Source: Sphingosinicella soli (GTDB lineage Bacteria > Pseudomonadota > Alphaproteobacteria > Sphingomonadales > Sphingomonadaceae). From it: a stretch of DNA of 64,000 nt. Shown here in pieces: positions 1-64,000 of this stretch. The stretch is taken from positions 1 through 64,000 of the forward strand of contig NZ_JACHNZ010000023.1 in NCBI RefSeq assembly GCF_014199685.1. Direction: 5' to 3'. Under the pieces are notes generated by a model. It saw only the letters and a program-made list of their open reading frames with translations. It was not told where the DNA came from and did no database searches. The stretch's first letter is position 1. Each line of letters begins with the position of its first letter. A program made the translations under genes and the position numbers.

Positions 1-71
1 CTCACCCCATATGAATATGTCTGCAAAATATGGTCCGAGCAGCCAAAACGGTTTATCAGAGAACCGCACCA

Positions 72-1004
72 TCAAAACGAGGGACTAAACACATAGGCCT
101 CGTGGAACGTCACCTCGCCGCTGCGTCGCACCTCGACATAGATGCGTCCGCCCCTGCGCTTCGCGGCCTTGCGGTGCGCCCACACCGAGAAATGTTCGCC
201 GCGCGGCAGGACGACGACATCGCTCCAGCCGTCCTCAAGATAGGCGTCCCTGCGCGCCGCGATCGCCGCGTCCTGATGCTGCCAGAACGCGTCGCTGTTG
301 GCGAAGTAGCGGTCCTCCCCGAAAAGGTCGGTAATGAGCGCGAGCCCCGATGCTTCGACATTGAACAGCGCGTGCTCCGCCTTGATCGCCGCGCCGCCGA
401 AGAGCCAGTCCTTCAATTGATGACCGGTCGGGCACCACGCGTCACCGTCGTCGAACAGTGCGAGCCAGGCCTTCTGGCGCGCCTTGCTCGCGAGCGTCAG
501 GTGGCGGACGGTCGCGGCATCGATCGCGTCCTTGCGGTGAAGGTCGCGGATGCGCGGCAAGAGATTGCCGAGCGCGAGGATGCGGCGGACGCCGGGTTCG
601 GGAAGCCCGAAGGTCACCGCGATGTCGGCGGGCGAGCGGCCTTCGCGGACGAGCCGCGTGTAGGTTTCCCACTGCGTCACCGCGTCGGCGTCGCGGCGCG
701 CGACATTCTCGATGAGCGAGGCCTCGAGCGCGTCGGCATCATCGCCGTCCTCGAGGATCGCGCAGGGCAGCGGCTCGGCCTCGCCGGTTTCCCTCGCGAT
801 GATCCGCGCGGCGATGTAGCGCCGCGCGCCCGCGACGATCTCATAATCACCCTCTACCGCGCCCGGGCGGACGAGAAGCGGCACGATGACGCCGCGCGCG
901 CGGAGCGTCGGCAATATGTCGGAAACGTCGGGCAATGTCTTCGCGCAGCGCATATTGGCCTTGCTGATCGACAGCTTGCCAAGGTCGATGAAGTCGAGTT
1001 TCAT
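72..1004 (-). CDS. ParB/RepB-type partition protein, 3'-truncated
   Basis: A 310-residue protein starting at an ATG preceded by AAGGAGT. A ParB N-terminal domain spans about residues 5-110, with the AGARR arginine motif at 58-62 and an IEN-type helix near 98-112. A KorB/ParB-like helix-turn-helix follows at about 122-146. Family role: binds parS-like sites in plasmid or element partition or regulation. From memory, relatives on sphingomonad elements run to about 600-700 residues; this one stops abruptly after a FHEAYV stretch. I infer loss of the C-terminal half by recombination near position 85. It lies downstream of and in line with the DUF2958 and ArdC genes. The ParB family call is firm; a partition role is not proven. 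Confidence 0.8.
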   Translation of the reverse strand: MKLDFIDLGKLSISKANMRCAKTLPDVSDILPTLRARGVIVPLLVRPGAVEGDYEIVAGARRYIAARIIARETGEAEPLPCAILEDGDDADALEASLIENVARRDADAVTQWETYTRLVREGRSPADIAVTFGLPEPGVRRILALGNLLPRIRDLHRKDAIDAATVRHLTLASKARQKAWLALFDDGDAWCPTGHQLKDWLFGGAAIKAEHALFNVEASGLALITDLFGEDRYFANSDAFWQHQDAAIAARRDAYLEDGWSDVVVLPRGEHFSVWAHRKAAKRRGGRIYVEVRRSGEVTFHEAYVFSPSF

Positions 1005-1099
1005 GGGACTACTCCTTGTGAGCGCCGGTTCCGCCTGATTGCTCAAATCCAAAGCGCAGGCGGGCGGGACCGGTTGATCGCGGCGAAACGCGCCGCACG

Positions 1100-1516
1100 T
1101 CATCCGCAGGAAGGCGGAAGCGGTTTGCCCGGCGGCATCGGGATACGGCGGAGCGCCTGCTCGGCCGCGATGATCGAGCCGCAGCGCCGCGCGGTGTCGG
1201 CCCAGACCGAGAGCGGCGCGCGCGGCGTAAAGGCGATGTCGCGTTCGATGGTGAGGCCGAACGGCAGACGGACGGCGGCAATCTCGCGCAGCGAAAACGT
1301 ACCCAGTTCCGGGCAGCCGAAGCCGAGGTCGGCAAGCCCGAAGAGCGTGTCGCCGTCATCGTAAAGTTCGGTCGCGATCCATGTCGCCGCGCCGAGCGGC
1401 GAGAACAGTTTGAGCACGGGCAGCGGGTCGAAGCGTTCGCCGCGTTCTTCGCAAATGCGGGCGGTGACGGCATTGGCGCGGAGCGCAAAATGCAGCGCAT
1501 GGGGAAGCGTGATCAT
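1100..1516 (-). CDS. DUF2958 domain protein
   Basis: A 138-residue protein. The start chosen is the ATG whose ATGA overlaps the stop of the upstream ArdC gene, implying translational coupling. The diagnostic stretch GLADLGFGCPELG lies in the middle, followed by an arginine-rich central part. DUF2958 proteins occur next to ArdC, ParB and plasmid replication or transfer genes; their biochemical role is not known to me. The gene sits between ArdC and ParB in a three-gene minus-strand run, supporting an element-maintenance or anti-defence context. A longer upstream reading exists but is arginine-rich nonsense overlapping ArdC, so it was rejected. Confidence 0.8.
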   Translation of the reverse strand: MITLPHALHFALRANAVTARICEERGERFDPLPVLKLFSPLGAATWIATELYDDGDTLFGLADLGFGCPELGTFSLREIAAVRLPFGLTIERDIAFTPRAPLSVWADTARRCGSIIAAEQALRRIPMPPGKPLPPSCG

Positions 1517-2454
1517 ACCGCGCCGCCTTCGCTGTCGGCGCGGCGGGCGAGCAGCCAGTCGGCGGCTTTGCTCGCGGCGCTTGCCGCGCGGAAGATCGCG
1601 CGATTGTCGGCGCGCAGCACGTCGAGCCATGCGCCAAGGTAATCGGCGTGGCGCACGGTCGGCGCGATGCCGAGCGCGGCGCAGAGGAAGGCGCTGCCCA
1701 TTTCGGCGACGAGTTCCTCACGAGCGTAATCCTTGCTGCCGAAGCTGTTGAGGATCTGCCGGTCAAGCCGCGTCTTGTGCCCGGTCGCGTGCGTGAGTTC
1801 GTGGAGCGCGACGCTGTAGAAGTTGACGCACTCGCGGAAGGCATGCCTCGGCGGCAGCTGCACGAAATCTTCGCCGGGCGCATAGAAGGCGCGGGATCCC
1901 CCGATGCGCACATCGATGCCCGACGCGGCAATCACCACCTCGGCGTGGGGCACGATTTCGTCATCGGCAAGCGGCGCGGGATCGGGCGCGAGGTCCGCGC
2001 GGAGGCCCTCGCACTGCTCGACGTTGAACACGGTGAAGCGTTTGAGGAACGCGATCGTCTTCGCCTCTTCGCCCCGCGCCTGCGCCTTCTCCGCCTCGGC
2101 TTCGGGCGTGAAGCGGTCGGCATAGACGACGCACGTCCCGCGCGCGCCCTTGCGGACGCTGCCGCCTGCGGCGAGCGCCTGACGGAAGGTCAGCCACGCC
2201 TGCGATGGCCAGCCGTTCTCGGCGACCGCGCTCCAGAGAATGAGCACATTGATGCCGCTGTAGGGTCGCCCTGTAAGCGCGTTGCGCGGCAGGCCCGGCG
2301 CGACGCCGCCTGCCTCCCAAGGCCGCACCCACGGGACGCGTCCGGCTTCAAGCTGGGCGATGATGCGGCGCGTGACGTCCTCATAAAGGTCGGCGCGCGC
2401 GGCGCGCGGCGCCGCGCGCGTGCGGCGGTCGCTGCGGCGAGACGGCTGATGCAT
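1513..2454 (-). CDS. ArdC-type antirestriction protein (ssDNA-binding N-domain plus zincin)
   Basis: A 313-residue protein. Residues about 20-150 form the DUF1738/ArdC N-terminal domain (single-stranded-DNA binding in the family). The C-terminal half is a zincin-like metallopeptidase with HELTH at 218-222, a third His at 226 and downstream glutamates at 247 and 251, so the metal site is intact. Family role: protects incoming plasmid DNA from restriction during conjugation. The gene is first in a run with DUF2958 (4-base overlap) and ParB. The N-terminal about 20 residues are basic and low complexity. The context of ArdC, TraF and a lytic transglycosylase points to a conjugative or integrative element. 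Confidence 0.85.
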   Translation of the reverse strand: MHQPSRRSDRRTRAAPRAARADLYEDVTRRIIAQLEAGRVPWVRPWEAGGVAPGLPRNALTGRPYSGINVLILWSAVAENGWPSQAWLTFRQALAAGGSVRKGARGTCVVYADRFTPEAEAEKAQARGEEAKTIAFLKRFTVFNVEQCEGLRADLAPDPAPLADDEIVPHAEVVIAASGIDVRIGGSRAFYAPGEDFVQLPPRHAFRECVNFYSVALHELTHATGHKTRLDRQILNSFGSKDYAREELVAEMGSAFLCAALGIAPTVRHADYLGAWLDVLRADNRAIFRAASAASKAADWLLARRADSEGGAV

Positions 2455-3068
2455 GACGGTCCTCCCATCGCCGCCCCCAAAAGCCCGCGGGGCCTCCCCC
2501 CGGACGCGGGAGGTGGGCGGCGACGCGCGATCCAGAGGGCGCGGCCGGCGAGGCGCGCGTCACCCGAAGGGCCGGAACGCATGTGGAGGCGCCGGGCCGC
2601 AAGGCCCGGCTTGGCGCGCGCCGGGCCGCGCCCAGCGGTGAGCGCCGCCCACCCCCGCGGACACGGGGAAGGCCCGATCAAGAACCGCGACGCGCGCGGC
2701 CCGAAATAGGCCGCGGCGCGTCTCCGCTTGTTGATCATGACCGTGCTGGGCAGCATTGGATTGGCGGCCGATCGATGGGCGCGCAAGCATACTGAGCATA
2801 TGCCGTGAGCGCCGCTTCGCGCTCGCGCACCCGGTGAGCCGTTTCACACCCTCACGCGCGAACACATGCGTACCGATATTGCCGCCTGCCGCGCCCTCCT
2901 GAATGACGCGGACAGCGCGTATCGGGTACGTTCCCCCCCACCTCGGCAAGGCAAGCACGCACGAAATGCCGTCCGCGTTGAGACGGGACTCACGACCGGT
3001 CTCCCTGAACAGGCGACATCGTCCCATCACCAAACACGGACCGGCATCACACCATCACGCTTTGCTGC
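2455..3068. other. Intergenic region, very GC-rich, no gene seen
   Basis: About 0.6 kb without a convincing gene; the frames open here give arginine- and proline-rich nonsense. It must hold the promoter of the ArdC operon. One clear structure is visible: an 8-base perfect stem (GCCGGGCC / GGCCCGGC) with a GCAA loop at 2591-2610. It has no T-run, so it is not a standard terminator. Confidence 0.5.
2591..2610. repeat. GC-only inverted repeat with GCAA tetraloop
   Basis: A perfect 8-base inverted repeat closes a four-base GCAA loop, a GNRA-type tetraloop if transcribed on the plus strand. No poly-T follows. It could be an RNA hairpin or a protein-binding palindrome upstream of the ArdC operon; nothing decides between these. 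Confidence 0.4.
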
Positions 3069-3710
3069 TTAATTCGCAGACCGCATGTCTGGCGCCAGCG
3101 TGCCGGTGCCGGCCGAATCTGATGCCTCGGCAGCGAGCCTGCCCGGACACCCGAAAAAGAGCGTGTTCGTGTTTCCCGCGCAGGCGGATCGCGCGTTCAT
3201 GTGGAACAGGCGCGTGCCTGCGACCGAACGCGGTCGCGCGGGTCCGGGGCGAACGAGCGACGCGAAATAGGCGCGTGTTTCAGCGGGAAGCGGGCGTCCC
3301 TGCCGCAGATATTGCGCGTAGCGGCGCGGCCCGGCATTGTAGGCGGCGAACAGGCCCGGATAGCCGAAGCGGTCGTACATGAGCCGCAAATAGAAGGTGC
3401 CCGCCATGATATTGTCGCGCGGATGATGCGGGTCGTCCCCGAGCCGCAGGCGCGCGTGCATCTCGGCCCAGGTTCCCGGCATCAGCTGCATCAGCCCCAT
3501 TGCGCCGGCGCGGCTGACGATCAGGCGGCCCTTCAGCGTCGTCCGTCCGCCGCTCTCCGCCTCGATGACACGCTCGATCCATTCCGCCGGAACCCCGAAA
3601 CGCGCTGAGGCCGCCTCGATATGCGGCCGCCACCGTGAGAGGGAATCCGCGTGCGCGCTTGCGTGCGGGGGCGCTGCCACCAGCATCAGACCCGCGATCA
3701 CGATCCTCAC
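3069..3710 (-). CDS. Lytic transglycosylase (SLT family), conjugation-type
   Basis: A 213-residue protein beginning at GTG; the GTGA overlaps the stop of traF. A signal peptide covers residues 1-20 (hydrophobic core, ASA end). The SLT domain has the catalytic glutamate in AESGG (about E52), GLMQLMPGTW at 72-81 and AAYNAGPRRY at 122-131, all typical. Role: periplasmic cleavage of peptidoglycan glycan strands, probably to open the wall for a transfer apparatus, as VirB1-like proteins do. The C-terminal 45 residues are unrelated low-complexity sequence. It is translationally coupled to the S26 peptidase upstream. Confidence 0.87.
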   Translation of the reverse strand: MRIVIAGLMLVAAPPHASAHADSLSRWRPHIEAASARFGVPAEWIERVIEAESGGRTTLKGRLIVSRAGAMGLMQLMPGTWAEMHARLRLGDDPHHPRDNIMAGTFYLRLMYDRFGYPGLFAAYNAGPRRYAQYLRQGRPLPAETRAYFASLVRPGPARPRSVAGTRLFHMNARSACAGNTNTLFFGCPGRLAAEASDSAGTGTLAPDMRSAN

Positions 3711-4282
3711 CGGGACCACAGGGACCAGGCCTCGCCGATGATGTCGCCGTGCAGGGTCGGCCCGAAATAACGCCCGTCGAACGAGGCGGGATCGTCCATG
3801 AGCAGAAAATACGCGCCGCGGCGAAGCGTCACGCAGCCGCTCCACGACGGCATTGGACGGCCGAGGCTGTCGCGGGCGGCCCGCGCAGCACGCCGTACCC
3901 CGTTGACGACCACAGTTCCGCCCTCCGCGCAGACCTTGTCCCCGTCTTTGGCCGCGACCCGCTTCACGAGAGGGATGTTCGCGGGAATATACCGCCGCTC
4001 CGCGGCAAGCCCGCGCCACCGCGCCGGCACTCGCGCGAGCACCATATCGCCCGCAGCGATCGCATCGCGCCCGCCGATCGCATAGAGGCCGACCGGCGCG
4101 CTCGCCGAGACGTTCCAGACGAGCCGTGGACGCGGCGGACACACGAGCGTGAGGAGAAGACCGCCGCCGAGCCCCGCGAGCATGAGCGCGCGGAGACGGA
4201 CGCGCCGGGACCGTGCCGTACCGCACCGGGCCGCGTGCCGGACGCCGCGGCAGTCCTCAGCCCCGGTCATCGCCCCGGCCAT
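3707..4282 (-). CDS. traF: TraF-type S26 signal peptidase
   Basis: A 191-residue protein with one membrane segment at about 32-48. The catalytic serine lies in the SASAPVGLY motif (about S61) and the general-base lysine in PLVKRVA (about K107), which fits the S26C/TraF class. TraF peptidases mature conjugative pilin, for example TrbC in RP4. The gene overlaps the 3' end of the upstream HTH gene by 26 bases and shares GTGA with the transglycosylase downstream, so the three form one operon. No pilin or mating-pair genes are in view, so this is either the edge of a transfer region or a remnant. Confidence 0.85.
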   Translation of the reverse strand: MAGAMTGAEDCRGVRHAARCGTARSRRVRLRALMLAGLGGGLLLTLVCPPRPRLVWNVSASAPVGLYAIGGRDAIAAGDMVLARVPARWRGLAAERRYIPANIPLVKRVAAKDGDKVCAEGGTVVVNGVRRAARAARDSLGRPMPSWSGCVTLRRGAYFLLMDDPASFDGRYFGPTLHGDIIGEAWSLWSR

Positions 4283-4502
4283 CGCGACCGGCGCCGGCGC
4301 TCGCGCGCGACCAGCTGTCGATGTCGTCGATATGATAGAAGACGAAGCGGCCGTGCCTGCGAAAGCGCGGCCCGGCGCCGCACCGTCGCTGCCGCTCGAG
4401 ATGACGCACCGACACGCAGAGATAATGCGCGGCCTGGCGCGTGTTCAGAAACGGGCTCGCGCTGCTGATCGCGGCAACGCGGCTGCGGGTGTTCTCGCTC
4501 AT
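4257..4502 (-). CDS. Excisionase/AlpA-like helix-turn-helix protein
   Basis: An 81-residue basic protein from the ATG at 4502; a TTG at 4517 would add five residues. The core reads FLNTRQAAHYLCVSVRHLER and continues to a DIDSW end: a winged MerR/excisionase-type HTH of about 50 residues. Such proteins act as small transcription regulators or recombination directionality factors on mobile elements. It leads the traF-transglycosylase run and could regulate it. No integrase is visible in the window. Confidence 0.75.
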   Translation of the reverse strand: MSENTRSRVAAISSASPFLNTRQAAHYLCVSVRHLERQRRCGAGPRFRRHGRFVFYHIDDIDSWSRASAGAGRDGRGDDRG

Positions 4503-4719
4503 CAGCGTCGGCTCCAACCGTGAGGGTGTCCGCAGATTGACCGACGTCAGGCCCGGGACCAGAGTCGCAAACAGACATGGGCGTTTGCGACCCGCCGAAA
4601 AAAACCGCCGCGACTGCGCGCCGCAAAATCACGCCCGGCGTTGGAAAGACAGCCGTTCGTTTCCGTCAGCTTCGACGACGACGTGCGCAGGATTGCAAAC
4701 GTCCATGCGCCGGCGCCAT

Positions 4720-4734
4720 GTTCACAATCTGTTC
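4720..4734. promoter_or_regulatory. LexA/SOS box of dinB
   Basis: GTTC, then seven bases (ACAATCT), then GTTC: the exact alphaproteobacterial SOS box. It ends 21 bases before the dinB start codon, so LexA bound here would block transcription and DNA damage would release it. Confidence 0.8.
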
Positions 4735-4755
4735 CTGACGCGCTAAACGTACCAC

Positions 4756-5820
4756 GTGAGCACGGTCCGCAAGATCATCCACATCGACATGGACGCCTTC
4801 TTTGCGTCGGTCGAGCAGCGCGATGATCCCACGCTCAAGGGAAAGCCGGTCGCGGTCGGGCACGGCGCGGCGCGCGGCGTCGTTGCGGCCGCGAGCTATG
4901 AGGCGCGCACGTTCGGTGTGCGTTCGGCGATGCCGTCGGTCTCGGCGCTCCGGCGATGTCCCGAACTCACCTTCGTGCCGCCACGCTTCGAGGTGTACCG
5001 CGCCGTCTCGAAGCAGATACACGCCATCTTCGCCAACTATACCGATCTCATCCAGCCGCTCTCGCTCGACGAGGCCTATCTCGACGTGACCGCGAACCGC
5101 CGCGGCATCGCGACGGCGTGGGAGACAGCAAAGGACATCCGCGCGCGTATCCACGCCGAAACCGGACTCACCGCATCGGCGGGCGTCTCCTACAACAAGT
5201 TTCTTGCAAAGCTCGCGTCGGACCAGCGCAAGCCGAACGGCCAGTTCGCGGTGACGCCCGAGATGGGTGCGGCATGGGTCGAAACACTGCCCGTCGCGCA
5301 CTTTCACGGCATCGGTCCGGTGACGGCGGCAAAGATGAAGCGGCTCGGCATCGAAACCGGCCGCGACTTACGCGAGAAATCCGTCGGCTTTCTCAGTCAG
5401 CATTTCGGGAGTTCGGCGCAGTGGTATCACGCCATCGCGCGCGGCGAAGACGATAGGCCCGTCGATCCCGACCGCGTGCGCAAGTCCTCGGGCAGCGAGA
5501 CGACGTTCGCGCGCGATCTCACCGACAGCGCAGAGATCGAGACCGGTGTGCTCGGACAGGCGGATGCCGTCTGGGCGTGGTGCGAGAAAACGCAGGCGTT
5601 CGGACGCACCGTGACAGTCAAGGTGAAGTACGAGAATTTCACGCAGGTCACGCGCAGCCGCAGCACGTCCGTGCCGGTCGCGAGCCGCGAACGTCTGCGC
5701 GAAACCAGCCTTGCGCTGATCCGCAGCGTGCTGCCGACGCACAAAGGCATACGGCTTGTGGGCGTGACCGTCTCGAACTTCGCCGCGTCGCAGGCGGACG
5801 GAACGCCGCTGCTCTTTTAA
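4756..5820 (+). CDS. dinB: DNA polymerase IV, Y-family translesion polymerase
   Basis: A 354-residue protein with GTG start. The family's first carboxylate block DMDAFFASVE is at 11-20 and the catalytic SLDEAYLD at 103-110; the length is normal and the little-finger region is complete. Role: error-prone synthesis past damaged bases, in the cytoplasm. The exact SOS box at 4720-4734 indicates LexA control. Mobile elements often carry their own SOS polymerase, and here it lies between traF-type genes and small accessory genes. It ends in an LLF tail that could serve as a beta-clamp-binding motif; that last point is inference. Confidence 0.95.
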   Translation: MSTVRKIIHIDMDAFFASVEQRDDPTLKGKPVAVGHGAARGVVAAASYEARTFGVRSAMPSVSALRRCPELTFVPPRFEVYRAVSKQIHAIFANYTDLIQPLSLDEAYLDVTANRRGIATAWETAKDIRARIHAETGLTASAGVSYNKFLAKLASDQRKPNGQFAVTPEMGAAWVETLPVAHFHGIGPVTAAKMKRLGIETGRDLREKSVGFLSQHFGSSAQWYHAIARGEDDRPVDPDRVRKSSGSETTFARDLTDSAEIETGVLGQADAVWAWCEKTQAFGRTVTVKVKYENFTQVTRSRSTSVPVASRERLRETSLALIRSVLPTHKGIRLVGVTVSNFAASQADGTPLLF

Positions 5821-6206
5821 GAGGGGTCGACATTCGGCCCGGGCAACGTCCGGAGCGCAGGAAGTATATTTTCCGTAGTCACGCGCGATTTTTCTTGACG
5901 ACACATCTCTGGACTCGGGTGAGGTGCAAACAACTTCATAGAAAGCGCGAAGACATGCCGCACTTGACTTCGCGGAATACCGGGAGATTTATCAAAATTG
6001 GCCCGATATACTTAAATATCTATCCAATCGGCATGCTCGGTCGATGTGTCGTAAATCTGCAACACACAAATTTATCGCTTTAGATCAAAGACATTACAGT
6101 CTTGTCGCATGTTGCGGCGCTTCCTATTTCCCCGCCGCCGCTGGATAAAAAATACAGTCTCGCACGGCGGCAATGTTCGTTGATTCAAATAAAGGTACAC
6201 ATTCAA
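5821..6206. other. Intergenic region upstream of the outer-membrane protein
   Basis: About 0.39 kb with no gene seen. It is more AT-rich than its surroundings. It contains a TTGACG at 5895-5900 and a short inverted repeat GATAT/ATATC at 6005-6020, and probably holds the promoter for the outer-membrane protein. AAAGG at 6191-6195 is the likely ribosome site. Confidence 0.4.
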
Positions 6207-6722
6207 ATGAAGAAGCTCGTTCTGGCGTCGCTCGCGGCGCTCGCTGTCGTGTCGCCCGCGTCCGCGGAGATGTTCAACGGTGGTTATGCCGGTCTCGGCG
6301 CGACACTCGACAACGTGAACGGTTCCGGCCCCCTTGAAGGCCTGGGCGCAAGCGGCGCCGGCCTCACCGGTTTTGTCGGCTATGACCTGCCCCTCGGCGC
6401 CGCTTTCGTCGGCCTGGAAGGCAATATCGACCTCAACACCGCCGATGCTGCGGGCATCGAGGCGAAGTGGGGCTGGGGCGCGAGCGCGCGCGTCGGTTTC
6501 AAGATCAATGATGCGACGGGCCTTTACGGCCGCGTCGGCTATCAGCGCAACAAGATCAGCGGCGGCGGCATCAGCGCCTGGGGCGACGGCGTGCGCTTCG
6601 GCGGCGGCGTCGAGACCGCGATCAGCGGCAATGCCGCGCTCCGGGCGGAGTTCAACCACGTGAACTTCGAAGACGACGTCATCAACAACCAGGGCGTCGT
6701 CGGCGTGCTGTTCCGCTTCTAA
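6207..6722 (+). CDS. Small outer-membrane beta-barrel protein
   Basis: A 171-residue protein from the ATG that begins a clean Sec signal (KKLVL start, hydrophobic core, ASA-E cleavage near residue 21). The mature part alternates polar and apolar residues, is rich in Gly, Asn and aromatics, and ends in VGVLFRF with a terminal Phe, the classic Bam-recognised barrel end. It resembles the OmpA-like / porin-family 8-strand barrels. Function unknown; a structural or adhesion role is plausible. It is monocistronic: an intergenic region lies before it and a terminator follows. Confidence 0.85.
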   Translation: MKKLVLASLAALAVVSPASAEMFNGGYAGLGATLDNVNGSGPLEGLGASGAGLTGFVGYDLPLGAAFVGLEGNIDLNTADAAGIEAKWGWGASARVGFKINDATGLYGRVGYQRNKISGGGISAWGDGVRFGGGVETAISGNAALRAEFNHVNFEDDVINNQGVVGVLFRF

Positions 6723-6746
6723 GGGCAGCCTCCTGTCCTGACGGCG

Positions 6747-6785
6747 AAGGGGCAGCGCTTCCCGCGCGGCCCCTTTTTCGTTTTT
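6747..6785 (+). terminator. Intrinsic terminator after the outer-membrane protein
   Basis: AAGGGGC at 6747-6753 pairs with GCCCCTT at 6769-6775 and is followed by a T-rich run broken by one CG. It lies 25 bases past the stop codon. The rest of the 6723-7035 gap holds no gene that I can support. Confidence 0.75.
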
Positions 6786-7035
6786 CAGGGCCCCGCGGAT
6801 TCGAGACGTGGCCGGTTTGGAGGCGGACCCCGCGCGCAGCACGCCGCGTATCGCTCTCGCCGCCGCGCCTCGCAGCGCGCAGGTTTGCCTGTTGACGCCC
6901 GCGTCGCGGTCTGATGTCAGATCTGGAAATGGACATACAGAGTCAGCCGGTGCGGCGGAAACACCATATGAAGACCCGTCAAACCCTCTGTCGGCGCCGG
7001 CGCCAGGGGCGATTTGCAACGTCGGGACACCGGAC

Positions 7036-7485
7036 ATGATCGCGCTTGTGCTTGCCGCTGCTGCGCTCGTCGTGCCGGCGGGCGAGGCCTTTACCTGTAC
7101 GCCTGTGCGGGTCTGGGACGCCGACGGCCCGATCTGGTGCGCGGAAGGCCCGCGCGTCCGGATACACGGTATCGCCGCGCGCGAGATGGACGGCACCTGC
7201 CGCCCCGGCCACCCCTGCCCCGACATGGCACCGGCGGCGGCGAGAGATGCGCTCATCACGCTATTGCGCCCGGCGGAAACAGGCACGGCGCCAACAGGCC
7301 ATGTTGTGCTGACCGACGCCCCCGCGCTTGCCTGCCGTTCGCACGGCGGGGCGAACGGAAACCGGACTGCCGCCGCCTGCGCGCTTGAGGACGGCAGCGA
7401 TCTTGCGTGCCGCTTGATCGCAGGCGGGGCCGTCCTCGAATGGCTGCGCTATTCGAAAGGCGCCTACCGGCGCTGCGCGCGATGA
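7036..7485 (+). CDS. Thermonuclease-like (SNase-fold) exported protein, degenerate
   Basis: A 149-residue protein. A short hydrophobic N-terminus ending near residue 18 suggests export. The stretch VRVWDADG, then RVRIHGIAARE, matches the first half of the staphylococcal-nuclease fold with an Arg and Glu at the usual active-site places. The later catalytic arginine motif is not recognisable and the protein is rich in Cys, so nuclease activity is uncertain. Its stop overlaps the start of the DUF5818 gene (ATGA). The fold call is moderate. Confidence 0.65.
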   Translation: MIALVLAAAALVVPAGEAFTCTPVRVWDADGPIWCAEGPRVRIHGIAAREMDGTCRPGHPCPDMAPAAARDALITLLRPAETGTAPTGHVVLTDAPALACRSHGGANGNRTAAACALEDGSDLACRLIAGGAVLEWLRYSKGAYRRCAR

Positions 7486-7679
7486 TGCCGCGAACCCGCC
7501 AGGAGAGCGGAGTGCTTCTGCACAGTCCCACGGGCCTCGTTCTGTCGCGCGACGGCGGCGGAACCTGGCAACTCGATGCGCCGCGAAGCGCAGAAGCGCT
7601 TGTCGGGCACAGCGTCCGCGTCACGGGGCAGCGCATCGGCTTCGACAGGCTTTCGGTCATAACGATCACGCGCTGCTGA
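7482..7679 (+). CDS. DUF5818 small protein
   Basis: A 65-residue protein starting at the ATG overlapping the previous stop by four bases. It contains SGVLLHSPTGLVL, a central GGGTWQLD and a VTGQRIGFDRLSV end, which fit the small beta-rich (OB-like) DUF5818 family found in sphingomonads. Function unknown. Coupling to the thermonuclease-like gene suggests that the two act together. Confidence 0.65.
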   Translation: MMPRTRQESGVLLHSPTGLVLSRDGGGTWQLDAPRSAEALVGHSVRVTGQRIGFDRLSVITITRC

Positions 7680-8138
7680 TCACTGCAGTCTTCGCGTCCG
7701 TTTCAGGCTTCGACCAATATCGCGTGAACAAAGATCGTGTAATCGCGCCCAAATGCGCGTTATCAGCACGGGTTCCATCGAAGCAATTGCAGGTATGGCG
7801 CCTGTAAAAATCTCCACTCGCGAATCGATACGGGTAAGATATGATCTTGTCTTCTCGAACGCATACAATCGCACACAGAACAAATCGAGGAGGAGCGCGC
7901 CATGCTGGTAATCTTGCGGAGGGAGGGCTGGTTCAGGTCCGTCGCCGAACGCGCACTGCGTCAGGAAATCTGCGTCCGGAATGATTGAGAACGACCGGTT
8001 CGACAGTCGGGGTACTGCTGAAACCGCGCAATAGAGGATACCTCGCCGGAGCTTTGCCGGCGGTGAGCTGGAACAATCCGGCCGGTACCGAGGACGACAT
8101 TTGCGCGGCCACGTCCTGGAGTTTCTGGGAGACGTGCC
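7680..8138. other. Intergenic region upstream of radC
   Basis: About 0.46 kb with no recognisable gene. One tiny reading frame at 7902-7988 (28 codons) has a good GGAGGAG ribosome site but no recognisable sequence. An antisense frame over 7680-8423 reads as shadow sequence. Confidence 0.4.
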
Positions 8139-8801
8139 GTGAGAAGTTTGTCTGATGTCAGGAACGTACCATTTACCTGCGACCGCGCCCACGGGCCGGA
8201 CGCGGACCGGGCCCTGCTTGCGCATCTGCTCGGCTTCGTCATGCCGAACCGCGAAGCCGACAGCCTCGCTGGAAAGCTGATTGCGGAGCGCGGCAACTAC
8301 CCGCGCGTGCTGACGAGCGCGCCGTCGACGCTCATCAAGCTCGGGGTTCCCCCTGAAGGGCTCGACATCCTGGCGACGGTCGCGCAGAGCCTTGAACGCG
8401 CGCTGTATCGGGAACTGACGCACGGCAATATTCTTTCAGGCTGGCAGGCGCTTTTCGATTATCTGCATGTGAGCCTCGGACACAGCCGCCGCGAGCATTT
8501 CCGGGTGCTGTTCCTCAATTCGCGCAATGCGCTGATCGCCGACGAGGAAATGGGCGTCGGTACGGTCAACCAGGCCCCCGTCTATGTCCGTGAGGTGATC
8601 CACCGCGCGCTCGATCTCGGCGCCACGGCGCTGATCCTCGTGCACAATCATCCCTCGGGCGATCCCCAGCCCAGCCGCGACGACATCCAGCTTACGAACC
8701 ATGTCCGCGACGCAGCGCGCGTTCTGGGCATTCACCTCCACGACCATGTGGTCGTCGGCGAAGGCGGCACCCAAAGCTTCAAGACACTGGGCCTGCTTTA
8801 A
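8139..8801 (+). CDS. radC: RadC-family JAB1/MPN domain protein
   Basis: A 220-residue protein with GTG start. The N-terminal helical part covers about 1-95 and the JAB/MPN metalloprotease-fold domain about 100-220. The metal motif is complete: HNHPSGDPQPSRDD with His169, His171 and the downstream Asp, plus an upstream Glu. RadC-like proteins are very common on plasmids and genomic islands next to antirestriction genes; the old DNA-repair role is disputed. It stands alone, followed by a short unrelated gene. Confidence 0.88.
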   Translation: MRSLSDVRNVPFTCDRAHGPDADRALLAHLLGFVMPNREADSLAGKLIAERGNYPRVLTSAPSTLIKLGVPPEGLDILATVAQSLERALYRELTHGNILSGWQALFDYLHVSLGHSRREHFRVLFLNSRNALIADEEMGVGTVNQAPVYVREVIHRALDLGATALILVHNHPSGDPQPSRDDIQLTNHVRDAARVLGIHLHDHVVVGEGGTQSFKTLGLL

Positions 8802-8857
8802 CTTGCCGTTAAGGTACGCGGGATCTAAATAGACGCTTGAAGTCTCGTGGAGGCCCG

Positions 8858-9103
8858 ATGGTAGCAGACACCATCATTGCCGAGCACTTTGGCCGATTGG
8901 ACATCACAAGCCTGTCGACTGCCGAATACGAGCGCGGTATTTCATCTTTATTAACGGCAATTGCAAATGAGCCGCAGGAAGAACTGCGTCTCGCGCTCTG
9001 GCTGGTCGCGCGCAGGCTCGGCTTCGCCCCGCCTGCCGGGGAGACGTTCCTGGAACCGGCCATCCGCGCCCGCGCGGTCAGTCTCGAGGATGCCGGCTTC
9101 TAG
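8858..9103 (+). CDS. Hypothetical protein, 81 residues
   Basis: Not recognised. The ATG start is preceded by GTGGAGG. The protein is acidic and largely helical, with a central QEELRLALWLVARRLGF amphipathic segment and no membrane helix or signal peptide. It lies 56 bases downstream of radC on the same strand and could be co-transcribed. The good ribosome site and coding-like composition are the only support. Confidence 0.55.
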   Translation: MVADTIIAEHFGRLDITSLSTAEYERGISSLLTAIANEPQEELRLALWLVARRLGFAPPAGETFLEPAIRARAVSLEDAGF

Positions 9104-9106
9104 CCG

Positions 9107-9307
9107 TTAGTGCCGGGTACCGGACGATCCCAGCTGGTTGATCCTGGCCGCAACCGCGAGGAAGACATCCCGCCCCCGCGTGTCGCCTTGCGCTTCAAGC
9201 GCCGCGGCTTTCAGGCTCGCATGGCCCGCAGCCATGTCGCCATGCTCTTCGATGAACCGCCTCGCGACAGCCCAGAGTTCCCAGTCGCTCAGCATCGACG
9301 ACGCCAT
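9107..9307 (-). CDS. DUF6961-type small protein
   Basis: A 66-residue protein starting at MASSMLSDWELWAVA. The pattern DWELWAVARRFIEEHGD followed by an Ala-rich helix and GRDVFLAVAARI fits a short helical family (DUF6961, from memory) widespread in sphingomonads. Function unknown. It converges on the preceding plus-strand gene with only three bases between stops. A longer start at 9490 would add unrelated sequence and is not favoured. Confidence 0.6.
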   Translation of the reverse strand: MASSMLSDWELWAVARRFIEEHGDMAAGHASLKAAALEAQGDTRGRDVFLAVAARINQLGSSGTRH

Positions 9308-9501
9308 CTGCCTGCCCCCTCTCCTGCGCTTCGCCTCACCATGCGGCAATGCGGGCCATGACAGATTCCGCGACCCGTCGACCGTGCCTCGCGCGCCCGG
9401 TTCGATCCGAAAAACGCACGGCAAGGTCAAGTCATCACAGGGAAACGCGATATTAATGCAGGCGGTGTCACGCTCGGTCGAACGCATCATCGGGAGCGGA
9501 C

Positions 9502-9810
9502 ATGCGCTATCTCGCGATCCTCTGCCTTGCGCTTGCGCCCGCCCCTGCGTTCTCGCATCCGGGCGGCCTCAATGCCGAGGGCTGCCACACCAACCGCAAG
9601 ACCGGCGACTATCACTGTCACCGGCCGTCCGCATCGCCTCGGTCCGAAACGCCTTCCCGGCTGTTCGGCGCCTCGGGCGGGGCCTACCGAAACTGCACCG
9701 AGGCGCGCGCCGCGGGCGCAGCGCCGATCCGCATCGGCGAGACCGGGTACGGGCCCCATCTCGACCGGGACGGTGACGGCGTCGCGTGCGAGCCCTATCG
9801 CGGTCGATGA
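9502..9810 (+). CDS. Excalibur calcium-binding domain protein, exported
   Basis: A 102-residue protein with a Sec signal (RYLAILCLALAPAPAFS). A Cys/His segment HPGGLNAEGCHTNRKTGDYH follows, then the excalibur module: YRNCTEARAAGAAPI, then DRDGDGVACE, whose DxDxDGxxCE loop is the proposed Ca2+ site. These domains are attached to periplasmic or surface nucleases; here the domain stands without a nuclease in the same chain. The thermonuclease-like protein about 2 kb upstream could be a partner, but that is conjecture. Confidence 0.8.
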   Translation: MRYLAILCLALAPAPAFSHPGGLNAEGCHTNRKTGDYHCHRPSASPRSETPSRLFGASGGAYRNCTEARAAGAAPIRIGETGYGPHLDRDGDGVACEPYRGR

Positions 9811-10024
9811 TCCTTGCCAGGTTCGGCTGGATACTCGGCGGGTTTGCACGCGCTCTGCCGCCCTATTCTCCCCTACTCCAGAATTGTGTTCGCGCCATTG
9901 AGAATTTTCGGTCAGGCCGTTGCTTTCCCCAAAGGCTGCATCGGCCTTGCAAAGAGCAGAACCTTCAAACTACGAACATCAAACGGCATCCGTCAAGCAA
10001 CACTTAACATTTTCGCATTTTCCA

Positions 10025-10038
10025 ACATATCAATATGT
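10025..10038. promoter_or_regulatory. Palindrome, candidate operator of the toxin-antitoxin operon
   Basis: ACATAT-CA-ATATGT is a perfect inverted repeat directly before the toxin start codon. HigA-type antitoxins autorepress through such palindromes, so this is the natural operator candidate. No clear ribosome site lies between it and the ATG. Confidence 0.5.
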
Positions 10039-10328
10039 ATGCAAATCGTGAGCATCAGGCATAAGGGCCTTCGGCGCTTCTTTGAAACGGGCAATGCGAA
10101 AGCCTTGGTGGGAGAGGCGGGACCGCTCCGCAAGATGCCTGTCTTCATCGATGCAGCGGAGAGTTTGACTGAGCCGTCGGGGCCGCCAAACTTCCGCTTG
10201 CATGAACTGACCGGGGACCGAAGAGTTGCTGGTCGATGACCGTGACGCGAAACTGGCGGCTCACCCTCAGTGTGAATGCCGAAGGTGCGCTCATAGATAT
10301 GGATCTGGAGGATTCTCATGGCGCTTAA
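10039..10328 (+). pseudogene. RelE/HigB-type toxin, broken by a one-base deletion
   Basis: Frame one reads MQIVSIRHKGLRRFFETGNA and onward to HELTGDRR, then hits TGA at 10237-10239. A shift of one base near 10225 restores CWSMTVTRNWRLTLSVNAE and a DMDLEDSHGA end, which is the rest of a HigB/RelE-family toxin and overlaps the antitoxin start by 11 bases, as in intact pairs. So the toxin gene is complete apart from one missing base. Family role: ribosome-dependent mRNA interferase. Either a genuine inactivation or a sequencing error. Confidence 0.8.
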
Positions 10329-10620
10329 GATCCATCCAACGCTTACCGTCCATGTCGGCGACTGGCTGAAGACGGAAATCGTTGAGCCTGCGGGAGTCAG
10401 TGTGACCGCGCTGGCAGAGCATTTTGGCGTCTCACGGCAGGCTCTGAGTACATTGCTCAACGGCGATACTGGTCTCTCCGCCGATATGGCGATTCAGTTC
10501 GAGAAGGCCTTTGGCGTGAAGGCGGATACGCTGCTGCGGATGCAGACCGCCTATGACTTTGCCCAAGCACGTCGGAATGAAGCCGACATCAGGGTCGAGA
10601 AGTCCGTTCGGGCGGCCTGA
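10318..10620 (+). CDS. higA: HigA-family antitoxin
   Basis: A 100-residue protein with TGGAGG before the ATG. The HTH_XRE domain covers about 22-78 (VSVTALAEHFGVSRQALSTL), with the HigA-typical GDTGLSADMAIQFEKAFG after it. Role: neutralises the partner toxin and represses the operon. The ORF is intact although the upstream toxin is frameshifted, the arrangement expected when the toxin is lost first. Toxin-antitoxin pairs are common on mobile elements. Confidence 0.88.
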   Translation: MALKIHPTLTVHVGDWLKTEIVEPAGVSVTALAEHFGVSRQALSTLLNGDTGLSADMAIQFEKAFGVKADTLLRMQTAYDFAQARRNEADIRVEKSVRAA

Positions 10621-10691
10621 CACTCTCGCCAACATGGCGGTCGTTCCGGCCCGCGTTAGGCTGTCCTGAAAACGACTTTCTGGATCAGATT

Positions 10692-10719
10692 TTGCCGGGC
10701 CCCGATCGGGGCCCGGCAA
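10692..10719. repeat. 28-base perfect GC palindrome
   Basis: TTGCCGGGCCCCGA joined directly to its exact reverse complement with no loop. It sits between the antitoxin (plus) and the TonB receptor (minus), which converge here. It could stop transcription from both sides as a strong hairpin, but no T-run follows on either strand. It also marks the border between the mobile-element backbone and the catabolic genes. Confidence 0.55.
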
Positions 10720-10811
10720 GCTGGAAACCAACACCGGCCGAGTAGCCAAAGCAATTCAAGGCCTCAACGCCAAAAATTCGGCCATATCACCCGGTGAGAC
10801 TGGTCACAGCC

Positions 10812-12947
10812 CTAAAAGCGCCGCGTAATGGTTCCTCGGACGGTTGCCGGTATGCCATCGTTCACCAGCAATGCCGCTGACGTGGGATCCCAGTAGTTGA
10901 TATAGTATTTGTCAGTAACATTTTTACCGGTTACCGCAAACGTCCAGTTACCATCTCCCGTGGTCCAGCTGACGTTGACATCGAGAAGATGATAACCGCT
11001 GATCTTGAATTGATTTGCCGGATCATGATATATTTTGCTGGTCAGAAAAAGGTTCGTCCCGAGCTGAAGCTCACCTCCTGCAAGCGCCTGCTTGTAGACT
11101 AGGGCAAGGTTTCCGCTCCAGCGCGGGGTACGCAACATCTGATTGCCTGAAGCATCAACAGGAACTGTTGTCCACCCCCCGCTGGGAACCGGGTCATAGC
11201 CGACTGCGCCCGGAAATTCCTTGTATTCACCGTGCGTGTAAGCACCGTTTACACGAAACGTGAGCGAATCCGTAAGATCGACACTGGCAGCTGCCTCGAG
11301 ACCATAGGTTTCCGCCCGGCCGACGTTGCGAAGCGCAGATACCACCCCCGTTTCCGTCGTCGTATAGCTGACGAACTGCATGTCCTTATACTTGTAGAAG
11401 AACGTCGATAGATCGATCGAGAAACCGGAACGGCTGTGTTTGAACCCCACCTCGAAGGCATCGAGCTTCTCGGGGTCCGCAGGTTCTAGCGCCGGCGTAA
11501 ATGCCGAATAGATGCCCGCAGCAAAGCCCTTCGCATAGGACGCGAATGCACTGGTGTTGTTATCGAACTGATATCGAAGCACGAACCGCGGCGTCCAGCT
11601 TTCCCAGGTCTTGTCCGTGCTCACCAGTGGACCGGTCGCACCGCCGAATTTGAACGTCTTCTTTTCGTGGCTGTAGCGGATGCCCGCCGTAACGAAAAGA
11701 TCGGACACGAGGTTGTACGTGCCGTCCGCGAACAGGGCATAGGCATCGGTCTTGACGCTGTCGCGCAGCAAGGTGGCGCCGTTGATCCTCATGAAAGGCA
11801 TCTTGTCGTTCTTGGCGAGCAGGAACGCGCCAGTCGACCATTCCAGCGATCCCGTTTCGCCGGCCAGTATCAATTCCTGCGTAAAGGTTGTCAGATCGAG
11901 ATCGTATCTGAAGTTCACCAGCGCCTGATCGGAACCATCGAAATCGAACTGATTGACATTATACTCGTCCTGATAGCCAGTGTAAGATGTCAGCGTTGCA
12001 AAGCCAAGATCAGCATCGGCTGACAGATAGATACCGTCGAGGCGCTTTCTGCCGATCGTTTTTATATCAGCCGAGCTCTTGTAGCGCTCGCTGGTGATGA
12101 TCGCATCGGGGTTCAATGCGGATGCGAGATCGTTGCCCGCACCATTTCGAAAAACCCAAGTAATGGGATCGTCGATCGCACCATGTTCCGCGCGCAGGTT
12201 GAAATTCAACCAGTCGGTCGCTTCGAACCTCAGCTTGCCGCGGATGTACCATCCTTCGTAATAACCGTCCTTTTCGCCAGTCACGATATTCCGCGTGTAA
12301 CCGTCCGTGGAACGATAGGATACTGCAACGCTTGCATAGAGGCGGTCCGCGAGCGGTCCGCTGACAAAGGCGTTCGCGACCCTCTCATCGTACGTTCCGT
12401 ATCCCAGCGTGGCCTGCCCTTCGGGTGTCGACCCGGGGTCACGCGTCTTCATCAGGATCGCGCCGCCAGTCGCGTTGCGGCCGAAGAGTGTCCCTTGCGG
12501 CCCCTTGAGCACCTGAACGTTCTCGATGTCAGGAAACTCGAAGTTGAGCGAGGCCGGATTCGGCAGATAGAATCCGTCCAAATAAACCGCGACGTTAGGC
12601 GATACGCCTACACCGCTAGCCGTCGTACTGACGCCACGAATGGCGGGCAATATATTGGACCCGAATTGATCGAGTCTCAGACCGGGCGTAACGGTATACA
12701 AATCGCGGACACCGGTCGCGCCGGTTTCCTGCAATTGACCGGCTGAAAGAACGGTAAGCGTGATCGGCGTTTCGATCGCAGTCGAATTTCTGCGTTCCGC
12801 AGTAATAACGATCGCTTCGTTCGCGTCGCTCTCGTTGCCCGTTGATTCCGCAGTCTGTGCGTAAGCAAGATTGGGCGCCATCACCGCGAGGAGCGCTGCT
12901 CGACTGCATGCCCCTGCCCAGCGCCCAGTACTCCCGTAGATCCCCAT
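10812..12947 (-). CDS. TonB-dependent outer-membrane receptor
   Basis: A 711-residue receptor. The start chosen is the ATG with GGAGG six bases upstream; a signal peptide follows (ending near NLAYAQ). The plug domain follows: IVITAERR TonB-box region, then VLKGPQGTLFGRNATGGAI, with a 22-strand barrel to a C-terminal aromatic end (ITRRF). It belongs to the FecA-like/CirA receptors that sphingomonads use for organic substrates rather than iron alone. Its promoter region (13062-13103) carries the shared operator, so the receptor is probably the uptake gate of the catabolic regulon. The substrate is unknown. Confidence 0.9.
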   Translation of the reverse strand: MGIYGSTGRWAGACSRAALLAVMAPNLAYAQTAESTGNESDANEAIVITAERRNSTAIETPITLTVLSAGQLQETGATGVRDLYTVTPGLRLDQFGSNILPAIRGVSTTASGVGVSPNVAVYLDGFYLPNPASLNFEFPDIENVQVLKGPQGTLFGRNATGGAILMKTRDPGSTPEGQATLGYGTYDERVANAFVSGPLADRLYASVAVSYRSTDGYTRNIVTGEKDGYYEGWYIRGKLRFEATDWLNFNLRAEHGAIDDPITWVFRNGAGNDLASALNPDAIITSERYKSSADIKTIGRKRLDGIYLSADADLGFATLTSYTGYQDEYNVNQFDFDGSDQALVNFRYDLDLTTFTQELILAGETGSLEWSTGAFLLAKNDKMPFMRINGATLLRDSVKTDAYALFADGTYNLVSDLFVTAGIRYSHEKKTFKFGGATGPLVSTDKTWESWTPRFVLRYQFDNNTSAFASYAKGFAAGIYSAFTPALEPADPEKLDAFEVGFKHSRSGFSIDLSTFFYKYKDMQFVSYTTTETGVVSALRNVGRAETYGLEAAASVDLTDSLTFRVNGAYTHGEYKEFPGAVGYDPVPSGGWTTVPVDASGNQMLRTPRWSGNLALVYKQALAGGELQLGTNLFLTSKIYHDPANQFKISGYHLLDVNVSWTTGDGNWTFAVTGKNVTDKYYINYWDPTSAALLVNDGIPATVRGTITRRF

Positions 12948-13061
12948 TAATCCCTCCATTGTTCCGGTTATCCGCATCACTTTTGGATGCTTATTCTTCC
13001 CGCAAAGATGTGGCTGCGCCGCCAACATTCCAACGGACGGCGAGCGCGAACCAACGGAAAT

Positions 13062-13103
13062 AGAATGTTATACCGACAATATTCTGTCAATACCTTTTAG
13101 TAT
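13062..13103 (-). promoter_or_regulatory. Promoter and operator pair of the TonB receptor gene
   Basis: On the minus strand a -35 TTGACA (13085-13090) and a weak -10 CATTCT (13062-13067) are 17 bases apart. An ATACC-GACA-ATATT half-conserved site (13070-13083) fills the spacer. A second site, ATACC-TTTT-AGTAT (13090-13103), abuts the -35. It lies about 115 bases before the start codon. The rest of the 12948-13270 gap shows no gene. Confidence 0.6.
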
Positions 13104-13270
13104 ATTTTCGAACCCTTTGTTATCGTGCCAAAAGACACCCCTTTGAAGTGTAGAGGCACAATGCGGCGGACAGCCCACTCGCGTGAACCAGCAAGTTTAC
13201 AAGGGGTAAACACCCCATCGCGCCGTCCCAGGCACGTCGAGGTCATGCTCAGCTTAGACGACCGGCATAA

Positions 13271-14737
13271 TCACCAACGACTGACAACGACCTTATGGTC
13301 GGTATAGAACAACATGTAGCCGTCCCCGAGAACATGGATATCGCCGTAAAATGATGCGCCTATGCCGCCCATCTGGAAATTCATCGGCGGCGCCGGAAAT
13401 GTATTCACGCCAATGTTGCCTGCCCTGCACGCCATCTCAAAGGCACGTGCACTGGAACCATTGGACGTATAAATCGCGGCGGCATTGCCGAACTCCGTGT
13501 CGTTCGCCATCGCGATCGCATCGTCGAACGAAGCAACCTTATGTACGACAAGGAACGGCCCGAACACCTCTTGGCAGTCGACCGGATCCTTCGAGGAGAG
13601 ACCCGTGACGATTGTTGGGCCTACGAAATAGCCCCCCGCTGCATCTTCACCTCCGACCACCGAATGCGCCCGCCCGTCCAGAACGAGCGTAGCCCCGCTC
13701 CGCACCGAATTTTCAATTGCAGCGATCACACGCGCCTTGCTACCCGCTGACACGACCGGCCCCATGGTCACTCCGGGATGACGCCCACCACCGAGCACGT
13801 ATTCACGGGACTTCGCCGCGAGCTTGTCCAGAAAGCGATCGTAGACATCTCCCACCACGATACAGCGGCTCGCCGCAAGGCACCGCTGCCCGGACATGCC
13901 GAACGCCGCGTCAGCAATTCCTTCTGCCGCCTTGTCAAGATCCGCGTCAGCAAGAACAACAAAGGGATTCTTGCCACCGCCATTGGCCTGCACACGCTTT
14001 CCGTGGGCAGTCCCGTTCGCATAGATTGCCTTTGCGACCGGCGAGGACGTTATGCACGAAACCGCAGCGACCTTTGGATGTGAGACCAGTCGCTCGCCGA
14101 GTGCAACGCCACCGTGAACAATGTTGAGAACGCCGTCGGGAACACCCGCTTGTCGAAACAGATCAAACAGCATGTTGGTGATCATGGGCGTCTGTTCGGA
14201 GGGCTTCAGAACGAGCGTGTTGCCACACACGATCGACCATGCAGCGAACATGCTGGGATTCATCACCGGAAAGTTGAACGGCGTGATCGCAACGCAGACT
14301 CCGAGAGGTATCCGAACGCGGCGTGCATCCAGATTGGGGGCGATGTTACCGCACTGGCTGTGATAGATTCCGGGAGCCCCGGCCGCACCCGCAATGGCTT
14401 CGGCCGCCCGACCGACCTCAGCGCGGGCTTCAGTCAGCGTCTTGCCGTTGTCGAGGCTTAGCAGATGGGCCAGCTCATCGACGTTTCTGTCCACGAGGAC
14501 TTTCATCTGAAGAACGATATCTGCGCGGCGCGTGATGGAAAGCGCGGACCATGCCGGAAAAGCTGCTGCGGCGGCCTCAATTGCTGCATCGGCCTGATCG
14601 AGCGACGATTCCACCATATCAGTGACGGGGCGGCCGGTCGCCGGATCAAATATCGTTATCGTGTTCGGACCTTCGCCCGCCTGCCAACGGCCACCGATCA
14701 GGTGCTGCGTGGTAATCTTATTCATCGTTCCGTGCAT
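13271..14737 (-). CDS. mmsA: CoA-acylating methylmalonate-semialdehyde dehydrogenase-like
   Basis: A 488-residue aldehyde dehydrogenase. The catalytic Cys is in GQRCLAAS (C286). The usual general-base Glu is replaced within the HGKRVQANGGGKN motif, the hallmark of CoA-acylating MMSDH. Family reaction: malonate or methylmalonate semialdehyde + CoA + NAD+ to acetyl- or propionyl-CoA + CO2. It probably handles a short semialdehyde released late in the pathway. The start has AGGA six bases upstream. It is divergent from an SDR gene across a 165-base region with operator-like repeats. True substrate not known. Confidence 0.85.
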   Translation of the reverse strand: MHGTMNKITTQHLIGGRWQAGEGPNTITIFDPATGRPVTDMVESSLDQADAAIEAAAAAFPAWSALSITRRADIVLQMKVLVDRNVDELAHLLSLDNGKTLTEARAEVGRAAEAIAGAAGAPGIYHSQCGNIAPNLDARRVRIPLGVCVAITPFNFPVMNPSMFAAWSIVCGNTLVLKPSEQTPMITNMLFDLFRQAGVPDGVLNIVHGGVALGERLVSHPKVAAVSCITSSPVAKAIYANGTAHGKRVQANGGGKNPFVVLADADLDKAAEGIADAAFGMSGQRCLAASRCIVVGDVYDRFLDKLAAKSREYVLGGGRHPGVTMGPVVSAGSKARVIAAIENSVRSGATLVLDGRAHSVVGGEDAAGGYFVGPTIVTGLSSKDPVDCQEVFGPFLVVHKVASFDDAIAMANDTEFGNAAAIYTSNGSSARAFEMACRAGNIGVNTFPAPPMNFQMGGIGASFYGDIHVLGDGYMLFYTDHKVVVSRW

Positions 14738-14775
14738 GGTTTTTCCTAGGAGCTGCTATCCGGACAATATGAGAA

Positions 14776-14819
14776 TTTCCATTTAGTATGGAAATCTACT
14801 GAATAGTACCCTTTACTAA
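14776..14819. promoter_or_regulatory. Degenerate operator copies between mmsA and SDR genes
   Basis: TTTCC-ATTT-AGTAT at 14776-14789 keeps one good half (AGTAT) of the shared operator and is also part of a TTTCCAT/ATGGAAA inverted repeat (14776-14794). A second partial copy, GTACC-CTTT-ACTAA, follows at 14806-14819. The position between divergent genes suits joint control. Weaker than the other copies. Confidence 0.4.
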
Positions 14820-14902
14820 ATCTGCCGAAAGAGCGAGTCAAGGGCGAAGTGTCGATCCAACCATGAACGAAACGCGCGCAGCAGCTATGAAAGGAGGACG
14901 CA

Positions 14903-15766
14903 ATGAACCGACTGGCGGGTGCATCAGCCGTGATTACGGGCGGAGCGAGCGGGATAGGCCGCGCGACCGCCGAGCTGTTTCTCGAGCACGGCGCCAACGT
15001 TGTCGTCGGCGATCTCAACGAAGAACAGGGAACTGTTTTCCTCAACGAAATGGCGGCCAGAGGATATAGCGATCGCACGACCTTCCTGCGATGCGATGTT
15101 TCTGATGAAGCGGACATCAAGGCGCTCGTCGAAACCTGCGTCAAATCCTTCGGACATCTCAATATTATGTTCAACAACGCAGGCATCGAAGGTGCTTTCG
15201 GTGCAATCACCGAGATCGATGCCGATCACTGGGACCGCACCTTCGCGATCAACACACGGGGCGTCTTTCTCGGAATCAAACATGCGGCGAGAATTATGAT
15301 CGGCCAGAACGAAGGCGGCTCGATCATCAACACTGCATCGCTTGCCGGCCTCACCTCAGGCTCAGGCGCATTGGTCTATTCTGCGTCCAAGGCCGCCGTG
15401 ATCCGCCTTGGGCAATCAGCCGCACTGGAGCTGGGAAACCATGGTATTCGTGTTAACACGATATGCCCCGGCGTTGTTTTCACACCCTTGATGCATCGCG
15501 GAAAACCTGACCGGGCAGATGCGGTTATGCGTTCGTCACAGCCGCTGCCGTTCAGAGGCGAACCTGAGCATATTGCGCACGCCGCGCTGTATCTGGCGAG
15601 CACCGAGAGCGCATTTGTCTCGGGAATATGTCTTACGGTGGACGGGGGCTTACTCACCGCCGGGCCGCTGGCCGATACGCCTATGGTGAATCCACCTCAG
15701 GATCGCGCCGGCATGATGTACGGCACGACAGGACAGAAAGCCGACGTACGTGCCACCGAGCCCTGA
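14903..15766 (+). CDS. Short-chain dehydrogenase/reductase
   Basis: A 287-residue classical SDR. The Rossmann motif TGGASGIG lies at 12-19, NNAG at 91-94, and catalytic Ser146, Tyr159 and Lys163 (YSASK) are all present. Strong AAAGGAGG before the ATG. The reaction is NAD(P)-dependent oxidation or reduction of a secondary alcohol or ketone; the substrate is unknown. The C-terminus is about 30 residues longer than usual and contains DTPMVNPPQD. It converges on the RibBA gene. Confidence 0.88.
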   Translation: MNRLAGASAVITGGASGIGRATAELFLEHGANVVVGDLNEEQGTVFLNEMAARGYSDRTTFLRCDVSDEADIKALVETCVKSFGHLNIMFNNAGIEGAFGAITEIDADHWDRTFAINTRGVFLGIKHAARIMIGQNEGGSIINTASLAGLTSGSGALVYSASKAAVIRLGQSAALELGNHGIRVNTICPGVVFTPLMHRGKPDRADAVMRSSQPLPFRGEPEHIAHAALYLASTESAFVSGICLTVDGGLLTAGPLADTPMVNPPQDRAGMMYGTTGQKADVRATEP

Positions 15767-15797
15767 CGGCAAGGTAGAACCCATTGGCGCGCCAGGA

Positions 15798-17015
15798 TCA
15801 TTTGAGGCAGCGCTTTGCCTTAATCGAGAGGCCGTAGCCTTCCAGCGCCACAGGCGTTCCGTCCGAATTCGTAAGCAGTTCAATCTCATGAATGCCGAGT
15901 TCGGTCAAAACCTGCGCCCCGAATCCATAGTCACGCAGGTGCCCCATTCCCGAACGGCCACCCTTATCGGCGTACGAATGCATGAGTCCCCTTACGGCAT
16001 CTGGCGAGGACTGACCGAGGAGTACGATCACGCCCGAGCCGTTCGCGACAATCGCCTCTATTGACCGTTGCAGCAGGTCGCTGCTGCGCCGCTGTTCAGA
16101 TCCGAATGCATCGGCGATCACGTCAAGCGCGTGCATGCGCACAAGCGCCGGCCGCAACGCATCGAGATTCCCCAGAATCATGGCAACAGCAGTTGAGCCA
16201 CTCACCCGATTTGCAAAGCTCCTTGCCTCCCAGTTACCGCCCCACTTACTCGTCAAGGACGCATCGCCGCACGCTTCCACCATATGATCGTGCCGGCATC
16301 GGTAAGCAATCAGGTCTCGGATGGTCCCTATCTTCAGCCCGTGCCTCTGAGCAAATCTTACAAGCTCGGGCAGCCGGGCCATCGTGCCATCCTCGCTCAT
16401 GATCTCACAAATCACACCAGAGGGATTGAGGCCCGCGAGCCGTGCGATATCAACCGCCGCCTCGGTGTGTCCAGCGCGTACCAAAACGCCACCCGGCCGG
16501 GCACGCAGCGGAAATACATGACCGGGACTCACGAGCGCTTCCGCCGGATCGTCGCAATAAATCGCGACGGAAATTGTTTTTGCGCGGTCAATGGCGGAAA
16601 TGCCTGTGTCCACACCCTCGCGCGCTTCGATCGAGACCGTGAACGCGGTCTCGAAAGCCGTTCCGTTCTCACGCGCCATCAACGGAAGGCCCAGTTGATC
16701 ACAGCGCTCTGCTTCGAGGGCGAGGCATATAAGGCCCCGCCCATACTTCGCCATGAAGTTGATCGCCTGCGGCGTCACCATTTGCGCCGGAAGGACAAGA
16801 TCGCCCTCGTTTTCGCGATTTTCATCATCAACGAGGATGAACATCCTGCCGTTCATCGCCTCGTCGAGAAGTTCTTCAATGCTCGACAAAACGAGGGAGG
16901 GCGTGCAATTGACCACGGACTCGCCAGCCGCCTGCTCTGCTGCGGTGCACGGTACCAAAGCAGGGACAACGGCACCACCATCGAGATTGTCCAACTCACC
17001 CTCCCACATTTCCAT
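15798..17015 (-). CDS. RibBA-like protein: active RibB domain with degenerate GTP cyclohydrolase II domain
   Basis: A 405-residue protein; the start chosen has GGAGGGA upstream. The N-terminal RibB (3,4-dihydroxy-2-butanone-4-phosphate synthase) domain at about 40-245 keeps DDENRENEGD (63-72), GHTEAA (182-187) and CEIMSEDG. The C-terminal part resembles GTP cyclohydrolase II, but where zinc-binding cysteines are expected (HSECLTGD and RCDCG in active enzymes) it reads MHALDVIADAFGSEQRR, so catalysis there is very unlikely. Role inferred: extra riboflavin precursor for the four flavin-dependent monooxygenases nearby. Operator copies lie upstream at 17113. Confidence 0.88.
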   Translation of the reverse strand: MEMWEGELDNLDGGAVVPALVPCTAAEQAAGESVVNCTPSLVLSSIEELLDEAMNGRMFILVDDENRENEGDLVLPAQMVTPQAINFMAKYGRGLICLALEAERCDQLGLPLMARENGTAFETAFTVSIEAREGVDTGISAIDRAKTISVAIYCDDPAEALVSPGHVFPLRARPGGVLVRAGHTEAAVDIARLAGLNPSGVICEIMSEDGTMARLPELVRFAQRHGLKIGTIRDLIAYRCRHDHMVEACGDASLTSKWGGNWEARSFANRVSGSTAVAMILGNLDALRPALVRMHALDVIADAFGSEQRRSSDLLQRSIEAIVANGSGVIVLLGQSSPDAVRGLMHSYADKGGRSGMGHLRDYGFGAQVLTELGIHEIELLTNSDGTPVALEGYGLSIKAKRCLK

Positions 17016-17112
17016 TGCTTCCCTCCGCGTGCCCATAGTGGGCACCCACCGAGACACAGATCGAAGCCCGAGAATACCCTACACTCAATATATGATTCTC
17101 AGTACCATGAAA

Positions 17113-17137
17113 ATACCACATAGTATATATTGGTACC
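17113..17137. promoter_or_regulatory. Operator copy upstream of RibBA
   Basis: ATACC-ACAT-AGTAT at 17113-17126, running into ATATTGGTAC (to 17136). The same extended arrangement (operator followed by TATWTTGGTACC) recurs at 31384, upstream of the acyl-CoA dehydrogenase operon, also serving a minus-strand operon. Confidence 0.6.
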
Positions 17138-17253
17138 TATATTATTTTTCGGAAACCCTTGACGACCTTGCACGAGCACGCTGTCGCCAGGGGGGGAGGC
17201 CAACACTGAATTCCGCCGAAGGGCGCGATTTTCGGACTCTATAGTATAAGATT

Positions 17254-17266
17254 CTACCTTCGGTAT
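17254..17266. promoter_or_regulatory. Operator-like repeat upstream of the TetR gene
   Basis: CTACC-TTC-GGTAT, an ACC/GGT repeat with a three-base rather than four-base spacer, about 70 bases before the likely start codon. It suggests autoregulation by the TetR protein, with lower certainty because of the spacer. Confidence 0.4.
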
Positions 17267-17338
17267 AGACAGCCTCTTGTGAGAGAGGCTATTGACGGGG
17301 TTCTCAGGTTGTTGATGGGATCAGGGGTACGCTTGGCC

Positions 17339-17956
17339 ATGAAAGACGAAGTCAGGGAATTCAAACGGGAACGGATTCTAGATGAAGCCGTGCCTCTCTT
17401 CGCGGAACACGGATTTCAGGGCGTCAGCATCGATAAAATCGCCAAAAAACTGAAGGTCACCAAGCCGTTCATATACACCTATTTCAAAAATAAGGACTCG
17501 CTTCTTGAGGAAATATTCCAGCGCGCTGCCGACAATATCCTCATTGGCGCGGAACAGGTCATTGCGATCAAATCCCCACCGGAAGAGAGACTGAAGGCCT
17601 TTGCCCGTTATTATGTACTGGAGAATATTCGCAGCACGGACATAACGACCATATTTCTCAACGAAGAAAGAAACCTGTCGGAAGCATCCCAGAAAAACCT
17701 GCGCGCGCGCCATCATGCTTTCGATAAAAAACTGGCGAATCTTATTGCGGAAGGTGCGAAGGCCGGGATCTTCGAAGTCGATGATCCCATGCTCGCATCC
17801 CTTGCGATCAGCGGCATGGTGCGCTGGGTTCACCGCTGGTACCGTCCCGACGGCAGACTGTCACCGGAGCAACTCGCAGACAAAATGGCCGTCTATGCTC
17901 TGAACGTCGTTTGCTATTCGACAACCCGCAAGAAGCCGTCGACTCGAAAAGCTTAG
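17339..17956 (+). CDS. TetR/AcrR-family regulator, likely master repressor of the regulon
   Basis: About 205 residues from the ATG at 17339; a GTG at 17279 or ATG at 17315 would extend it. The TetR HTH covers about 10-58: ILDEAVPLFAEHGF, then VTKPFIYTYFKNKDSLLEEIF, typical in every part. The C-terminal domain is a helical ligand and dimer domain of normal length. It is the only regulator inside the 10.8-45 kb block. The block's promoters share an inverted repeat of the size TetR dimers bind, and one lies before this gene. I infer repression relieved by a pathway CoA-ester or substrate. No direct proof. Confidence 0.88.
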   Translation: MKDEVREFKRERILDEAVPLFAEHGFQGVSIDKIAKKLKVTKPFIYTYFKNKDSLLEEIFQRAADNILIGAEQVIAIKSPPEERLKAFARYYVLENIRSTDITTIFLNEERNLSEASQKNLRARHHAFDKKLANLIAEGAKAGIFEVDDPMLASLAISGMVRWVHRWYRPDGRLSPEQLADKMAVYALNVVCYSTTRKKPSTRKA

Positions 17957-18007
17957 TCGGGAAGGGATTTCGCAAGGGCTGCGGCCGGCCCCAGGGCGCA
18001 CGGCGCA

Positions 18008-19447
18008 TCAGTCCGCAGCTTGTGGAACAGGAACGGCCCCGATCACCGCTTTGTACTCAAGGAAATCAATGAACGCATACTCGCCCCATTCCCGGCCGTT
18101 TCCGGATTGCTTGTAGCCGCCGAAGGGTGCGTTGAAGTCGTAATCCGCGCCGTTCAACATGATCTGTCCGGCGCGTAGCCGGGCCGCAACGGCTTCGGCT
18201 TCCTCATGCTTCCCCTGCACATAACCGGCAAGCCCGTAAGGCGTATCGTTCGCGATCTCGATCGCCTGTTCGACACTATCGTAACCGAGAATCGTAAGCA
18301 CCGGGCCGAAGATCTCGTCGCGTGCAATCGCCATGTCATTTGTGACGTCCGCAAACACCGTCGGCTTCACGTAATATCCTGTCTCCAGGCCCTCGGGCCT
18401 GCCAGCACCACCCGCCACAAGCGTCGCGCCCTCAGCGATGCCGATCTCGATCAGCTTCTGTATCTTGGTCCACTGCGTCTCGGACACGACCGGCCCCATC
18501 TTGGCGTTACTGTCGGGCGGACCGGGCACCTGATCTTCGGCCGCGCGTTTTGCGATACGTTTGGCTTCATCCATTTTCGCTGCGGGCACCAGCATGCGGC
18601 TTGGTGCGTTACAGTTCTGCCCGGTGTTCATCATCATCATCGCGACTCCGCCGGAAACAGCGGTTTCAAGATCGGCCGAAGGCAGGATGATGTTGGCTGA
18701 TTTCCCGCCAAGTTCCTGAAGTACGCGTTTCACCGTGGGCGCCGCCGACCGCGCGATCTCGACGCCGGCACGCGTCGATCCGGTAAAGGAGACCACATCG
18801 ACATCCGGGTGCACGCTCATCGCCGCGCCCACGCCCGGCCCATCCCCGTGCACGAGGTTGAAGACGCCGGGCGGAACACCAGCCTCGTCCATGATTTCGG
18901 CGAATATCGTTGCCGAAAAAGGCGAGATTTCCGATGGCTTCAGAACCATCGTGCAGCCTACGGCAAGCGCGGGTGCGACCTTCACGCAAATCTGATTGAC
19001 CGGCCAGTTCCAAGGTGTGATCAACGCACAGACGCCGATCGGCTCCTTGATGATGCGCGTTGTCCCCTGCAGATGAGAAAAGGAATAGCGGGCGAGTATC
19101 TCGCGCGCGTTCTGGAAGGCGACGAGACCGAGAACCGACTGCATTTGTTGGGACAACCAGACCGGCGCGCCCATCTCGTCCGTCATGGCCCGGGAAAGGT
19201 CGGGCATGCGTTTCTGATAGGAGTCGATGATCCTGTCGAACAGCGCGAGGCGATCCTTGACCGATACGCGGGAATAAGCACCAAACGCTTGCCGCGCGGC
19301 TTTCACCGCCCTGTCCGCGTCTTCCGCCGTACCAAGTGCGACCACGCCCGCGGCAGCTTCGGTCGCGGGATTGATGACCTCGATCACGCGGCCGCCCGCG
19401 GGATCGACCCACTGGCCGTCGATATAAAATTTCAAATCCTTGCGCAT
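18008..19447 (-). CDS. NAD(P)-dependent aldehyde dehydrogenase
   Basis: A 479-residue class 3-type aldehyde dehydrogenase; AAGG lies upstream of the ATG. The catalytic Glu (QELGGKS) and Cys (GQNCNAPS) are present, as are TPWNWPVNQ and the EIFGPVL end motif. It oxidises an aldehyde to the acid; the substrate is unknown. It is last of a three-gene minus-strand operon after the unknown 20.2 kb gene and the flavin reductase, with gaps of 6 and 26 bases, so all three follow the operator-bearing promoter at 20.4 kb. Confidence 0.9.
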   Translation of the reverse strand: MRKDLKFYIDGQWVDPAGGRVIEVINPATEAAAGVVALGTAEDADRAVKAARQAFGAYSRVSVKDRLALFDRIIDSYQKRMPDLSRAMTDEMGAPVWLSQQMQSVLGLVAFQNAREILARYSFSHLQGTTRIIKEPIGVCALITPWNWPVNQICVKVAPALAVGCTMVLKPSEISPFSATIFAEIMDEAGVPPGVFNLVHGDGPGVGAAMSVHPDVDVVSFTGSTRAGVEIARSAAPTVKRVLQELGGKSANIILPSADLETAVSGGVAMMMMNTGQNCNAPSRMLVPAAKMDEAKRIAKRAAEDQVPGPPDSNAKMGPVVSETQWTKIQKLIEIGIAEGATLVAGGAGRPEGLETGYYVKPTVFADVTNDMAIARDEIFGPVLTILGYDSVEQAIEIANDTPYGLAGYVQGKHEEAEAVAARLRAGQIMLNGADYDFNAPFGGYKQSGNGREWGEYAFIDFLEYKAVIGAVPVPQAAD

Positions 19448-19473
19448 GACATCATCCTTGCGAGTTCGATCCT

Positions 19474-19974
19474 TCAGGCACTCTCGAAATTCAGAGGCGC
19501 GAACTGTCCATATCCGCCCTGAAAGAAGACGAGCGGGTCCCGGCGGCTTCCAGTTTCGAGGTCCCTTACGAGCCCGAGCACCATATGGTGATCCCCGGCA
19601 TCCCCGACGGCATGGAGATCGCAATCGATCCACGCTACGACATCATCGAGGACAGGCGTGCCCCGGTCCGACAGCCGAAAGCCGACGGCCGAGAACTTAT
19701 CGTCCGATTTCGAGGCAAGTGCCTTGCAGACGCCCTGTTGATCGGAGGCCAGCACGTTCACGCAGAAGCGCCCCGACGACCGGATTTTCGGCCAGCTCGT
19801 CGAGCCCCGGTCCGGAAAGAAACCGACCAAAGGCGGATTGAGAGAAACCGACGAGAATGAACCTACAACCATTGCGGCAGGCTTGCCGTCGTAAACCGAC
19901 GTGATCGCGCACACTCCCGTGGGATAGTGCCCGAGAACGCGCCTGAAAGCTGCATTGTCGATGGAAGGCAGCAC
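19474..19974 (-). CDS. Flavin reductase (HpaC/NtaB/RutF-like)
   Basis: A 166-residue flavin-reductase-like protein: FRRVLGHYPTGVCAITS at the N-terminus, MVVGSFSSVSLNPPLVGF (the flavin-binding signature) and a C-terminal GGYGQF end. It makes FMNH2 or FADH2 from NAD(P)H for partner monooxygenases, in the cytoplasm. It is the only reductase of this type in the window, so it probably feeds all four luciferase-like monooxygenases. Six bases separate it from the upstream unknown gene. Confidence 0.9.
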   Translation of the reverse strand: MLPSIDNAAFRRVLGHYPTGVCAITSVYDGKPAAMVVGSFSSVSLNPPLVGFFPDRGSTSWPKIRSSGRFCVNVLASDQQGVCKALASKSDDKFSAVGFRLSDRGTPVLDDVVAWIDCDLHAVGDAGDHHMVLGLVRDLETGSRRDPLVFFQGGYGQFAPLNFESA

Positions 19975-19980
19975 GACGTT

Positions 19981-20274
19981 TCAGCCCCTGACGTCGTCGA
20001 TGTGGGCGCGGATGGCACCAGCCTGATCAACCCAGCCCGCACTTGCTGCATAGTCGATCATCTTTTGAAGGCCCGTCACCCAGTCCGCGTCTGGCCGCCC
20101 TTGGCTGCGCAGCCAAACCGGGTCGACCCAGAGGTGATCGCCGTCGAGCCGTCCCACTTCGGCGAAGGCGTCCGAGCAGTCGTTCCGGTCGGAGGCGCAT
20201 TCCACCTTGAAGGCGCGAAAGTTCTCGGCATCCTCAAGCGATGGAGGAGTCGAAGCGTCAACATGGATTATCAA
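19981..20274 (-). CDS. Unknown small protein in the flavin reductase operon
   Basis: Not recognised. I prefer the TTG at 20274, with AAGGGAG seven bases upstream, giving about 97 residues; an ATG at 20331 would add 19 residues with no good ribosome site. The protein is acidic, with a short apolar start (LIIHVD), a central GDHLWVDPVWL patch and a helical end (DWVTGLQKMIDYA). Two Cys, no signal peptide, no membrane helix. First gene of the flavin reductase-aldehyde dehydrogenase operon, so a small accessory or scavenging role near the monooxygenases is possible. Confidence 0.6.
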   Translation of the reverse strand: MIIHVDASTPPSLEDAENFRAFKVECASDRNDCSDAFAEVGRLDGDHLWVDPVWLRSQGRPDADWVTGLQKMIDYAASAGWVDQAGAIRAHIDDVRG

Positions 20275-20357
20275 GACCAAACTCCCTTCAAGCCCGCCGC
20301 CGCATTTGGCGTGGTAATACCATTCGTACAATTTTCCGACGCTGTTAGCACAGATTG

Positions 20358-20432
20358 ATACCTCGATATATCTTCACTTGCATCGTACGTACTATTATGT
20401 ACCATATGGTATTCGCGTCAACCGAATAGTAT
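20358..20432. promoter_or_regulatory. Divergent promoter region with three operator copies
   Basis: On the minus strand, -35 TTGACG (20416-20421) and -10 CATAAT (20394-20399) are 16 bases apart. The site GTACC-ATAT-GGTAT (20399-20412) lies in the spacer. A second site, CAACC-GAAT-AGTAT (20419-20432), overlaps the -35. A weaker ATACC-TCGA-TATAT (20358-20371) lies downstream. It controls the flavin reductase operon leftward and probably the exported RidA gene rightward. Confidence 0.7.
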
Positions 20433-20490
20433 ATACGCGTTGAGCGGGATGGAGTGCGAGAGGCGCTGCCTTTCGCTTGGGGATGAGGCA

Positions 20491-21078
20491 ATGGGGACGA
20501 GGGTGGAAACAATTGCCATGCGAGGTTCTGCTCCGGCTTCCAGTCCGAGCGGACCTATAACCTCTTCGTGCAAGAGTTGTCGCGCGACGCGGGGGCTCTC
20601 CTTCCTGGTTGCGCTGTGCGGCATGCTCGGCCTGGGTGCCTTTTCGGCGCACGCGCAGCCACTCCGCCACCATGGGCCGGATGAGTCGCCGATTCTTGCA
20701 GCTGTCACCATTCCTCCGGGATCCAAGCTTATCCTTCTAAGTGGACAGGTGCCGCCGCCGCTTGATCCAAAAGCACCATACGAGGCCATGACATTTGGGA
20801 TCGATACGCGCGTTCAGAGCATCGCAGTGTTCCGCGAAATCGAGTCTATCCTGTCTGCAAGCGGGCTGGGGTTTGGCAACATCGTCAAGCTGACCGTCTT
20901 CCTCGCGGGCGATCCCCGTAGGGGTGGAACCATGGATTTCGAGGGTTTTTCAAAAGCCTATGCGGAATTCTTCGGAACGGAGAATCAGCCGCATAAAGTC
21001 GCGCGTTCCGTGGTGCAGGTCGCCGCCCTCGCGCATCCCGAATATCTGGTCGAAATCGAGGCGATCGCTGTTGAATAG
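20491..21078 (+). CDS. Exported RidA-family (YjgF) protein
   Basis: About 195 residues from the ATG with GAGG upstream. A basic N-terminus, hydrophobic segment LSFLVALCGMLGLGAFSAHAQ and an AHA-Q cut site indicate export. The RidA domain fills the rest: FREIESILSASG, then KLTVFLAGD, with the family Arg in KVARSVVQV and the Glu in VEIEAIAVE. Family role: hydrolysis of reactive enamines and imines, normally in the cytoplasm. Export is unusual. A TonB receptor and a Tat-exported amine oxidase follow on the same strand, which would make imines in the periplasm. Upstream start choices remain open. Confidence 0.82.
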   Translation: MGTRVETIAMRGSAPASSPSGPITSSCKSCRATRGLSFLVALCGMLGLGAFSAHAQPLRHHGPDESPILAAVTIPPGSKLILLSGQVPPPLDPKAPYEAMTFGIDTRVQSIAVFREIESILSASGLGFGNIVKLTVFLAGDPRRGGTMDFEGFSKAYAEFFGTENQPHKVARSVVQVAALAHPEYLVEIEAIAVE

Positions 21079-21216
21079 GGCCTTTACCGCGTATCCGGAA
21101 ACTTTGTCGCGGCAGCACGAGCAATCTGCCCGAGCGAGTAACAGCAACAACAACCCGGCACACATTCAGCTGGAAAATCTCTGCGAGTAACAACTGATCA
21201 AGGGAGGGGAACTGCA

Positions 21217-23454
21217 ATGTCATTCAATACCAGAAGAACGGCTTTCGTATCTTTCGGCAGCGCACTGGCCTGCCTGTTGTCGGGGACCTCGCTCGCGTAT
21301 CAGGCCCCGTCGCAATCCACCGAGTCGGTCGAAACAACAAGCGGGGGGTTCGATGAAATCGTTGTCACGGCTTCACGGCGCGAGCAGAACCTTCAGGACG
21401 TCGGCATCTCAGTAACAGCGTTTGGCGGCAAGGCGCTGGAAGAGCTCGGCGTGCGCCAGACGATCGATATTGTCGGGCAGGTACCGGGTCTTCGGATGAA
21501 CCAGTATTCGAGCGCCAGCCCGGTGTTCAATATCCGCGGCGTGTCACAGAACTCGTTCGATGACCACCTCGAAACACCCGTCGCGGTTTATATCGACGAC
21601 GCCTATGTCGCATTCGCGGGCGCGCAGAGCGTTCCAACGTTCGATATCGAGCGTGTCGAGGTTCTTCGCGGACCGCAAGGAACGCTTTTCGGCCGCAATG
21701 CCACGGGCGGCCTCATCCACTTCATCAGCAAGCGTCCCACAGAGACACTCGACGGCTATCTCAGCGTGATGGGCGGAACGAATGGTCATGCAAATCTCGA
21801 AGGCGCCATCAGCGGGCCGTTAGCCGAAAACGTGCAGGCACGCCTCGCCGGAGCCTATACGTATCGGCGGCCCTATTTAAAAAATGACCTCGGCAATGGC
21901 GGCCAGGGGCTCAACAACTACGCCTTCCGTGGTCAGCTTGCCTTTCAGCCATCCGAGACCCTGAATGTTCTTTTTATCGGACGCTACTCCAAGAACGATA
22001 ACGAGAAACAGACAACGCCCGCCGGCGTCCCCGCCTATCCGGATGCTGACGGTCTCGGGCTCTTTGTCGGTCCCGACGAAAACCCGTGGGGAACCTGCAA
22101 CGGCTGCGATGCGGTTGGCTGGCGGGATACCGACGGCAATCCCTACGCCGTGTCCGCAGACACCGCCGGCACGTTCAATCGGAAGCTCTACGGCGGGCAA
22201 GCCCGGATAGAATGGGACCTGGGCGGCGTCAGCCTGATTTCGATCACCGATGTGCTCTGGAACCGCCGGACGACGTTCAGCGATGATGATGGCTCACCCA
22301 ATCCGTTGTTTGAAAGCCAATATTACCAACGTTCGCGGCAGTTTTCCGAGGAGCTGAGACTGTCAGGCCAAGGTGCCGATTTCCGTTGGACGACTGGCTT
22401 TTATTACTTGAACACGCGGTCCAACAACGGCTTGCATCTCGCCTCGTTCACCGATTTCGTGAGCGGTTACGACGCAAGGATGCGGACCAAATCCTGGTCG
22501 CTGTTCGGTCAGGCCGAATACGACATCACGCCGTCCCTTACCCTGATAGCGGGCTTGCGTTACGTCGAGGACAAGAAAACGGCTGACGTGCATTCGCTCG
22601 AAACATTCGCAGGCGTCACCACCGCTGAGCTCTTCTTCAATCCGACCACCTATCCCGAGCTTGCGAAGCGCAAGTGGACTGATTACGCGGCGCGGGTGCA
22701 AGTGAACTACAAGGTGAACGACGACGTTCTGCTGTATGCGGGCTTCAATCGCGGCATCAAGGGCCCGAACTTCATCGCGCCCGCGTTCACACCGTTCATT
22801 GCCGAGGACGCGCCGCACGGGGGCGAAACCCTGCTGTCCTACGAGGCCGGATTGAAAAGCTCCTTCCTCGACCGCCGCGTCCGCCTGAACCTTTCCGGGT
22901 TCATCTATGACTACAAGGACTATCAGGCCTATTCTTACAAGGATCTCGTTTCGGCGATCCGTAACAAGCCCGCATCGGCTATGGGGCTGGAAGCCGAGCT
23001 AACGGTGATCCCTGTCGAAGGTCTCACCATATCGAGCGGACTGTCGGCAATGAAGAGCAAGGTCAAGGACGTTGAGCTGCCGAGCGGACGAGTCGTCAGT
23101 ACCGACTTGCCGCAGTCGCCGGGTATTTCGGGCAACGCTGTGGTGAATTATGAAACGCCGGTGTCCGATGCGCTCAAGGTTTCCGCGAATTTCGCGATGA
23201 CATGGAGCGATAACTTCACTTTCGGCCTGTTCCCGGCCGAAGTGAACAAGGAGCCTGGCTACGCCTCAGGAAACCTGAGGCTCAGCATCTCCGACATCGG
23301 CGATCGGTGGTCGATCTCGGCGTTTGGAAACAACATCTGGAAGGAGTTCTACCGCACCTACACGCTCGACAGCTCGGCATTCGGCAGCGTGGCCAACCAC
23401 TATGTCGAACCGCGCTGGTTCGGACTGGAACTTCGCTACAAGTTTGGTGTCTGA
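21217..23454 (+). CDS. TonB-dependent outer-membrane receptor
   Basis: A 745-residue receptor with GGGAGGGG before the ATG and a signal peptide ending at LAYQA. The TonB-box/plug reads FDEIVVTASRREQNLQDVG, then VLRGPQGTLFGRNATGG. Barrel strands run to a C-terminal LELRYKFGV. It lies 138 bases after the exported RidA gene and just before a strong terminator; likely the same operon as RidA. Second of three receptors in the window; the differing barrel sequence suggests a different ligand or a related metabolite. Confidence 0.92.
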   Translation: MSFNTRRTAFVSFGSALACLLSGTSLAYQAPSQSTESVETTSGGFDEIVVTASRREQNLQDVGISVTAFGGKALEELGVRQTIDIVGQVPGLRMNQYSSASPVFNIRGVSQNSFDDHLETPVAVYIDDAYVAFAGAQSVPTFDIERVEVLRGPQGTLFGRNATGGLIHFISKRPTETLDGYLSVMGGTNGHANLEGAISGPLAENVQARLAGAYTYRRPYLKNDLGNGGQGLNNYAFRGQLAFQPSETLNVLFIGRYSKNDNEKQTTPAGVPAYPDADGLGLFVGPDENPWGTCNGCDAVGWRDTDGNPYAVSADTAGTFNRKLYGGQARIEWDLGGVSLISITDVLWNRRTTFSDDDGSPNPLFESQYYQRSRQFSEELRLSGQGADFRWTTGFYYLNTRSNNGLHLASFTDFVSGYDARMRTKSWSLFGQAEYDITPSLTLIAGLRYVEDKKTADVHSLETFAGVTTAELFFNPTTYPELAKRKWTDYAARVQVNYKVNDDVLLYAGFNRGIKGPNFIAPAFTPFIAEDAPHGGETLLSYEAGLKSSFLDRRVRLNLSGFIYDYKDYQAYSYKDLVSAIRNKPASAMGLEAELTVIPVEGLTISSGLSAMKSKVKDVELPSGRVVSTDLPQSPGISGNAVVNYETPVSDALKVSANFAMTWSDNFTFGLFPAEVNKEPGYASGNLRLSISDIGDRWSISAFGNNIWKEFYRTYTLDSSAFGSVANHYVEPRWFGLELRYKFGV

Positions 23455-23466
23455 GTAGTCTGCAGG

Positions 23467-23507
23467 AAGCCCTGCTGCCGCCCTTCGCAAGCGGTGGCAG
23501 GGCTTTT
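23467..23507 (+). terminator. Strong intrinsic terminator after the TonB receptor
   Basis: AAGCCCTGCTGCCGCC (from 23467) pairs with GCGGTGGCAGGGCTT, followed by TTTT to 23507. Only 40 bases separate it from the amine oxidase start, so that gene must rely on read-through or a promoter of its own. Confidence 0.8.
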
Positions 23508-23546
23508 GTCTGTCGACGACGCCCCCTCGTCTCAAACGAGAGTTGC

Positions 23547-25058
23547 ATGCACCGCCGCAAATTTCTTACCACGTTCGGCGCGGCTGCCGCGTCAGCGCTG
23601 TTTTCGAAGCCCGTCGCTGCGCGAGGGCCGTCCGCGGTCCGTAGCGTCGTGATCGTCGGCGCTGGCTGGGCAGGCCTTTCGGCCGCCTATGAGCTGCAGA
23701 AAGCCGGCATTGACGTCACCATCCTTGAAGCACGCGACAGGGTCGGCGGCATCATTTGGGCCCTGCGCGGGGGCGACAAGGTCAGCCACATCGGCGAGGA
23801 GGAGCAGCAGGTCGGGTTTTCCTGCAGCAACTACCTGAATGCCGGCGCGGGGCGCATCCCCAGCCATCACGATCATATTCTCGGCTACGCGCGCGAACTG
23901 GGCGTTTCGCTCGAAGTTCTCGTCAACGAAAGCCGAGGCAACCTGCTGCTCCGGACGCGCGCAGGCGGGAGAACGGACCAGATAAGGTTGAGGCAGGCGG
24001 CGAACGATCTGCGAGGACACCTCTCCGCCTTGCTGGAATCAGCACTGCGCACAGGCGGGCTCGACCGGACGCTGCCGCCGGCAGTTCGGAGTCGACTGTC
24101 AGAATTTCTCAGGCTCTACGGCGACCTTTCGGCAGACAGTCGATTTCTGGGGACAACGCGCTCGGGCTACGCGCGCATGCCGGGCGCGACCGTGGCGGAA
24201 CAGCCTGCGCCCGTTGAGCCGCTGACGCTCGATTCGCTGCTGGCAGACGTGCAACTGACGACGCTACTTTATGAGGAGGATATCCTCATGCAGCCCACAA
24301 TGCTCCAGCCAGTCGGCGGTATGGACAGACTGCCGCTCGCCCTCGCCGGACGACTGCGTAATCCAGTGCGGCTGCACGCCGACGTGCAAGAAATCCGGCG
24401 GCAAGGCGACGGTGTCCGTATCGTCTATCGCAACATGGCAACGGAGCGCTTCGAAACCGTCGAGGCCGACCACGCGGTCATAACGGCCCCTCTTCCCGTC
24501 CTCAGAAAAGCGCGGCACGACTTCAGCCGGGCCGTCGCAAGGGCGATCGCCGAAGCAAACTATTCGGATGCCGTGAAGGTTGCGTTCGAAAGCATCCCCT
24601 TCTGGGAACGGCAGCAGATCTATGGCGGCAACAGCTATGTCGACGGCGACACGGGGGTCATCTGGTATCCAAGCGGCAGTTTTCAATCGCCTCGTCAGGT
24701 TCTGGTCGCTGCTTACGGCTGGGATGACCTCGGATCCCGTCTCGCGGCGCTCCCCCTCGGAGAGAGGATAGAGACAGCACGGCGCGTTATCGAACGTATG
24801 CATCCCGGACATGGAAAAGATCTCGAAAAGCCGGTCGTCGTCAACTGGCGGCGCGTCCCCTACAGCGAGGGCGCGTGGATCGAGTGGGGCGCTACCGGAA
24901 ATGATCCTAAATCCGCGATAGCGCTTAACGAAGGCGACGGCCCGTTCTCCTTCGCAGGTTCCTATCTTTCCGCCTACTCCGGTCACTGGCAGGAAGGTGC
25001 GGTGCTTTCGGCACGGCGCGTCGTCGAGCGGCTGACTGTAAAGAGCGGGAAGACCTGA
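23547..25058 (+). CDS. Tat-exported flavin amine oxidase
   Basis: A 503-residue protein. The twin-arginine signal HRRKFLTTF lies at 2-10 and an AVAA-type end near residue 25. The FAD-binding motif VVIVGAGWAG, with the ILEARDRVGG end of the dinucleotide fold, lies at 34-68. A C-terminal FAD loop carries GDGPFSFAGSYLSAYSGHWQEGA. It belongs to the monoamine-oxidase superfamily and oxidises an amine to an imine with O2. With the exported RidA-family protein upstream it could form a periplasmic deamination step. Substrate unknown. Confidence 0.87.
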   Translation: MHRRKFLTTFGAAAASALFSKPVAARGPSAVRSVVIVGAGWAGLSAAYELQKAGIDVTILEARDRVGGIIWALRGGDKVSHIGEEEQQVGFSCSNYLNAGAGRIPSHHDHILGYARELGVSLEVLVNESRGNLLLRTRAGGRTDQIRLRQAANDLRGHLSALLESALRTGGLDRTLPPAVRSRLSEFLRLYGDLSADSRFLGTTRSGYARMPGATVAEQPAPVEPLTLDSLLADVQLTTLLYEEDILMQPTMLQPVGGMDRLPLALAGRLRNPVRLHADVQEIRRQGDGVRIVYRNMATERFETVEADHAVITAPLPVLRKARHDFSRAVARAIAEANYSDAVKVAFESIPFWERQQIYGGNSYVDGDTGVIWYPSGSFQSPRQVLVAAYGWDDLGSRLAALPLGERIETARRVIERMHPGHGKDLEKPVVVNWRRVPYSEGAWIEWGATGNDPKSAIALNEGDGPFSFAGSYLSAYSGHWQEGAVLSARRVVERLTVKSGKT

Positions 25059-25121
25059 CATGCTCAGCCCTCTGCATTCTTGCATTACCCCGTTTCTCTT
25101 CGTACCGTTAAGTAAGAGAGA

Positions 25122-25135
25122 AAACCGGTAGGTAT
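25122..25135. promoter_or_regulatory. Operator copy before the MFS transporter
   Basis: AAACC-GGTA-GGTAT ends 29 bases before the transporter start codon, so it probably overlaps the transcription start or -10 region. Confidence 0.55.
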
Positions 25136-25164
25136 CTGTCCGTGGGTTTGGAGGCGGCGGCGAC

Positions 25165-26553
25165 ATGAAGGCAACAATTCAGGACGTCCTTGACAACGCC
25201 CCACTCGGGACCACGCAATTGCGCGTCGTCGCTCTCGTCACACTGGCGCTCATACTGGAAGGTTTCGACATCCAGCTGGCGGCCTTCGCTGCACCGGCGA
25301 TACGGGAGGAATGGGGCCTCGCGGTATCTGCGATGGGGCCAATGCTCGCTGCCGTCATGGTCGGAATGGCGATCGGCGGCGCGGTCGGCGGCTCGCTTGG
25401 AGACCGCATCGGGCGGCGTCCGACCCTGATCCTCGCCGTCGTGATTTTCAGTGTCACGACGTGCCTTGCCTCACTCGCAAGCAACCTCTGGCAGCTGACT
25501 GCGCTGCGCTTCATTGCGGGCATCGGTTTCGGGGCGGCCTATCCTAACGCCGCGGTGCTCGTGGGCGAGTGGACGCCCCTGCGTGTTCGCGCGAAGGCCA
25601 TTGCGCTGCTCACGCTCGGCCTTCCCATCGGTGGACTGATCGGGTCAGCCATCTCGGCGTACCTGATCCCCGCGCTGGGCTGGCGGATGACTTTCCTTGC
25701 TGCGGGCATTCTGCCGCTGGTGATTGCCGTCGTGATGTATTTCAGCCTGCCGGAATCGCTCGCGTTCATGGCCAGGGACGATCGACGTCATACGCTGGTC
25801 CGGCAGATAGTGGCGCGCATCAGTAAGGGAAGTGTATCCGAGGCCGACATCGTCATGGGAAATGAAGAGTCGGCGCAGACCACAGACCATAGCGAACGGG
25901 ATTCCATACTCGCCGCCCGAAACCGGCGTGTCACAGCAGGTTTCTGGCTTGCTTTCTTTTGCAACTTCACGGTCGCGTATCTCGTGATGAACTGGCTGCC
26001 CATGCTGCTCACCATGCTCGGCACGGAGCAGGCGGAGGCGATCCGCGGTTCCTTCTACATGAACCTCGCGGGAATCGTCGGCCTCGTCCTTGCCGCGCTC
26101 ATCTATCCGCGCCTCGGGTCGCGCAGAACATTTGGCCTTATGCTGCTCGTACCGTCTGCCGCTGTGCTGATCGCCGGGCTGTCAACCTTGGGCGAAGGGG
26201 CAGCCGGGCCTATTCCGGCGCCGCTGATGGTCCTCGCTGGAGCCTGTCTTGCCTACTGGGGTGTATCGGGCGCCACCGCCAGCCTTTGGTCACTTTCTGT
26301 CCATGCCTATTCTGTCCGCGCCCGCGCGACCGGACTTGGCTGGGCGAACAGCGTCGGCCGACTTGGCGGTCTTGCAAGCACGCTCATCGGAGGCTGGCTC
26401 ATTTTTCTCGAACCATCGCCCTTCGTCTTTCTAGCGTTCGTCGCGGCCATCTTGTTCGTCGAAATGATCGGCACTCTGATCATCGATCGCCATGCGCCAC
26501 CGATCATCGTCAAAAGCGACAGAAAGCCCAAAACCGTCGCTGTCGGCGATTGA
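25165..26553 (+). CDS. MFS transporter, aromatic-acid:H+ symporter type
   Basis: A 462-residue, 12-helix permease. The first helix carries LEGFDIQLAAFAAPAI, the AAHS/PcaK-type signature (D in helix 1). The loop 2-3 motif GGSLGDRIGRRPTLI and the repeat at loop 8-9 (YPRLGSRRTFG) are present. Role: proton-coupled uptake of an organic acid across the inner membrane. The shared operator lies upstream. The stop faces the SMR gene 10 bases away, convergent. Confidence 0.88.
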   Translation: MKATIQDVLDNAPLGTTQLRVVALVTLALILEGFDIQLAAFAAPAIREEWGLAVSAMGPMLAAVMVGMAIGGAVGGSLGDRIGRRPTLILAVVIFSVTTCLASLASNLWQLTALRFIAGIGFGAAYPNAAVLVGEWTPLRVRAKAIALLTLGLPIGGLIGSAISAYLIPALGWRMTFLAAGILPLVIAVVMYFSLPESLAFMARDDRRHTLVRQIVARISKGSVSEADIVMGNEESAQTTDHSERDSILAARNRRVTAGFWLAFFCNFTVAYLVMNWLPMLLTMLGTEQAEAIRGSFYMNLAGIVGLVLAALIYPRLGSRRTFGLMLLVPSAAVLIAGLSTLGEGAAGPIPAPLMVLAGACLAYWGVSGATASLWSLSVHAYSVRARATGLGWANSVGRLGGLASTLIGGWLIFLEPSPFVFLAFVAAILFVEMIGTLIIDRHAPPIIVKSDRKPKTVAVGD

Positions 26554-26563
26554 TTTCCGGCGA

Positions 26564-26911
26564 TCAGTTCCCCGCTTTTGAAATCACGCTGACCACGAGC
26601 ACGCCAACGATAATCAGTGCCATGCCGACCATTGCCGCGATATCGAGCTTCTGATCGAAGGCCACGTAGCCGACCATCGATATCAGGACGATGCCGAGGG
26701 CTGACCAGATTGCATAGGCGACGCCCACGGGAATGAATTTCAGCGTTAGCGACAGAACAAAGAACGAGATGCCGTAGAAGACGACAGTGATCGCCGAAGG
26801 CACCAGCCTCGTGAAGCCATCCGACAATTTCAGGCAGGACGTGGCGATCACCTCGCAGACGATGGCCAGGGCCAGAAGTGGGTAGCCTTGCATGGAATTC
26901 TCCACATTCAT
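26564..26911 (-). CDS. SMR-family small multidrug/cation efflux protein
   Basis: A 115-residue, four-helix protein. The EmrE-like glutamate is in LAIVCEVIATSCLKLS; PVGVAYAIWSALG in helix 2-3 is the SMR signature. It starts at an ATG whose ATGA overlaps the stop of the APC permease, so it is translationally coupled. Role: H+-coupled export of a cationic or small nitrogenous compound. Being last in an acyl-CoA dehydrogenase/crotonase/permease operon, it could export a toxic intermediate or amine. Confidence 0.88.
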   Translation of the reverse strand: MNVENSMQGYPLLALAIVCEVIATSCLKLSDGFTRLVPSAITVVFYGISFFVLSLTLKFIPVGVAYAIWSALGIVLISMVGYVAFDQKLDIAAMVGMALIIVGVLVVSVISKAGN

Positions 26912-28308
26912 GGGCGAGATTTTATCGCCGGCGTTCGGCGGCAGGCGAAGAACACAACCGAGGCCAGCAGTATGAGGAAACCGATGACAATCTCACGCGG
27001 CCCTCCGTAACCGGTGAGCGAGAACGCATAGACACCGACGAAGAAAATCACGAGATTAACGACCAGCAGGCTTGCTGCCGCGAGGCGCCACGATGGCGCC
27101 GTTCCGGTCGGCGTACGAATCAGGAACGCCGAGAGACTGAGGACAGTTGCCGTCATGTAACCGATCGTGCCCGTCGCAACCATGCCCACCGGCGACGTCT
27201 CGGTCGCCAGCAAAACCACCTCGAGCAGGAGGCCGAACAGTATGGCTCGTCCCGGCACACCGTGGCGATTGAGGCGGCCAAGCGGCTTTGGAACAAAGCC
27301 TTCCTTTGCATTCGACCAGAGCCCCCGCGCCGAATCGGCTATCGCGCCGTTGGTTGCGACGAGCATGTTCGCCACCAGTATGATCACGACCGCATCCGCT
27401 GCGTAGCCGAACGAGGTCAGCTCGACAAACAGGTGAACGAAAGCACCGGCCGGGTTGGACGCAAAGGCCGTGGAATCGATCATGCCGGCCATGCTGAGGG
27501 GAACGACCGAGAACACGACGATGCTGAACAGGCTGATCGCAATTGTCGCCGTTTTCATGTCGCGCGGGGAACGATATTCCCCTGCAAAGGTGATGACCAT
27601 CTCCGAGGCGTAGGCCGACGCGCAGACCATGAGCATCCAGGCGAGGAGCGCCTGTACCTGCGTTTCCAGATCAAGCACGGCAAGCGGCTGCATTAGACGT
27701 GCGGAAAAGGACCAGTCAGGAACCACAAAGGGCGCTGCAAGACAAAGTCCGATCGGCACCAGCAAACTGATACCGCTCAGATACGCGAATCCAGACAAGG
27801 CTTCGACACCGCGCAGATTCGCAAGGGCGAAGATCACGACAATGCCAATCGCCAGAAAATTGGCCAAATGCAGTTGGAACCCGGCGAAGCCCAGCGCGAT
27901 GTCAAAGCCGGGGAACCATCTTTCAATGATGAACGCTGCGGCGATCTGCGCCATCACGGCCGGAGTGACGACCCAAGCCAACCAATAACCCATCGATGCC
28001 GCCGGCGCGACAAGAGGAACGCGCCCCTTCCAGGCTTCCGCAGCGAACAGGGCAAGGCCGCCATTCTGGAAACCGAGCGCTTTGGCGAGCCTCAGCCAGA
28101 GGAGATTCTGCACCAGCGCAAAGATTCCGGCAACCGTCCAGAGCGCCACTGCGGGCACCGTTCCCACCTTGCCGAGCGTGTAGCCGAAAAGCGTAAAAAC
28201 CGTACCCGGAATACCCATTGCAAGAAAGAACATCTGATACCAGCGCAGTCCGTTGCCGGGCTTCACCACGGAGACCGTACCGTCGGAGGAATGCGATCCC
28301 GTCAGCAT
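26908..28308 (-). CDS. APC-superfamily permease
   Basis: A 466-residue protein with about 12 membrane helices. The first helix, MFFLAMGIPGTVFTLFGYTLG, fits the APC amino-acid/amine transporter fold. It sits 78 bases downstream of the crotonase gene and is coupled to SMR. Likely imports an amino acid-like or amine compound into the cytoplasm; the substrate cannot be read from the sequence. Operon start is at 31.3 kb. Confidence 0.85.
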   Translation of the reverse strand: MLTGSHSSDGTVSVVKPGNGLRWYQMFFLAMGIPGTVFTLFGYTLGKVGTVPAVALWTVAGIFALVQNLLWLRLAKALGFQNGGLALFAAEAWKGRVPLVAPAASMGYWLAWVVTPAVMAQIAAAFIIERWFPGFDIALGFAGFQLHLANFLAIGIVVIFALANLRGVEALSGFAYLSGISLLVPIGLCLAAPFVVPDWSFSARLMQPLAVLDLETQVQALLAWMLMVCASAYASEMVITFAGEYRSPRDMKTATIAISLFSIVVFSVVPLSMAGMIDSTAFASNPAGAFVHLFVELTSFGYAADAVVIILVANMLVATNGAIADSARGLWSNAKEGFVPKPLGRLNRHGVPGRAILFGLLLEVVLLATETSPVGMVATGTIGYMTATVLSLSAFLIRTPTGTAPSWRLAAASLLVVNLVIFFVGVYAFSLTGYGGPREIVIGFLILLASVVFFACRRTPAIKSRP

Positions 28309-28386
28309 ATTTCCGCCCTCCGTCTTGCCCCGCGAGAATCAAAGACAGACATCAGCACGCGGCCAGGATCCTCGCGACCTGTCACC

Positions 28387-29181
28387 TCATTTCCTGACCG
28401 GCGTATCCCGGTTGATGAAAGCATGAACGGCTTGCTCATGCTCGTCTGTCATGTGCGCAAGTGCCTGGAAAGCTGCTGAGAGCTCCAGAAGCGTGAGGAG
28501 CGTTGTCGTTTGGCCCTCCCGCAGGAGGCGTTTCGTGAGCCGCGTCGCCGGCCGGGAATTGGCGGCAATCTTCAGTGCGACGTCGCTGGCTGCTGTCATC
28601 AACTGATCCGGGGCAACGACACGGGATACGAGGCCGCACCGCAGCGCCTCGGCAGCATCGATCGTCTCGCCGGTGAGCGCAAGCTCGCAGGCCTTGGAAA
28701 AGCCCACGATCCGGGGCAGCAGCCATGCACCGCCGTCCCCGGGGACGAGTCCCACTTTCACGAAACTTTCGGCGAAAACTGCGGTCTCGGACGCGATGCG
28801 GACGTCGCACATGCACGCAAGATCACAGCCTGCTCCGATCGCCGGACCATTGATGGCAGCGACGACCGGAACGTCAATGGACTGGAACATCAGCGGAAGA
28901 CGCTGAATTCCCTCCCTGTAGTTCGAGCGGGTGTTGACAGGCAGTGCATCTCTTAGCCCGGCACCTGCCACCATCTTCTTGACATCGCCGCCCGAGGAAA
29001 ATGCCTTGCCCGCACCTGTGAGTACGACCGCGTGGACCTCCGGGTCGGTATCGGCCGCCTTGAAAGCCTCACACAGCGCATCGACCATCGGCAAATCCGA
29101 GATCGGATTACGGCGTTCGGGCGCATTCAGTATGATGGTGAGGATACTGCCGGTTTTTTCCGTGAGGAGCAGGTCAGTCAC
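28387..29181 (-). CDS. Enoyl-CoA hydratase/isomerase family (crotonase)
   Basis: A 264-residue crotonase. The oxyanion-hole region GAGKAFSSGGDVKKM and INGPAIGAGCDLACMCDVR are intact. The two hydratase glutamates are replaced: the first position reads D in GAGCDLA and the second D in PGDGGAW. Activity as a plain hydratase is therefore uncertain; hydrolase, isomerase or hydratase activity is possible. It lies 12 bases from the acyl-CoA dehydrogenase gene upstream. Acts on a CoA ester in the cytoplasm. Confidence 0.87.
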   Translation of the reverse strand: MTDLLLTEKTGSILTIILNAPERRNPISDLPMVDALCEAFKAADTDPEVHAVVLTGAGKAFSSGGDVKKMVAGAGLRDALPVNTRSNYREGIQRLPLMFQSIDVPVVAAINGPAIGAGCDLACMCDVRIASETAVFAESFVKVGLVPGDGGAWLLPRIVGFSKACELALTGETIDAAEALRCGLVSRVVAPDQLMTAASDVALKIAANSRPATRLTKRLLREGQTTTLLTLLELSAAFQALAHMTDEHEQAVHAFINRDTPVRK

Positions 29182-29193
29182 AGTTGTTCCTTT

Positions 29194-30180
29194 TCATACT
29201 GCACCGATCGCGCGGATGTAATCCACGGTCGATGTCGATCCCTGCTCAAGTCGCGCGACGCCTAGCGCCTTGGCCCACCAGCTTTCCGACCCGTGCGCCA
29301 GGCGAAGCGCGTGCAGGCGCCGGGTCAGCAGCTGCAGATCATACTCCTCGCTGATGCCGATGGCACCGTGGATGGCGTGCGCGATATCCGCGACCGCCGC
29401 CGCAGCAGCGCTTGCTACCTGCTTTGCAACGGCGGCGGCTTCTAGCGTCGGGTCAAGGCCATCGGCGCAGCCGATTTGCGTTGCCATCCCAGCCATCACA
29501 ACATGTTCGGCCATCACCGCCAGATTCTGCTGGACGGCTTGCTGCTTCCCGATCGGTTTTCCGAACTGGACACGCTCGCCCGCATAGGCGACCGACATAT
29601 CGAGGACGCGTCGCGTCGCGCCGGCGATTTGCGCGGCGCAAGCCACGGCGCCGATGGCCCGCAATCCGGGACGAGGCTGGCCGAGTTCAGCAACGGGAAC
29701 CGCATCCGTCCGAATCCGGAGTCGGGCGCCGCACCACCCGCGCGAATCCGGCACGGTAGCCTCGAAACCTGCCATTTCAAACAACGCGGCACGATCCCCC
29801 AAATCCGCGAGTACATGCGTGGCTTGGTCTGCGAACAACACCAGCGCCGACCGCGATAGCGTCAGGTCGGCAAGAGCGAGTGGCCCTGACGGCGAGGTGA
29901 TCGAAGCCTTGCCTAGAAGCGCGCGACCGATCATCGTTTCGGCAACGGGCAGCGGCACGGCGTGCGCTCCGAGTTCAAGAAACAGTGGCGCAACATCGGC
30001 GAGGCCGAGACCCGCGCCGCCGTCCGCTTCGGGAATGAGGGCATCGAGAAACCCCGAGTCCTGAAAAGCCGTCCACATGACCGCCGTGGAGCCACCGTTT
30101 TCGACGGCACGGATTTCGTTTGGAGAACAGACATCTTCCAGGAGCTTCCTGAAATGATCGAGCACTAGATCGTCCATCAC
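29194..30180 (-). CDS. Acyl-CoA dehydrogenase, short subunit
   Basis: A 328-residue acyl-CoA dehydrogenase-like chain, shorter than the usual 380. The N-terminal helical domain, a reduced middle domain and a C-terminal helical domain with GERVQFGKPIG, IHGAIGISEEYDLQL and RLEQG are seen. No usual catalytic Glu segment. It starts at GTG/ATG overlapping the stop of the larger subunit gene, so the two probably form an alpha2-beta2 enzyme like the ChsE4-E5/FadE26-27 pairs for ring or branched acyl-CoAs. Confidence 0.85.
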   Translation of the reverse strand: MMDDLVLDHFRKLLEDVCSPNEIRAVENGGSTAVMWTAFQDSGFLDALIPEADGGAGLGLADVAPLFLELGAHAVPLPVAETMIGRALLGKASITSPSGPLALADLTLSRSALVLFADQATHVLADLGDRAALFEMAGFEATVPDSRGWCGARLRIRTDAVPVAELGQPRPGLRAIGAVACAAQIAGATRRVLDMSVAYAGERVQFGKPIGKQQAVQQNLAVMAEHVVMAGMATQIGCADGLDPTLEAAAVAKQVASAAAAAVADIAHAIHGAIGISEEYDLQLLTRRLHALRLAHGSESWWAKALGVARLEQGSTSTVDYIRAIGAV

Positions 30181-31328
30181 CGCAGCCCCAATCCGCGCGC
30201 AATGATGCCGCGCAATATCTCCCGTGTTCCGCCACGCAGCGAAAAGCTTGGCGCCATCATCGTGAGATAGAACAATGTCCGCAAAAGTGCGTCGCTAGCG
30301 TCCTCCTCGGGATGGCTCGCCAGATCGTCGGCAATCAGGTCCGGCACGGACTGCTCGAACCCCGTACCGAGATCCTTCAGGATCGATGCTTCAACGACCG
30401 GCCGCTCGCCTGCGGCGAGGTGCGCAGTGACAGCGATGGAGACGGCCCGAAGCGTTGCGAGCTGCGCCGTCAGGCGTCCGAGAAGCGTTGTGCCGGCCTC
30501 GTTCCGTCGGCCGTTGGCCTCCAAATGTGCCATCCAGGCATCCAGAAGCACGACACTTGAATATATGCGCTCCGGGCCGCTGCGTTCGAGCGCAAGCTCG
30601 GCAGTCACTTGCGCCCACCCGGCCCCTTCGTTGCCGACGAGCATGTCCTCAGCGAGAAAGACGTTCTCGAAGAAAACTTCGGCGAAGTGCTCATCGCCGC
30701 CAAGATCTCTGATCGGCCGTACCGTCACGCCGGGTGATTTGAGATCGATGATAAATTGGGAAAGTCCTTCGGACCGGTCTGCCGCAGTGCCCGACGTGCG
30801 CACGAGCGCAATCATGTAGTCGGCATGCTGGGCGTTGGTCGTCCAGATCTTCTGGCCGTTCAGTATCCAGCCGTTGTCCGTACGTTCGGCCCGGCTTCTC
30901 ACGCTCGCGAGATCGGAGCCTGCGCCGGGCTCGCTCATCCCGATACAAAAGCAAAGCTCGCCTTTGGCGATCCCAGGCAGATAGCGTTCACGCTGCGCTT
31001 CCGTCCCGAAATGCAGAATGAGCGGTCCCGACTGGCGGTCGGCGATCCAGTGCTCCGCCACGGGGGCGCCGACCGCGAGCAGTTCCTCGACAATCACAAA
31101 GCGAGAGAAGGGGTCGAGGTTCTGTCCCCCATATTCACGAGGCAGGGTGAGACCCAGATAGCCTGCGGCGCCGAGCGTTCGGCTCAAAGATCGGTCGAAT
31201 CCCATCCATGACCTGGCACGGACATCGACAGGCAGATGCCCGACGTGCTTCGCAAGCAATTGCCGCAGCGGAGCCCGCAGCGCTTCCGCGCTACCCGGCA
31301 GCCCCTGAAGCTCAAAATTTCCTAACAC
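30177..31328 (-). CDS. Acyl-CoA dehydrogenase, large subunit
   Basis: A 383-residue chain starting at GTG with GGAGAG seven bases upstream. FAD/substrate motifs are present: CIGMSEPGAGSDLASV and WILNGQKIWTTNAQHA. The end reads SLRGGTREILRGIIARGLG: the place where homotetrameric enzymes have YEG with the catalytic Glu is changed, which fits a heteromeric partner of the 29.2 kb gene. First gene of a minus-strand operon with the second subunit, crotonase, APC permease and SMR. Operator copy at 31384. Confidence 0.87.
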   Translation of the reverse strand: MLGNFELQGLPGSAEALRAPLRQLLAKHVGHLPVDVRARSWMGFDRSLSRTLGAAGYLGLTLPREYGGQNLDPFSRFVIVEELLAVGAPVAEHWIADRQSGPLILHFGTEAQRERYLPGIAKGELCFCIGMSEPGAGSDLASVRSRAERTDNGWILNGQKIWTTNAQHADYMIALVRTSGTAADRSEGLSQFIIDLKSPGVTVRPIRDLGGDEHFAEVFFENVFLAEDMLVGNEGAGWAQVTAELALERSGPERIYSSVVLLDAWMAHLEANGRRNEAGTTLLGRLTAQLATLRAVSIAVTAHLAAGERPVVEASILKDLGTGFEQSVPDLIADDLASHPEEDASDALLRTLFYLTMMAPSFSLRGGTREILRGIIARGLGLR

Positions 31329-31383
31329 GAAACACTCTCCATTTCGCAACACCCCACGTGCCAGCATGGGGCTCTGTGCTGTG

Positions 31384-31397
31384 AAACCATTCAGTAT
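31384..31397. promoter_or_regulatory. Operator copy upstream of the acyl-CoA dehydrogenase operon
   Basis: AAACC-ATTC-AGTAT, followed by ATTTTGGTACCC, the same extended layout as at 17113. It lies 56 bases before the GTG start on the minus strand. The surrounding 31329-31707 gap is AT-rich and codes for nothing that I can see. Confidence 0.6.
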
Positions 31398-31597
31398 ATT
31401 TTGGTACCCTTATTTTTAAATGCCTACCACACACCATAAATCTGGATCAAGAGGGTGCTGACAACGGCGCCTTTTTTTGGGAGCCGTCGGAAACGCCGCC
31501 GATTCGACTTTGTTCGCCCATGTGTTCACCCAGCGTTACACATCTTGACTGCGGCTAACGCAGGTCGCGGCTTTCCGACCCTTGGCATCGATTGGTC

Positions 31598-31639
31598 TTG
31601 ACATAAAACTGATCGGTATCATACGCTATTCAACGGTAT
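31598..31639 (+). promoter_or_regulatory. Promoter with two operator copies before the first luciferase-like monooxygenase
   Basis: The -35 TTGACA (31598-31603) is followed by AAACT-GATC-GGTAT (31606-31619) inside the spacer and a weak -10 ATACGC at 31621-31626. A second copy, CTATT-CAAC-GGTAT (31626-31639), covers the expected transcription start. A repressor here would block polymerase directly. Confidence 0.65.
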
Positions 31640-31707
31640 TGAATTGTGCTGATCCGCGCAGAGCCTCGCGATCATGCCAAGCCATTTGAGGGACGGAGAC
31701 GAGGGAA

Positions 31708-32880
31708 ATGAGAGTCGACCTGCTTTACGCGCTGACAAACCGGTCGGGCCAAATGAGCTGGCACGAGGTTCTGGAAGCCGCGCGCAGGCATGCCATCATG
31801 GCGGACAAGATAGGTTTCGATGGAATCTGGCTCGGCGAACACCACTTCGATGCCGACGGCGTGGACGCATGTGCGAATCCGATCATGCTGGCCACCGACC
31901 TCGCAGCACGGACGGAGCGCATCCGCCTCGGCCTCGCGGCCGTCCAGTTGCCGCTTTGGCATCCGGTCCGGCTCGCGGAAGATCTCTCCATGCTCGATCA
32001 TTTCAGCGGCGGCCGTCTTGAGCCGGCGTTTGCGCGCGGCATCGTCGACTTCGAGGTGATGAACATCAACCCCGCAGCGGACCGCTGGAGCAAGGGCCCC
32101 GAAACCAGCGAAGCCATATTCGAAGAAAACTTCCAGGCCTTGAAGGCCGCGATGACGATGAAGTCGTTCAATTTCAAGGGAGAACGCTATACGTTCCCCT
32201 ACCCCAACCAAAAGTACAAGCATGGCTTCGGCGCCATCGAGAATCACAACCCGGTTGATCATGGTTGCAATACACCGGATGAGAACGGCATTCTCAGTGG
32301 CCTTGGCATTGTCCCGCAGCCGCTGCAGAAGCCCACCCCGCCGATGTACGTCGTCACCGAAAGCATGGGCGGGTTCATGGGTGCGGCGCGCCGCGATATT
32401 GGCGCGATCACCTGGTATCCGACCGGCAAGGGACTGAAAGAACTGTTCGAAACCTATCGCAACGAAGTGAAGACGCTTCATAACAGGGAACTGGCGCTCG
32501 GCGAACGCTGCGCGGTCCTGCGGCTGGCCTTTGTCGCCAAGACCGACGCGGAGGCGCGGAAGGTCACAGAAGACGCCATTGATGGATTTGCAAAGTTCGT
32601 GAACTACGTGCGACGCGCGAACATGTGGCTCGACGTCGACGAGGACCAGAATGACCCTCGCTTTAAAGAAATCCCGATGTTCGACCTGCTGATGGAACGC
32701 GATCACCTGATGATCGGTTCACCCGACAGTGTTATCGAACGCATGACCCGGCTTTCCCGAACTCACAACGTCAAGCACTGGCTCTTGCAGATGGGCTTCC
32801 CCGGTATCCGCAACGCGGACCTGGAATCGTCGCTCGAGCTTTTCGGCAAGGAAGTTCTCCCCGCGCTCAAATCGTTTTAA
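31708..32880 (+). CDS. Luciferase-like flavin-dependent monooxygenase 1 (LLM class)
   Basis: A 390-residue TIM-barrel monooxygenase: FDGIWLGEHHFDADG, then ERIRLGLAAVQLPLWHPVRLAEDLSML, the LLM family pattern with EHHF. A C-terminal SPDSVIERM segment contributes to the flavin site. It needs reduced FMN from a reductase such as the one at 19.5 kb. Long central insert GFGAIENHNPVDHGCNTPDE could shape the substrate pocket. First in a plus-strand operon with two RidA genes, an amidohydrolase and a COG0523 GTPase. Substrate unknown. Confidence 0.9.
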   Translation: MRVDLLYALTNRSGQMSWHEVLEAARRHAIMADKIGFDGIWLGEHHFDADGVDACANPIMLATDLAARTERIRLGLAAVQLPLWHPVRLAEDLSMLDHFSGGRLEPAFARGIVDFEVMNINPAADRWSKGPETSEAIFEENFQALKAAMTMKSFNFKGERYTFPYPNQKYKHGFGAIENHNPVDHGCNTPDENGILSGLGIVPQPLQKPTPPMYVVTESMGGFMGAARRDIGAITWYPTGKGLKELFETYRNEVKTLHNRELALGERCAVLRLAFVAKTDAEARKVTEDAIDGFAKFVNYVRRANMWLDVDEDQNDPRFKEIPMFDLLMERDHLMIGSPDSVIERMTRLSRTHNVKHWLLQMGFPGIRNADLESSLELFGKEVLPALKSF

Positions 32881-32955
32881 ATGCCGATAGTGCGCTTACC
32901 CTTCCGTGTCTGTTGGCAGGCATCCAGGGTTTCCGCACGCAACACAGGAGCAGAT

Positions 32956-33351
32956 ATGACCAAGTTCCTCAATCCCCGAAATGCTCCCTTCCCGCAGTAC
33001 GGCCTGAATCCCGGGGCTGCGGCGAACGGCATGGTGTTCGCCGGCGGCATGGCGTTCGATTTCGATACGATGCAACGCCGCGCCGACGCGGTTTCCGTCC
33101 CCGTCGAAACCCGGCTCTGCCTGGAAGAGATCGAGGAGATCATCGCCGAAGCCGGATGCACGAAGCGCGATATCGTGAAGGTCACCGCGTACCTTTCCGA
33201 CGATTCCTATCGGGCCGAGTTCTGGGGTGCCTTCAAGGAATTCTTCGATCCCGGTCCCTATCCCGCGCGCTGCACGTTCGTTGTCGGCATCGCGGGTGGG
33301 TGCCGGGTTGAACTCGACGCCATCGCGGTCCAGCCCAAAGCGAACGCGTGA
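32956..33351 (+). CDS. RidA/RutC-like protein 1
   Basis: A 131-residue YjgF/RidA protein, AGGAG five bases before the ATG. It has VKVTAYLSDDSYRAEFW, the family Arg in PYPARCTFVVG and the Glu in VELDAIAV. No signal peptide. RidA proteins deaminate enamines and imines; in the uracil Rut pathway RutC speeds hydrolysis of the aminoacrylate product. The stop overlaps the amidohydrolase start, so expression is coupled. It closely resembles RidA protein 2 in the same operon. Confidence 0.9.
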   Translation: MTKFLNPRNAPFPQYGLNPGAAANGMVFAGGMAFDFDTMQRRADAVSVPVETRLCLEEIEEIIAEAGCTKRDIVKVTAYLSDDSYRAEFWGAFKEFFDPGPYPARCTFVVGIAGGCRVELDAIAVQPKANA

Positions 33352-34199
33352 TGGCCGTCCGCACGTTCACGGACTGGCATACACATATATATCTTCCGGA
33401 ACACGCGGGCCCGGTCTGGACCCAACGCGGCACCGAACTTGTCGGGCGCCCCGCGTTCGGGCCTGCCGATCCGAAGGAACATCTACGGACGATGAACGAA
33501 GCCGGAGTCGACCGCTTCGCTATCGTCGGCCTCCAGATCGCCATCATGGGAATGCATGTTCCCAACGACTTCATTGGCTCCTATCTGCACGCGAACAAGG
33601 ATCGCGCCATCGGGATCGGAAGCGTCGATCCCACCCAGCCCGGCGCGGCGGAAGCGCTGAAGACCGCTGTCCGCGAATGGGGGCTGCATGGTGTCAAACT
33701 GTCGCCGCCGTACCAGGGCTGGCACCCCCATTCGGAAGAGGGCTACGCCGTGTACCGCGCGGCGGCCGATCTCGGCATTTTTCTGATGTTTCATCAGGCA
33801 AGCGTGTTCTCGCCCATCGGTTTCCACGAGTATGCGAGCCCGAGCCTGCTGGACAAGGTCGCGCGCGAGTTCCGGGACACCAAGCTTCTGCTCGCCCATT
33901 TCGGCAAGCCATGGATGAATGAGACCGTCGAGCTGATGATGAAGAACCGCAACGTCTATGCGGATATCTCGACGCTGCCGATCAAGACGTGGCAGATGTA
34001 CACGGGCCTGCGCCTCGCGATCGAGGGGCGCGTCACCGACCGGCTCGTCTTCGGCTCCGACTTCCCGTCGTTCAACCCCCGGCAGGCTGCCGACGACTTT
34101 CTCGCGATCGCCGATCTGGGCATGCCGCTTCCGATCCCGCGCGATGTTCTGGAAGACATTCTCTACAATCGTCCATTCGACATGATGGTGAACCAATGA
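33348..34199 (+). CDS. Metal-dependent amidohydrolase (Amidohydro_2, ACMSD-like)
   Basis: A 283-residue TIM-barrel hydrolase starting at GTG 33348 or ATG 33351. Metal ligands are visible: DWHTH near residue 10, a mid His in FLMFHQAS, LLAHFG with another His, and the catalytic Asp in VFGSDFP. The family cleaves C-N bonds or decarboxylates cyclic and unsaturated acids. Both ends overlap the flanking RidA genes by 4 bases. The COG0523 GTPase downstream may load its metal. Confidence 0.87.
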   Translation: MMAVRTFTDWHTHIYLPEHAGPVWTQRGTELVGRPAFGPADPKEHLRTMNEAGVDRFAIVGLQIAIMGMHVPNDFIGSYLHANKDRAIGIGSVDPTQPGAAEALKTAVREWGLHGVKLSPPYQGWHPHSEEGYAVYRAAADLGIFLMFHQASVFSPIGFHEYASPSLLDKVAREFRDTKLLLAHFGKPWMNETVELMMKNRNVYADISTLPIKTWQMYTGLRLAIEGRVTDRLVFGSDFPSFNPRQAADDFLAIADLGMPLPIPRDVLEDILYNRPFDMMVNQ

Positions 34200-34594
34200 T
34201 CACATACATCAATCCCCCGCAGCTCGGCGACTACAGCGGATCCGGCCTCTCGTCCGGAACGGCGACCGACAGGTTCGTCTATGCCGCCGGCCTCGCGCTC
34301 GATCAGAACACGATGAAGCGACGCGCGGATGCCGAGACTATAGCGGACGAGGTCCGCATTTGCCTTGAGAACATTGGCATCATCCTTGCCGAACAAGGCC
34401 TGACCCTGCGCAATGTCGTTAAAACAACCTGCTACCTGCGTGATGAGACCTATCGCGGCGAATTCATCACTGCATATAAAGCCGTGTTCGATCCCGGCCC
34501 CTACCCCGCGCGCTGCAGCTTCGTGCTCGGCCTTGCCTCCAATCTGCGCGTCCAGATCGAGGCAGTCGCCGCGAAGAACGCGGACGAGACCTAA
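34196..34594 (+). CDS. RidA/RutC-like protein 2
   Basis: A 132-residue RidA-family protein; ATGA overlap with the amidohydrolase. The family Arg is in PYPARCSFVLG and the C-terminal Glu in VQIEAVAA. Shares with RidA 1 the segments MKRRADAETI (QRRADAVSV there) and DPGPYPARC, so the pair comes from a duplication or from closely related genes that diverged. A heteromeric trimer is possible. Cytoplasmic. Confidence 0.9.
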   Translation: MITYINPPQLGDYSGSGLSSGTATDRFVYAAGLALDQNTMKRRADAETIADEVRICLENIGIILAEQGLTLRNVVKTTCYLRDETYRGEFITAYKAVFDPGPYPARCSFVLGLASNLRVQIEAVAAKNADET

Positions 34595-34641
34595 AGCTGC
34601 GCGGTCCAATCGTGGACGTTGATTGAGGAAAGTACAGGCCG

Positions 34642-35718
34642 ATGGTATGGGCGCCGGAAGGGCATTTTGACCGTCACCTGCCGTTCTCGCTGCTGACCGG
34701 CTTCCTGGGCAGCGGCAAGACGACGCTTCTCAACTGGGTGTTGCAGAATCCGTCGCTCAGCGATACGGCGGTCGCCATCAACGAGTTCGGATCGATTCCA
34801 CTCGATCACAATTTCGTTGAGGCGGCCCCCGACGATGTCATCGTGCTTGCGAACGGCTGTATGTGCTGCTTCGCAGGCGACGACCTCGGCGCCGCGCTTG
34901 CCCGGATTTTCCGCCATGGCGAGCGCGACGATATCCCTCGCTTCAAGCGCCTCATCATCGAAACGTCAGGACTCGCCGATCCTGAATTCGTGCTGCAGGC
35001 TATCCTCGACAATCCGCTCGGAGGGCGCTTCCTTTGGCTCGATCAGGTCGTCACGACCGTGGATGCCGTGCACGGACTGCAGCAACTCGAACGTCATCGG
35101 GAAGCGCGCAAACAGGCGCGGCTGGCGGACCGGCTTATCATCACGAAAGCCGATCTTGCGGAGAAAGAAGATGTGCACGCGCTTCAGGAAACGCTGCGCA
35201 CAATCAACGGCAATGCCACTCAGTGGCTTCGAAAGGACCCTGCCCTCTCCATTGACCGGATATTTTCCCCATTCTTCCTGAATGAAGACCAGTATCCCTC
35301 GATGCTCAGCGAATGGACCAGAGGAGTCCGCCCGCTACCGGTGACCTGCGATAACCAGAACGCACATGTCCATCATCATTCACACACGGCAGAGGCCGCC
35401 TCCGCCACGCTCATTGCCGACGCCCCGCTCGACTGGCGCCAACTTCACCTCTGGCTGGGGCGAATGCAGCGCGCGTTCGGCGAGAATCTGCTGCGGGTGA
35501 AGGGCATCGTAAATGTCGAAGGCAGCGCAGAACCGATTGTGGTCCACGCGGTTCAATCGACCCTGCACGTTCCCGTCGCGCTCAAGGCTTGGCCAGACGC
35601 CGATCGCCGCACGCGGATCGTGTTCATGTTCACCGGAGAGTTTACGGAGACGCTTCAGGCGCACTGGGCAACGTTCCTGTCCGAAACGCTCAAGCCCGTA
35701 TTCACGGAGCAGCCCTGA
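34642..35718 (+). CDS. COG0523/CobW-type metal-chaperone GTPase
   Basis: A 358-residue G3E GTPase: Walker A GFLGSGKTT at 20-28, zinc-binding GCMCC at 72-76, Walker-B ETSGLADP, TKADL base motif, a His-rich loop HVHHHSH near 235 and the C-terminal CobW domain. The family delivers metal, often Zn2+, to partner enzymes. It is last of the operon with the amidohydrolase, the one clear metalloenzyme there, so it may serve that enzyme. Not likely to be cobalamin-related: no cob genes nearby. Confidence 0.9.
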   Translation: MVWAPEGHFDRHLPFSLLTGFLGSGKTTLLNWVLQNPSLSDTAVAINEFGSIPLDHNFVEAAPDDVIVLANGCMCCFAGDDLGAALARIFRHGERDDIPRFKRLIIETSGLADPEFVLQAILDNPLGGRFLWLDQVVTTVDAVHGLQQLERHREARKQARLADRLIITKADLAEKEDVHALQETLRTINGNATQWLRKDPALSIDRIFSPFFLNEDQYPSMLSEWTRGVRPLPVTCDNQNAHVHHHSHTAEAASATLIADAPLDWRQLHLWLGRMQRAFGENLLRVKGIVNVEGSAEPIVVHAVQSTLHVPVALKAWPDADRRTRIVFMFTGEFTETLQAHWATFLSETLKPVFTEQP

Positions 35719-35739
35719 TGCGATTTTGAAGGCCCGTCT

Positions 35740-36918
35740 TCAAAGACGCTCGATGATTGTCGCATTGGCCATTCCGCCGGCCTCGCACATGGTTTGCAAG
35801 CCGTAGCGATCTCCGTTCTGTTCGAGCGCATGGAGCATCGTGACCATGAGCCGTGCCCCCGAAGCGCCGAGAGGATGGCCAAGTGCGATCGCACCACCGC
35901 GCGGGTTGAGACGGTCCGGATCGGCGCCGAATTCGGCGGCCCAGGCGAGCGGCACGGACGCGAACGCCTCGTTCACCTCGAAATGGCTGATCGAATCGAT
36001 TCCAAGGCCGCTCTTGGCGAGAATTCGGCGCGTTGCGGGGATTGGCGCGGTCAGCATGAACAGTGGATCGTCGCCCACAACATCGAAAGCGACAAATCGC
36101 GCCCTTGGCGTGAGGCCCAATCGGCGCGCAACGGGCTCAGCCATGATGAGCAGTGCAGCAGCACCGTCAGCCAGCTGCGAAGAGTTTCCGGCTGTGACAC
36201 TCCATTCGATATCCGGGAAGCGCGCCGACATCTCAGCGGAAACGAACGATGTACGCAGTGCCGCAAGAGCTTCCGAGGTGGTTCCCGGTCGGATCGTTTC
36301 GTCGCGCGACATGATCCCGCCGGGCGTAGCGACGGAAACGGTCTCGGAATCGAAAAGGCCGGCGTCCTGTGCCCTTGCCGCACGCGCGTGCGAGGCCGCC
36401 GCATAAGCGTCGAGCTGGCTGCGGCAAAGCCCCCAGCGCTGCGCGATCAGTTCGGCGGCGACGCCTTGCGAGACAAGCCCGGGGGCAAAGCGCGCGCTCA
36501 CGCCATATCCGAAAATGTCGGCACCCATGCGGGCCGATCCCAATGGGACGCGGCTCATGGATTCGATTCCGCCAGCAATCACGATCTCATTATGGCCGGC
36601 CATGATCCCCTGGACGGCAAACTGGATGGCCTGCTGGCTCGATCCGCATTTCCTGTCGATTGTTGTCGCCGGCACATGAGTTGGAAACCCCGCTGAAAGG
36701 AGCGCCATGCGCCCCGGCGTATTCGCTTGCTCTCCGGCTTGGGAGACACAACCGACGATAACGTCGTCGATCAGGCCCGAATCGAGTCCATTGCGGTCGA
36801 CGATCTGCCTCAACACCCCTGCCAGCAGATCGACCGGATGCACTTCGGACAATGCGCCGCCTGGCTTGCCACGCCCCATGGGCGTGCGCAGCGCATCGAC
36901 GATGACAGCTTCGATCAT
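35740..36918 (-). CDS. Acetyl-CoA acyltransferase (thiolase)
   Basis: A 392-residue thiolase: the nucleophilic Cys is in TIDRKCGSSQQA, the His in GGAIALGHPLGASG and the second Cys in MCEAGGMAN, all in place. Reaction: thiolytic release of acetyl- or propionyl-CoA from a 3-oxoacyl-CoA. Coupled by a 4-base overlap to the acyl-CoA dehydrogenase gene upstream. Converges with the GTPase gene, stops 21 bases apart. Confidence 0.92.
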   Translation of the reverse strand: MIEAVIVDALRTPMGRGKPGGALSEVHPVDLLAGVLRQIVDRNGLDSGLIDDVIVGCVSQAGEQANTPGRMALLSAGFPTHVPATTIDRKCGSSQQAIQFAVQGIMAGHNEIVIAGGIESMSRVPLGSARMGADIFGYGVSARFAPGLVSQGVAAELIAQRWGLCRSQLDAYAAASHARAARAQDAGLFDSETVSVATPGGIMSRDETIRPGTTSEALAALRTSFVSAEMSARFPDIEWSVTAGNSSQLADGAAALLIMAEPVARRLGLTPRARFVAFDVVGDDPLFMLTAPIPATRRILAKSGLGIDSISHFEVNEAFASVPLAWAAEFGADPDRLNPRGGAIALGHPLGASGARLMVTMLHALEQNGDRYGLQTMCEAGGMANATIIERL

Positions 36919-38084
36919 GTTGGGGCTCCGGCGCGGAGAATACCGCGCGCAATGATCTTTTTCTGAATCTCGGATGCGCCCTCATAGATGCGCATGGGCC
37001 TGAGTTCGCGGTAGAGGCGTCCAACGACGCTTTCACCGCTTACGCCCTCCGCGCCGAACAGCTGTACCGCCGCATCGACCACGCGCTGGGCAGCCTCGGT
37101 TGCGATCAGCTTGGCAAGCGCAGCTTCGGTCGATCGACGCCCACCGATAACATCCGCTGTCCACGCCGCACTATAGACCGCGAGCATGCCAGCCTCGATA
37201 TCGGCGCGCATTTCGGCAAGACGCGTCTGCACGCCATCCAGATCTGACATGCGGGTTCCGAACATGCGCCGTGACGAGACCCGTACGACACACTCGGAAA
37301 GAGCGCGCTTTGCAAGGCCGATCGCGGCTGCCCCGACGGAAGGCCGGAACATATCAAACCCGGCCATCGCCATGCGCATTCCGTCCCCTTCACCACCAAT
37401 CCGCTGACTGTCCGGAACGAATACATCGTCGAATACGACAGTGGAGAGTGGGCAATCGTCGATCATGGGAATTTCACGATCAATGCGGATTCCCGGTGTG
37501 CCGGAATCGACGATAAAGGCCGAGATTTGCGGCGGACGATCCCGGTCTGCGGAGCGCGCCAGCACGAAATAGTGATTGGCAAAATGCCCATTTTGTATCC
37601 ACACCTTTTCGCCGTTGAGACGATAACCTCCGGGCTGAGGCGATGCTGTCGTCTCGACGGATGCAACATCAGAAGCGCTGTGAAGCTCGCTGATCGCAAT
37701 TGCACTGACGGATTCGCCGCGGCGAGCCCGATCGATATAGCGCTCGCGCAGTAGATGATCGGAAAGTGTCAGGGGTGAAAGTCCGATCCCTTGCGTGGCA
37801 AACAGAGACGCGGCCAGATTGCTCTCATAGGCCAGGGCTTCGCGGACGATGCAGATCGTGCGCTGGTCGAAACGAGGGACGGCGCCGTCATTACAGTTAG
37901 GAAGGACATATTCCAGCAATCCGCCCGCAGCGAGGCTTGCCACGATCCGGCGGCATCTGCCGGCGAAACTCCCGTTGGCGTCGTGCAGAAGTTCGCGGTG
38001 CTCAACGCACCAGCGCTGCACCTCAAGCGCAAGCCGGGCATGTTCTTCCTCGAAGAACGGCAGAGTCGGTAATTGCCAACTCAT
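36915..38084 (-). CDS. Acyl-CoA dehydrogenase (homomeric type)
   Basis: A 389-residue enzyme starting at the ATG of MSWQLPTLPFF. It has the FAD/substrate motifs of the family: VSAIAISELHSASDVASVE and YRLNGEKVWIQNG. The end carries RIYEGASEIQKKIIARG with the YEG Glu, so unlike the 29-31 kb pair it should be catalytically self-sufficient. Follows the second luciferase-like gene by 43 bases and overlaps the thiolase gene. Oxidises an acyl-CoA to the enoyl-CoA. Confidence 0.87.
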   Translation of the reverse strand: MSWQLPTLPFFEEEHARLALEVQRWCVEHRELLHDANGSFAGRCRRIVASLAAGGLLEYVLPNCNDGAVPRFDQRTICIVREALAYESNLAASLFATQGIGLSPLTLSDHLLRERYIDRARRGESVSAIAISELHSASDVASVETTASPQPGGYRLNGEKVWIQNGHFANHYFVLARSADRDRPPQISAFIVDSGTPGIRIDREIPMIDDCPLSTVVFDDVFVPDSQRIGGEGDGMRMAMAGFDMFRPSVGAAAIGLAKRALSECVVRVSSRRMFGTRMSDLDGVQTRLAEMRADIEAGMLAVYSAAWTADVIGGRRSTEAALAKLIATEAAQRVVDAAVQLFGAEGVSGESVVGRLYRELRPMRIYEGASEIQKKIIARGILRAGAPT

Positions 38085-38127
38085 CGCCGTGCATCTCCAG
38101 GCGACGCGTACGAACTGTTGGGGATCA

Positions 38128-39228
38128 CTACTGCGCCAAACGCTTCTGCAAGCGGGAACTCCCCTCAAAGCGCGGCATGACCTCGGCTGCGAACCGGTTC
38201 AACATCCGGTGACGCACATATTTGGGAACCCCGGGCGTGCAGTTGTTCACGATAATATGGTTGAACCCGATCTCCATGAATTCGCGAACGCGTCGCTCTA
38301 CGGTATCCGGGCTGCCGACGATGTTGAAGCTCAGGAAATCCTCAAGATTGTCTGGGTTCGCGAGTTTCTTCAGATTAGCAAACGTCCGTTCGAATTGCTC
38401 ATAGCCTGTAATATCGGACCAATTGGTGAGATCGCCCTGATAGTGATCGACCTGCGTCTGGAAGTAAGATGGCAGGTATTTGATTGCTTCTTGCCGGGCC
38501 TCTTCATCCGTATCGCCAATGTAGCACTGAACCAGTATCGGGCGGGTCTCCGCGGCAGGCAGTCCAATCTCTTTCGCTCTTTCATTCCAGTTGGACTGAA
38601 TGGATTCGAGAACCTTTCCTGGAAACTGGCCGATGGCGATCGGTGGCAATCCCAGGTCCGCCATCAGGCCGGCGCTGCTGGCACTGCCAATCGCGCCATA
38701 GAAGTTGGGGCGTTTTCCGGTAAGACGGGGACGCGCTGTGATTGTACGGTCGACGCTCAGATATTCACCCTTGTAGCTGAAGGGCTCTCCCTTGAGCGCA
38801 AGCTCAATAATCTCGTAAGCCTCGCGAAAACGTTCACGCGCTTCCGACATGTCGACGCCAAACGCATCATATTCCAGTTTCGCAACGCCCCGGCCCATGC
38901 CAATGTGAAGATTGGCCCCCGACAGCATCTGCAGCATCGCGAGCTCTTCGGCCAGCCGCAGCGGATTGTACCATGGCAGGACAAGAACGCATGTGCCCAG
39001 ATCGAGCCCCGGGCATGCGGCAGCGATGTACGAGAGAAGCGTGACCGGATTTGGAGTTGGGAAATAATCGGTAAAGTGATGCTCGATCACCCACACCGCC
39101 TCAAAACCGAGTGACTGCCCCAGTTTCGCATCCTCAATCGCATCCCGGTACAGCTGCTCGTCCGATGTCCCGGGTTCGCCTACGGCGCCCACCTGAAAGC
39201 TGAACGCGACCGCCTGATTTTCAGCCAT
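38128..39228 (-). CDS. Luciferase-like flavin-dependent monooxygenase 2
   Basis: A 366-residue LLM-class enzyme: FEAVWVIEHHFTDYFPTPN, LDLGTCVLVLPWYNPLRLAEELAM, then SPDTVERRVREF near the end. EHHF and the LPxxxPLRLAEE pattern put it in the bacterial-luciferase group with LLM 1. First of a minus-strand operon with acyl-CoA dehydrogenase and thiolase, so its product probably enters a CoA route. The promoter at 39259-39287 has an operator in its spacer. Confidence 0.9.
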   Translation of the reverse strand: MAENQAVAFSFQVGAVGEPGTSDEQLYRDAIEDAKLGQSLGFEAVWVIEHHFTDYFPTPNPVTLLSYIAAACPGLDLGTCVLVLPWYNPLRLAEELAMLQMLSGANLHIGMGRGVAKLEYDAFGVDMSEARERFREAYEIIELALKGEPFSYKGEYLSVDRTITARPRLTGKRPNFYGAIGSASSAGLMADLGLPPIAIGQFPGKVLESIQSNWNERAKEIGLPAAETRPILVQCYIGDTDEEARQEAIKYLPSYFQTQVDHYQGDLTNWSDITGYEQFERTFANLKKLANPDNLEDFLSFNIVGSPDTVERRVREFMEIGFNHIIVNNCTPGVPKYVRHRMLNRFAAEVMPRFEGSSRLQKRLAQ

Positions 39229-39258
39229 CTCTCACCCTTGCAAAATCTATATGTTAGA

Positions 39259-39318
39259 AAAATATACCATTAGGTATTATCTGGCAATCAAAAACTTACT
39301 TGTAATACCTTTAGGTAT
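39259..39318 (-). promoter_or_regulatory. Promoter with two perfect operators before LLM 2
   Basis: Minus strand: -35 TTGCCA (39282-39287), 17-base spacer, -10 TATTTT (39259-39264). ATACC-ATTA-GGTAT (39264-39277) lies in the spacer. A second perfect copy, ATACC-TTTA-GGTAT, is at 39305-39318, with 41 bases between centres. These are the cleanest examples of the shared operator. Confidence 0.75.
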
Positions 39319-39411
39319 ATCGCTACAGGGTCAGAGATGCGCGCGTGGGCCATCGATTTTCGCTCGCATGGCCCTGTGACGCCTACACAGAATGAGTCGA
39401 TTGGATCGATA

Positions 39412-40938
39412 TCAATCGAAGAGCGATGCTGCTTTCTCTGCAATCATTATAGTCGCCGCAGCAGTATTGCTCGAGACGATCTCCGGCATAATGGACGCAT
39501 CAGCCACGCGAAGTCCGGCAATCCCATGAACCTGCAACTGAGGGTTCACGACTGCCAATGCATCAGTTCCCATGCGACAACTTCCCGCCGGATGGAAATA
39601 CGTGCTGAGGCCGTCCCGGATCGTCTGTTCGAGATCGTGGCGGTCAAGCGACAGGAGTGCGTCCGTTCCGGAGTACCCACCCCATTCTTCGAAGGCATCC
39701 GTGCGGGTCATCCTGTGAACAGCCTCGACGCCGGATATTAACTGCGCGACTTCGTCAGGATGACTGAGATAATCGAAGTCGATCAATGGTGCCGTGCGCG
39801 GATCGCTGTCGCGCAGGGATATGCTGCCGCGGCTGCGCGGGCGCATATGGCCGATGCCGAAGGTGAAGCTGTTCGCGACCGGCCTTTGCCAGGGCGTGTG
39901 ATAATCCACCTGAACATGCACGATCTGCAGTTCAGGCCGGCTCTGCCCTGGATCGGTTTTCATGAATAACGTCGATTCCGCCAGATTTCCAGACGGCGGC
40001 GGCAACGGTTTTGATGCGTGATAACGAATGCCGGCAAGCAGGACATGATCCTGCAGATTGCGACCGACACCGGGAAGATCGGCTACCACGGGAATGCCCA
40101 GTGCATTCAGCTCCGCGGCAGCGCCGATACCGGACAGCAGCAGCAAACGCGGCGAATCGATCGCTCCGGCGCAGAGGATCACCTCGGCTGCCTCCGCGTG
40201 AAGTGCCGTCCCTGACATCTGGTAGCCAAGTCCTGTACAGCGCGCGCCGTCAAATGTCAGGTGGCGCACGAACGCGCCCGTCTCTACGACCAGGTTCGGC
40301 CGGCCCATAGCCGGTCGTAGATACGCCGTTGCCGTGCTCTGACGCCTCCCACCCGCGATCAAAACGTCCTGCCGGCTCGCTCCCATCAGCGATGCAGCGT
40401 TCAGGTCCTTCACAACAGCGTGGCCGGCCAACCGTGCCGCGTCGATATAGGCGAGCGCCAAAGGGTGCGGGTTCTCCACCGGCCGAGGCGTGAGCGGACC
40501 TCCCGTCCCGCGATAGTGGGGATCACCGTCAGGCACATGTTCGGATCGTTTGAAAAAAGGAAGAACCGATTCGTAGTCCCAACCTTCAGCGCCCAGTTCC
40601 GCCCAACGATCGAAATCATGAGCATGCCCACGAATATGGGTCATCAGGTTAATTGAACTCGAGCCACCCAGCACCTTGCCCCGATGGCAGGGATAGGACC
40701 GCCCTGTCACGCGCTGCGGTATCGTCGCATAATTCCAGTCAGAAGCGGATTCGAGTGTTGCGGGCCAAGCTGTCGGGTTCTCGATTTCAGGAAGCCGGTC
40801 GTCGCCGCCGGCTTCGAGCAGCAACACGCGCCGGACCGGATCCTCACTCAGCCGCGCAGCGAGCACGCACCCCGCAGTGCCGCCGCCGACCACGATCACG
40901 TCGAACGCCTGCATGACCGACCGCCGGGTTGGCTTCAC
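39412..40938 (-). CDS. GMC-family FAD alcohol dehydrogenase/oxidase
   Basis: A 508-residue GMC oxidoreductase: VIVVGGGTAGCVLAARLSE, LLLEAGG, then the GMC signature GKVLGGSSSINLM. The C-terminal catalytic HPAGSCRMG and SSNTAAATIMIAEK regions are complete. Oxidises a primary or secondary alcohol, FAD-dependent, in the cytoplasm (no signal). Six bases after the RutA-like gene, so co-transcribed. Confidence 0.9.
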   Translation of the reverse strand: MKPTRRSVMQAFDVIVVGGGTAGCVLAARLSEDPVRRVLLLEAGGDDRLPEIENPTAWPATLESASDWNYATIPQRVTGRSYPCHRGKVLGGSSSINLMTHIRGHAHDFDRWAELGAEGWDYESVLPFFKRSEHVPDGDPHYRGTGGPLTPRPVENPHPLALAYIDAARLAGHAVVKDLNAASLMGASRQDVLIAGGRRQSTATAYLRPAMGRPNLVVETGAFVRHLTFDGARCTGLGYQMSGTALHAEAAEVILCAGAIDSPRLLLLSGIGAAAELNALGIPVVADLPGVGRNLQDHVLLAGIRYHASKPLPPPSGNLAESTLFMKTDPGQSRPELQIVHVQVDYHTPWQRPVANSFTFGIGHMRPRSRGSISLRDSDPRTAPLIDFDYLSHPDEVAQLISGVEAVHRMTRTDAFEEWGGYSGTDALLSLDRHDLEQTIRDGLSTYFHPAGSCRMGTDALAVVNPQLQVHGIAGLRVADASIMPEIVSSNTAAATIMIAEKAASLFD

Positions 40939-40944
40939 CGTCGG

Positions 40945-42018
40945 CTAAGCGTGGATCGGCGGGGTGAAATTCTTCATCAGCGGAAACACCTCCTCGCCCA
41001 TCCGCTTGATGTCCTCGACATAGTCCGGGAAGATGAGCATGTAGCCCTCCACCCCCTCAACTTCCGCCCACTTGTCGAGTTCCTTCGCGATCGTCGCGGG
41101 CGAGCCGGCGATGAAATCGGTCGACATGCGCACCATGTCCCCCATTTCGACATTGACAATATTGTGGGACGTGGCGCCACTGTCCGTGGACGCCTGTGCT
41201 ACCATGTAGTTTATGGCCGCACGGTCGGGATGCTCCTCAAAGTCGCGAAGGCGCGCCTGCGCTTCCTCGTCCGTATCTGCGATGACGACGCCGAGCGCGG
41301 CATAGGCCTTGATTGAACGGCCGGCTGTTTCGAGCTGGGCATGATATTTTTTCATTACCTCTGCCAGCTTCTCCTTGCCGCCGAAAGCAAGGCGGAACTG
41401 GTAGTCGGCGTAGCGCGTCGTGAACTCGATCGCCTTGTCCGACGTGCCGGCGCAGACGATGTCGATGTGCCGCGGCGGGCGCGGCCCCATGCGGAGGTCT
41501 TCGAACTGAAAGTGTTTACCCTTGAAGTTCGTCACGCCTTTCTCCCAAAGGTCGCGCACGACTTGGCAATATTCTCCGGCGTACTCCCAGCGATAGCTGT
41601 TGTAGTCATAGCCGGGCCACGTATTTAGAACCTCAAGCTCTTTTGGATGCCAGCCACCCGGCACGATGTTGAGCAGGAAGCGTCCGTCGCTTGCCGAATC
41701 GATCGTCATCGCCATGCGCGCGGCAAGGGCCGGATGCACCGCCAGGATGTTCACGGAGCCGATCAGTTTCATGAACGTCGTGTCGCGGGAAAGCGCCGCC
41801 ATCTCGGTCATCGCCTCGAGCGCGTCGTCCCAAAAGCCGGTGGGGCCGCCATCGCCGAGACCGCGAAGGCACGACAGGCAAAGTGCAAACGAAAAGCCGC
41901 TTTCCTCGCCCGCCTGCGCGATCTCGCGGATCATCGGATAGCTTGGCGAATACTGCGGCGACGTTTCCGAGATGATGAACCCGTTGCGCGCAGACGGCAG
42001 AAAAATCCCGAACTCCAT
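40945..42018 (-). CDS. RutA-like flavin-dependent monooxygenase (LLM 3)
   Basis: A 357-residue protein with clear likeness to RutA, the uracil ring-opening oxygenase: GIFLPSARNGFIISETSPQY, FWDDALEAMTEMAAL, ARMAMTIDSASDGRF, VPGGWHPKE (RutA has TGWQKPE), IVCAGTSDKAIEF. RutA-type enzymes use a flavin-N5-peroxide to cleave amide C-N bonds. It is followed by a GMC dehydrogenase, and the flavin reductase and RidA proteins are in the same regulon, but RutB, RutD and RutE are absent, so the substrate is probably not uracil. Confidence 0.88.
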   Translation of the reverse strand: MEFGIFLPSARNGFIISETSPQYSPSYPMIREIAQAGEESGFSFALCLSCLRGLGDGGPTGFWDDALEAMTEMAALSRDTTFMKLIGSVNILAVHPALAARMAMTIDSASDGRFLLNIVPGGWHPKELEVLNTWPGYDYNSYRWEYAGEYCQVVRDLWEKGVTNFKGKHFQFEDLRMGPRPPRHIDIVCAGTSDKAIEFTTRYADYQFRLAFGGKEKLAEVMKKYHAQLETAGRSIKAYAALGVVIADTDEEAQARLRDFEEHPDRAAINYMVAQASTDSGATSHNIVNVEMGDMVRMSTDFIAGSPATIAKELDKWAEVEGVEGYMLIFPDYVEDIKRMGEEVFPLMKNFTPPIHA

Positions 42019-42095
42019 GGTGCACGTCCCTCCAGCAATGTCATTCGCTTCGAATCAGACCGGGCGTCCAAATCTAATTCAACTTCCTCAGGGTT

Positions 42096-42124
42096 TGAAT
42101 ATATACCAATTGGTATGATCGCAA
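42096..42124 (-). promoter_or_regulatory. Promoter with perfect operator before the RutA-like gene
   Basis: Minus strand: -35 TTGCGA (42119-42124), 17-base spacer holding ATACC-AATT-GGTAT (42103-42116), -10 TATTCA (42096-42101). Confidence 0.7.
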
Positions 42125-42187
42125 GCCGGTTTTTCGTTGATGTTCTCAACAGAATCAAACGCAGCGCATCTATCAGTCTAAAAGGAT

Positions 42188-42201
42188 ATACCGATTGGTC
42201 A
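42188..42201. promoter_or_regulatory. Operator copy on the rightward side
   Basis: ATACC-GATT-GGTCA, one base pair off the consensus on the right arm. It probably serves the rightward MFS transporter and LLM 4 genes, making 42.1 kb a divergent control region. The 42019-42392 gap has no gene that I trust. Confidence 0.5.
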
Positions 42202-42392
42202 TTTTTGTGAACATTGCGAATATAATGTTGACGCATGCGAATATCGTCGTCATTGTTCTGCCTGTCGTTTGCGAGTCCGATGGCACGAGCAGGAGAGACT
42301 CTCGGCGGTTCCCTGACTTCCGGGGGCGATTGGGCTGGCCCACGGCCCTTATAAGAACGGAGCTGTGTCGTGCGGTGCCAGAGTTCCTGCCT

Positions 42393-43739
42393 ATGATGAG
42401 CGGCCAGACAGAAGCGGCGTTTTCTGAAGGATTGAAAGTTTCGTCAGCGGTCGTTGTCGAGCCGACGGAGTGCAGTCCGGCGAGACAGCAGTCGGCGATC
42501 CTCGTGCTGGTCATGATCACTGCCGTATATGTCGTCAGCTATATGGATCGGCAGATTTTCGCGTTGCTTCTGCCTGAAATCAATCGCGATTTCGTTCTTA
42601 CCGACACGCAGATCGGTCAATTGACCGGCATCGCCTTTCCAGTCGTCTATGCCCTCGTCAGCCTGATCGCAGCGGTCGTGGCGGACCGGCTCAACCGGAT
42701 CAGGCTGATCGGTTTTTGTGTTGCGCTCTTTTCAGTGATGACAGCAGGCTGTGGAGCAGCCCAGGGCTTCTGGTCGATGTTCATCGCCCGCCTCGGCGTC
42801 GGCATTGGAGAAGGCGGAACCGCGCCCCCGTCGCTTTCACTGATCGCCGATCATTTCGATGGTCCTAGGCGCCAATGGGCGAACTCGGTTTATGCAACCG
42901 CCGGCGTGTTCGGCATGCTCGGCGCCTATATTCTCATCGGAAGCATCAGCGCCTGGTTCGGCTGGCGCGTAGCGTTCTATTGTGCCGGCGCACTGGGTCT
43001 TGTCGTCGCCGCATGCGTTCTCATCAGTTTGCGGGAAACACCCAACCGCGCGAACCGCGCGATGAAGCTCACCGATCTTCGCGAGTTTCCGGCATTGTTC
43101 AGGATCAAGAGTTTCCGCTGGGCAATGGGCGCGGCCATTCTGCACACCATTCTGACCGAATCGACCGTACAATGGTTGCCGCTCTTCCTGTCACGATCAC
43201 TCGCAATGAGTCAGCTGCACATTTCGTGGTTCCTCGGCATCGGCTATGGCATCCTCGGTCTCGCCGGCATCGTGGTGGGGACCGTCTTTGCCACGCGGCT
43301 GCGCAAGAGGTCGGTTGGTTCGCCCCAATATCTTGGAACAGCCGTCACAATTTGCATATCGCTGGCCTATACGGTTGCCTGCCTGTCAAGCTCCGCCGCC
43401 ATCACTCTGGGAATGCTGGCAATCGTCATTTTTCTTACGATATCGTGCTACGGCGCACTTCTCGCTTTTGTTCAGGACGTGACGCCCGAAGACAGCCATG
43501 CCAAAGCATCGGCCATCCTGTTCCTTCTCATGCAGCTCGGACTCGGCATCGGCTCTCTTTCCATCGGCATTCTGAGCGATACGTTTGCACCAATCGTCGG
43601 TCAGACTGAGTCACTCCGCTATGCACTGCTCCCCGTTGTGATAATCGCCGGCCTCTGCGCATCGATCTGCTATTTCAAGGCGGGGCGCAGCGCCGACGCC
43701 GATGCATGGCTGCCTATTCCGAAGCCGGCCTCGTTTTGA
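42393..43739 (+). CDS. MFS transporter
   Basis: A 448-residue, 12-helix permease from the ATG at 42393; an in-frame ATG-like start at 42195 would add 66 residues of non-membrane sequence. Helix 1 reads VYVVSYMDRQIFALLLPEI, typical of the spinster/anion:cation symporter-like MFS group. Loop 2-3 has ADRLNRIRLI and GIGEGGTAPPSLSLIAD follows. Imports an organic acid or amide. Followed after 38 bases by LLM 4, so co-transcription is likely. Confidence 0.87.
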   Translation: MMSGQTEAAFSEGLKVSSAVVVEPTECSPARQQSAILVLVMITAVYVVSYMDRQIFALLLPEINRDFVLTDTQIGQLTGIAFPVVYALVSLIAAVVADRLNRIRLIGFCVALFSVMTAGCGAAQGFWSMFIARLGVGIGEGGTAPPSLSLIADHFDGPRRQWANSVYATAGVFGMLGAYILIGSISAWFGWRVAFYCAGALGLVVAACVLISLRETPNRANRAMKLTDLREFPALFRIKSFRWAMGAAILHTILTESTVQWLPLFLSRSLAMSQLHISWFLGIGYGILGLAGIVVGTVFATRLRKRSVGSPQYLGTAVTICISLAYTVACLSSSAAITLGMLAIVIFLTISCYGALLAFVQDVTPEDSHAKASAILFLLMQLGLGIGSLSIGILSDTFAPIVGQTESLRYALLPVVIIAGLCASICYFKAGRSADADAWLPIPKPASF

Positions 43740-43777
43740 CATCCCGACATCGACGACCAGCAGAAAGGGCGTAGACA

Positions 43778-45061
43778 ATGAAAAAAATGCACCTCGTTGG
43801 CCTCAACCATTCCGGCCCTTTGGTTGGAGGCTGGCGCCACCCGGAAGCCCATGCTGACTATCTCGATCCAGCATGCTGGGACCGGGTTGCGCGGACACTC
43901 GAGAACGGCCGGTTCGACGCCATCTTCTTTGCCGACGCGCAGACGTTCTACAACGAGCAGATGACCCGCAAGGGCGGGGACGTCTATCTGCTCGATCCAG
44001 TCCCCCTTGCGATGTCGGTTGCTCGCGCAACTGAAAAACTCGGCATCGGCATCACGATTTCCACGAGCCTGTTTGAGCCCTTTGGCATCGCCCGCGCGCT
44101 CGGCACGCTCGACGTGCTCAGCGGCGGACGTATCGCGTGGAACGTCGTGACCTCCGTTTCGGATCAGGAAGCCCACCGCTACGGGATGCCCGGGCTGCTT
44201 CCCAAGAACGAAAGGTACGACCGCGCCGACGAGGTCATCGAGGCATGCATGCAGCTGTGGGACAGTTTCCCGCCCGATGCCCTCGTTGCCGACAAGAAGC
44301 GCGGACTCTTCATCGATCCAGACAAGCTCGTGCACCTCACCTATGAAGGGAAGCATGTAAAGACAGAGGGCCCCCTCACCGTGCCGCCCAGCCCGCAGGG
44401 CAGACCCGTTATCATGCAGGCCGGGTCTTCCGAGCGCGGGCGGCAGTTTGCTGCACGATGGGCGGAGATTCTGTTTACGTACCAGCACTCGCTGGCGAAC
44501 ATGCAGGCATTCTACAAGGACATGCATGGTCGCATGGCCGCTTTCGGCAGGCCCGCCAATGCCTGCGCTATTCTGCCTTCTTTTCAGCCGATCGTCGGAG
44601 AAACGCGGAGTATCGCCAAGGAAAAGCAGGCCTACCTGTACAGTCTGGTCGATGATGACGTCGCGCTTGCCCGCACATCCATGTCGATCGGCTTCGACCT
44701 TACAAAACTGAAGCCGGGAATGTCGCTGGGCGACCTGTCGGCGGAAGGCGGTTCAAGCGGAGCAATGGACATTCTGAAGATCGCAGCCGCAGGGGAAAAT
44801 CTCAGCATCGTGGAAGCCGCGCGTCGATACGCCTGCAATGCCTTGTGTCCAGAGATCGTGGGAACGGCTGAAGACATCGCGGACTGGATGGGCGGCATTT
44901 TTCGCGCAGACGGTTGCGACGGCTTCGTCGTCATGTCGACGACATCGCCGAGCGCAATGGAAACCTTTACCCGGTCCGTCGTGCCGATCCTGCAGGAACG
45001 CGGCCTGTTCCGCACCGAATACGAAGGCAACACACTGAGAAGTCACCTGAACGAAAGTTGA
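43778..45061 (+). CDS. NtaA/SnaA/DszA-type flavin-dependent monooxygenase (LLM 4)
   Basis: A 427-residue enzyme: MHLVGLNHSGPLVGGWRHPE, FDAIFFADAQTFY, then GRIAWNVVTSVSDQEAHRYG with NVVTS, the signature of nitrilotriacetate monooxygenase/DszA, and PVIMQAGSSERGRQFAA. These are strictly two-component and use FMNH2 to oxidise C-N or C-S bonds. With LLM 3 it makes two C-N/C-S-type oxygenases in a divergent pair. The reductase at 19.5 kb is the likely partner. Confidence 0.9.
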   Translation: MKKMHLVGLNHSGPLVGGWRHPEAHADYLDPACWDRVARTLENGRFDAIFFADAQTFYNEQMTRKGGDVYLLDPVPLAMSVARATEKLGIGITISTSLFEPFGIARALGTLDVLSGGRIAWNVVTSVSDQEAHRYGMPGLLPKNERYDRADEVIEACMQLWDSFPPDALVADKKRGLFIDPDKLVHLTYEGKHVKTEGPLTVPPSPQGRPVIMQAGSSERGRQFAARWAEILFTYQHSLANMQAFYKDMHGRMAAFGRPANACAILPSFQPIVGETRSIAKEKQAYLYSLVDDDVALARTSMSIGFDLTKLKPGMSLGDLSAEGGSSGAMDILKIAAAGENLSIVEAARRYACNALCPEIVGTAEDIADWMGGIFRADGCDGFVVMSTTSPSAMETFTRSVVPILQERGLFRTEYEGNTLRSHLNES

Positions 45062-45272
45062 CTTGTCGTGACAGGGAATAGTGCGTCTTTATTCGCAACC
45101 ATAATTTTCAGTTAAGTTGGCACAACGACAGGCATCGGCTACTTTGTGCCGGGGCAGAAATTAACGTTACCCTTTTCCATTCCGTTTGAGGCCATCTCCC
45201 GGCACCGGGAGCCCTTTCACAGCGGTCAATATTTTCTCGCAAGACAGCCGATACGCGGAGCGGCAGATCAAT

Positions 45273-45454
45273 TTAGAAGGCCGCACGCCAGAGGGGCCGG
45301 AGGATTGTGCCATCGGACACGAAGATCGAAGGATAGGCCGGGACGCCGCCGACGTCATCAAAGCCGAGCAGCCAGCAGAAGAAGCCTCGCGCCTGATCGA
45401 GATCGGCACCGTCAGTCCAATATGATGGACGCCGATCGTGAGCTTATCAGTCAT
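45273..45454 (-). pseudogene. VOC/glyoxalase-family gene, frameshifted and truncated
   Basis: It starts MTDKLTIGVHHIGLTVP, then one base is missing. The next frame continues DLDQARGFFCWLLGFDDVGG, then IFVSDGTILRPLWRAAF and a stop (45273-45275). The normal second half (HHLALRV type) is absent. So the gene has a one-base deletion and lacks its 3' half. The start overlaps the stop of the PNPOx-like gene by eight bases, indicating a once-coupled pair. Confidence 0.75.
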
Positions 45455-46058
45455 GTCTGTTTCCTTCCAATTCCTCGACCCGGGCGCGCAACCTTGCAAG
45501 CTCATCAAGCAATGGCTGCGTGCCACGCTCGATCTCGGCTTCGGTGAAGCGCGGAGTGATGTGTTGGGGGCAATTCCAGTCGAACCCGACCACGTCGATC
45601 AGGAAGGCACGTTCAGGCACTGCTCCGTAATCCGGCGCCATAAGCGCCGCGATGTCCGCAGGATCGTCACTGCCGTGCGCATGGCCGATAAGTTTGAGCC
45701 GCCGGCGATTTGGATAATCCATCAGGAACAAGGCGGCACGATCGTCGGCCGCCAGGTTCGCAGCCGAGAGATACTGCCTATTGCCTCTATAATCCGCAAA
45801 GCCGATGCGGTTGCCCTGGATTCTGCGCAGGAAGCCGAAAGGCCCGCCGCGATGCTGGACGTAAGGCCAGCCACCCTCACTCATGCTCGCCATGTAGAAG
45901 CTGTCGCGCGCGAGGATGAATTCGATTTCACGGTCGGTGAGGACATCGATGTCCCCGGCGCCGGCCTCCATGCGGGCATAGGATGCGCGTGAACCGGCGG
46001 CCTCCTGAAGCGCGCGGCTGCGGGGTCCGAACATCGTGTGAAGGAATGTCTGTGCCAT
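45447..46058 (-). CDS. Pyridoxamine-phosphate-oxidase-like flavoprotein
   Basis: About 203 residues from MAQTFLHTMFG. A PNPOx split-barrel core is seen: LTDREIEFILARDSFYMASMSE, GWPYVQHRGGPFGFLRR, RIGFADYRGNRQYLSAANL and ALFLMDYPNRRRLKLIGHA. The family binds FMN or F420 and reduces or oxidises varied small molecules. A LysR remnant is divergently oriented upstream and the VOC remnant lies downstream. Function open; an accessory flavoprotein or detoxifying role is possible. Confidence 0.8.
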   Translation of the reverse strand: MAQTFLHTMFGPRSRALQEAAGSRASYARMEAGAGDIDVLTDREIEFILARDSFYMASMSEGGWPYVQHRGGPFGFLRRIQGNRIGFADYRGNRQYLSAANLAADDRAALFLMDYPNRRRLKLIGHAHGSDDPADIAALMAPDYGAVPERAFLIDVVGFDWNCPQHITPRFTEAEIERGTQPLLDELARLRARVEELEGNRHD

Positions 46059-46134
46059 GAACCGGTAGATAGCGCATTGCATTTCGCACGATAATAATCA
46101 AATATTGGCATTCACTGTTTCATTTTTTAGAATT

Positions 46135-46737
46135 ATGGATCGCTTCGAAACCCTCACTGCCTTCGTAGCGGTCGCTGATCAGCGAAGCTTTGCGGCTGCA
46201 GCCCGCGCGCTCGCTACCTCACCGCCGGCGATCACGCGCGCGATTGCCTCTCTCGAGCATCATCTGGGTGTGAGGCTTTTTCACCGTTCGACCCGCGCGG
46301 TCTCGTTGACGGACGACGGAGCGGCATTCCTGGAACGCGCACGCCGGATTCTCATCGATTTGCGGGAAGCCGAACAGGTCGCCATGGGCGGCCGATCCGT
46401 GCCGCGGGGCCAGCTGTATCTGACGGCGCCGGTGATGTTCGGCAAACTGCACGTGCTGCCGGTTCTCAGTGAATTATGCGTAGGGCGAGGGCTGCCTTTA
46501 TCAGGTCAAGCGCCGATGAAGCGACCAGGTCTCCGTTCAGCGACTGCGGCCATTCCTTCGCGCGCATCCGCAGTGGCCAGTAACTTGGTCTGCTCGTCGC
46601 TTTCGTGCCGAACCTGCGTGCGATACGCATCGGCGAGACCATGGCGCAGCGTTGCGCGTGTCGAGATGACGGCGAGCGGCGCTGCCTCGGCGATTTCGCC
46701 TGCTAACTTCAGCGCACCCTCACGCAAATCCGACTGA
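46135..46737 (+). pseudogene. LysR-family regulator, truncated by recombination
   Basis: Residues 1-114 are an intact LysR HTH (MDRFETLTAFVAVADQRSF, RSTRAVSLTDDG) plus the first strand of the effector domain, VMFGKLHVLPVLSEL. Near 46475 the protein switches to unrelated sequence that overlaps the crotonase gene antisense, so the effector domain is lost. It is divergent from the PNPOx-like gene, its probable former target. The break marks a rearrangement point between the two catabolic blocks. Confidence 0.82.
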
Positions 46738-47261
46738 TCAACCAGCTCATCGACAAGCCCCCAAGCCAGCGCCTGCTCCCCATTCAGACGCCGACCCGTG
46801 TACATGAGGAGCGATGCTTTCTGCATGCCGATTAAACGGGGAAGGGTATGTGTCAGGCCAAAGCCCGGGTGGATACCCAGCTTCACGAAGTTCGCGGAAA
46901 ATCGGGCCTCCGGAGCTGCAACCCGGAAATCTGCAACGAGCGCCAGTCCGAAGCCACCCCCGACGGCGGGGCCTTGTATTGCAGCGATGATGGGCTTGCG
47001 CGTCGCAAACAGTCGTGCTGCGGCGGGGTAGATATCTCGGGACGGGCCGCCCGGCGTGTTGAAGTCTGCGCCGGCGCAGAACGCGGTCCCCTGCGCCGCC
47101 AGAACGATCGCGCGAAGTGAAGCGTCTTCATCTATGTCTTCGAAAAGCTGAGCGAGCGCGTCCATCAGCGCGACGTCGAAGAAGTTGTGCGGCGGTCGCC
47201 TCATCTCCACAACGGCAACGTTCCCGACGACCTCAAATCCTACGTCCGTATATTCGTGCAT
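46506..47261 (-). CDS. Crotonase-family enzyme lacking both hydratase glutamates
   Basis: A 251-residue protein with AGGAGAC before the ATG. The oxyanion-hole segment AAQGTAFCAGADFNTPG and IQGPAVGGGFGLALVADFR are present. Positions of the two catalytic Glu of enoyl-CoA hydratase read G (GGGFGLA) and F (HPGFGLTHTL), so hydration is unlikely. Isomerase, decarboxylase or hydrolase activity fits better. It follows the dialkylglycine decarboxylase-like gene by 37 bases on the same strand. Confidence 0.85.
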   Translation of the reverse strand: MHEYTDVGFEVVGNVAVVEMRRPPHNFFDVALMDALAQLFEDIDEDASLRAIVLAAQGTAFCAGADFNTPGGPSRDIYPAAARLFATRKPIIAAIQGPAVGGGFGLALVADFRVAAPEARFSANFVKLGIHPGFGLTHTLPRLIGMQKASLLMYTGRRLNGEQALAWGLVDELVDQSDLREGALKLAGEIAEAAPLAVISTRATLRHGLADAYRTQVRHESDEQTKLLATADAREGMAAVAERRPGRFIGA

Positions 47262-47298
47262 GCAGGTCTCCTGACCCCTTGTACGCCCGACGGGGGCT

Positions 47299-48957
<1,659 letters not shown>

Positions 48958-49731
48958 TCAGTCGCAGGTCGTGCTCGCCTGCTTAACTGCCTTGTCGAAG
49001 ATATTCGCCGCCTCGCGAAGGAAGCCCAGGATGGTCATGCTTTTGGATGTGATGCGGGCGGAAGGCCCTCCTACGCCAAGGGCGAACCTGCGGCCGAAAG
49101 GCGTAGGCGGAAGCAGAACGCCCATCGTGCAGACGCCGGGTGTGACACGACTGTCGGACGTCGCAAACCCCTGGTCGCGCACGGCCTGAAGGTCAGCCAT
49201 CAGCGCCCGTTGATCTATTTTCGCTTCTTGGGGCGCCCGGCGCGCATCTATTCGTCGGACGGTCGCTTCAATGTCCGCGGTCTTCTCCGCGCTCAATAGC
49301 AGGCGCCCGAATCCCGAAGCAGCCAGCGGCCGCAGCGTGCCGGGCGCGACGGCGAACTGCAGCGCTTCGTTGGAATGGACCACATGAACATATTGCACTT
49401 GAAGGTCGCTCCGGGCGGCAAGGACGACCGTTTCGCGTGTCGCGTCGCGGAGATCTTCCATCAGACGCAGAATGTTCAGCCCGCCGAAAAGATCGGTCGC
49501 AACCCAGCTGCCGAGCAATGCAATCCTCATGGTCGGCAGGTACGTGCGGCTGCGCTTATCGTACTCCAGGTAGCCGAGCTGAACCAGGCTCTTGAGGAGT
49601 GCTGAGCCGCTCGAAGGCGCATATCCAAATTGATTGCATATCTGCGTGAGCGACACCGGCGCCCGGATGCGATCGAAATATTCGAGCACCTCAAAGACCC
49701 GTCGTGCCGACTTGATGCTGCCCTCCGCCAC
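48958..49731 (-). CDS. IclR-family transcriptional regulator
   Basis: About 257 residues from a GTG with AAGGAG just upstream; an upstream ATG at 49794 would add 21 residues. Winged HTH at about 5-65: GSIKSARRVFEVLEYF, PVSLTQICNQFGYAPSSGSALLKSL. The C-terminal IclR effector domain has GTLRPLAASGFGRLLLSAEK and VGGPSARIT. Divergent from the CoA-transferase operon, so it is the likely local regulator, responding to a pathway acid or CoA ester. Confidence 0.87.
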   Translation of the reverse strand: MAEGSIKSARRVFEVLEYFDRIRAPVSLTQICNQFGYAPSSGSALLKSLVQLGYLEYDKRSRTYLPTMRIALLGSWVATDLFGGLNILRLMEDLRDATRETVVLAARSDLQVQYVHVVHSNEALQFAVAPGTLRPLAASGFGRLLLSAEKTADIEATVRRIDARRAPQEAKIDQRALMADLQAVRDQGFATSDSRVTPGVCTMGVLLPPTPFGRRFALGVGGPSARITSKSMTILGFLREAANIFDKAVKQASTTCD

Positions 49732-49887
49732 CAGTCTCCTTACTTTTTCATCAATATGAAAATGTACACTACAGTTGTGAAAAACTTGTCGCAAGGGAAT
49801 AACCGATTAATGTTTGCGTCAGCCCTGATGACGACGCCCGCGTCGATGCGCCAGCGGCAGCCGACCGTGGAGTCAGTAGCAGCAACC

Positions 49888-51075
49888 ATGACCAATTCCG
49901 GACCACAAGCGCCTTCGGCCCCGTTGGACGGAATGCGAGTCCTCGACCTTACATCGGTTCTCATGGGCCCGCTGGCCACGCGGATACTCGGAGACATGGG
50001 GGCCGACGTCATCAAGATCGAGCCGCCGGAAGGTGATATGCTGCGCACCACGGGTGGCTCTGGATTGTCGCCCGTGATGATGAACCTCTACCGCAACAAG
50101 CGCAGCGTCGTGCTCGATCTGAAGCAGCCGGAGGGAAAGGCTGCGCTCGAGGCGCTGATCCGTACCGCTGACGTTTTCGTCCACAACCTCCGCCCGCAAG
50201 TGATGGGCAGGCTTGGCTTCACCTATCAGGTCGTTCGCGCGATCAATCCGGACATCATCTACTGCACGGCGACCGGTTTCGGCAGTGACGGTCCTTACAG
50301 TGAAAAGCCTGCCTATGACGATCTGATCCAGGCGGCTTCCGGATTCGCGTCAGCCAGTCTTCCGCTTACAGGAGAGCCAGCCTACGCGCCTGCGGTGATC
50401 TGCGACAAACTTGTCGGTCAGGCCATTGCCTATTCGATCTTGGGCGGTTTGCTGCATCGCGCTCGCGGCGGCGGTGGGCAATCGATCGAAGTGCCCATGT
50501 TCGAAGTCGCCATCGACTTCAACCTTGTCGAAGGATTGGGCGGCGGGGTCTACACGCCGCCTCGGGGCCCCACCGGCTGGCCGCGTATGAAGACCGTTGA
50601 ACGCCGACCCTTCAGGACCGCCGACGGCTTTGCCTGTATATTGCCTTACTCGTCCAGGAACTGGTTCGCCTTCTTCGACACCGTCGGACGCAGCGACTGG
50701 AAGGTGCGCTATGCTGATGGCGAAAAGCGCATTGCGGAGATCGAAACCCTATACGCCATGATCCGGGAAGAGGCGCCGAAGCGCACGACTGCAGAATGGG
50801 GCGTTTTTTGCGATGAGGCCGATATTCCCTTCATGCCGGTGTTGACGGTGGAGGACATCCCCGAAGATCCACATGTTCGCGCAGTCGATCTGATGCCCAT
50901 TCTCAAGCATCCTACTGAGGGGCTTTATTATGCCGTCAGGCAACCCATACGCTTCGGGGCTTCCCCGTACCGCCTGCGCCGACATGCGCCGGGCCTTGGC
51001 GAGCATACGGCTGAGGTCTTGGCCGAGGTCGGCCATGTCCCGCGTATTGCGGACGATTCCCGCCCATCCAGCTGA
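49888..51075 (+). CDS. CaiB/BaiF family III CoA-transferase
   Basis: About 395 residues from the ATG before TNSGPQAP; earlier in-frame starts are possible. GMRVLDLTSVLMGPLATRILGD, MGADVIKIEPPEGD, YRNKRSVVLDLK and the AYDDLIQAASG region with its Asp nucleophile are typical. Transfers CoA from one acid to another, activating a substrate acid. First of a four-gene operon with two acyl-CoA dehydrogenase subunits and an aldehyde dehydrogenase. Confidence 0.9.
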   Translation: MTNSGPQAPSAPLDGMRVLDLTSVLMGPLATRILGDMGADVIKIEPPEGDMLRTTGGSGLSPVMMNLYRNKRSVVLDLKQPEGKAALEALIRTADVFVHNLRPQVMGRLGFTYQVVRAINPDIIYCTATGFGSDGPYSEKPAYDDLIQAASGFASASLPLTGEPAYAPAVICDKLVGQAIAYSILGGLLHRARGGGGQSIEVPMFEVAIDFNLVEGLGGGVYTPPRGPTGWPRMKTVERRPFRTADGFACILPYSSRNWFAFFDTVGRSDWKVRYADGEKRIAEIETLYAMIREEAPKRTTAEWGVFCDEADIPFMPVLTVEDIPEDPHVRAVDLMPILKHPTEGLYYAVRQPIRFGASPYRLRRHAPGLGEHTAEVLAEVGHVPRIADDSRPSS

Positions 51076-51089
51076 CAGCAGAGCCCCCC

Positions 51090-52238
51090 ATGCAATATTC
51101 ATTCACGACTGAGCAGAACGAGTTCCGCGGTGTTCTCCGCCGCTTCTTCGAGCAGAGCTCGCCGCCCCCCGTCGTACGGCGGCTAATGGAAACAGAGGCT
51201 GGCTGGGACCGGGCACTTTGGCGTGACCTGAATGCCCAGCTTGGTCTTTGCGGCGTGCATGTGCCGGAGGCGTATGGCGGAATGGGCTTCGGCTTTGTCG
51301 AGCTTGGCATCGTCCTTGAGGAGATGGGACGTGCTTTGCTCTGCGCGCCTTTCTTCAGCTCCGCAGTTTTGGCGACGAACGCGATCCTGAACGGTGCCGA
51401 CGAGGCGCAGAAGGCAGCCCTGCTGCCGGGTCTGGTTTCCGGCGACACGGTGGCGGCTTTGGCCATCACTGAGCCGGATGGTAACTGGGATCCGGGTGCG
51501 GTCGCGACGACGGCCCGGCAGGCCGATGGACGCTACCGGCTGTCGGGAGTGAAGAGTTTCGTCATTGATGGTCACAGTGCGGATCTTCTCATCGTTTTGG
51601 CGCGCTTGCCAGGCAGCAAAGGCGAAGAGGGCTTGTCGCTGTTCGTCGTCCGAGGTGACGCCGAGGGGATGAGGCGCACGGCGCTGCAAACTCTGGATCC
51701 CACCCGCAAGCTCGCAAGGATTGAATTCGATGGCGCAGAGGCGGAATTGCTCGGTAAACCCGGAGAGGCTGCGGGGCCGATTGCAAGGACGCTCGCGCAG
51801 GCTGCCGCCATGCTGGCAAATGAAATGGTGGGCGGGGCAGAGAGGCTCCGCGAGTCTGCGCTAGACTACGCCAACCTGCGCGTACAGTTCGGGCGGCCGG
51901 TCAGCTCATTCCAGGCGATGAAGCACAAGCAGGCTGACATGCTGGTGGATTTGGAGCTCGCCAAATCGGCCGCTTATCAAGCCGCTCAGGCGGTTGCGGA
52001 TGATCAGCCGGATTTCCCGGCGGTCGCCTCCCTTGCGAAAGCGTCGGCTTCCGATGTCTACCTGCAGACCGCCATCCACACCATTCAGATCCATGGGGGC
52101 ATCGGCTTCACGTGGGAGAATGACACACACCTCTGGTTCAAGCGTGCCAAGAGCTCGGAGGTTCTCCTTGGCGATGCAGTCTGGCACCGGGAGGCCATGA
52201 TGCGCGCTTGGGTTGATGGTGGGAGGGAAGTCCAATGA
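51090..52238 (+). CDS. Acyl-CoA dehydrogenase subunit A
   Basis: A 382-residue acyl-CoA dehydrogenase: LNAQLGLCGVHVPEAYGG, ALAITEPDGNWDPG, QFGRPVSSFQAMKHKQADM and IHGGIGFTWENDTHLWFKRA. No YEG-type catalytic Glu near the C-terminus. The stop overlaps the next gene by 4 bases. Pair forms a likely alpha2-beta2 enzyme for a bulky acyl-CoA. Confidence 0.88.
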   Translation: MQYSFTTEQNEFRGVLRRFFEQSSPPPVVRRLMETEAGWDRALWRDLNAQLGLCGVHVPEAYGGMGFGFVELGIVLEEMGRALLCAPFFSSAVLATNAILNGADEAQKAALLPGLVSGDTVAALAITEPDGNWDPGAVATTARQADGRYRLSGVKSFVIDGHSADLLIVLARLPGSKGEEGLSLFVVRGDAEGMRRTALQTLDPTRKLARIEFDGAEAELLGKPGEAAGPIARTLAQAAAMLANEMVGGAERLRESALDYANLRVQFGRPVSSFQAMKHKQADMLVDLELAKSAAYQAAQAVADDQPDFPAVASLAKASASDVYLQTAIHTIQIHGGIGFTWENDTHLWFKRAKSSEVLLGDAVWHREAMMRAWVDGGREVQ

Positions 52239-53503
52239 CCGCGTCGATGGAAGCCGCAGTGCGCGCAGAGATCAAGGATTGGCTGGCCGCCGAATGGGAC
52301 CCGAACCTGAACCTCGTTGAGTGGCGCAAGAGGTTGGTGAGTTCCGGATGGGGTGCCCCCACTTGGCCGGCCACCCTTTTCGGTCGCGGCCTTGACCCGG
52401 CGTTGGCATCAATCGTGGAGGAGGAGATGCGCCGCGTCGGCGCAGTGGGCGTCGCAAGGTCTGGTGCGCGGAATCTGGCGATCCAGACCCTGCTGGCTTA
52501 CGGTTCCGAGGCTCAGAAGCACGCTTTCCTCGGCCCGACGCTGACGGGTCAATACAGCTGGTGTCAGCTGTTCAGCGAGCCGAGCAGCGGTTCTGACCTT
52601 GCGGGCGCGGTGACGCGCGCCGACCTGAAGGACGGGCGGTGGATCGCCAACGGGCAAAAGGTCTGGACGACGAGTGCTGACCACGCGGATTGGGGCTTGC
52701 TCCTCGCGAGGACGGACTGGGATGTGCCCAAACACAAGGGGCTTTCGTTCTTTCTCATCGACATGCGCCAGCCCGGCATCGAAGTGCGGCCGCTCCGGCA
52801 GATGAACGGCTACGCATCCTTCAACGAAGTGTTCCTGACCGACGCCGAGGTCGCGCCTGAACACCTCGTCGGCGAACTCGGCGGCGGATGGGCCGTGGCG
52901 ACGACCACGCTGATGCACGAGCGCAGCCATGGAGATCCCTCAGCCGCAAAGCCCACTGAGGCCGGCGGCCGCCAAGGGCGCGTCTACGACGAGGAACGCG
53001 AAGAGATCGCGATCGCGACAGAGCCTTATGGGTGGTATCCACAACGCGCCGGGCGGGTCGATCTCGTCCTCGAGCGCGCGCGAGAAACCGGAAAGATCAA
53101 TGACCCCGTTGTTCGCGAAGAGATCGCAAAACTGCTGGTTCTCGATCGTAGCGCCAAATGGACCGCGCTCAGAGCGCGCGCCGATTTGGCGCCGGGTGAA
53201 GGTCTTGGACCTACAGGGTCGCTGATCAAGCTGGTCGCCAGCCATGTGGCGCGCAGCGCTGCCAGGGTGCACACCCTGATCTCCGGCGCGGATGCGATGC
53301 TGGCAGGTGCGGACGCACCCCGAGACGGAGTGATTGCGGAAATATTGGTTTCGGTCCCGGCCGTTTCGATTGCGGGCGGCACGGACGAGATTCAGCGCAA
53401 CATCATTGCAGAGAGGATTCTCCGTATGCCTAAGGAGGGCAACCTTGATGCAAATCGTCCGTTCCGGGAAGTTCTGAAGAACCCCGTGCCGGGAACGAGG
53501 TAA
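52235..53503 (+). CDS. Acyl-CoA dehydrogenase subunit B
   Basis: A 422-residue chain starting in the ATGA overlap. FAD and substrate motifs: WCQLFSEPSSGSDLAG, WIANGQKVWTTSADHADWG, and a C-terminal SIAGGTDEIQRNIIAERIL segment. AGGT stands where YEG is in homomeric enzymes, as in the 29-31 kb pair. Steroid side-chain dehydrogenases of the ChsE4-E5 kind have this layout; ring or branched acyl-CoA is therefore a fair guess. Confidence 0.88.
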   Translation: MTASMEAAVRAEIKDWLAAEWDPNLNLVEWRKRLVSSGWGAPTWPATLFGRGLDPALASIVEEEMRRVGAVGVARSGARNLAIQTLLAYGSEAQKHAFLGPTLTGQYSWCQLFSEPSSGSDLAGAVTRADLKDGRWIANGQKVWTTSADHADWGLLLARTDWDVPKHKGLSFFLIDMRQPGIEVRPLRQMNGYASFNEVFLTDAEVAPEHLVGELGGGWAVATTTLMHERSHGDPSAAKPTEAGGRQGRVYDEEREEIAIATEPYGWYPQRAGRVDLVLERARETGKINDPVVREEIAKLLVLDRSAKWTALRARADLAPGEGLGPTGSLIKLVASHVARSAARVHTLISGADAMLAGADAPRDGVIAEILVSVPAVSIAGGTDEIQRNIIAERILRMPKEGNLDANRPFREVLKNPVPGTR

Positions 53504-53550
53504 GCACCTGATCTTCTATGGAAGATTTGCCAATGGAAGTGGAGCAAGTG

Positions 53551-55023
53551 ATGTCGGCCATTCCCCCCATCGAGTATCCGGACCAATTCTTCATTGGCGG
53601 TAAATGGGTGAAGCCGTCCGGCACCACAAAGTTCGACGTGTTCAATTCAGCCACCGAGGAACTGTTCGTCAGCGTCGCCGAGGCGCAGGCGCCGGATATG
53701 AGCGCGGCGGTTGCGGCTGCGCGTCACGCCTTTGACCATGGCCCCTGGCCGCGAATGACGCACGGCGAACGCGCGAGGTACTTGAAGCGCATCGCCGACG
53801 AGTTGGCCTTGCGGGCCGATGACCAGGCAAACACGTGGGTCATCGAGTCGGGCGTGACGCTGGCGATCGCGCGCGGGAGAGCCGCTTCCGTTGCCGGTGT
53901 CTGGGAGTATTACGCGGGGCTGGCCGAGACGTTCCCTTTCCAGGAAGTACACGAGCCGGCCGCCGCGAAGGTGGGGCTGCTCGTGCGCGAGCCGGTCGGC
54001 GTAGTGGCTGCGATCATCCCGTGGAATGGACCCCTGCTGATGCTGGCCTACAAGTGCGCGCCGGCTCTCCTTGCCGGCTGCACCGTCATCGTAAAGGGCT
54101 CGCCCGAGGCGCCGGGGGCCGCATATTTGTTCGCCGAAGTGTGCGAGAAGATCGGTTTACCGCCTGGCGTGGTCAACATCGTGATCGCCGACCGGGAAGT
54201 CTCCGAGCTTCTGGTCCGCAACCCGGATGTCGACAAGGTGACGTTCACGGGCTCGACTGCTGCTGGCCGCCGGATCGCCTCCATCTGCGGTGAGCGGATC
54301 GCCCGCTGCACCTTGGAACTCGGCGGGAAGTCTGCAGCGATCATTCTGGACGACTATGACGTTGAGCAGGCGGCAAGAACCATCTCCGGCATGTCTACGT
54401 TCCTGACCGGCCAGGTCTGCTCCTCGCTGACACGGATCATCGTCGATCGCCGGCGGCACGATGATCTGGTCGATGCGCTCAGCGCCTGCTTCTCCACGGT
54501 GAAAATCGGAGACCCGTTTGATCTGACCACGCAGCTCGGCCCGCTGGCGACGGGGCAGCAGCGGGATCGCGTCGAAACCTACATCCAACTGGGGCAGGAC
54601 GAAGGCGCCACGCTCGCGGCTGGGGGCAGGCGCCCAGCGCACCTGAACCGCGGCTATTTCATCGAACCGACGGTGTTCTCGAACGTCGAGAACAGCTCGC
54701 GTCTTGCGCAAGAAGAGATTTTCGGCCCGGTCCTGGCCGTGATTCCAGCCGATGGTGAAGAGGCTGCGATCCAGATCGCCAATGACACGATTTACGGCTT
54801 GAACAACTCGGTTTTCACCAACGATATCAACCGGGCATACCAAACGGCGCGGCGGCTCCGCTCGGGAACGGTGGGCCACAATTCCGTTCGTTCGGATTTC
54901 GGGATTGCGTTTGGCGGTTTCAAGCAATCGGGCCTCGGACGGGAGGGTGGACGCGAGGGGCTGCTGCCTTTCCTCGAAGCCAAGACTTTGCTCATGGATG
55001 CGATGCCGAACGAGGGGGGTTGA
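53551..55023 (+). CDS. NAD(P)-dependent aldehyde dehydrogenase
   Basis: A 490-residue enzyme; the start chosen has GTGGAG eight bases upstream. Catalytic Glu in LELGGKSAA, Cys in GQVCSSLTR, cofactor motif IPWNGPLL and C-terminal EIFGPVLAVIP. Aldehyde to acid; it may supply the acid for the CoA-transferase of the same operon. Last gene of the operon; the LysR regulator follows immediately. Confidence 0.9.
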   Translation: MSAIPPIEYPDQFFIGGKWVKPSGTTKFDVFNSATEELFVSVAEAQAPDMSAAVAAARHAFDHGPWPRMTHGERARYLKRIADELALRADDQANTWVIESGVTLAIARGRAASVAGVWEYYAGLAETFPFQEVHEPAAAKVGLLVREPVGVVAAIIPWNGPLLMLAYKCAPALLAGCTVIVKGSPEAPGAAYLFAEVCEKIGLPPGVVNIVIADREVSELLVRNPDVDKVTFTGSTAAGRRIASICGERIARCTLELGGKSAAIILDDYDVEQAARTISGMSTFLTGQVCSSLTRIIVDRRRHDDLVDALSACFSTVKIGDPFDLTTQLGPLATGQQRDRVETYIQLGQDEGATLAAGGRRPAHLNRGYFIEPTVFSNVENSSRLAQEEIFGPVLAVIPADGEEAAIQIANDTIYGLNNSVFTNDINRAYQTARRLRSGTVGHNSVRSDFGIAFGGFKQSGLGREGGREGLLPFLEAKTLLMDAMPNEGG

Positions 55024-55082
55024 CGGGAGCGCCGCGTGCCGATCATCGTGTCTCGCGGGAAGAACGGTCGCCGGAGGTAGGA

Positions 55083-56027
55083 ATGGGAGAAAGATCGCTT
55101 CCGGTGCGCGGTATTGCCGTTTTCGAAGCTGCGGCGCGTGCGGTCAGCTTTCATGCGGCTGCCCAAGAACTGAATTTGACACCGTCCGCTGTAAGTCACC
55201 AAATCCGGCTGCTCGAAGAAACTCTCGGCGTCCGGCTTTTCGAGCGCGTGGGACGTGGTGTGACCCTGACGGCCGAAGGTGCTGACTACGCGCTCTCCGT
55301 TCGGGTCAGCATGCAACGGCTGCGGATCGCCACGAACCAGATCAGGGCACGCGCGAAGGCGGGCGGCGCTCTGGAGGTCGTCAGGATTGAGCTTCCGCCC
55401 TCGCTGGCTCACTGCTGGCTGTTGCCTCGCTTGGCGGAACTGATCGCGCAGCACCCGGGCCTGGATATCCGGGTCAATGCGCAGGGATCTCCTGTTCAGA
55501 GAGATCGATCGCCCTTGCCCCCTTTGACCGACGCACCAGCGGATCTTCAGATTGTTTACGGCGACGACAAGCTCTGGTCCGATAGAGCTTCGCGTATGCT
55601 GACAGAAGACTTCCAGCCGGTTTGCGCGCCTGCACTCCTCGCACAAGGGCGCATGAAGTCTCCCGACCAACTGCTTGAACACACGCTCTTGAGTACCTCC
55701 CTGAACCCGGTGACATGGGAGGAATGGTTGAACTGGCAGGGTATCGCGCCCGACAGAAGCTCAATCAGCACCTTGCAGATGGATCCCTCCCACCTCGCGA
55801 TTGAAGCTGCGGTCCGCAGTATGGGCGTCATCCTCGAGAGCAGTATCCTCGTTGAGCGTCAACTGCTCACCGGAACCCTCGTCGCCCCGTTCCCGGACCT
55901 CAGCCGGCCAGGGCTCTCCTATTGGCTGTTCGCGCCGTCGCAAGGAAAACCCGGCTCCGCTGTTGATGCGGTTGCCGAGTGGCTGCAGGACAGTGCGGCG
56001 CGAAAAGATTCCTATTCGATCAGCTGA
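55083..56027 (+). CDS. LysR-family regulator, GcvA type
   Basis: A 314-residue protein with GGAGGTAGGA just before the ATG. The HTH covers about 5-63 (AVFEAAARAVSFHAAAQELNL, TPSAVSHQIRLLEETLG) with VGRGVTLTAEG after it. Effector domain complete, with an ILVERQLLTGTLVAPF segment. A reading extended to 55020 would overlap the dehydrogenase; less likely. Possibly controls the TonB receptor and monooxygenase genes downstream. Confidence 0.88.
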   Translation: MGERSLPVRGIAVFEAAARAVSFHAAAQELNLTPSAVSHQIRLLEETLGVRLFERVGRGVTLTAEGADYALSVRVSMQRLRIATNQIRARAKAGGALEVVRIELPPSLAHCWLLPRLAELIAQHPGLDIRVNAQGSPVQRDRSPLPPLTDAPADLQIVYGDDKLWSDRASRMLTEDFQPVCAPALLAQGRMKSPDQLLEHTLLSTSLNPVTWEEWLNWQGIAPDRSSISTLQMDPSHLAIEAAVRSMGVILESSILVERQLLTGTLVAPFPDLSRPGLSYWLFAPSQGKPGSAVDAVAEWLQDSAARKDSYSIS

Positions 56028-56448
56028 CGATTTTTTAGAGAGTTCCGCCCGTCAGTTTAAAGTTGCGGCGATCCGACACCCGTCGCGAGTCAAGCCTGTG
56101 GCAGCCGCAGGTGCAATCATGCCTGAGTGATCGTGAGCGCATACGAAAATAGGGCGACCGTCGGCGTCTGCAAACCACTGAGAGATCAGGCGGAACGGAC
56201 CAGATACATGCGACATGCCTCTTGAACTTCAACTTCGCACTCAAGAAATCTGGGAAGGCGGACGGCACTCCGGTCCAGGCGCGACTGAAATGCTATTCAT
56301 CAATGGCGAGCAATTATATTCGCTTGTGCCACAACCACAAACTAGCCGAACTTACGACCAGTGAGAAACTCACAGAGTTTAAGCGCGGCCCGAAGAAAAC
56401 AGCAAATCCAGTTTGGGCCACCTTCATCCAAGCAAGGGGGGTAGAAAA
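56028..56448. other. Intergenic region before the third TonB receptor
   Basis: About 0.42 kb with no gene supported. It probably holds the promoter of the receptor operon; no shared operator copy was seen. AAGGGGGG at 56433-56440 region is the ribosome site for the receptor. Confidence 0.4.
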
Positions 56449-58854
56449 ATGATGCATCCGTTCACCGTCACAACCGGTATTGCCGCAGCAGCGGCCACAG
56501 ACGAGGATGGTCCCACGCGCCGGCAAGGCACCATCTCCCAGCGCGCGTTGCTCATTGCCGGCGTTGCCGGCGCTGGCTTGCTGACGAGCATTTCATGCAT
56601 GGCCGCCGAGGCCCAGGCCGCTCCCGTCCAGACTGTCGAGACCGCTGAAAATCTCGTCGAGATCGTCGTCACCGCGAACAAGCGGGACGCGACGACGGTG
56701 CTCAAGGCGCCGACCTCGATCCAGGCCATTTCAGGCGAGACGCTGCAGAAGCAGGGCGTCATCGGCTTCATGGACGTGGCGGGAAAGATACCCGGCCTCG
56801 CCGTCCAGGACCTTGGCCCCGGCGACCGCAAATATGTCATCCGCGGGATCAGCTCGACCGGTGCTTCGACGACCGGCGTCTACTATGACGAGGCAGTGAT
56901 CAGCGGCTCGAACGCCAATGACGGCGGCGGATTCCAGTCCGATATCCGCCTCTACGATCTGGATCGCATCGAGGTTCTGCGCGGGCCGCAAGGCACGCTC
57001 TACGGCGCCGGCTCGATGAGCGGCACGATCCGTTTCATCACCAAAAAACCCGATCTCAACGAATTCGGCGGCTATCTGAGCGGCGAAGTCTCCAGTACCA
57101 GCCACGGCGGCACCAACTACAACGCCAACGGCGCCATCAACCTTCCTGTCGTCTCCGATAAGGTGGCCCTGCGTCTGGTCGGCTGGGGTATCGACGACAG
57201 CGGCTTTGTCGATCAAATCCGTGTCGGCGCCGGCTTGAACAATCCGCTTGGCCTCGTTCGCAATGTCAACAATGACAATGTCCTTGGCGGTCGCGCCCTT
57301 CTGCGCATCCAGCCCAGCAGCGACCTTACGATCGACGCTTCGTACACGCGCCAGCATGCGACAACGAACGGCTCGTCGCGATACACGCCGGAAGGCATTA
57401 CGGCCTTCGATGTGCCGGGGGCCCCCAGCATCCAGGGTTGTGATCTGTGCAACACGGACGTCGGCTGGACACCTCGCAAGGACAAGCTTGAAGTGTTTAG
57501 CCTGACGGCGAGTTACACGACCTCGTTCGGCACTTTCACGGCCACGACCAATCAGTTCAACCGAAATCATGACTACAATATCGACAATACGGCGATCCTG
57601 ACGAGCTTCGGAGTTCCGCTTCCCGTCGTGACCTTTGAAACGGTCACGCGTAAGGTGAACTCGAGCGAACTCCGCTTCGCTTCGGACTTCGATTTTCCTG
57701 TCAATTTCGTGATCGGCGGCTTCCGCCAGCGCGAAACCTCGGACCTGGATATCGGTATGCTCGCCATCAATGGCGAGGGGCGGCCGATAGGCCGGTTCAG
57801 TCCGCTGAATTCTCAGGATGCGCTGCTGAACCCAGGCGTCGGCAGCACCGTTTTCGGTCGAACGGATTACCGCTCGGGAACCCAGTATGCGGCGTTCGGC
57901 GAGGCGACCTGGAATGTTACCGATAAGCTGAAGCTGATGGGCGGCCTCCGCTACTTTACGGAGACGCTGAACGGCGTCCAGCAGAACACCCACCTCGTCG
58001 GCGGCTTTCCCGAAGGCGTCGAAAGCCAGGCCCCTGTCGTAAACGACGAGCAAACCAACGATAAACTCACCATCAAGCTGAACGCCAGCTACACGTTCAA
58101 CGAGGCCCTGCTCGTATATGCGACGGCTTCCCAGGGTTTCCGTTCCGGCGGTCTCAATCCGCCCAGCGTCTTCGGGCCCATTCCTCCCTCCTTCGGGCCC
58201 GACACGCTTTGGAACTATGAAATCGGCACCAAAGGTCGATTGTTCGATCGTCTTCTGGAATATCAGGTCAACGCCTATTGGATCGATTGGCAGGATATCC
58301 AGGTGCAGGAAGTGACCCAGGTTGCGGCGCTCCACTACATCGGCAACGCCGGCAATGCGGTTTCGAAAGGCATCGAGTTCGAGTTGACGGCTCGGCCGGT
58401 CCAGTATCTGACGATGAACCTCGCGGGATCCTTTCAGGACGCCTATCTGACGGAAGGCGCGACCCCGGCCGAGTTGGCGGAAAATCCCACCCGAGGGGTG
58501 ACGGGCGACAAGCTGCCGGATGTACCGCGGGTCCAGTATTCGCTCGGCCTGGACTACACGGCTCCCCTGCCGTTTGACGGCGACTGGGCAGGCACCTTGG
58601 CGGCGGACATCAGCTACCAAGGCAAGCGCAACGCCTATTTCGAAGCGAATCCGTTCAACATCGAGCTGAAATCCTACACCCTTATCAATCTGCGTGCCGG
58701 GATATCGAACGAGCTTTGGCGCGCGACATTGTTCGTGCGTAACCTCACCAACAAGCGGGCGCAGGTCTCCGCGATCAATTCGAACCAGGATCCGCACGCG
58801 CTCATCACGGTCCGCCCGCGTACGTTCGGGCTGACGGTCACGCGCAACTTCTAG
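56449..58854 (+). CDS. TonB-dependent outer-membrane receptor
   Basis: A 801-residue receptor with an unusually long N-terminus before the hydrophobic signal (LLIAGVAGAGLLTSISCMA, about residues 40-60). TonB box/plug: VEIVVTANKRD, VLRGPQGTLYGAGSMSGTI. The barrel ends in TFGLTVTRNF. GLYGAGSMSG instead of FGRNATGG puts it in a different sub-clade from the other two. A hairpin and a Baeyer-Villiger-type monooxygenase gene follow on the same strand. Confidence 0.92.
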   Translation: MMHPFTVTTGIAAAAATDEDGPTRRQGTISQRALLIAGVAGAGLLTSISCMAAEAQAAPVQTVETAENLVEIVVTANKRDATTVLKAPTSIQAISGETLQKQGVIGFMDVAGKIPGLAVQDLGPGDRKYVIRGISSTGASTTGVYYDEAVISGSNANDGGGFQSDIRLYDLDRIEVLRGPQGTLYGAGSMSGTIRFITKKPDLNEFGGYLSGEVSSTSHGGTNYNANGAINLPVVSDKVALRLVGWGIDDSGFVDQIRVGAGLNNPLGLVRNVNNDNVLGGRALLRIQPSSDLTIDASYTRQHATTNGSSRYTPEGITAFDVPGAPSIQGCDLCNTDVGWTPRKDKLEVFSLTASYTTSFGTFTATTNQFNRNHDYNIDNTAILTSFGVPLPVVTFETVTRKVNSSELRFASDFDFPVNFVIGGFRQRETSDLDIGMLAINGEGRPIGRFSPLNSQDALLNPGVGSTVFGRTDYRSGTQYAAFGEATWNVTDKLKLMGGLRYFTETLNGVQQNTHLVGGFPEGVESQAPVVNDEQTNDKLTIKLNASYTFNEALLVYATASQGFRSGGLNPPSVFGPIPPSFGPDTLWNYEIGTKGRLFDRLLEYQVNAYWIDWQDIQVQEVTQVAALHYIGNAGNAVSKGIEFELTARPVQYLTMNLAGSFQDAYLTEGATPAELAENPTRGVTGDKLPDVPRVQYSLGLDYTAPLPFDGDWAGTLAADISYQGKRNAYFEANPFNIELKSYTLINLRAGISNELWRATLFVRNLTNKRAQVSAINSNQDPHALITVRPRTFGLTVTRNF

Positions 58855-58897
58855 AACGCGCGGGACTGCTGCGAGGAAGAGAAGCGACAATCTGGCA

Positions 58898-58936
58898 GCC
58901 GGAGTTCCGAAGCGCGAGCGTTTTCGGAGCTCCGGC
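58898..58936 (+). repeat. 14-base inverted repeat between receptor and monooxygenase
   Basis: GCCGGAGTTCCGAA pairs with TTCGGAGCTCCGGC (one G-U) around an 11-base loop. No T-run follows, so it more likely stabilises the receptor mRNA or tunes read-through than ends transcription. Confidence 0.5.
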
Positions 58937-58961
58937 GAACCAATAGTCTAGGAAGAATGAA

Positions 58962-60776
58962 ATGAGTGCGTCGGGCTCAACTGTGATCGATCCTCAGAAG
59001 CTGAAAGAAAAATATGCGGAGGAGCGCGACAAGCGGCTAAACTCTGCGGCCGGGCGGAAGTATGCGCTTGCGAAGGATCACGAGAGCAGCCTGACCGAGG
59101 ATCTGTGGCGCAAACGCCAGAATGACCGGGCCCCGCGTAACGAAGAAATCGACGTTCTTGTGGTCGGCGGCGGCATGTCCGGCATCATGACCGCCACGCG
59201 GCTGATCCAGAACGGCGTGACGGACCTTCGCTTGATCGAACGCGGCGCGGAATTCGGAGGCACCTGGTACTGGAACCAGTATCCCGGAGCTGCGTGCGAC
59301 AGCGAATCCCACATCTACCTGCCGTTCCTCGACGATACCGGCTACGTGCCGTCGCAGAAATATACCGGCCAGCCGGAAATTCAGGCGTACCTGAAGCAAC
59401 TTGCTTCCTTCGGGGGCGTCACGCCGCGAGCATTGTTCAACACCAAGGCGCAATCACTTGACTGGGATGAGGATAGCCAGCGCTGGATCGTAAGAACCGA
59501 TGTGGGCGATGAATTCCGTGCGCGTTTCATCGCACTTTGCGCCGGAAGCTTTCTGCAGCCGAAGCTGCCAGCGATAGAGGGTATTGAGACCTTCAAAGGT
59601 CACATGTTCCTGAATTCGCGCTGGGACTATGAGTATACCGGTGGCTCACCTGGCTACCCCCAGATGACGAAACTGCGCGACAAACGCGTGGGCGTCATCG
59701 GAACGGGCTGTTCCGCCGTCCAGTCGATTCCGCATCTTGCCCAATGGGCAAAGGAATTATACGTTTTTCAGCGTACCCCTTCGATGGTCAATTACCGCGC
59801 GAATGCGAAGACCGACCCCGAATGGGCCAAGTCGCTCGAGCCGGGCTGGCAGGAAAAGCGCATGGACAATTTCGAGGTCTGCCTGCTCACGCCTGCCGAA
59901 GCCGCGGAGGATCTCGTTGCCGACGCGTGGACGGAGATGGCGCGATCGATGACGGATCTTGAACGGGCGAAGGCGGCCGTGGGAGGAGCGGTCGCAGATG
60001 ATGCAGAGCTCATGCAGGTCGCGGACTTCCTGACGATGGCGGGATACTGGGACCGGGTGGACGAGATCATCGCCGACAAAAAAACCGCCGAAGCGCTGAA
60101 GGCCTATTACTATGTGAACTGCAAGCGGCCGACATTCCACGACGAGTATCTTCCGGCGTTCAACCGGCCGAACGTGACGTTGGTGGATACGCAAGGGAAA
60201 GGGGTCGAGCGGATTGCACCGGAGGGCGTCGTCGTCGGCGGCGAGCTGTTTGAACTCGATTGCGTCATATTCGCGACGGGATTCGAGGTGTTCACGCACA
60301 CCTACGTGACCGGAGAATATACGGTGACGGGCGCCGGAGGGCAGTCGTTGCAGGACAAGTGGAGCAAGCAATTCGGCACACTCCATGGCATGCTCACGCA
60401 TGGTTTCCCGAACATGGTTCTGGTCGGCCACATGCGCGACGGAGGCGGGACGACCAACTCGAATTTTCCGTTTCACTACCAGTCCACTCACGTCGCGAAA
60501 ATCATCAAGAGGACGATCGATTCCGGCGCCTCGAGTTTCGACGTGACCAAGGAGGCCGAAGACGGCTGGCGGCGCGCGATGAGGGAGAAGATGCCGCCGA
60601 TCCAGCAATTTCTGGCCGATTGCACGCCCGGCTACCTGAACAATGACGGCAACGTGGACGATTCCACTTTGCGACTGACGATCTACGGTGGCGGTTCGCT
60701 GGAATATGCAGACATACTGAAGGATTGGCACGCGGGAGAGGGGTTCGAACGCGATCTGCACCTGGTCGGAAAATAA
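58962..60776 (+). CDS. Flavoprotein (Baeyer-Villiger-type) monooxygenase
   Basis: A 604-residue class B flavoprotein. FAD motif VLVVGGGMSG near 66-74, GGTWYWNQYPGAACD at 99-113 and the NADPH-site GTGCSA near 248-253. The Baeyer-Villiger fingerprint place reads FKGHMFLNSRWD (211-222): the usual His at position 7 is Leu, though Phe, Gly, Trp and Asp are kept. A 60-residue N-terminal extension precedes the FAD domain. Would insert O next to a ketone or act as an N/S-oxygenase. Cytoplasmic. Confidence 0.88.
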   Translation: MSASGSTVIDPQKLKEKYAEERDKRLNSAAGRKYALAKDHESSLTEDLWRKRQNDRAPRNEEIDVLVVGGGMSGIMTATRLIQNGVTDLRLIERGAEFGGTWYWNQYPGAACDSESHIYLPFLDDTGYVPSQKYTGQPEIQAYLKQLASFGGVTPRALFNTKAQSLDWDEDSQRWIVRTDVGDEFRARFIALCAGSFLQPKLPAIEGIETFKGHMFLNSRWDYEYTGGSPGYPQMTKLRDKRVGVIGTGCSAVQSIPHLAQWAKELYVFQRTPSMVNYRANAKTDPEWAKSLEPGWQEKRMDNFEVCLLTPAEAAEDLVADAWTEMARSMTDLERAKAAVGGAVADDAELMQVADFLTMAGYWDRVDEIIADKKTAEALKAYYYVNCKRPTFHDEYLPAFNRPNVTLVDTQGKGVERIAPEGVVVGGELFELDCVIFATGFEVFTHTYVTGEYTVTGAGGQSLQDKWSKQFGTLHGMLTHGFPNMVLVGHMRDGGGTTNSNFPFHYQSTHVAKIIKRTIDSGASSFDVTKEAEDGWRRAMREKMPPIQQFLADCTPGYLNNDGNVDDSTLRLTIYGGGSLEYADILKDWHAGEGFERDLHLVGK

Positions 60777-60980
60777 GATCGGAAGCCTTTCTGAACCATC
60801 GTTCGGCGCACTGCAGCTTGGGCCCCGAAGGTGTGTCCATCGAGCGCGAGGCACGACGGCTCGAAACTCATTCGTCGACTTGAAAGGGCCTTGTGTCGTG
60901 CGCTCATCCCGACGACAAGATTGCATCGCCTTTGGTGGTGCCGGACTGAAATTCAGTCGGACGTGATCGGATAATATTAT

Positions 60981-62081
60981 ATGTTCGCCAACTTGGTCCG
61001 CGTCATACTGGTCCCATCGGCAGTCTTCCTGTCCGTGTTGTTCGGAGGTTCGTTCGGATCGGGACGCGAAGTCGTCGAGTTCATGAGCGATAACGGCCCT
61101 GCCGGCGGATTCATTTCGATCGCGATCATCGCCGCAGTCTATTCGACCTGCCTGTTCCTCAGCTTCGAGCTTTCTCGGCTGTATAAAGCTTACGAGTATC
61201 GCGGCTTTTGCAAGCTCCTCCTGGGACGCGGTTGGGTCATATACGAACTGTTCATCACGCTTGCCGTGATCGTCGCTTTGGCGATCTGCGCATCGTCGTC
61301 GGGCGAGGTTCTGAACTCACGCTTTGGCTTTCCGACGCTTTTCGGCGGCTTCCTGTTGCTACTGCTCGTGGCTGCACTCAATTATGGCGGGCGCGACATT
61401 GTCGAGCGTTCGATGGTTGTCAGCGTGCTTGCGCTGGCGGCGCTATTGATTGTGCTGCTGGCCATTGTCCTCGCAACCAGGAGCGATGCCATAGCGAGCG
61501 CGTTCGAGTTCGAATCTTCGCTCTCGGGTGCCGTTCGGGACGGTTTCAAATATTCGATCACGAACGTCGGATTCATTCCACTTTTGCTCTTCTGTGGAAC
61601 GCAACTGAAGAGCCGTCGCGAGACGTTGATAGCGGGCACGTTTGCCGGAGTGGCAGCGATCATGCCGGCCATCGTCTTTCACCTTACATTCCTCGCGGAC
61701 TATCCGAACGTGCTTGGTCAGACCCTGCCCACTTACGTCATGATCGAAGCGCTGACTCCCGCACTGTTTCTCGACGCCTACGTACTCGTGCTGTTCGTTT
61801 TGATCGTGCAGACCGGTGTCGGGATGCTGCAGGGCGCTATCGAGCGCATCGATAGCTGGAGGAAGGAGAGTACAGGCGCCGGGCTGGGCAAGCTTGGTCA
61901 TGCCGGCTTCGCAAGCGCCGCAGTTCTGGCCAGTGCGGCGCTCTCGTCGATCGGTCTGGTGAACTTGATCGCGCAGGGCTATAATTATTTGTCGATCATA
62001 TTCGCCCTGATATTCGTTCTGCCGCTGTTGCTGGTGGGGATTCCCCGGATTGTCCGCGAAAGTCGAGCGAGTTCGAGCTGA
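60981..62081 (+). CDS. YkvI-like membrane transporter
   Basis: A 366-residue integral membrane protein with about 10-11 helices. The start VILVPSAVFLSVLFGGSFGSGREVVEF, with GSFGSGRE, is the APC-superfamily YkvI pattern. Role: probably amino-acid or organic-substrate permease; not characterised to my knowledge. It follows the monooxygenase by 204 bases on the same strand, which suggests uptake of the same substrate or product. Confidence 0.8.
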   Translation: MFANLVRVILVPSAVFLSVLFGGSFGSGREVVEFMSDNGPAGGFISIAIIAAVYSTCLFLSFELSRLYKAYEYRGFCKLLLGRGWVIYELFITLAVIVALAICASSSGEVLNSRFGFPTLFGGFLLLLLVAALNYGGRDIVERSMVVSVLALAALLIVLLAIVLATRSDAIASAFEFESSLSGAVRDGFKYSITNVGFIPLLLFCGTQLKSRRETLIAGTFAGVAAIMPAIVFHLTFLADYPNVLGQTLPTYVMIEALTPALFLDAYVLVLFVLIVQTGVGMLQGAIERIDSWRKESTGAGLGKLGHAGFASAAVLASAALSSIGLVNLIAQGYNYLSIIFALIFVLPLLLVGIPRIVRESRASSS

Positions 62082-62251
62082 GCGCTCGCGCGCCTGAAAG
62101 GTCGTCTGCACTGCCGTTAAGCGCAAATTGCTCTCGCATTTGAATGAGAAGATTTCGCCAATCGGGTCTCGCAAAATATGCTTACATCAACGGCAGGCTC
62201 AAAGCTCCGTGCTTTTCAGCACCGGGCATCGCAATATGGAGGGTGAAGGAT

Positions 62252-63247
62252 ATGCAATCCGGTTATTCGATGCAGATTCGCGGTGCGGTAGCGGTGCTGT
62301 TGCTGTGCAGCGGTGTTGTACCCGCGTTGGCGCAGCAACCCGCCATTGACGAGGATGTCGCCAGGCAGTTCGCGGAGGCCGCCAAATGTTCGCCGAGCGA
62401 GGTGACCGATCCTCAGGCTTTGCACATCAACGGGTCCAAGCCCTTCGTATATAAGCGGATCGGTGAGGCCAAGCTTCGCCTTCACGTCTTCACGCCTGCG
62501 GGACGAAAGGCGGGCGCCAGATCCCCGGCGGTTGTTTTCTTTTATGGCGGCGGATTCATCTTCGGCGATATCCGCAGATTCCAAACGCAGGCGACGCATT
62601 TGGCCCTTCGCGGCATCGTGACGGTCCTTGTCGACTACCGCGTCAAATGCAGGCACGGTTCTTCGATCTTGGACTCCATAGCAGATGCGAAATCAGCCAT
62701 GCGCTGGGTGCGCGGGCATGCCGACGAATTCGGTATCGACTCCTCGAGAATCGCCGCTGCGGGAAGCTCGGCCGGGGGCCATCTGGCCGCAGCGACGGCG
62801 CTCGTTCCCGGCTTCGACGACCCCGCCGACGAGAAGATCGACGTGCGGCCTAATGCGCTCATTCTCTACAATCCCGGGCTCGACACCGGCGCACCGGCCG
62901 CCCGCGCGAGAATGGCGCTGTTACAGGGAAAAGCCGTCGCCGACCGCGGTCGCGAATTCTCGCCATTCGACCACATCGAGCGCGGTTTGCCCCCGACAAT
63001 CATATTCCAAGGCACAGCTGACGTGCTTACGCCGATCGAGATTGCCGAACAGTTTTGCCTTCGCGCCGAGGCCCTGCAGTCTCAGTGCGAGTTGGTGAGC
63101 TACGACGGCGCGCCGCATGGGTTCACCGAAATCTGGATGGGTTTGGAAGACGCGTCTCTTGGAGTGAAAACCGAAGAGTGGGCAGAGGACACGATGCGTC
63201 GCACCGATGCGTTTCTTACCAAGCTAGGATGGCTGCCTCAGCGATAA
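62252..63247 (+). CDS. Exported alpha/beta hydrolase (HSL-like esterase)
   Basis: A 331-residue protein with GGTGAAGG before the ATG and a Sec signal to about residue 25 (ALAQQ). The oxyanion motif is YGGGF (HGGG variant), the nucleophile Ser is in GSSAGG, the acid Asp in GTADVLTP and the His in PHGF, so the triad is complete. Secreted or periplasmic carboxylesterase; could release the substrate from an ester or hydrolyse the ester made by the monooxygenase, but compartments differ in the second case. Confidence 0.88.
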   Translation: MQSGYSMQIRGAVAVLLLCSGVVPALAQQPAIDEDVARQFAEAAKCSPSEVTDPQALHINGSKPFVYKRIGEAKLRLHVFTPAGRKAGARSPAVVFFYGGGFIFGDIRRFQTQATHLALRGIVTVLVDYRVKCRHGSSILDSIADAKSAMRWVRGHADEFGIDSSRIAAAGSSAGGHLAAATALVPGFDDPADEKIDVRPNALILYNPGLDTGAPAARARMALLQGKAVADRGREFSPFDHIERGLPPTIIFQGTADVLTPIEIAEQFCLRAEALQSQCELVSYDGAPHGFTEIWMGLEDASLGVKTEEWAEDTMRRTDAFLTKLGWLPQR

Positions 63248-63273
63248 ACGAGCCCGGATCCGTCCACAAATGC

Positions 63274-63530
63274 CTAACCCCGGATCGGTGTCATGTTAGT
63301 CTTGGCCCAGGTCTCGTCGATAAACACGAAGCGCTTGAGATCAAGCCCGCCCTGTCACTTCTTACACCGCTCTCTCCTGCGCGCAATCTTCGGCCATAAT
63401 TGCTCGAATTGGGCCACCAGCATGCCGTCCGCAGTTGTTGTTTTTTTGAGGTTGAGTTCGTAGAAACACCGTATTGTGGCAGCGGTCGCAACTTGACCGG
63501 ATGTCTCGTTGAGCAGGTTGTCGCACTTGT
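63274..63530 (-). pseudogene. IS630-family transposase fragment
   Basis: Reading leftward, LKRFVFIDETWAKTNMTPIRG then a stop at 63274-63276: the first catalytic Asp block (FIDETW) of the IS630 DDE transposase. Upstream, FYELNLKKTTTADGML and LWPKIARRRERCKK match the region before it in another frame or with stops. No terminal repeats were found. Clearly decayed. Confidence 0.7.
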
Positions 63531-64000
63531 GCGTCGAGGCACGGAACGATTGATCTCGACGCCGATATCAATCGCTACCTCGACTTTAAAATTCCGTCGT
63601 ACAGGGGAAAGCCGCTCACGATGCGCTACCTCATGACGCATACCCCCGGCTTCGAACTCGTGATGCGGGATCTGTTCAGTTCCAAGTCCGATGGCAGGAG
63701 CTTGGAGACAAGCTGAAGCTGTGGGTGCCCGACAGGCTTTATGCACCGGGGACCACACCGACCTACTCCGCTCGACATGTCGCGTTCGAGCTTTCGCCAA
63801 CCTCTGCCCGAACCGCTCGCAAGGAATCTTTCAAGGGGTATTTGCTCGGGTCGGATACGCCTTTTCCCTACGAATATACAGCCCATGTTCCGGCCGGGGC
63901 GCTAGCCTCCACCGCCACTGACATAGCCCGTTTCATGATCGCCCATCTCAACCAAGGAGCCCTGCAGGAAAACCGTATCCTGCAGGCCACGACGGCCCGC
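63531..64000 (+). pseudogene. Beta-lactamase-family serine hydrolase, decayed, runs off the end
   Basis: Pieces in different frames: GTIDLDADINRYLDF, GKPLTMRYLMTHTPGFE and DLFSSKSDGRSLET to a stop near 63714. A shifted frame then gives DKLKLWVPDRLYAPGTTPTYS, and KGYLLGSDTPFPYEY with ALASTATDIARFMIAHLNQG to the window edge. The 5' end with the SxxK motif is missing, a piece of about 40 residues after the YS motif is deleted, and there is a frameshift. The IS630 fragment abuts the 5' break. A class C beta-lactamase-like esterase remnant. Confidence 0.75.

Follow-up and report, generated by a model that had tools for sequence, protein, structure and literature searches.

Gene content of the locus

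The window, the whole stretch of 64,000 nucleotides analysed, carries four PF00296 (Bac_luciferase) genes, LLM1 to LLM4, between 31708 and 45061, together with genes for RidA proteins, an amidohydrolase, a GMC oxidoreductase and CoA enzymes. The genes considered are given below; percentages are identities.

13271..14737, minus strand: ALDH1, aldehyde dehydrogenase of the MMSDH-like CoA-acylating type (TIGR01722 437 bits, cut-off 448.5)
15798..17057, minus strand: RibBA, a DHBP synthase domain with a degenerate RibA domain (ribB domain above cut-off, ribA 39.8 bits)
17279..17956, plus strand: TetR regulator (75% to the S. jiangsuense remnant)
18008..19633, minus strand: ALDH2, aldehyde dehydrogenase (fragments in the S. 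jiangsuense remnant, adjoining the LLM3 fragment)
19474..19974, minus strand: flavin reductase, HsaB/FerA-like (HsaB 175 bits, cut-off 230; RutF 57 bits, cut-off 254.75)
28387..29181, minus strand: enoyl-CoA hydratase/crotonase (NF006699 386 bits, above cut-off; 36% to R. opacus ECH)
29194..30180, minus strand: ACADb, acyl-CoA dehydrogenase of the small-subunit type (IpdE2-like, 90.6 bits)
30177..31367, minus strand: ACADa, acyl-CoA dehydrogenase (45-47% to R. opacus C40)
31708..32880, plus strand: LLM1, luciferase-type two-component flavin oxygenase (PF00296 135.9 bits; 58% and 54% to R. opacus stretches L001 and L022)
32881..33351, plus strand: RidA1, enamine/imine deaminase family (PF01042 54.1 bits, cut-off 27.3; 56% to R. 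opacus RidA)
33348..34199, plus strand: amidohydrolase, Amidohydro_2 (PF04909) metal enzyme of the ACMSD/decarboxylase group (103.7 bits; 76% to R. opacus)
34196..34594, plus strand: RidA2, second RidA (PF01042 57.7 bits, cut-off 27.3; 72% to R. opacus RidA2)
34642..35718, plus strand: CobW/COG0523 GTPase (PF02492 140.6 bits)
35740..36918, minus strand: thiolase (TIGR01930 428 bits, above cut-off; 61% to the R. opacus L001 thiolase)
36915..38168, minus strand: acyl-CoA dehydrogenase (PF00441 142.4 bits)
38128..39228, minus strand: LLM2, luciferase-alpha-like oxygenase (PF00296 186.2 bits)
39412..40938, minus strand: GMC oxidoreductase, alcohol oxidation (PF00732/PF05199; 63% to R. opacus C40)
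40945..42018, minus strand: LLM3, RutA-related flavin oxygenase (RutA model TIGR03612 318.4 bits, cut-off 498.3; 70% to R. opacus)
43778..45061: LLM4, DszA/NtaA family (TIGR03860, NtaA/DmoA, 454 bits, cut-off 279.7)

The open reading frames at 31708, 38128, 40945 and 43778 are all real. With 135.9, 186.2, 147 and 132 bits for LLM1, LLM2, LLM3 and LLM4, respectively, each lies far above the PF00296 cut-off of 27.9, which bears out the four LLM enzymes of the initial annotation. The 3.76-Mb genome has nine PF00296 genes (ten matches, two of them pieces of the gene at 31708), and four of the nine are inside 31708-45061. The amidohydrolase, crotonase, acyl-CoA dehydrogenases and thiolase named in that annotation were each found again by profile matches, and the gene at 34196-34594 (PF01042 57.7 bits) justifies the plural in its RidA proteins. 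The likely start of RidA1 is the ATG at 32956, where the DNA match to R. opacus begins.

ALDH1 is the second copy of its kind in the genome, the best TIGR01722 copy (656 bits) being on contig C8; it has the SGQRC cysteine and lacks the ELGGK glutamate. The reductase at 19474 sits 11.7 kb outside 31708-45061 and presumably supplies reduced FMN. It had been described as RutF-like, which is not upheld by 57 bits against a cut-off of 254.75; it is HsaB/FerA-like.

The same gene set in Rhodococcus opacus

A closely corresponding set is present in R. opacus ATCC 51881. Identities are highest for the amidohydrolase (76%), RidA2 (72%), LLM3 (70%) and GMC (63%), followed by LLM1 (58%), RidA1 (56%) and LLM2 (33%). 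The shared genes are reciprocal best matches, paralogue copies apart, in a comparison of 45 window proteins with 22 R. opacus proteins, from which RidA2 was compared separately. The order LLM1-RidA-amidohydrolase and the adjacency of GMC and LLM2 are preserved, and both genomes have the pair of RidA genes. ACADa is divergent from LLM1 in the same arrangement in R. opacus, and ACADb pairs with ACADa in both genomes. LLM2 has a sole match in the R. opacus genome at E<=1e-20 (C40:244, 33%), located beside GMC as in the window. GMC itself finds its best match on C40 at 63%, while the other matches in that genome are at 36-41%.

In total, 14 of the 45 window proteins are the best match of some place in the R. 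opacus stretches. The counterparts are split over two contigs, C40 and C69, whose common 127-base ends we read as an assembly overlap and not as adjacency. Against a background of 72,556 plasmid records, identities among the matches listed reach at most 29% for LLM1, 42% for LLM3 and 32% for the amidohydrolase. Two further identities were set aside as not specific: plasmid thiolases reach 68% compared with 61% for R. opacus, and the R. opacus copies on C46, C39 and C33 match ACADa about equally.

The gene set is rare and common to a sphingomonad and a distantly related soil actinobacterium. Since it recurs in R. opacus, LLM1, LLM2 and LLM3, with the two RidA proteins, the amidohydrolase and GMC, look like one catabolic system. 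The single system proposed for the whole region thus stands for these genes, and LLM4 is not tied to it.

RidA proteins and the amidohydrolase

The arginine of the PAR motif is the catalytic residue of the Rid family. It is present in both RidA1 and RidA2, which pass PF01042 and are 48% identical to each other. The PAR motif of RidA1 is invariant with RutC, and against the RutC model (TIGR03610) RidA1 scores 29.2 bits, below the cut-off of 169.1. A profile search with the RidA alignment leaned to RutC since RutC was one of its rows, and the top match was discarded.

The best solved relative in the amidohydrolase profile search is BB4693, whose function is not known, followed by decarboxylases of the ACMSD/LigW type; none of the 18 profile matches is a chain named lactonase. 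The HxH and GSDFP residues are conserved in all three alignment rows. The predicted structure (mean pLDDT 42.0) was too poor for a fold search. The 2-aminomuconate/ACMSD branch belongs to 3-hydroxyanthranilate degradation. The present locus resembles it in bringing together a PF04909 ACMSD-group enzyme, RidA-family proteins and aldehyde dehydrogenases; however, no ring-cleaving dioxygenase was found among the ORFs scanned, and ring opening here would use an LLM enzyme.

Relatives of LLM1 and possible Baeyer-Villiger oxidation

LLM1 heads the gene run LLM1-RidA1-amidohydrolase-RidA2. In the tree it clades with LLM proteins of four genomes (G811, G818, G1034 and G1306), and its wider clade mixes clusters resembling the trigonelline type of ring cleavage with lactonase-carrying clusters. 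The relatives in G811, G818 and G1306 are accompanied by AA_synth, ALDH and a reductase for flavin or FMN; G818 and G1306 add an alpha/beta hydrolase, and G811 an amidohydrolase (44%). These are the components of the LLM cluster of Sinorhizobium medicae, which we take to be a trigonelline cluster. An Aminobacter cluster of the S. medicae kind includes RidA.

The LLM proteins of S. medicae and Aminobacter, which represent the tgn-like clusters here, form a separate clade (support 100/99) with LLM1 outside. RidA genes are found in one of the eight related loci, that of Aminobacter, and not in those of S. medicae, G811, G818, G1034, G1306, Peribacillus and Sulfitobacter; thus LLM proteins of this type are not regularly accompanied by RidA. 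There is no AA_synth in the window or in either R. opacus stretch, and no match to a TgnD-like hydrolase in the window. The reductase and the aldehyde dehydrogenases of the window are 12-18 kb from LLM1, and the adjoining hydrolase is of a different kind from that of the tgn-like clusters. The predicted structure of LLM1 (mean pLDDT 38.6) was too poor for a fold search.

The Tgn enzymes (TgnAB) and the Pyr enzymes (PyrA in Arthrobacter sp. 68b) belong to ring-cleavage routes for trigonelline and pyridine, respectively. The locus is similar to these routes in having a two-component luciferase-like oxygenase, a flavin reductase, a hydrolase and an aldehyde dehydrogenase. However, LLM1 is 24% identical to the Arthrobacter 68b LLM and 32%, over 48% of the length, to the S. 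medicae LLM of the other clade; and the RidA pair, the ACMSD-group amidohydrolase and a RutA-like LLM3 are missing from both clusters as annotated. The trigonelline ring is opened by TgnA/TgnB, as stated in PMC8269262.

The main rival to opening of a nitrogen-containing ring is Baeyer-Villiger oxidation of the two-component kind (type II), with an alicyclic compound as the substrate. LLM1 and LLM2 would turn alicyclic, terpenoid-like ketones into lactones, the amidohydrolase would open the lactone, the acid would enter beta-oxidation, and RidA would clear side-product imines only. The LLM1-clade profile matches 3,6-diketocamphane 1,6-monooxygenase, a type II Baeyer-Villiger enzyme, over nearly its full length (positions 26-375, E 6e-35). 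This is the fourth match; ahead of it come a Streptomyces LLM and luciferase alpha chains, three in all, whose best stretches lie in the N-terminal half. Members of the clade in Peribacillus and Sulfitobacter adjoin MBL lactonases and RibB, without RidA; the Peribacillus locus also has the same ACADa/b-crotonase-CoA transferase block. The ACAD pair of the window resembles PimC/IpdE2-type enzymes. However, LLM1 alone does not match the diketocamphane monooxygenase at E<=1e-8, and its closest relatives outside R. opacus (G811, G1306, G818) are in AA_synth-type clusters. The RidA genes are conserved as a pair in both genomes, and the amidohydrolase groups with decarboxylases and not with chains named lactonase. 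The locus differs from the diketocamphane system in its two RidA genes and in that no MBL lactonase was seen among the window ORFs scanned. We regard the Baeyer-Villiger pathway as possible but doubtful.

LLM4 and a possible mobile-element context

The assignment of the 43778 enzyme to NtaA/DszA proved correct: it passes TIGR03860, and among solved structures DszA is the nearest to it (336 bits). This relative of the DszA/NtaA-DmoA monooxygenases lies apart from the conserved set. It has no counterpart in that set in R. opacus and is 54% identical to a Paraburkholderia plasmid protein. Judged by sequence comparison, LLM4 is not part of the system of LLM1, LLM2 and LLM3.

Separate catabolic operons might also have accreted on a single mobile element. 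No one pathway would then span 31.7-45.1 kb, and LLM4, the MFS gene next to it and most of the genes to the right of 45 kb would serve other compounds. ArdC, a transglycosylase, an ImpB/MucB polymerase and RadC at 1.5-8.8 kb suggest such an element, and the contig has 64,466 bases. No place in the R. opacus stretches has LLM4, either MFS transporter, CobW or the aminotransferase as its best match. The left flank (1-9000) has no near whole-length match among plasmids, the 12 matches listed of 16 covering the polymerase gene only, so the term mobile element rests on gene content. Nevertheless, the core set is conserved together in R. opacus. The S. jiangsuense remnant has a fragment of LLM3 beside fragments of ALDH2, TetR, RibBA and ALDH1, and this adjacency links the 13-20 kb block to LLM3. 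In addition, one gene right of 45 kb (ALDH_53518) is among the 14 matched, though at a generic 38%. Accretion without a common pathway seems to us rather improbable.

LLM3 and the Rut pathway

RutA is both the nearest named family and the nearest PDB structure (E 6e-72) to LLM3, and the RutA motifs attributed to LLM3 are indeed kept in its oxygen pocket (L65, S105, N134, V136, W139). The re-side oxygen-pocket motif of RutA was taken from PMC8234197; all but its last two positions were compared, and the dioxygen residues L65, T/S105, N134 and V136 are found in LLM3. The initial annotation called LLM3 RutA-type and proposed phylogeny as the test. The outcome that it named as refuting did occur: the tree puts LLM3 outside the RutA clade of rut operons (AU p 0.0138), and the branch that shuts it out has support 95/93. 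The tree has 20 rows, Jiangella, LLM4 and G016 having been dropped from an earlier 23-row tree with long branches; the AU test held a RutA clade of ten rows, named after the first tree had been seen. By this placement LLM3 is RutA-related but outside the RutA clade.

A true pyrimidine (Rut) pathway centred on LLM3, with RidA acting as RutC, is very improbable: LLM3 has RutA as its nearest named family and structure and RidA1 matches RutC weakly (29.2 bits), but LLM3 is 180 bits short of the RutA cut-off and outside the clade, 74 of the 169 residues invariant across eight RutA-clade rows differ in both LLM3 proteins (window and R. opacus), RutB, RutD and RutE, already noted as absent, have no match among the 30 window ORFs scanned (NCBIfam, E<=1e-5, best 25 families each), and the 19474 reductase is not RutF. 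The locus shares with the Rut pathway a RutA-related enzyme with the re-side oxygen pocket, RidA homologues and a flavin reductase, whereas it adds the luciferase-type LLM1 and LLM2, GMC and CoA enzymes. With LLM3 outside the RutA clade and the reductase not RutF-like, we no longer describe the locus as an enlarged Rut-like pathway. Of the four LLM enzymes, just LLM3 and LLM4 are plausible candidates for flavin-N5 oxygen chemistry; the other two, LLM1 and LLM2, are luciferase-alpha-like.

Proposed opening of a nitrogen-containing ring

We tentatively suggest, with confidence that falls somewhat short of calling it probable, that the locus is a horizontally acquired catabolic set acting on a ring compound that contains nitrogen and is probably heteroaromatic. 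The sequences show the genes, their recurrence together in R. opacus, the families they fall in and the retained catalytic residues; from these we infer the substrate class, the reaction of each enzyme, the order of the steps and the horizontal transfer.

Step 1: LLM1 would use FMNH2 supplied by the 19474 reductase to open the ring oxidatively next to the nitrogen in a TgnB/PyrA-like manner. The product would be an enamine or N-acyl-enamine aldehyde.

Step 2: The ACMSD-group amidohydrolase would strip a carboxyl or acyl unit. The two RidA proteins would hydrolyse the enamine or imine with the release of ammonia or amine.

Step 3: LLM3 may split an amide C-N bond via flavin-N5 peroxide chemistry. 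Side-chain alcohol or aldehyde groups would be oxidized by GMC, the ALDHs and LLM2.

Step 4: The acyl-CoA dehydrogenases, crotonase, thiolase and MMSDH-like CoA-acylating ALDH would convert the remaining chain to acyl-CoA units, which would probably enter central metabolism. RibBA and the 19474 reductase would meet the flavin demand.

For the N-heterocycle reading we counted the R. opacus set, with reciprocal best matches high above the plasmid background; the neighbours of the LLM1 relatives, which are parts of the S. medicae cluster, and the Aminobacter RidA; the PAR arginine in both RidA proteins; the place of the amidohydrolase among ACMSD-type decarboxylases; and ALDH1 without the hydrolytic glutamate. 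Against it we counted LLM1 outside the S. medicae/Aminobacter clade, the diketocamphane profile match, RidA in one of eight loci, the missing AA_synth, the unspecific thiolase and ACADa matches, the 33% of LLM2, the R. opacus parts on two contigs and the best solved relative of the amidohydrolase having no known function.

A more specific version, which we consider unlikely, is that the pathway joins luciferase-type ring cleavage by LLM1 with RutA-type N5-peroxide amide cleavage by LLM3. Each would feed its own RidA (RidA1 and RidA2, respectively), dismantling a substituted or bicyclic N-heterocycle to acyl-CoA units, and the set would have moved between phyla.

If the N-heterocycle reading is true, this would be a new aerobic route of N-heterocycle breakdown in which the RidA pair belongs to the pathway itself and does not serve for clean-up, and LLM3 would represent a subfamily that is related to RutA but acts on a new substrate. 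LLM1, RidA1, amidohydrolase, RidA2, GMC-LLM2 and LLM3 form the conserved core and give a short gene list for finding the substrate in R. opacus ATCC 51881.

No published description of this system was found in open-licence PMC text. A connection to fusaric acid through Burkholderia sp. IMCC1007 (PMC10293998), where an LLM3 relative is 39-41% identical, was rejected because its neighbours match only weakly (LysR 27%, flavin reductase 29%, CoA transferase 29%). In the parts of the sources available, no link to the present set was found for the progesterone LLM of Caenibius (PMC12239570) or the Rhodococcus skatole cluster (PMC13101512), no LLM is described for the 4-hydroxypyridine cluster (PMC7356986), and in the work on poly(acrylic acid) monooxygenase (PMC11354265) TgnB appears only as a network node.

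Last, two accessory genes are noted. The CobW/COG0523 GTPase, for which no counterpart was found in R. opacus stretches L001/L022, is a possible metal chaperone for the amidohydrolase. RibBA, we infer, would serve flavin supply, and RibB or RibBA is found repeatedly beside LLM1 relatives.

Gene set shared with Rhodococcus opacus

The window covers nearly all of its 64,466-base contig in a genome of 3.76 Mb. Sequence matches point to an alphaproteobacterium, probably a sphingomonad: part of another contig matches Novosphingobium best (79%, over a fifth of that part, with Burkholderia not far below), and the near matches listed for the left flank are alphaproteobacterial plasmids. A close LLM3 fragment in Sphingobium jiangsuense agrees, but says little about descent because the gene is mobile. 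Four of the nine PF00296 (Bac_luciferase) proteins that a Pfam search finds genome-wide lie within 31.7–45.1 kb, which bears out the four luciferase-like flavin enzymes (LLM) named there in the initial annotation. The genes are arranged as follows.

31708–35718 (+): LLM1 (first gene, at 31708), RidA1, amidohydrolase, RidA2 and CobW
Opposite strand: LLM3 (40945–42018), GMC, LLM2 (38128–39228), acyl-CoA dehydrogenase and thiolase
13–20 kb, further block: MMSDH-like aldehyde dehydrogenase (ALDH1), RibBA, TetR, ALDH2 and flavin reductase

Bacterial luciferase alpha chains are the nearest relatives of LLM1 and LLM2 in sequence searches. RidA2 (34196–34594) was detected through its DNA match to R. 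opacus (73% over 326 bases).

The LLM3 scan of genome contigs gave five loci, the best in Rhodococcus opacus ATCC 51881. One 11-kb contig of this genome (L001) carries thiolase, RibBA, LLM1, RidA, LLM3 and ALDH; a second (L022) carries, within its first 20 kb, LLM1, RidA, amidohydrolase, MFS, RidA2, crotonase, two reductases, TetR, GMC and LLM2. An acyl-CoA dehydrogenase pair (ACADa and ACADb in the window) is divergent from the LLM1 operon in both L022 and the window, with intervening SDR and MaoC genes in L022. Fourteen of the 45 window proteins compared are the best match of some place in these two stretches. The stop within the R. opacus GMC match is upstream of the GMC ATG.

Identity of window proteins to R. 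opacus
Amidohydrolase: 76%
RidA2: 72%
LLM3: 70%
GMC: 63%
Thiolase: 61%
LLM1: 58% and 54% (two copies)
RidA1: 56%
ACADa: 45%
RibBA: 38%
ALDH: 38%
Reductase: 36%
Crotonase: 36%
LLM2: 33%
ACADb: 27%
TetR: 26%

The two R. opacus LLM1-RidA copies (L022 9203–10806 and L001 6263–7864) are 84% identical in DNA and belong to separate gene groups; their contigs have a 127-base end in common.

LLM4 (43778) is the best match of no place in the R. opacus stretches and is thus left out of the system. Its nearest relative is DszA and it passes the NtaA/DmoA model cut-off, in line with its earlier assignment to NtaA/DszA; a 54% relative lies on a Paraburkholderia plasmid.

The gene set is rare. The LLM1 searches sampled overlapping sets of genomes and scored at most four to six candidates per genome. 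LLM1 turns up in one genome among the 397 sampled from the family (E≤1e-60) and in one among 398 from the phylum (E≤1e-50), in both cases the source genome. At E≤1e-50 it also turns up in 4 of 298 genomes from the order to which R. opacus belongs and in 3 of 394 from the class; both counts include R. opacus. Within the genus (28 genomes), R. opacus alone has the amidohydrolase. Among the matches listed from 72,556 plasmid records, LLM1 reaches at most 29% identity, LLM3 42%, the amidohydrolase 32% and GMC 46%; for GMC there is one further record in the 60–80% band, and its other matches inside the R. opacus genome are only 36–41%. LLM2 has no second match in that genome at E≤1e-20. Two candidates failed this control as set-specific evidence, namely thiolase (68% match elsewhere, on plasmids) and ACADa (45–48% at other R. 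opacus places, 55% and 52% in genomes G414 and G811).

LLM3 and RutA

RutA is the nearest relative of LLM3, which is 180 bits short of the RutA cut-off. In a tree of 20 proteins LLM3 lies outside the rut-operon RutA proteins (support 95/93; AU p 0.0138, with the rows held as the RutA clade picked after a first tree had been seen), and also outside annotated 'rutA' genes without rutB/rutC neighbours. The phylogeny, set beforehand as the test, hence contradicts the proposed place of LLM3 inside the RutA clade. The RutA oxygen-pocket residues, as described in PMC8234197 and PMC10005588, are kept (L65, S for T105, N134, V136 and W139). Eight RutA-clade rows of the alignment agree at 169 residues, of which 85 are kept and 74 are changed in both LLM3 proteins. 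Therefore, judged by its sequence, LLM3 is not a RutA; it probably shares the mode of action of RutA but has a different substrate.

Three loci, L039 5001–6083, L041 4995–6104 and L045 8001–9062, have RutA-like genes with neither rutB nor rutC beside them. The Thioclava and Terrarubrum copies are annotated rutA, and the Rhodococcus PD04 copy is beside an amidohydrolase, a formamidase and an amidase, which suggests further RutA-related enzymes with other substrates.

Relatives of LLM1 and the type of pathway

A tree of 22 rows groups LLM1 and the R. opacus copies with LLMs of four actinobacterial genomes, Sulfitobacter and Peribacillus (92/97). In three of these four genomes ALDH, flavin or FMN reductase and AA_synth surround the LLM, according to Pfam scans for G811 and G818 and to tblastn plus a single Pfam check for G1306. 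Nearby genes also include, in G811, RibB or RibBA and an amidohydrolase (44% identity); in G818, RibB or RibBA, an alpha/beta hydrolase and a betaine-type transporter; in G1034, RibB or RibBA; and in G1306, an alpha/beta hydrolase. The Sinorhizobium medicae cluster, with AA_synth, alpha/beta hydrolase, flavin reductase, ALDH and succinate-semialdehyde dehydrogenase, has what we take to be the trigonelline degradation layout. A cluster of this kind in Aminobacter contains RidA, as the window does, and is the only one of eight related loci tested to do so.

This scarcity of RidA would also suit a type II Baeyer-Villiger pathway on an alicyclic ketone instead of the opening of an N-heterocycle, as would the MBL lactonases in the Peribacillus and Sulfitobacter clusters and the match of the LLM1-clade profile to diketocamphane monooxygenase. 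Since trigonelline-like and lactonase-bearing clusters both occur, the LLM1 clade spans the two readings. The presence of two RidA proteins and an ACMSD-group amidohydrolase tips the window set towards nitrogen, and we hold the Baeyer-Villiger pathway to be possible but doubtful.

A Peribacillus frigoritolerans plasmid region (L033 1460–33095) with four LLMs, two flavin reductases, RibB, two riboflavin kinases, an acyl-CoA dehydrogenase pair, CoA transferases and MBL lactonases is a parallel multi-LLM catabolic island.

For the N-heterocycle pathway we suggest the following order. LLM1 would open the N-heteroaromatic ring, the amidohydrolase and RidA1/RidA2 would handle the enamine, and LLM3 may cleave the amide. 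GMC, ALDH and LLM2 would oxidise the substituents, with CoA enzymes as the presumed last stage. The genome has a better-scoring MMSDH copy (656 bits) than ALDH1 (437 bits), which is MMSDH-like but diverged and lacks the hydrolytic glutamate, traits that suit a malonic-semialdehyde-type product; the Rut pathway yields a product of this type. At 21217–25058 lie a TonB-dependent receptor and, next after it, a member of the flavin-containing amine oxidase family, whose substrate could be an amine of the same pathway.

Remnant in Sphingobium jiangsuense and mobile-element genes

An LLM3 fragment 91% identical to that of the window abuts an ALDH2 fragment in S. jiangsuense (L003 8249–10474), followed by TetR, RibBA and ALDH1 pieces. 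By its sequence this is a partial, decayed copy of the gene set, and the joining of these fragments ties the 13–20 kb block to LLM3.

At 1.5–8.8 kb lie genes of kinds carried by plasmids or integrative elements (ArdC anti-restriction, SLT transglycosylase, ImpB/MucB polymerase and RadC), and they fit a horizontal spread of the set. The GC content of positions 1–8800 is 0.63–0.70, richer than that of the catabolic genes to the right (mostly 0.55–0.63), and the near matches listed for this flank are alphaproteobacterial plasmids, covering the polymerase gene only. The right end of the window (56413–63247) carries a TonB receptor, an FAD monooxygenase-like protein, one unassigned ORF and an alpha/beta hydrolase.
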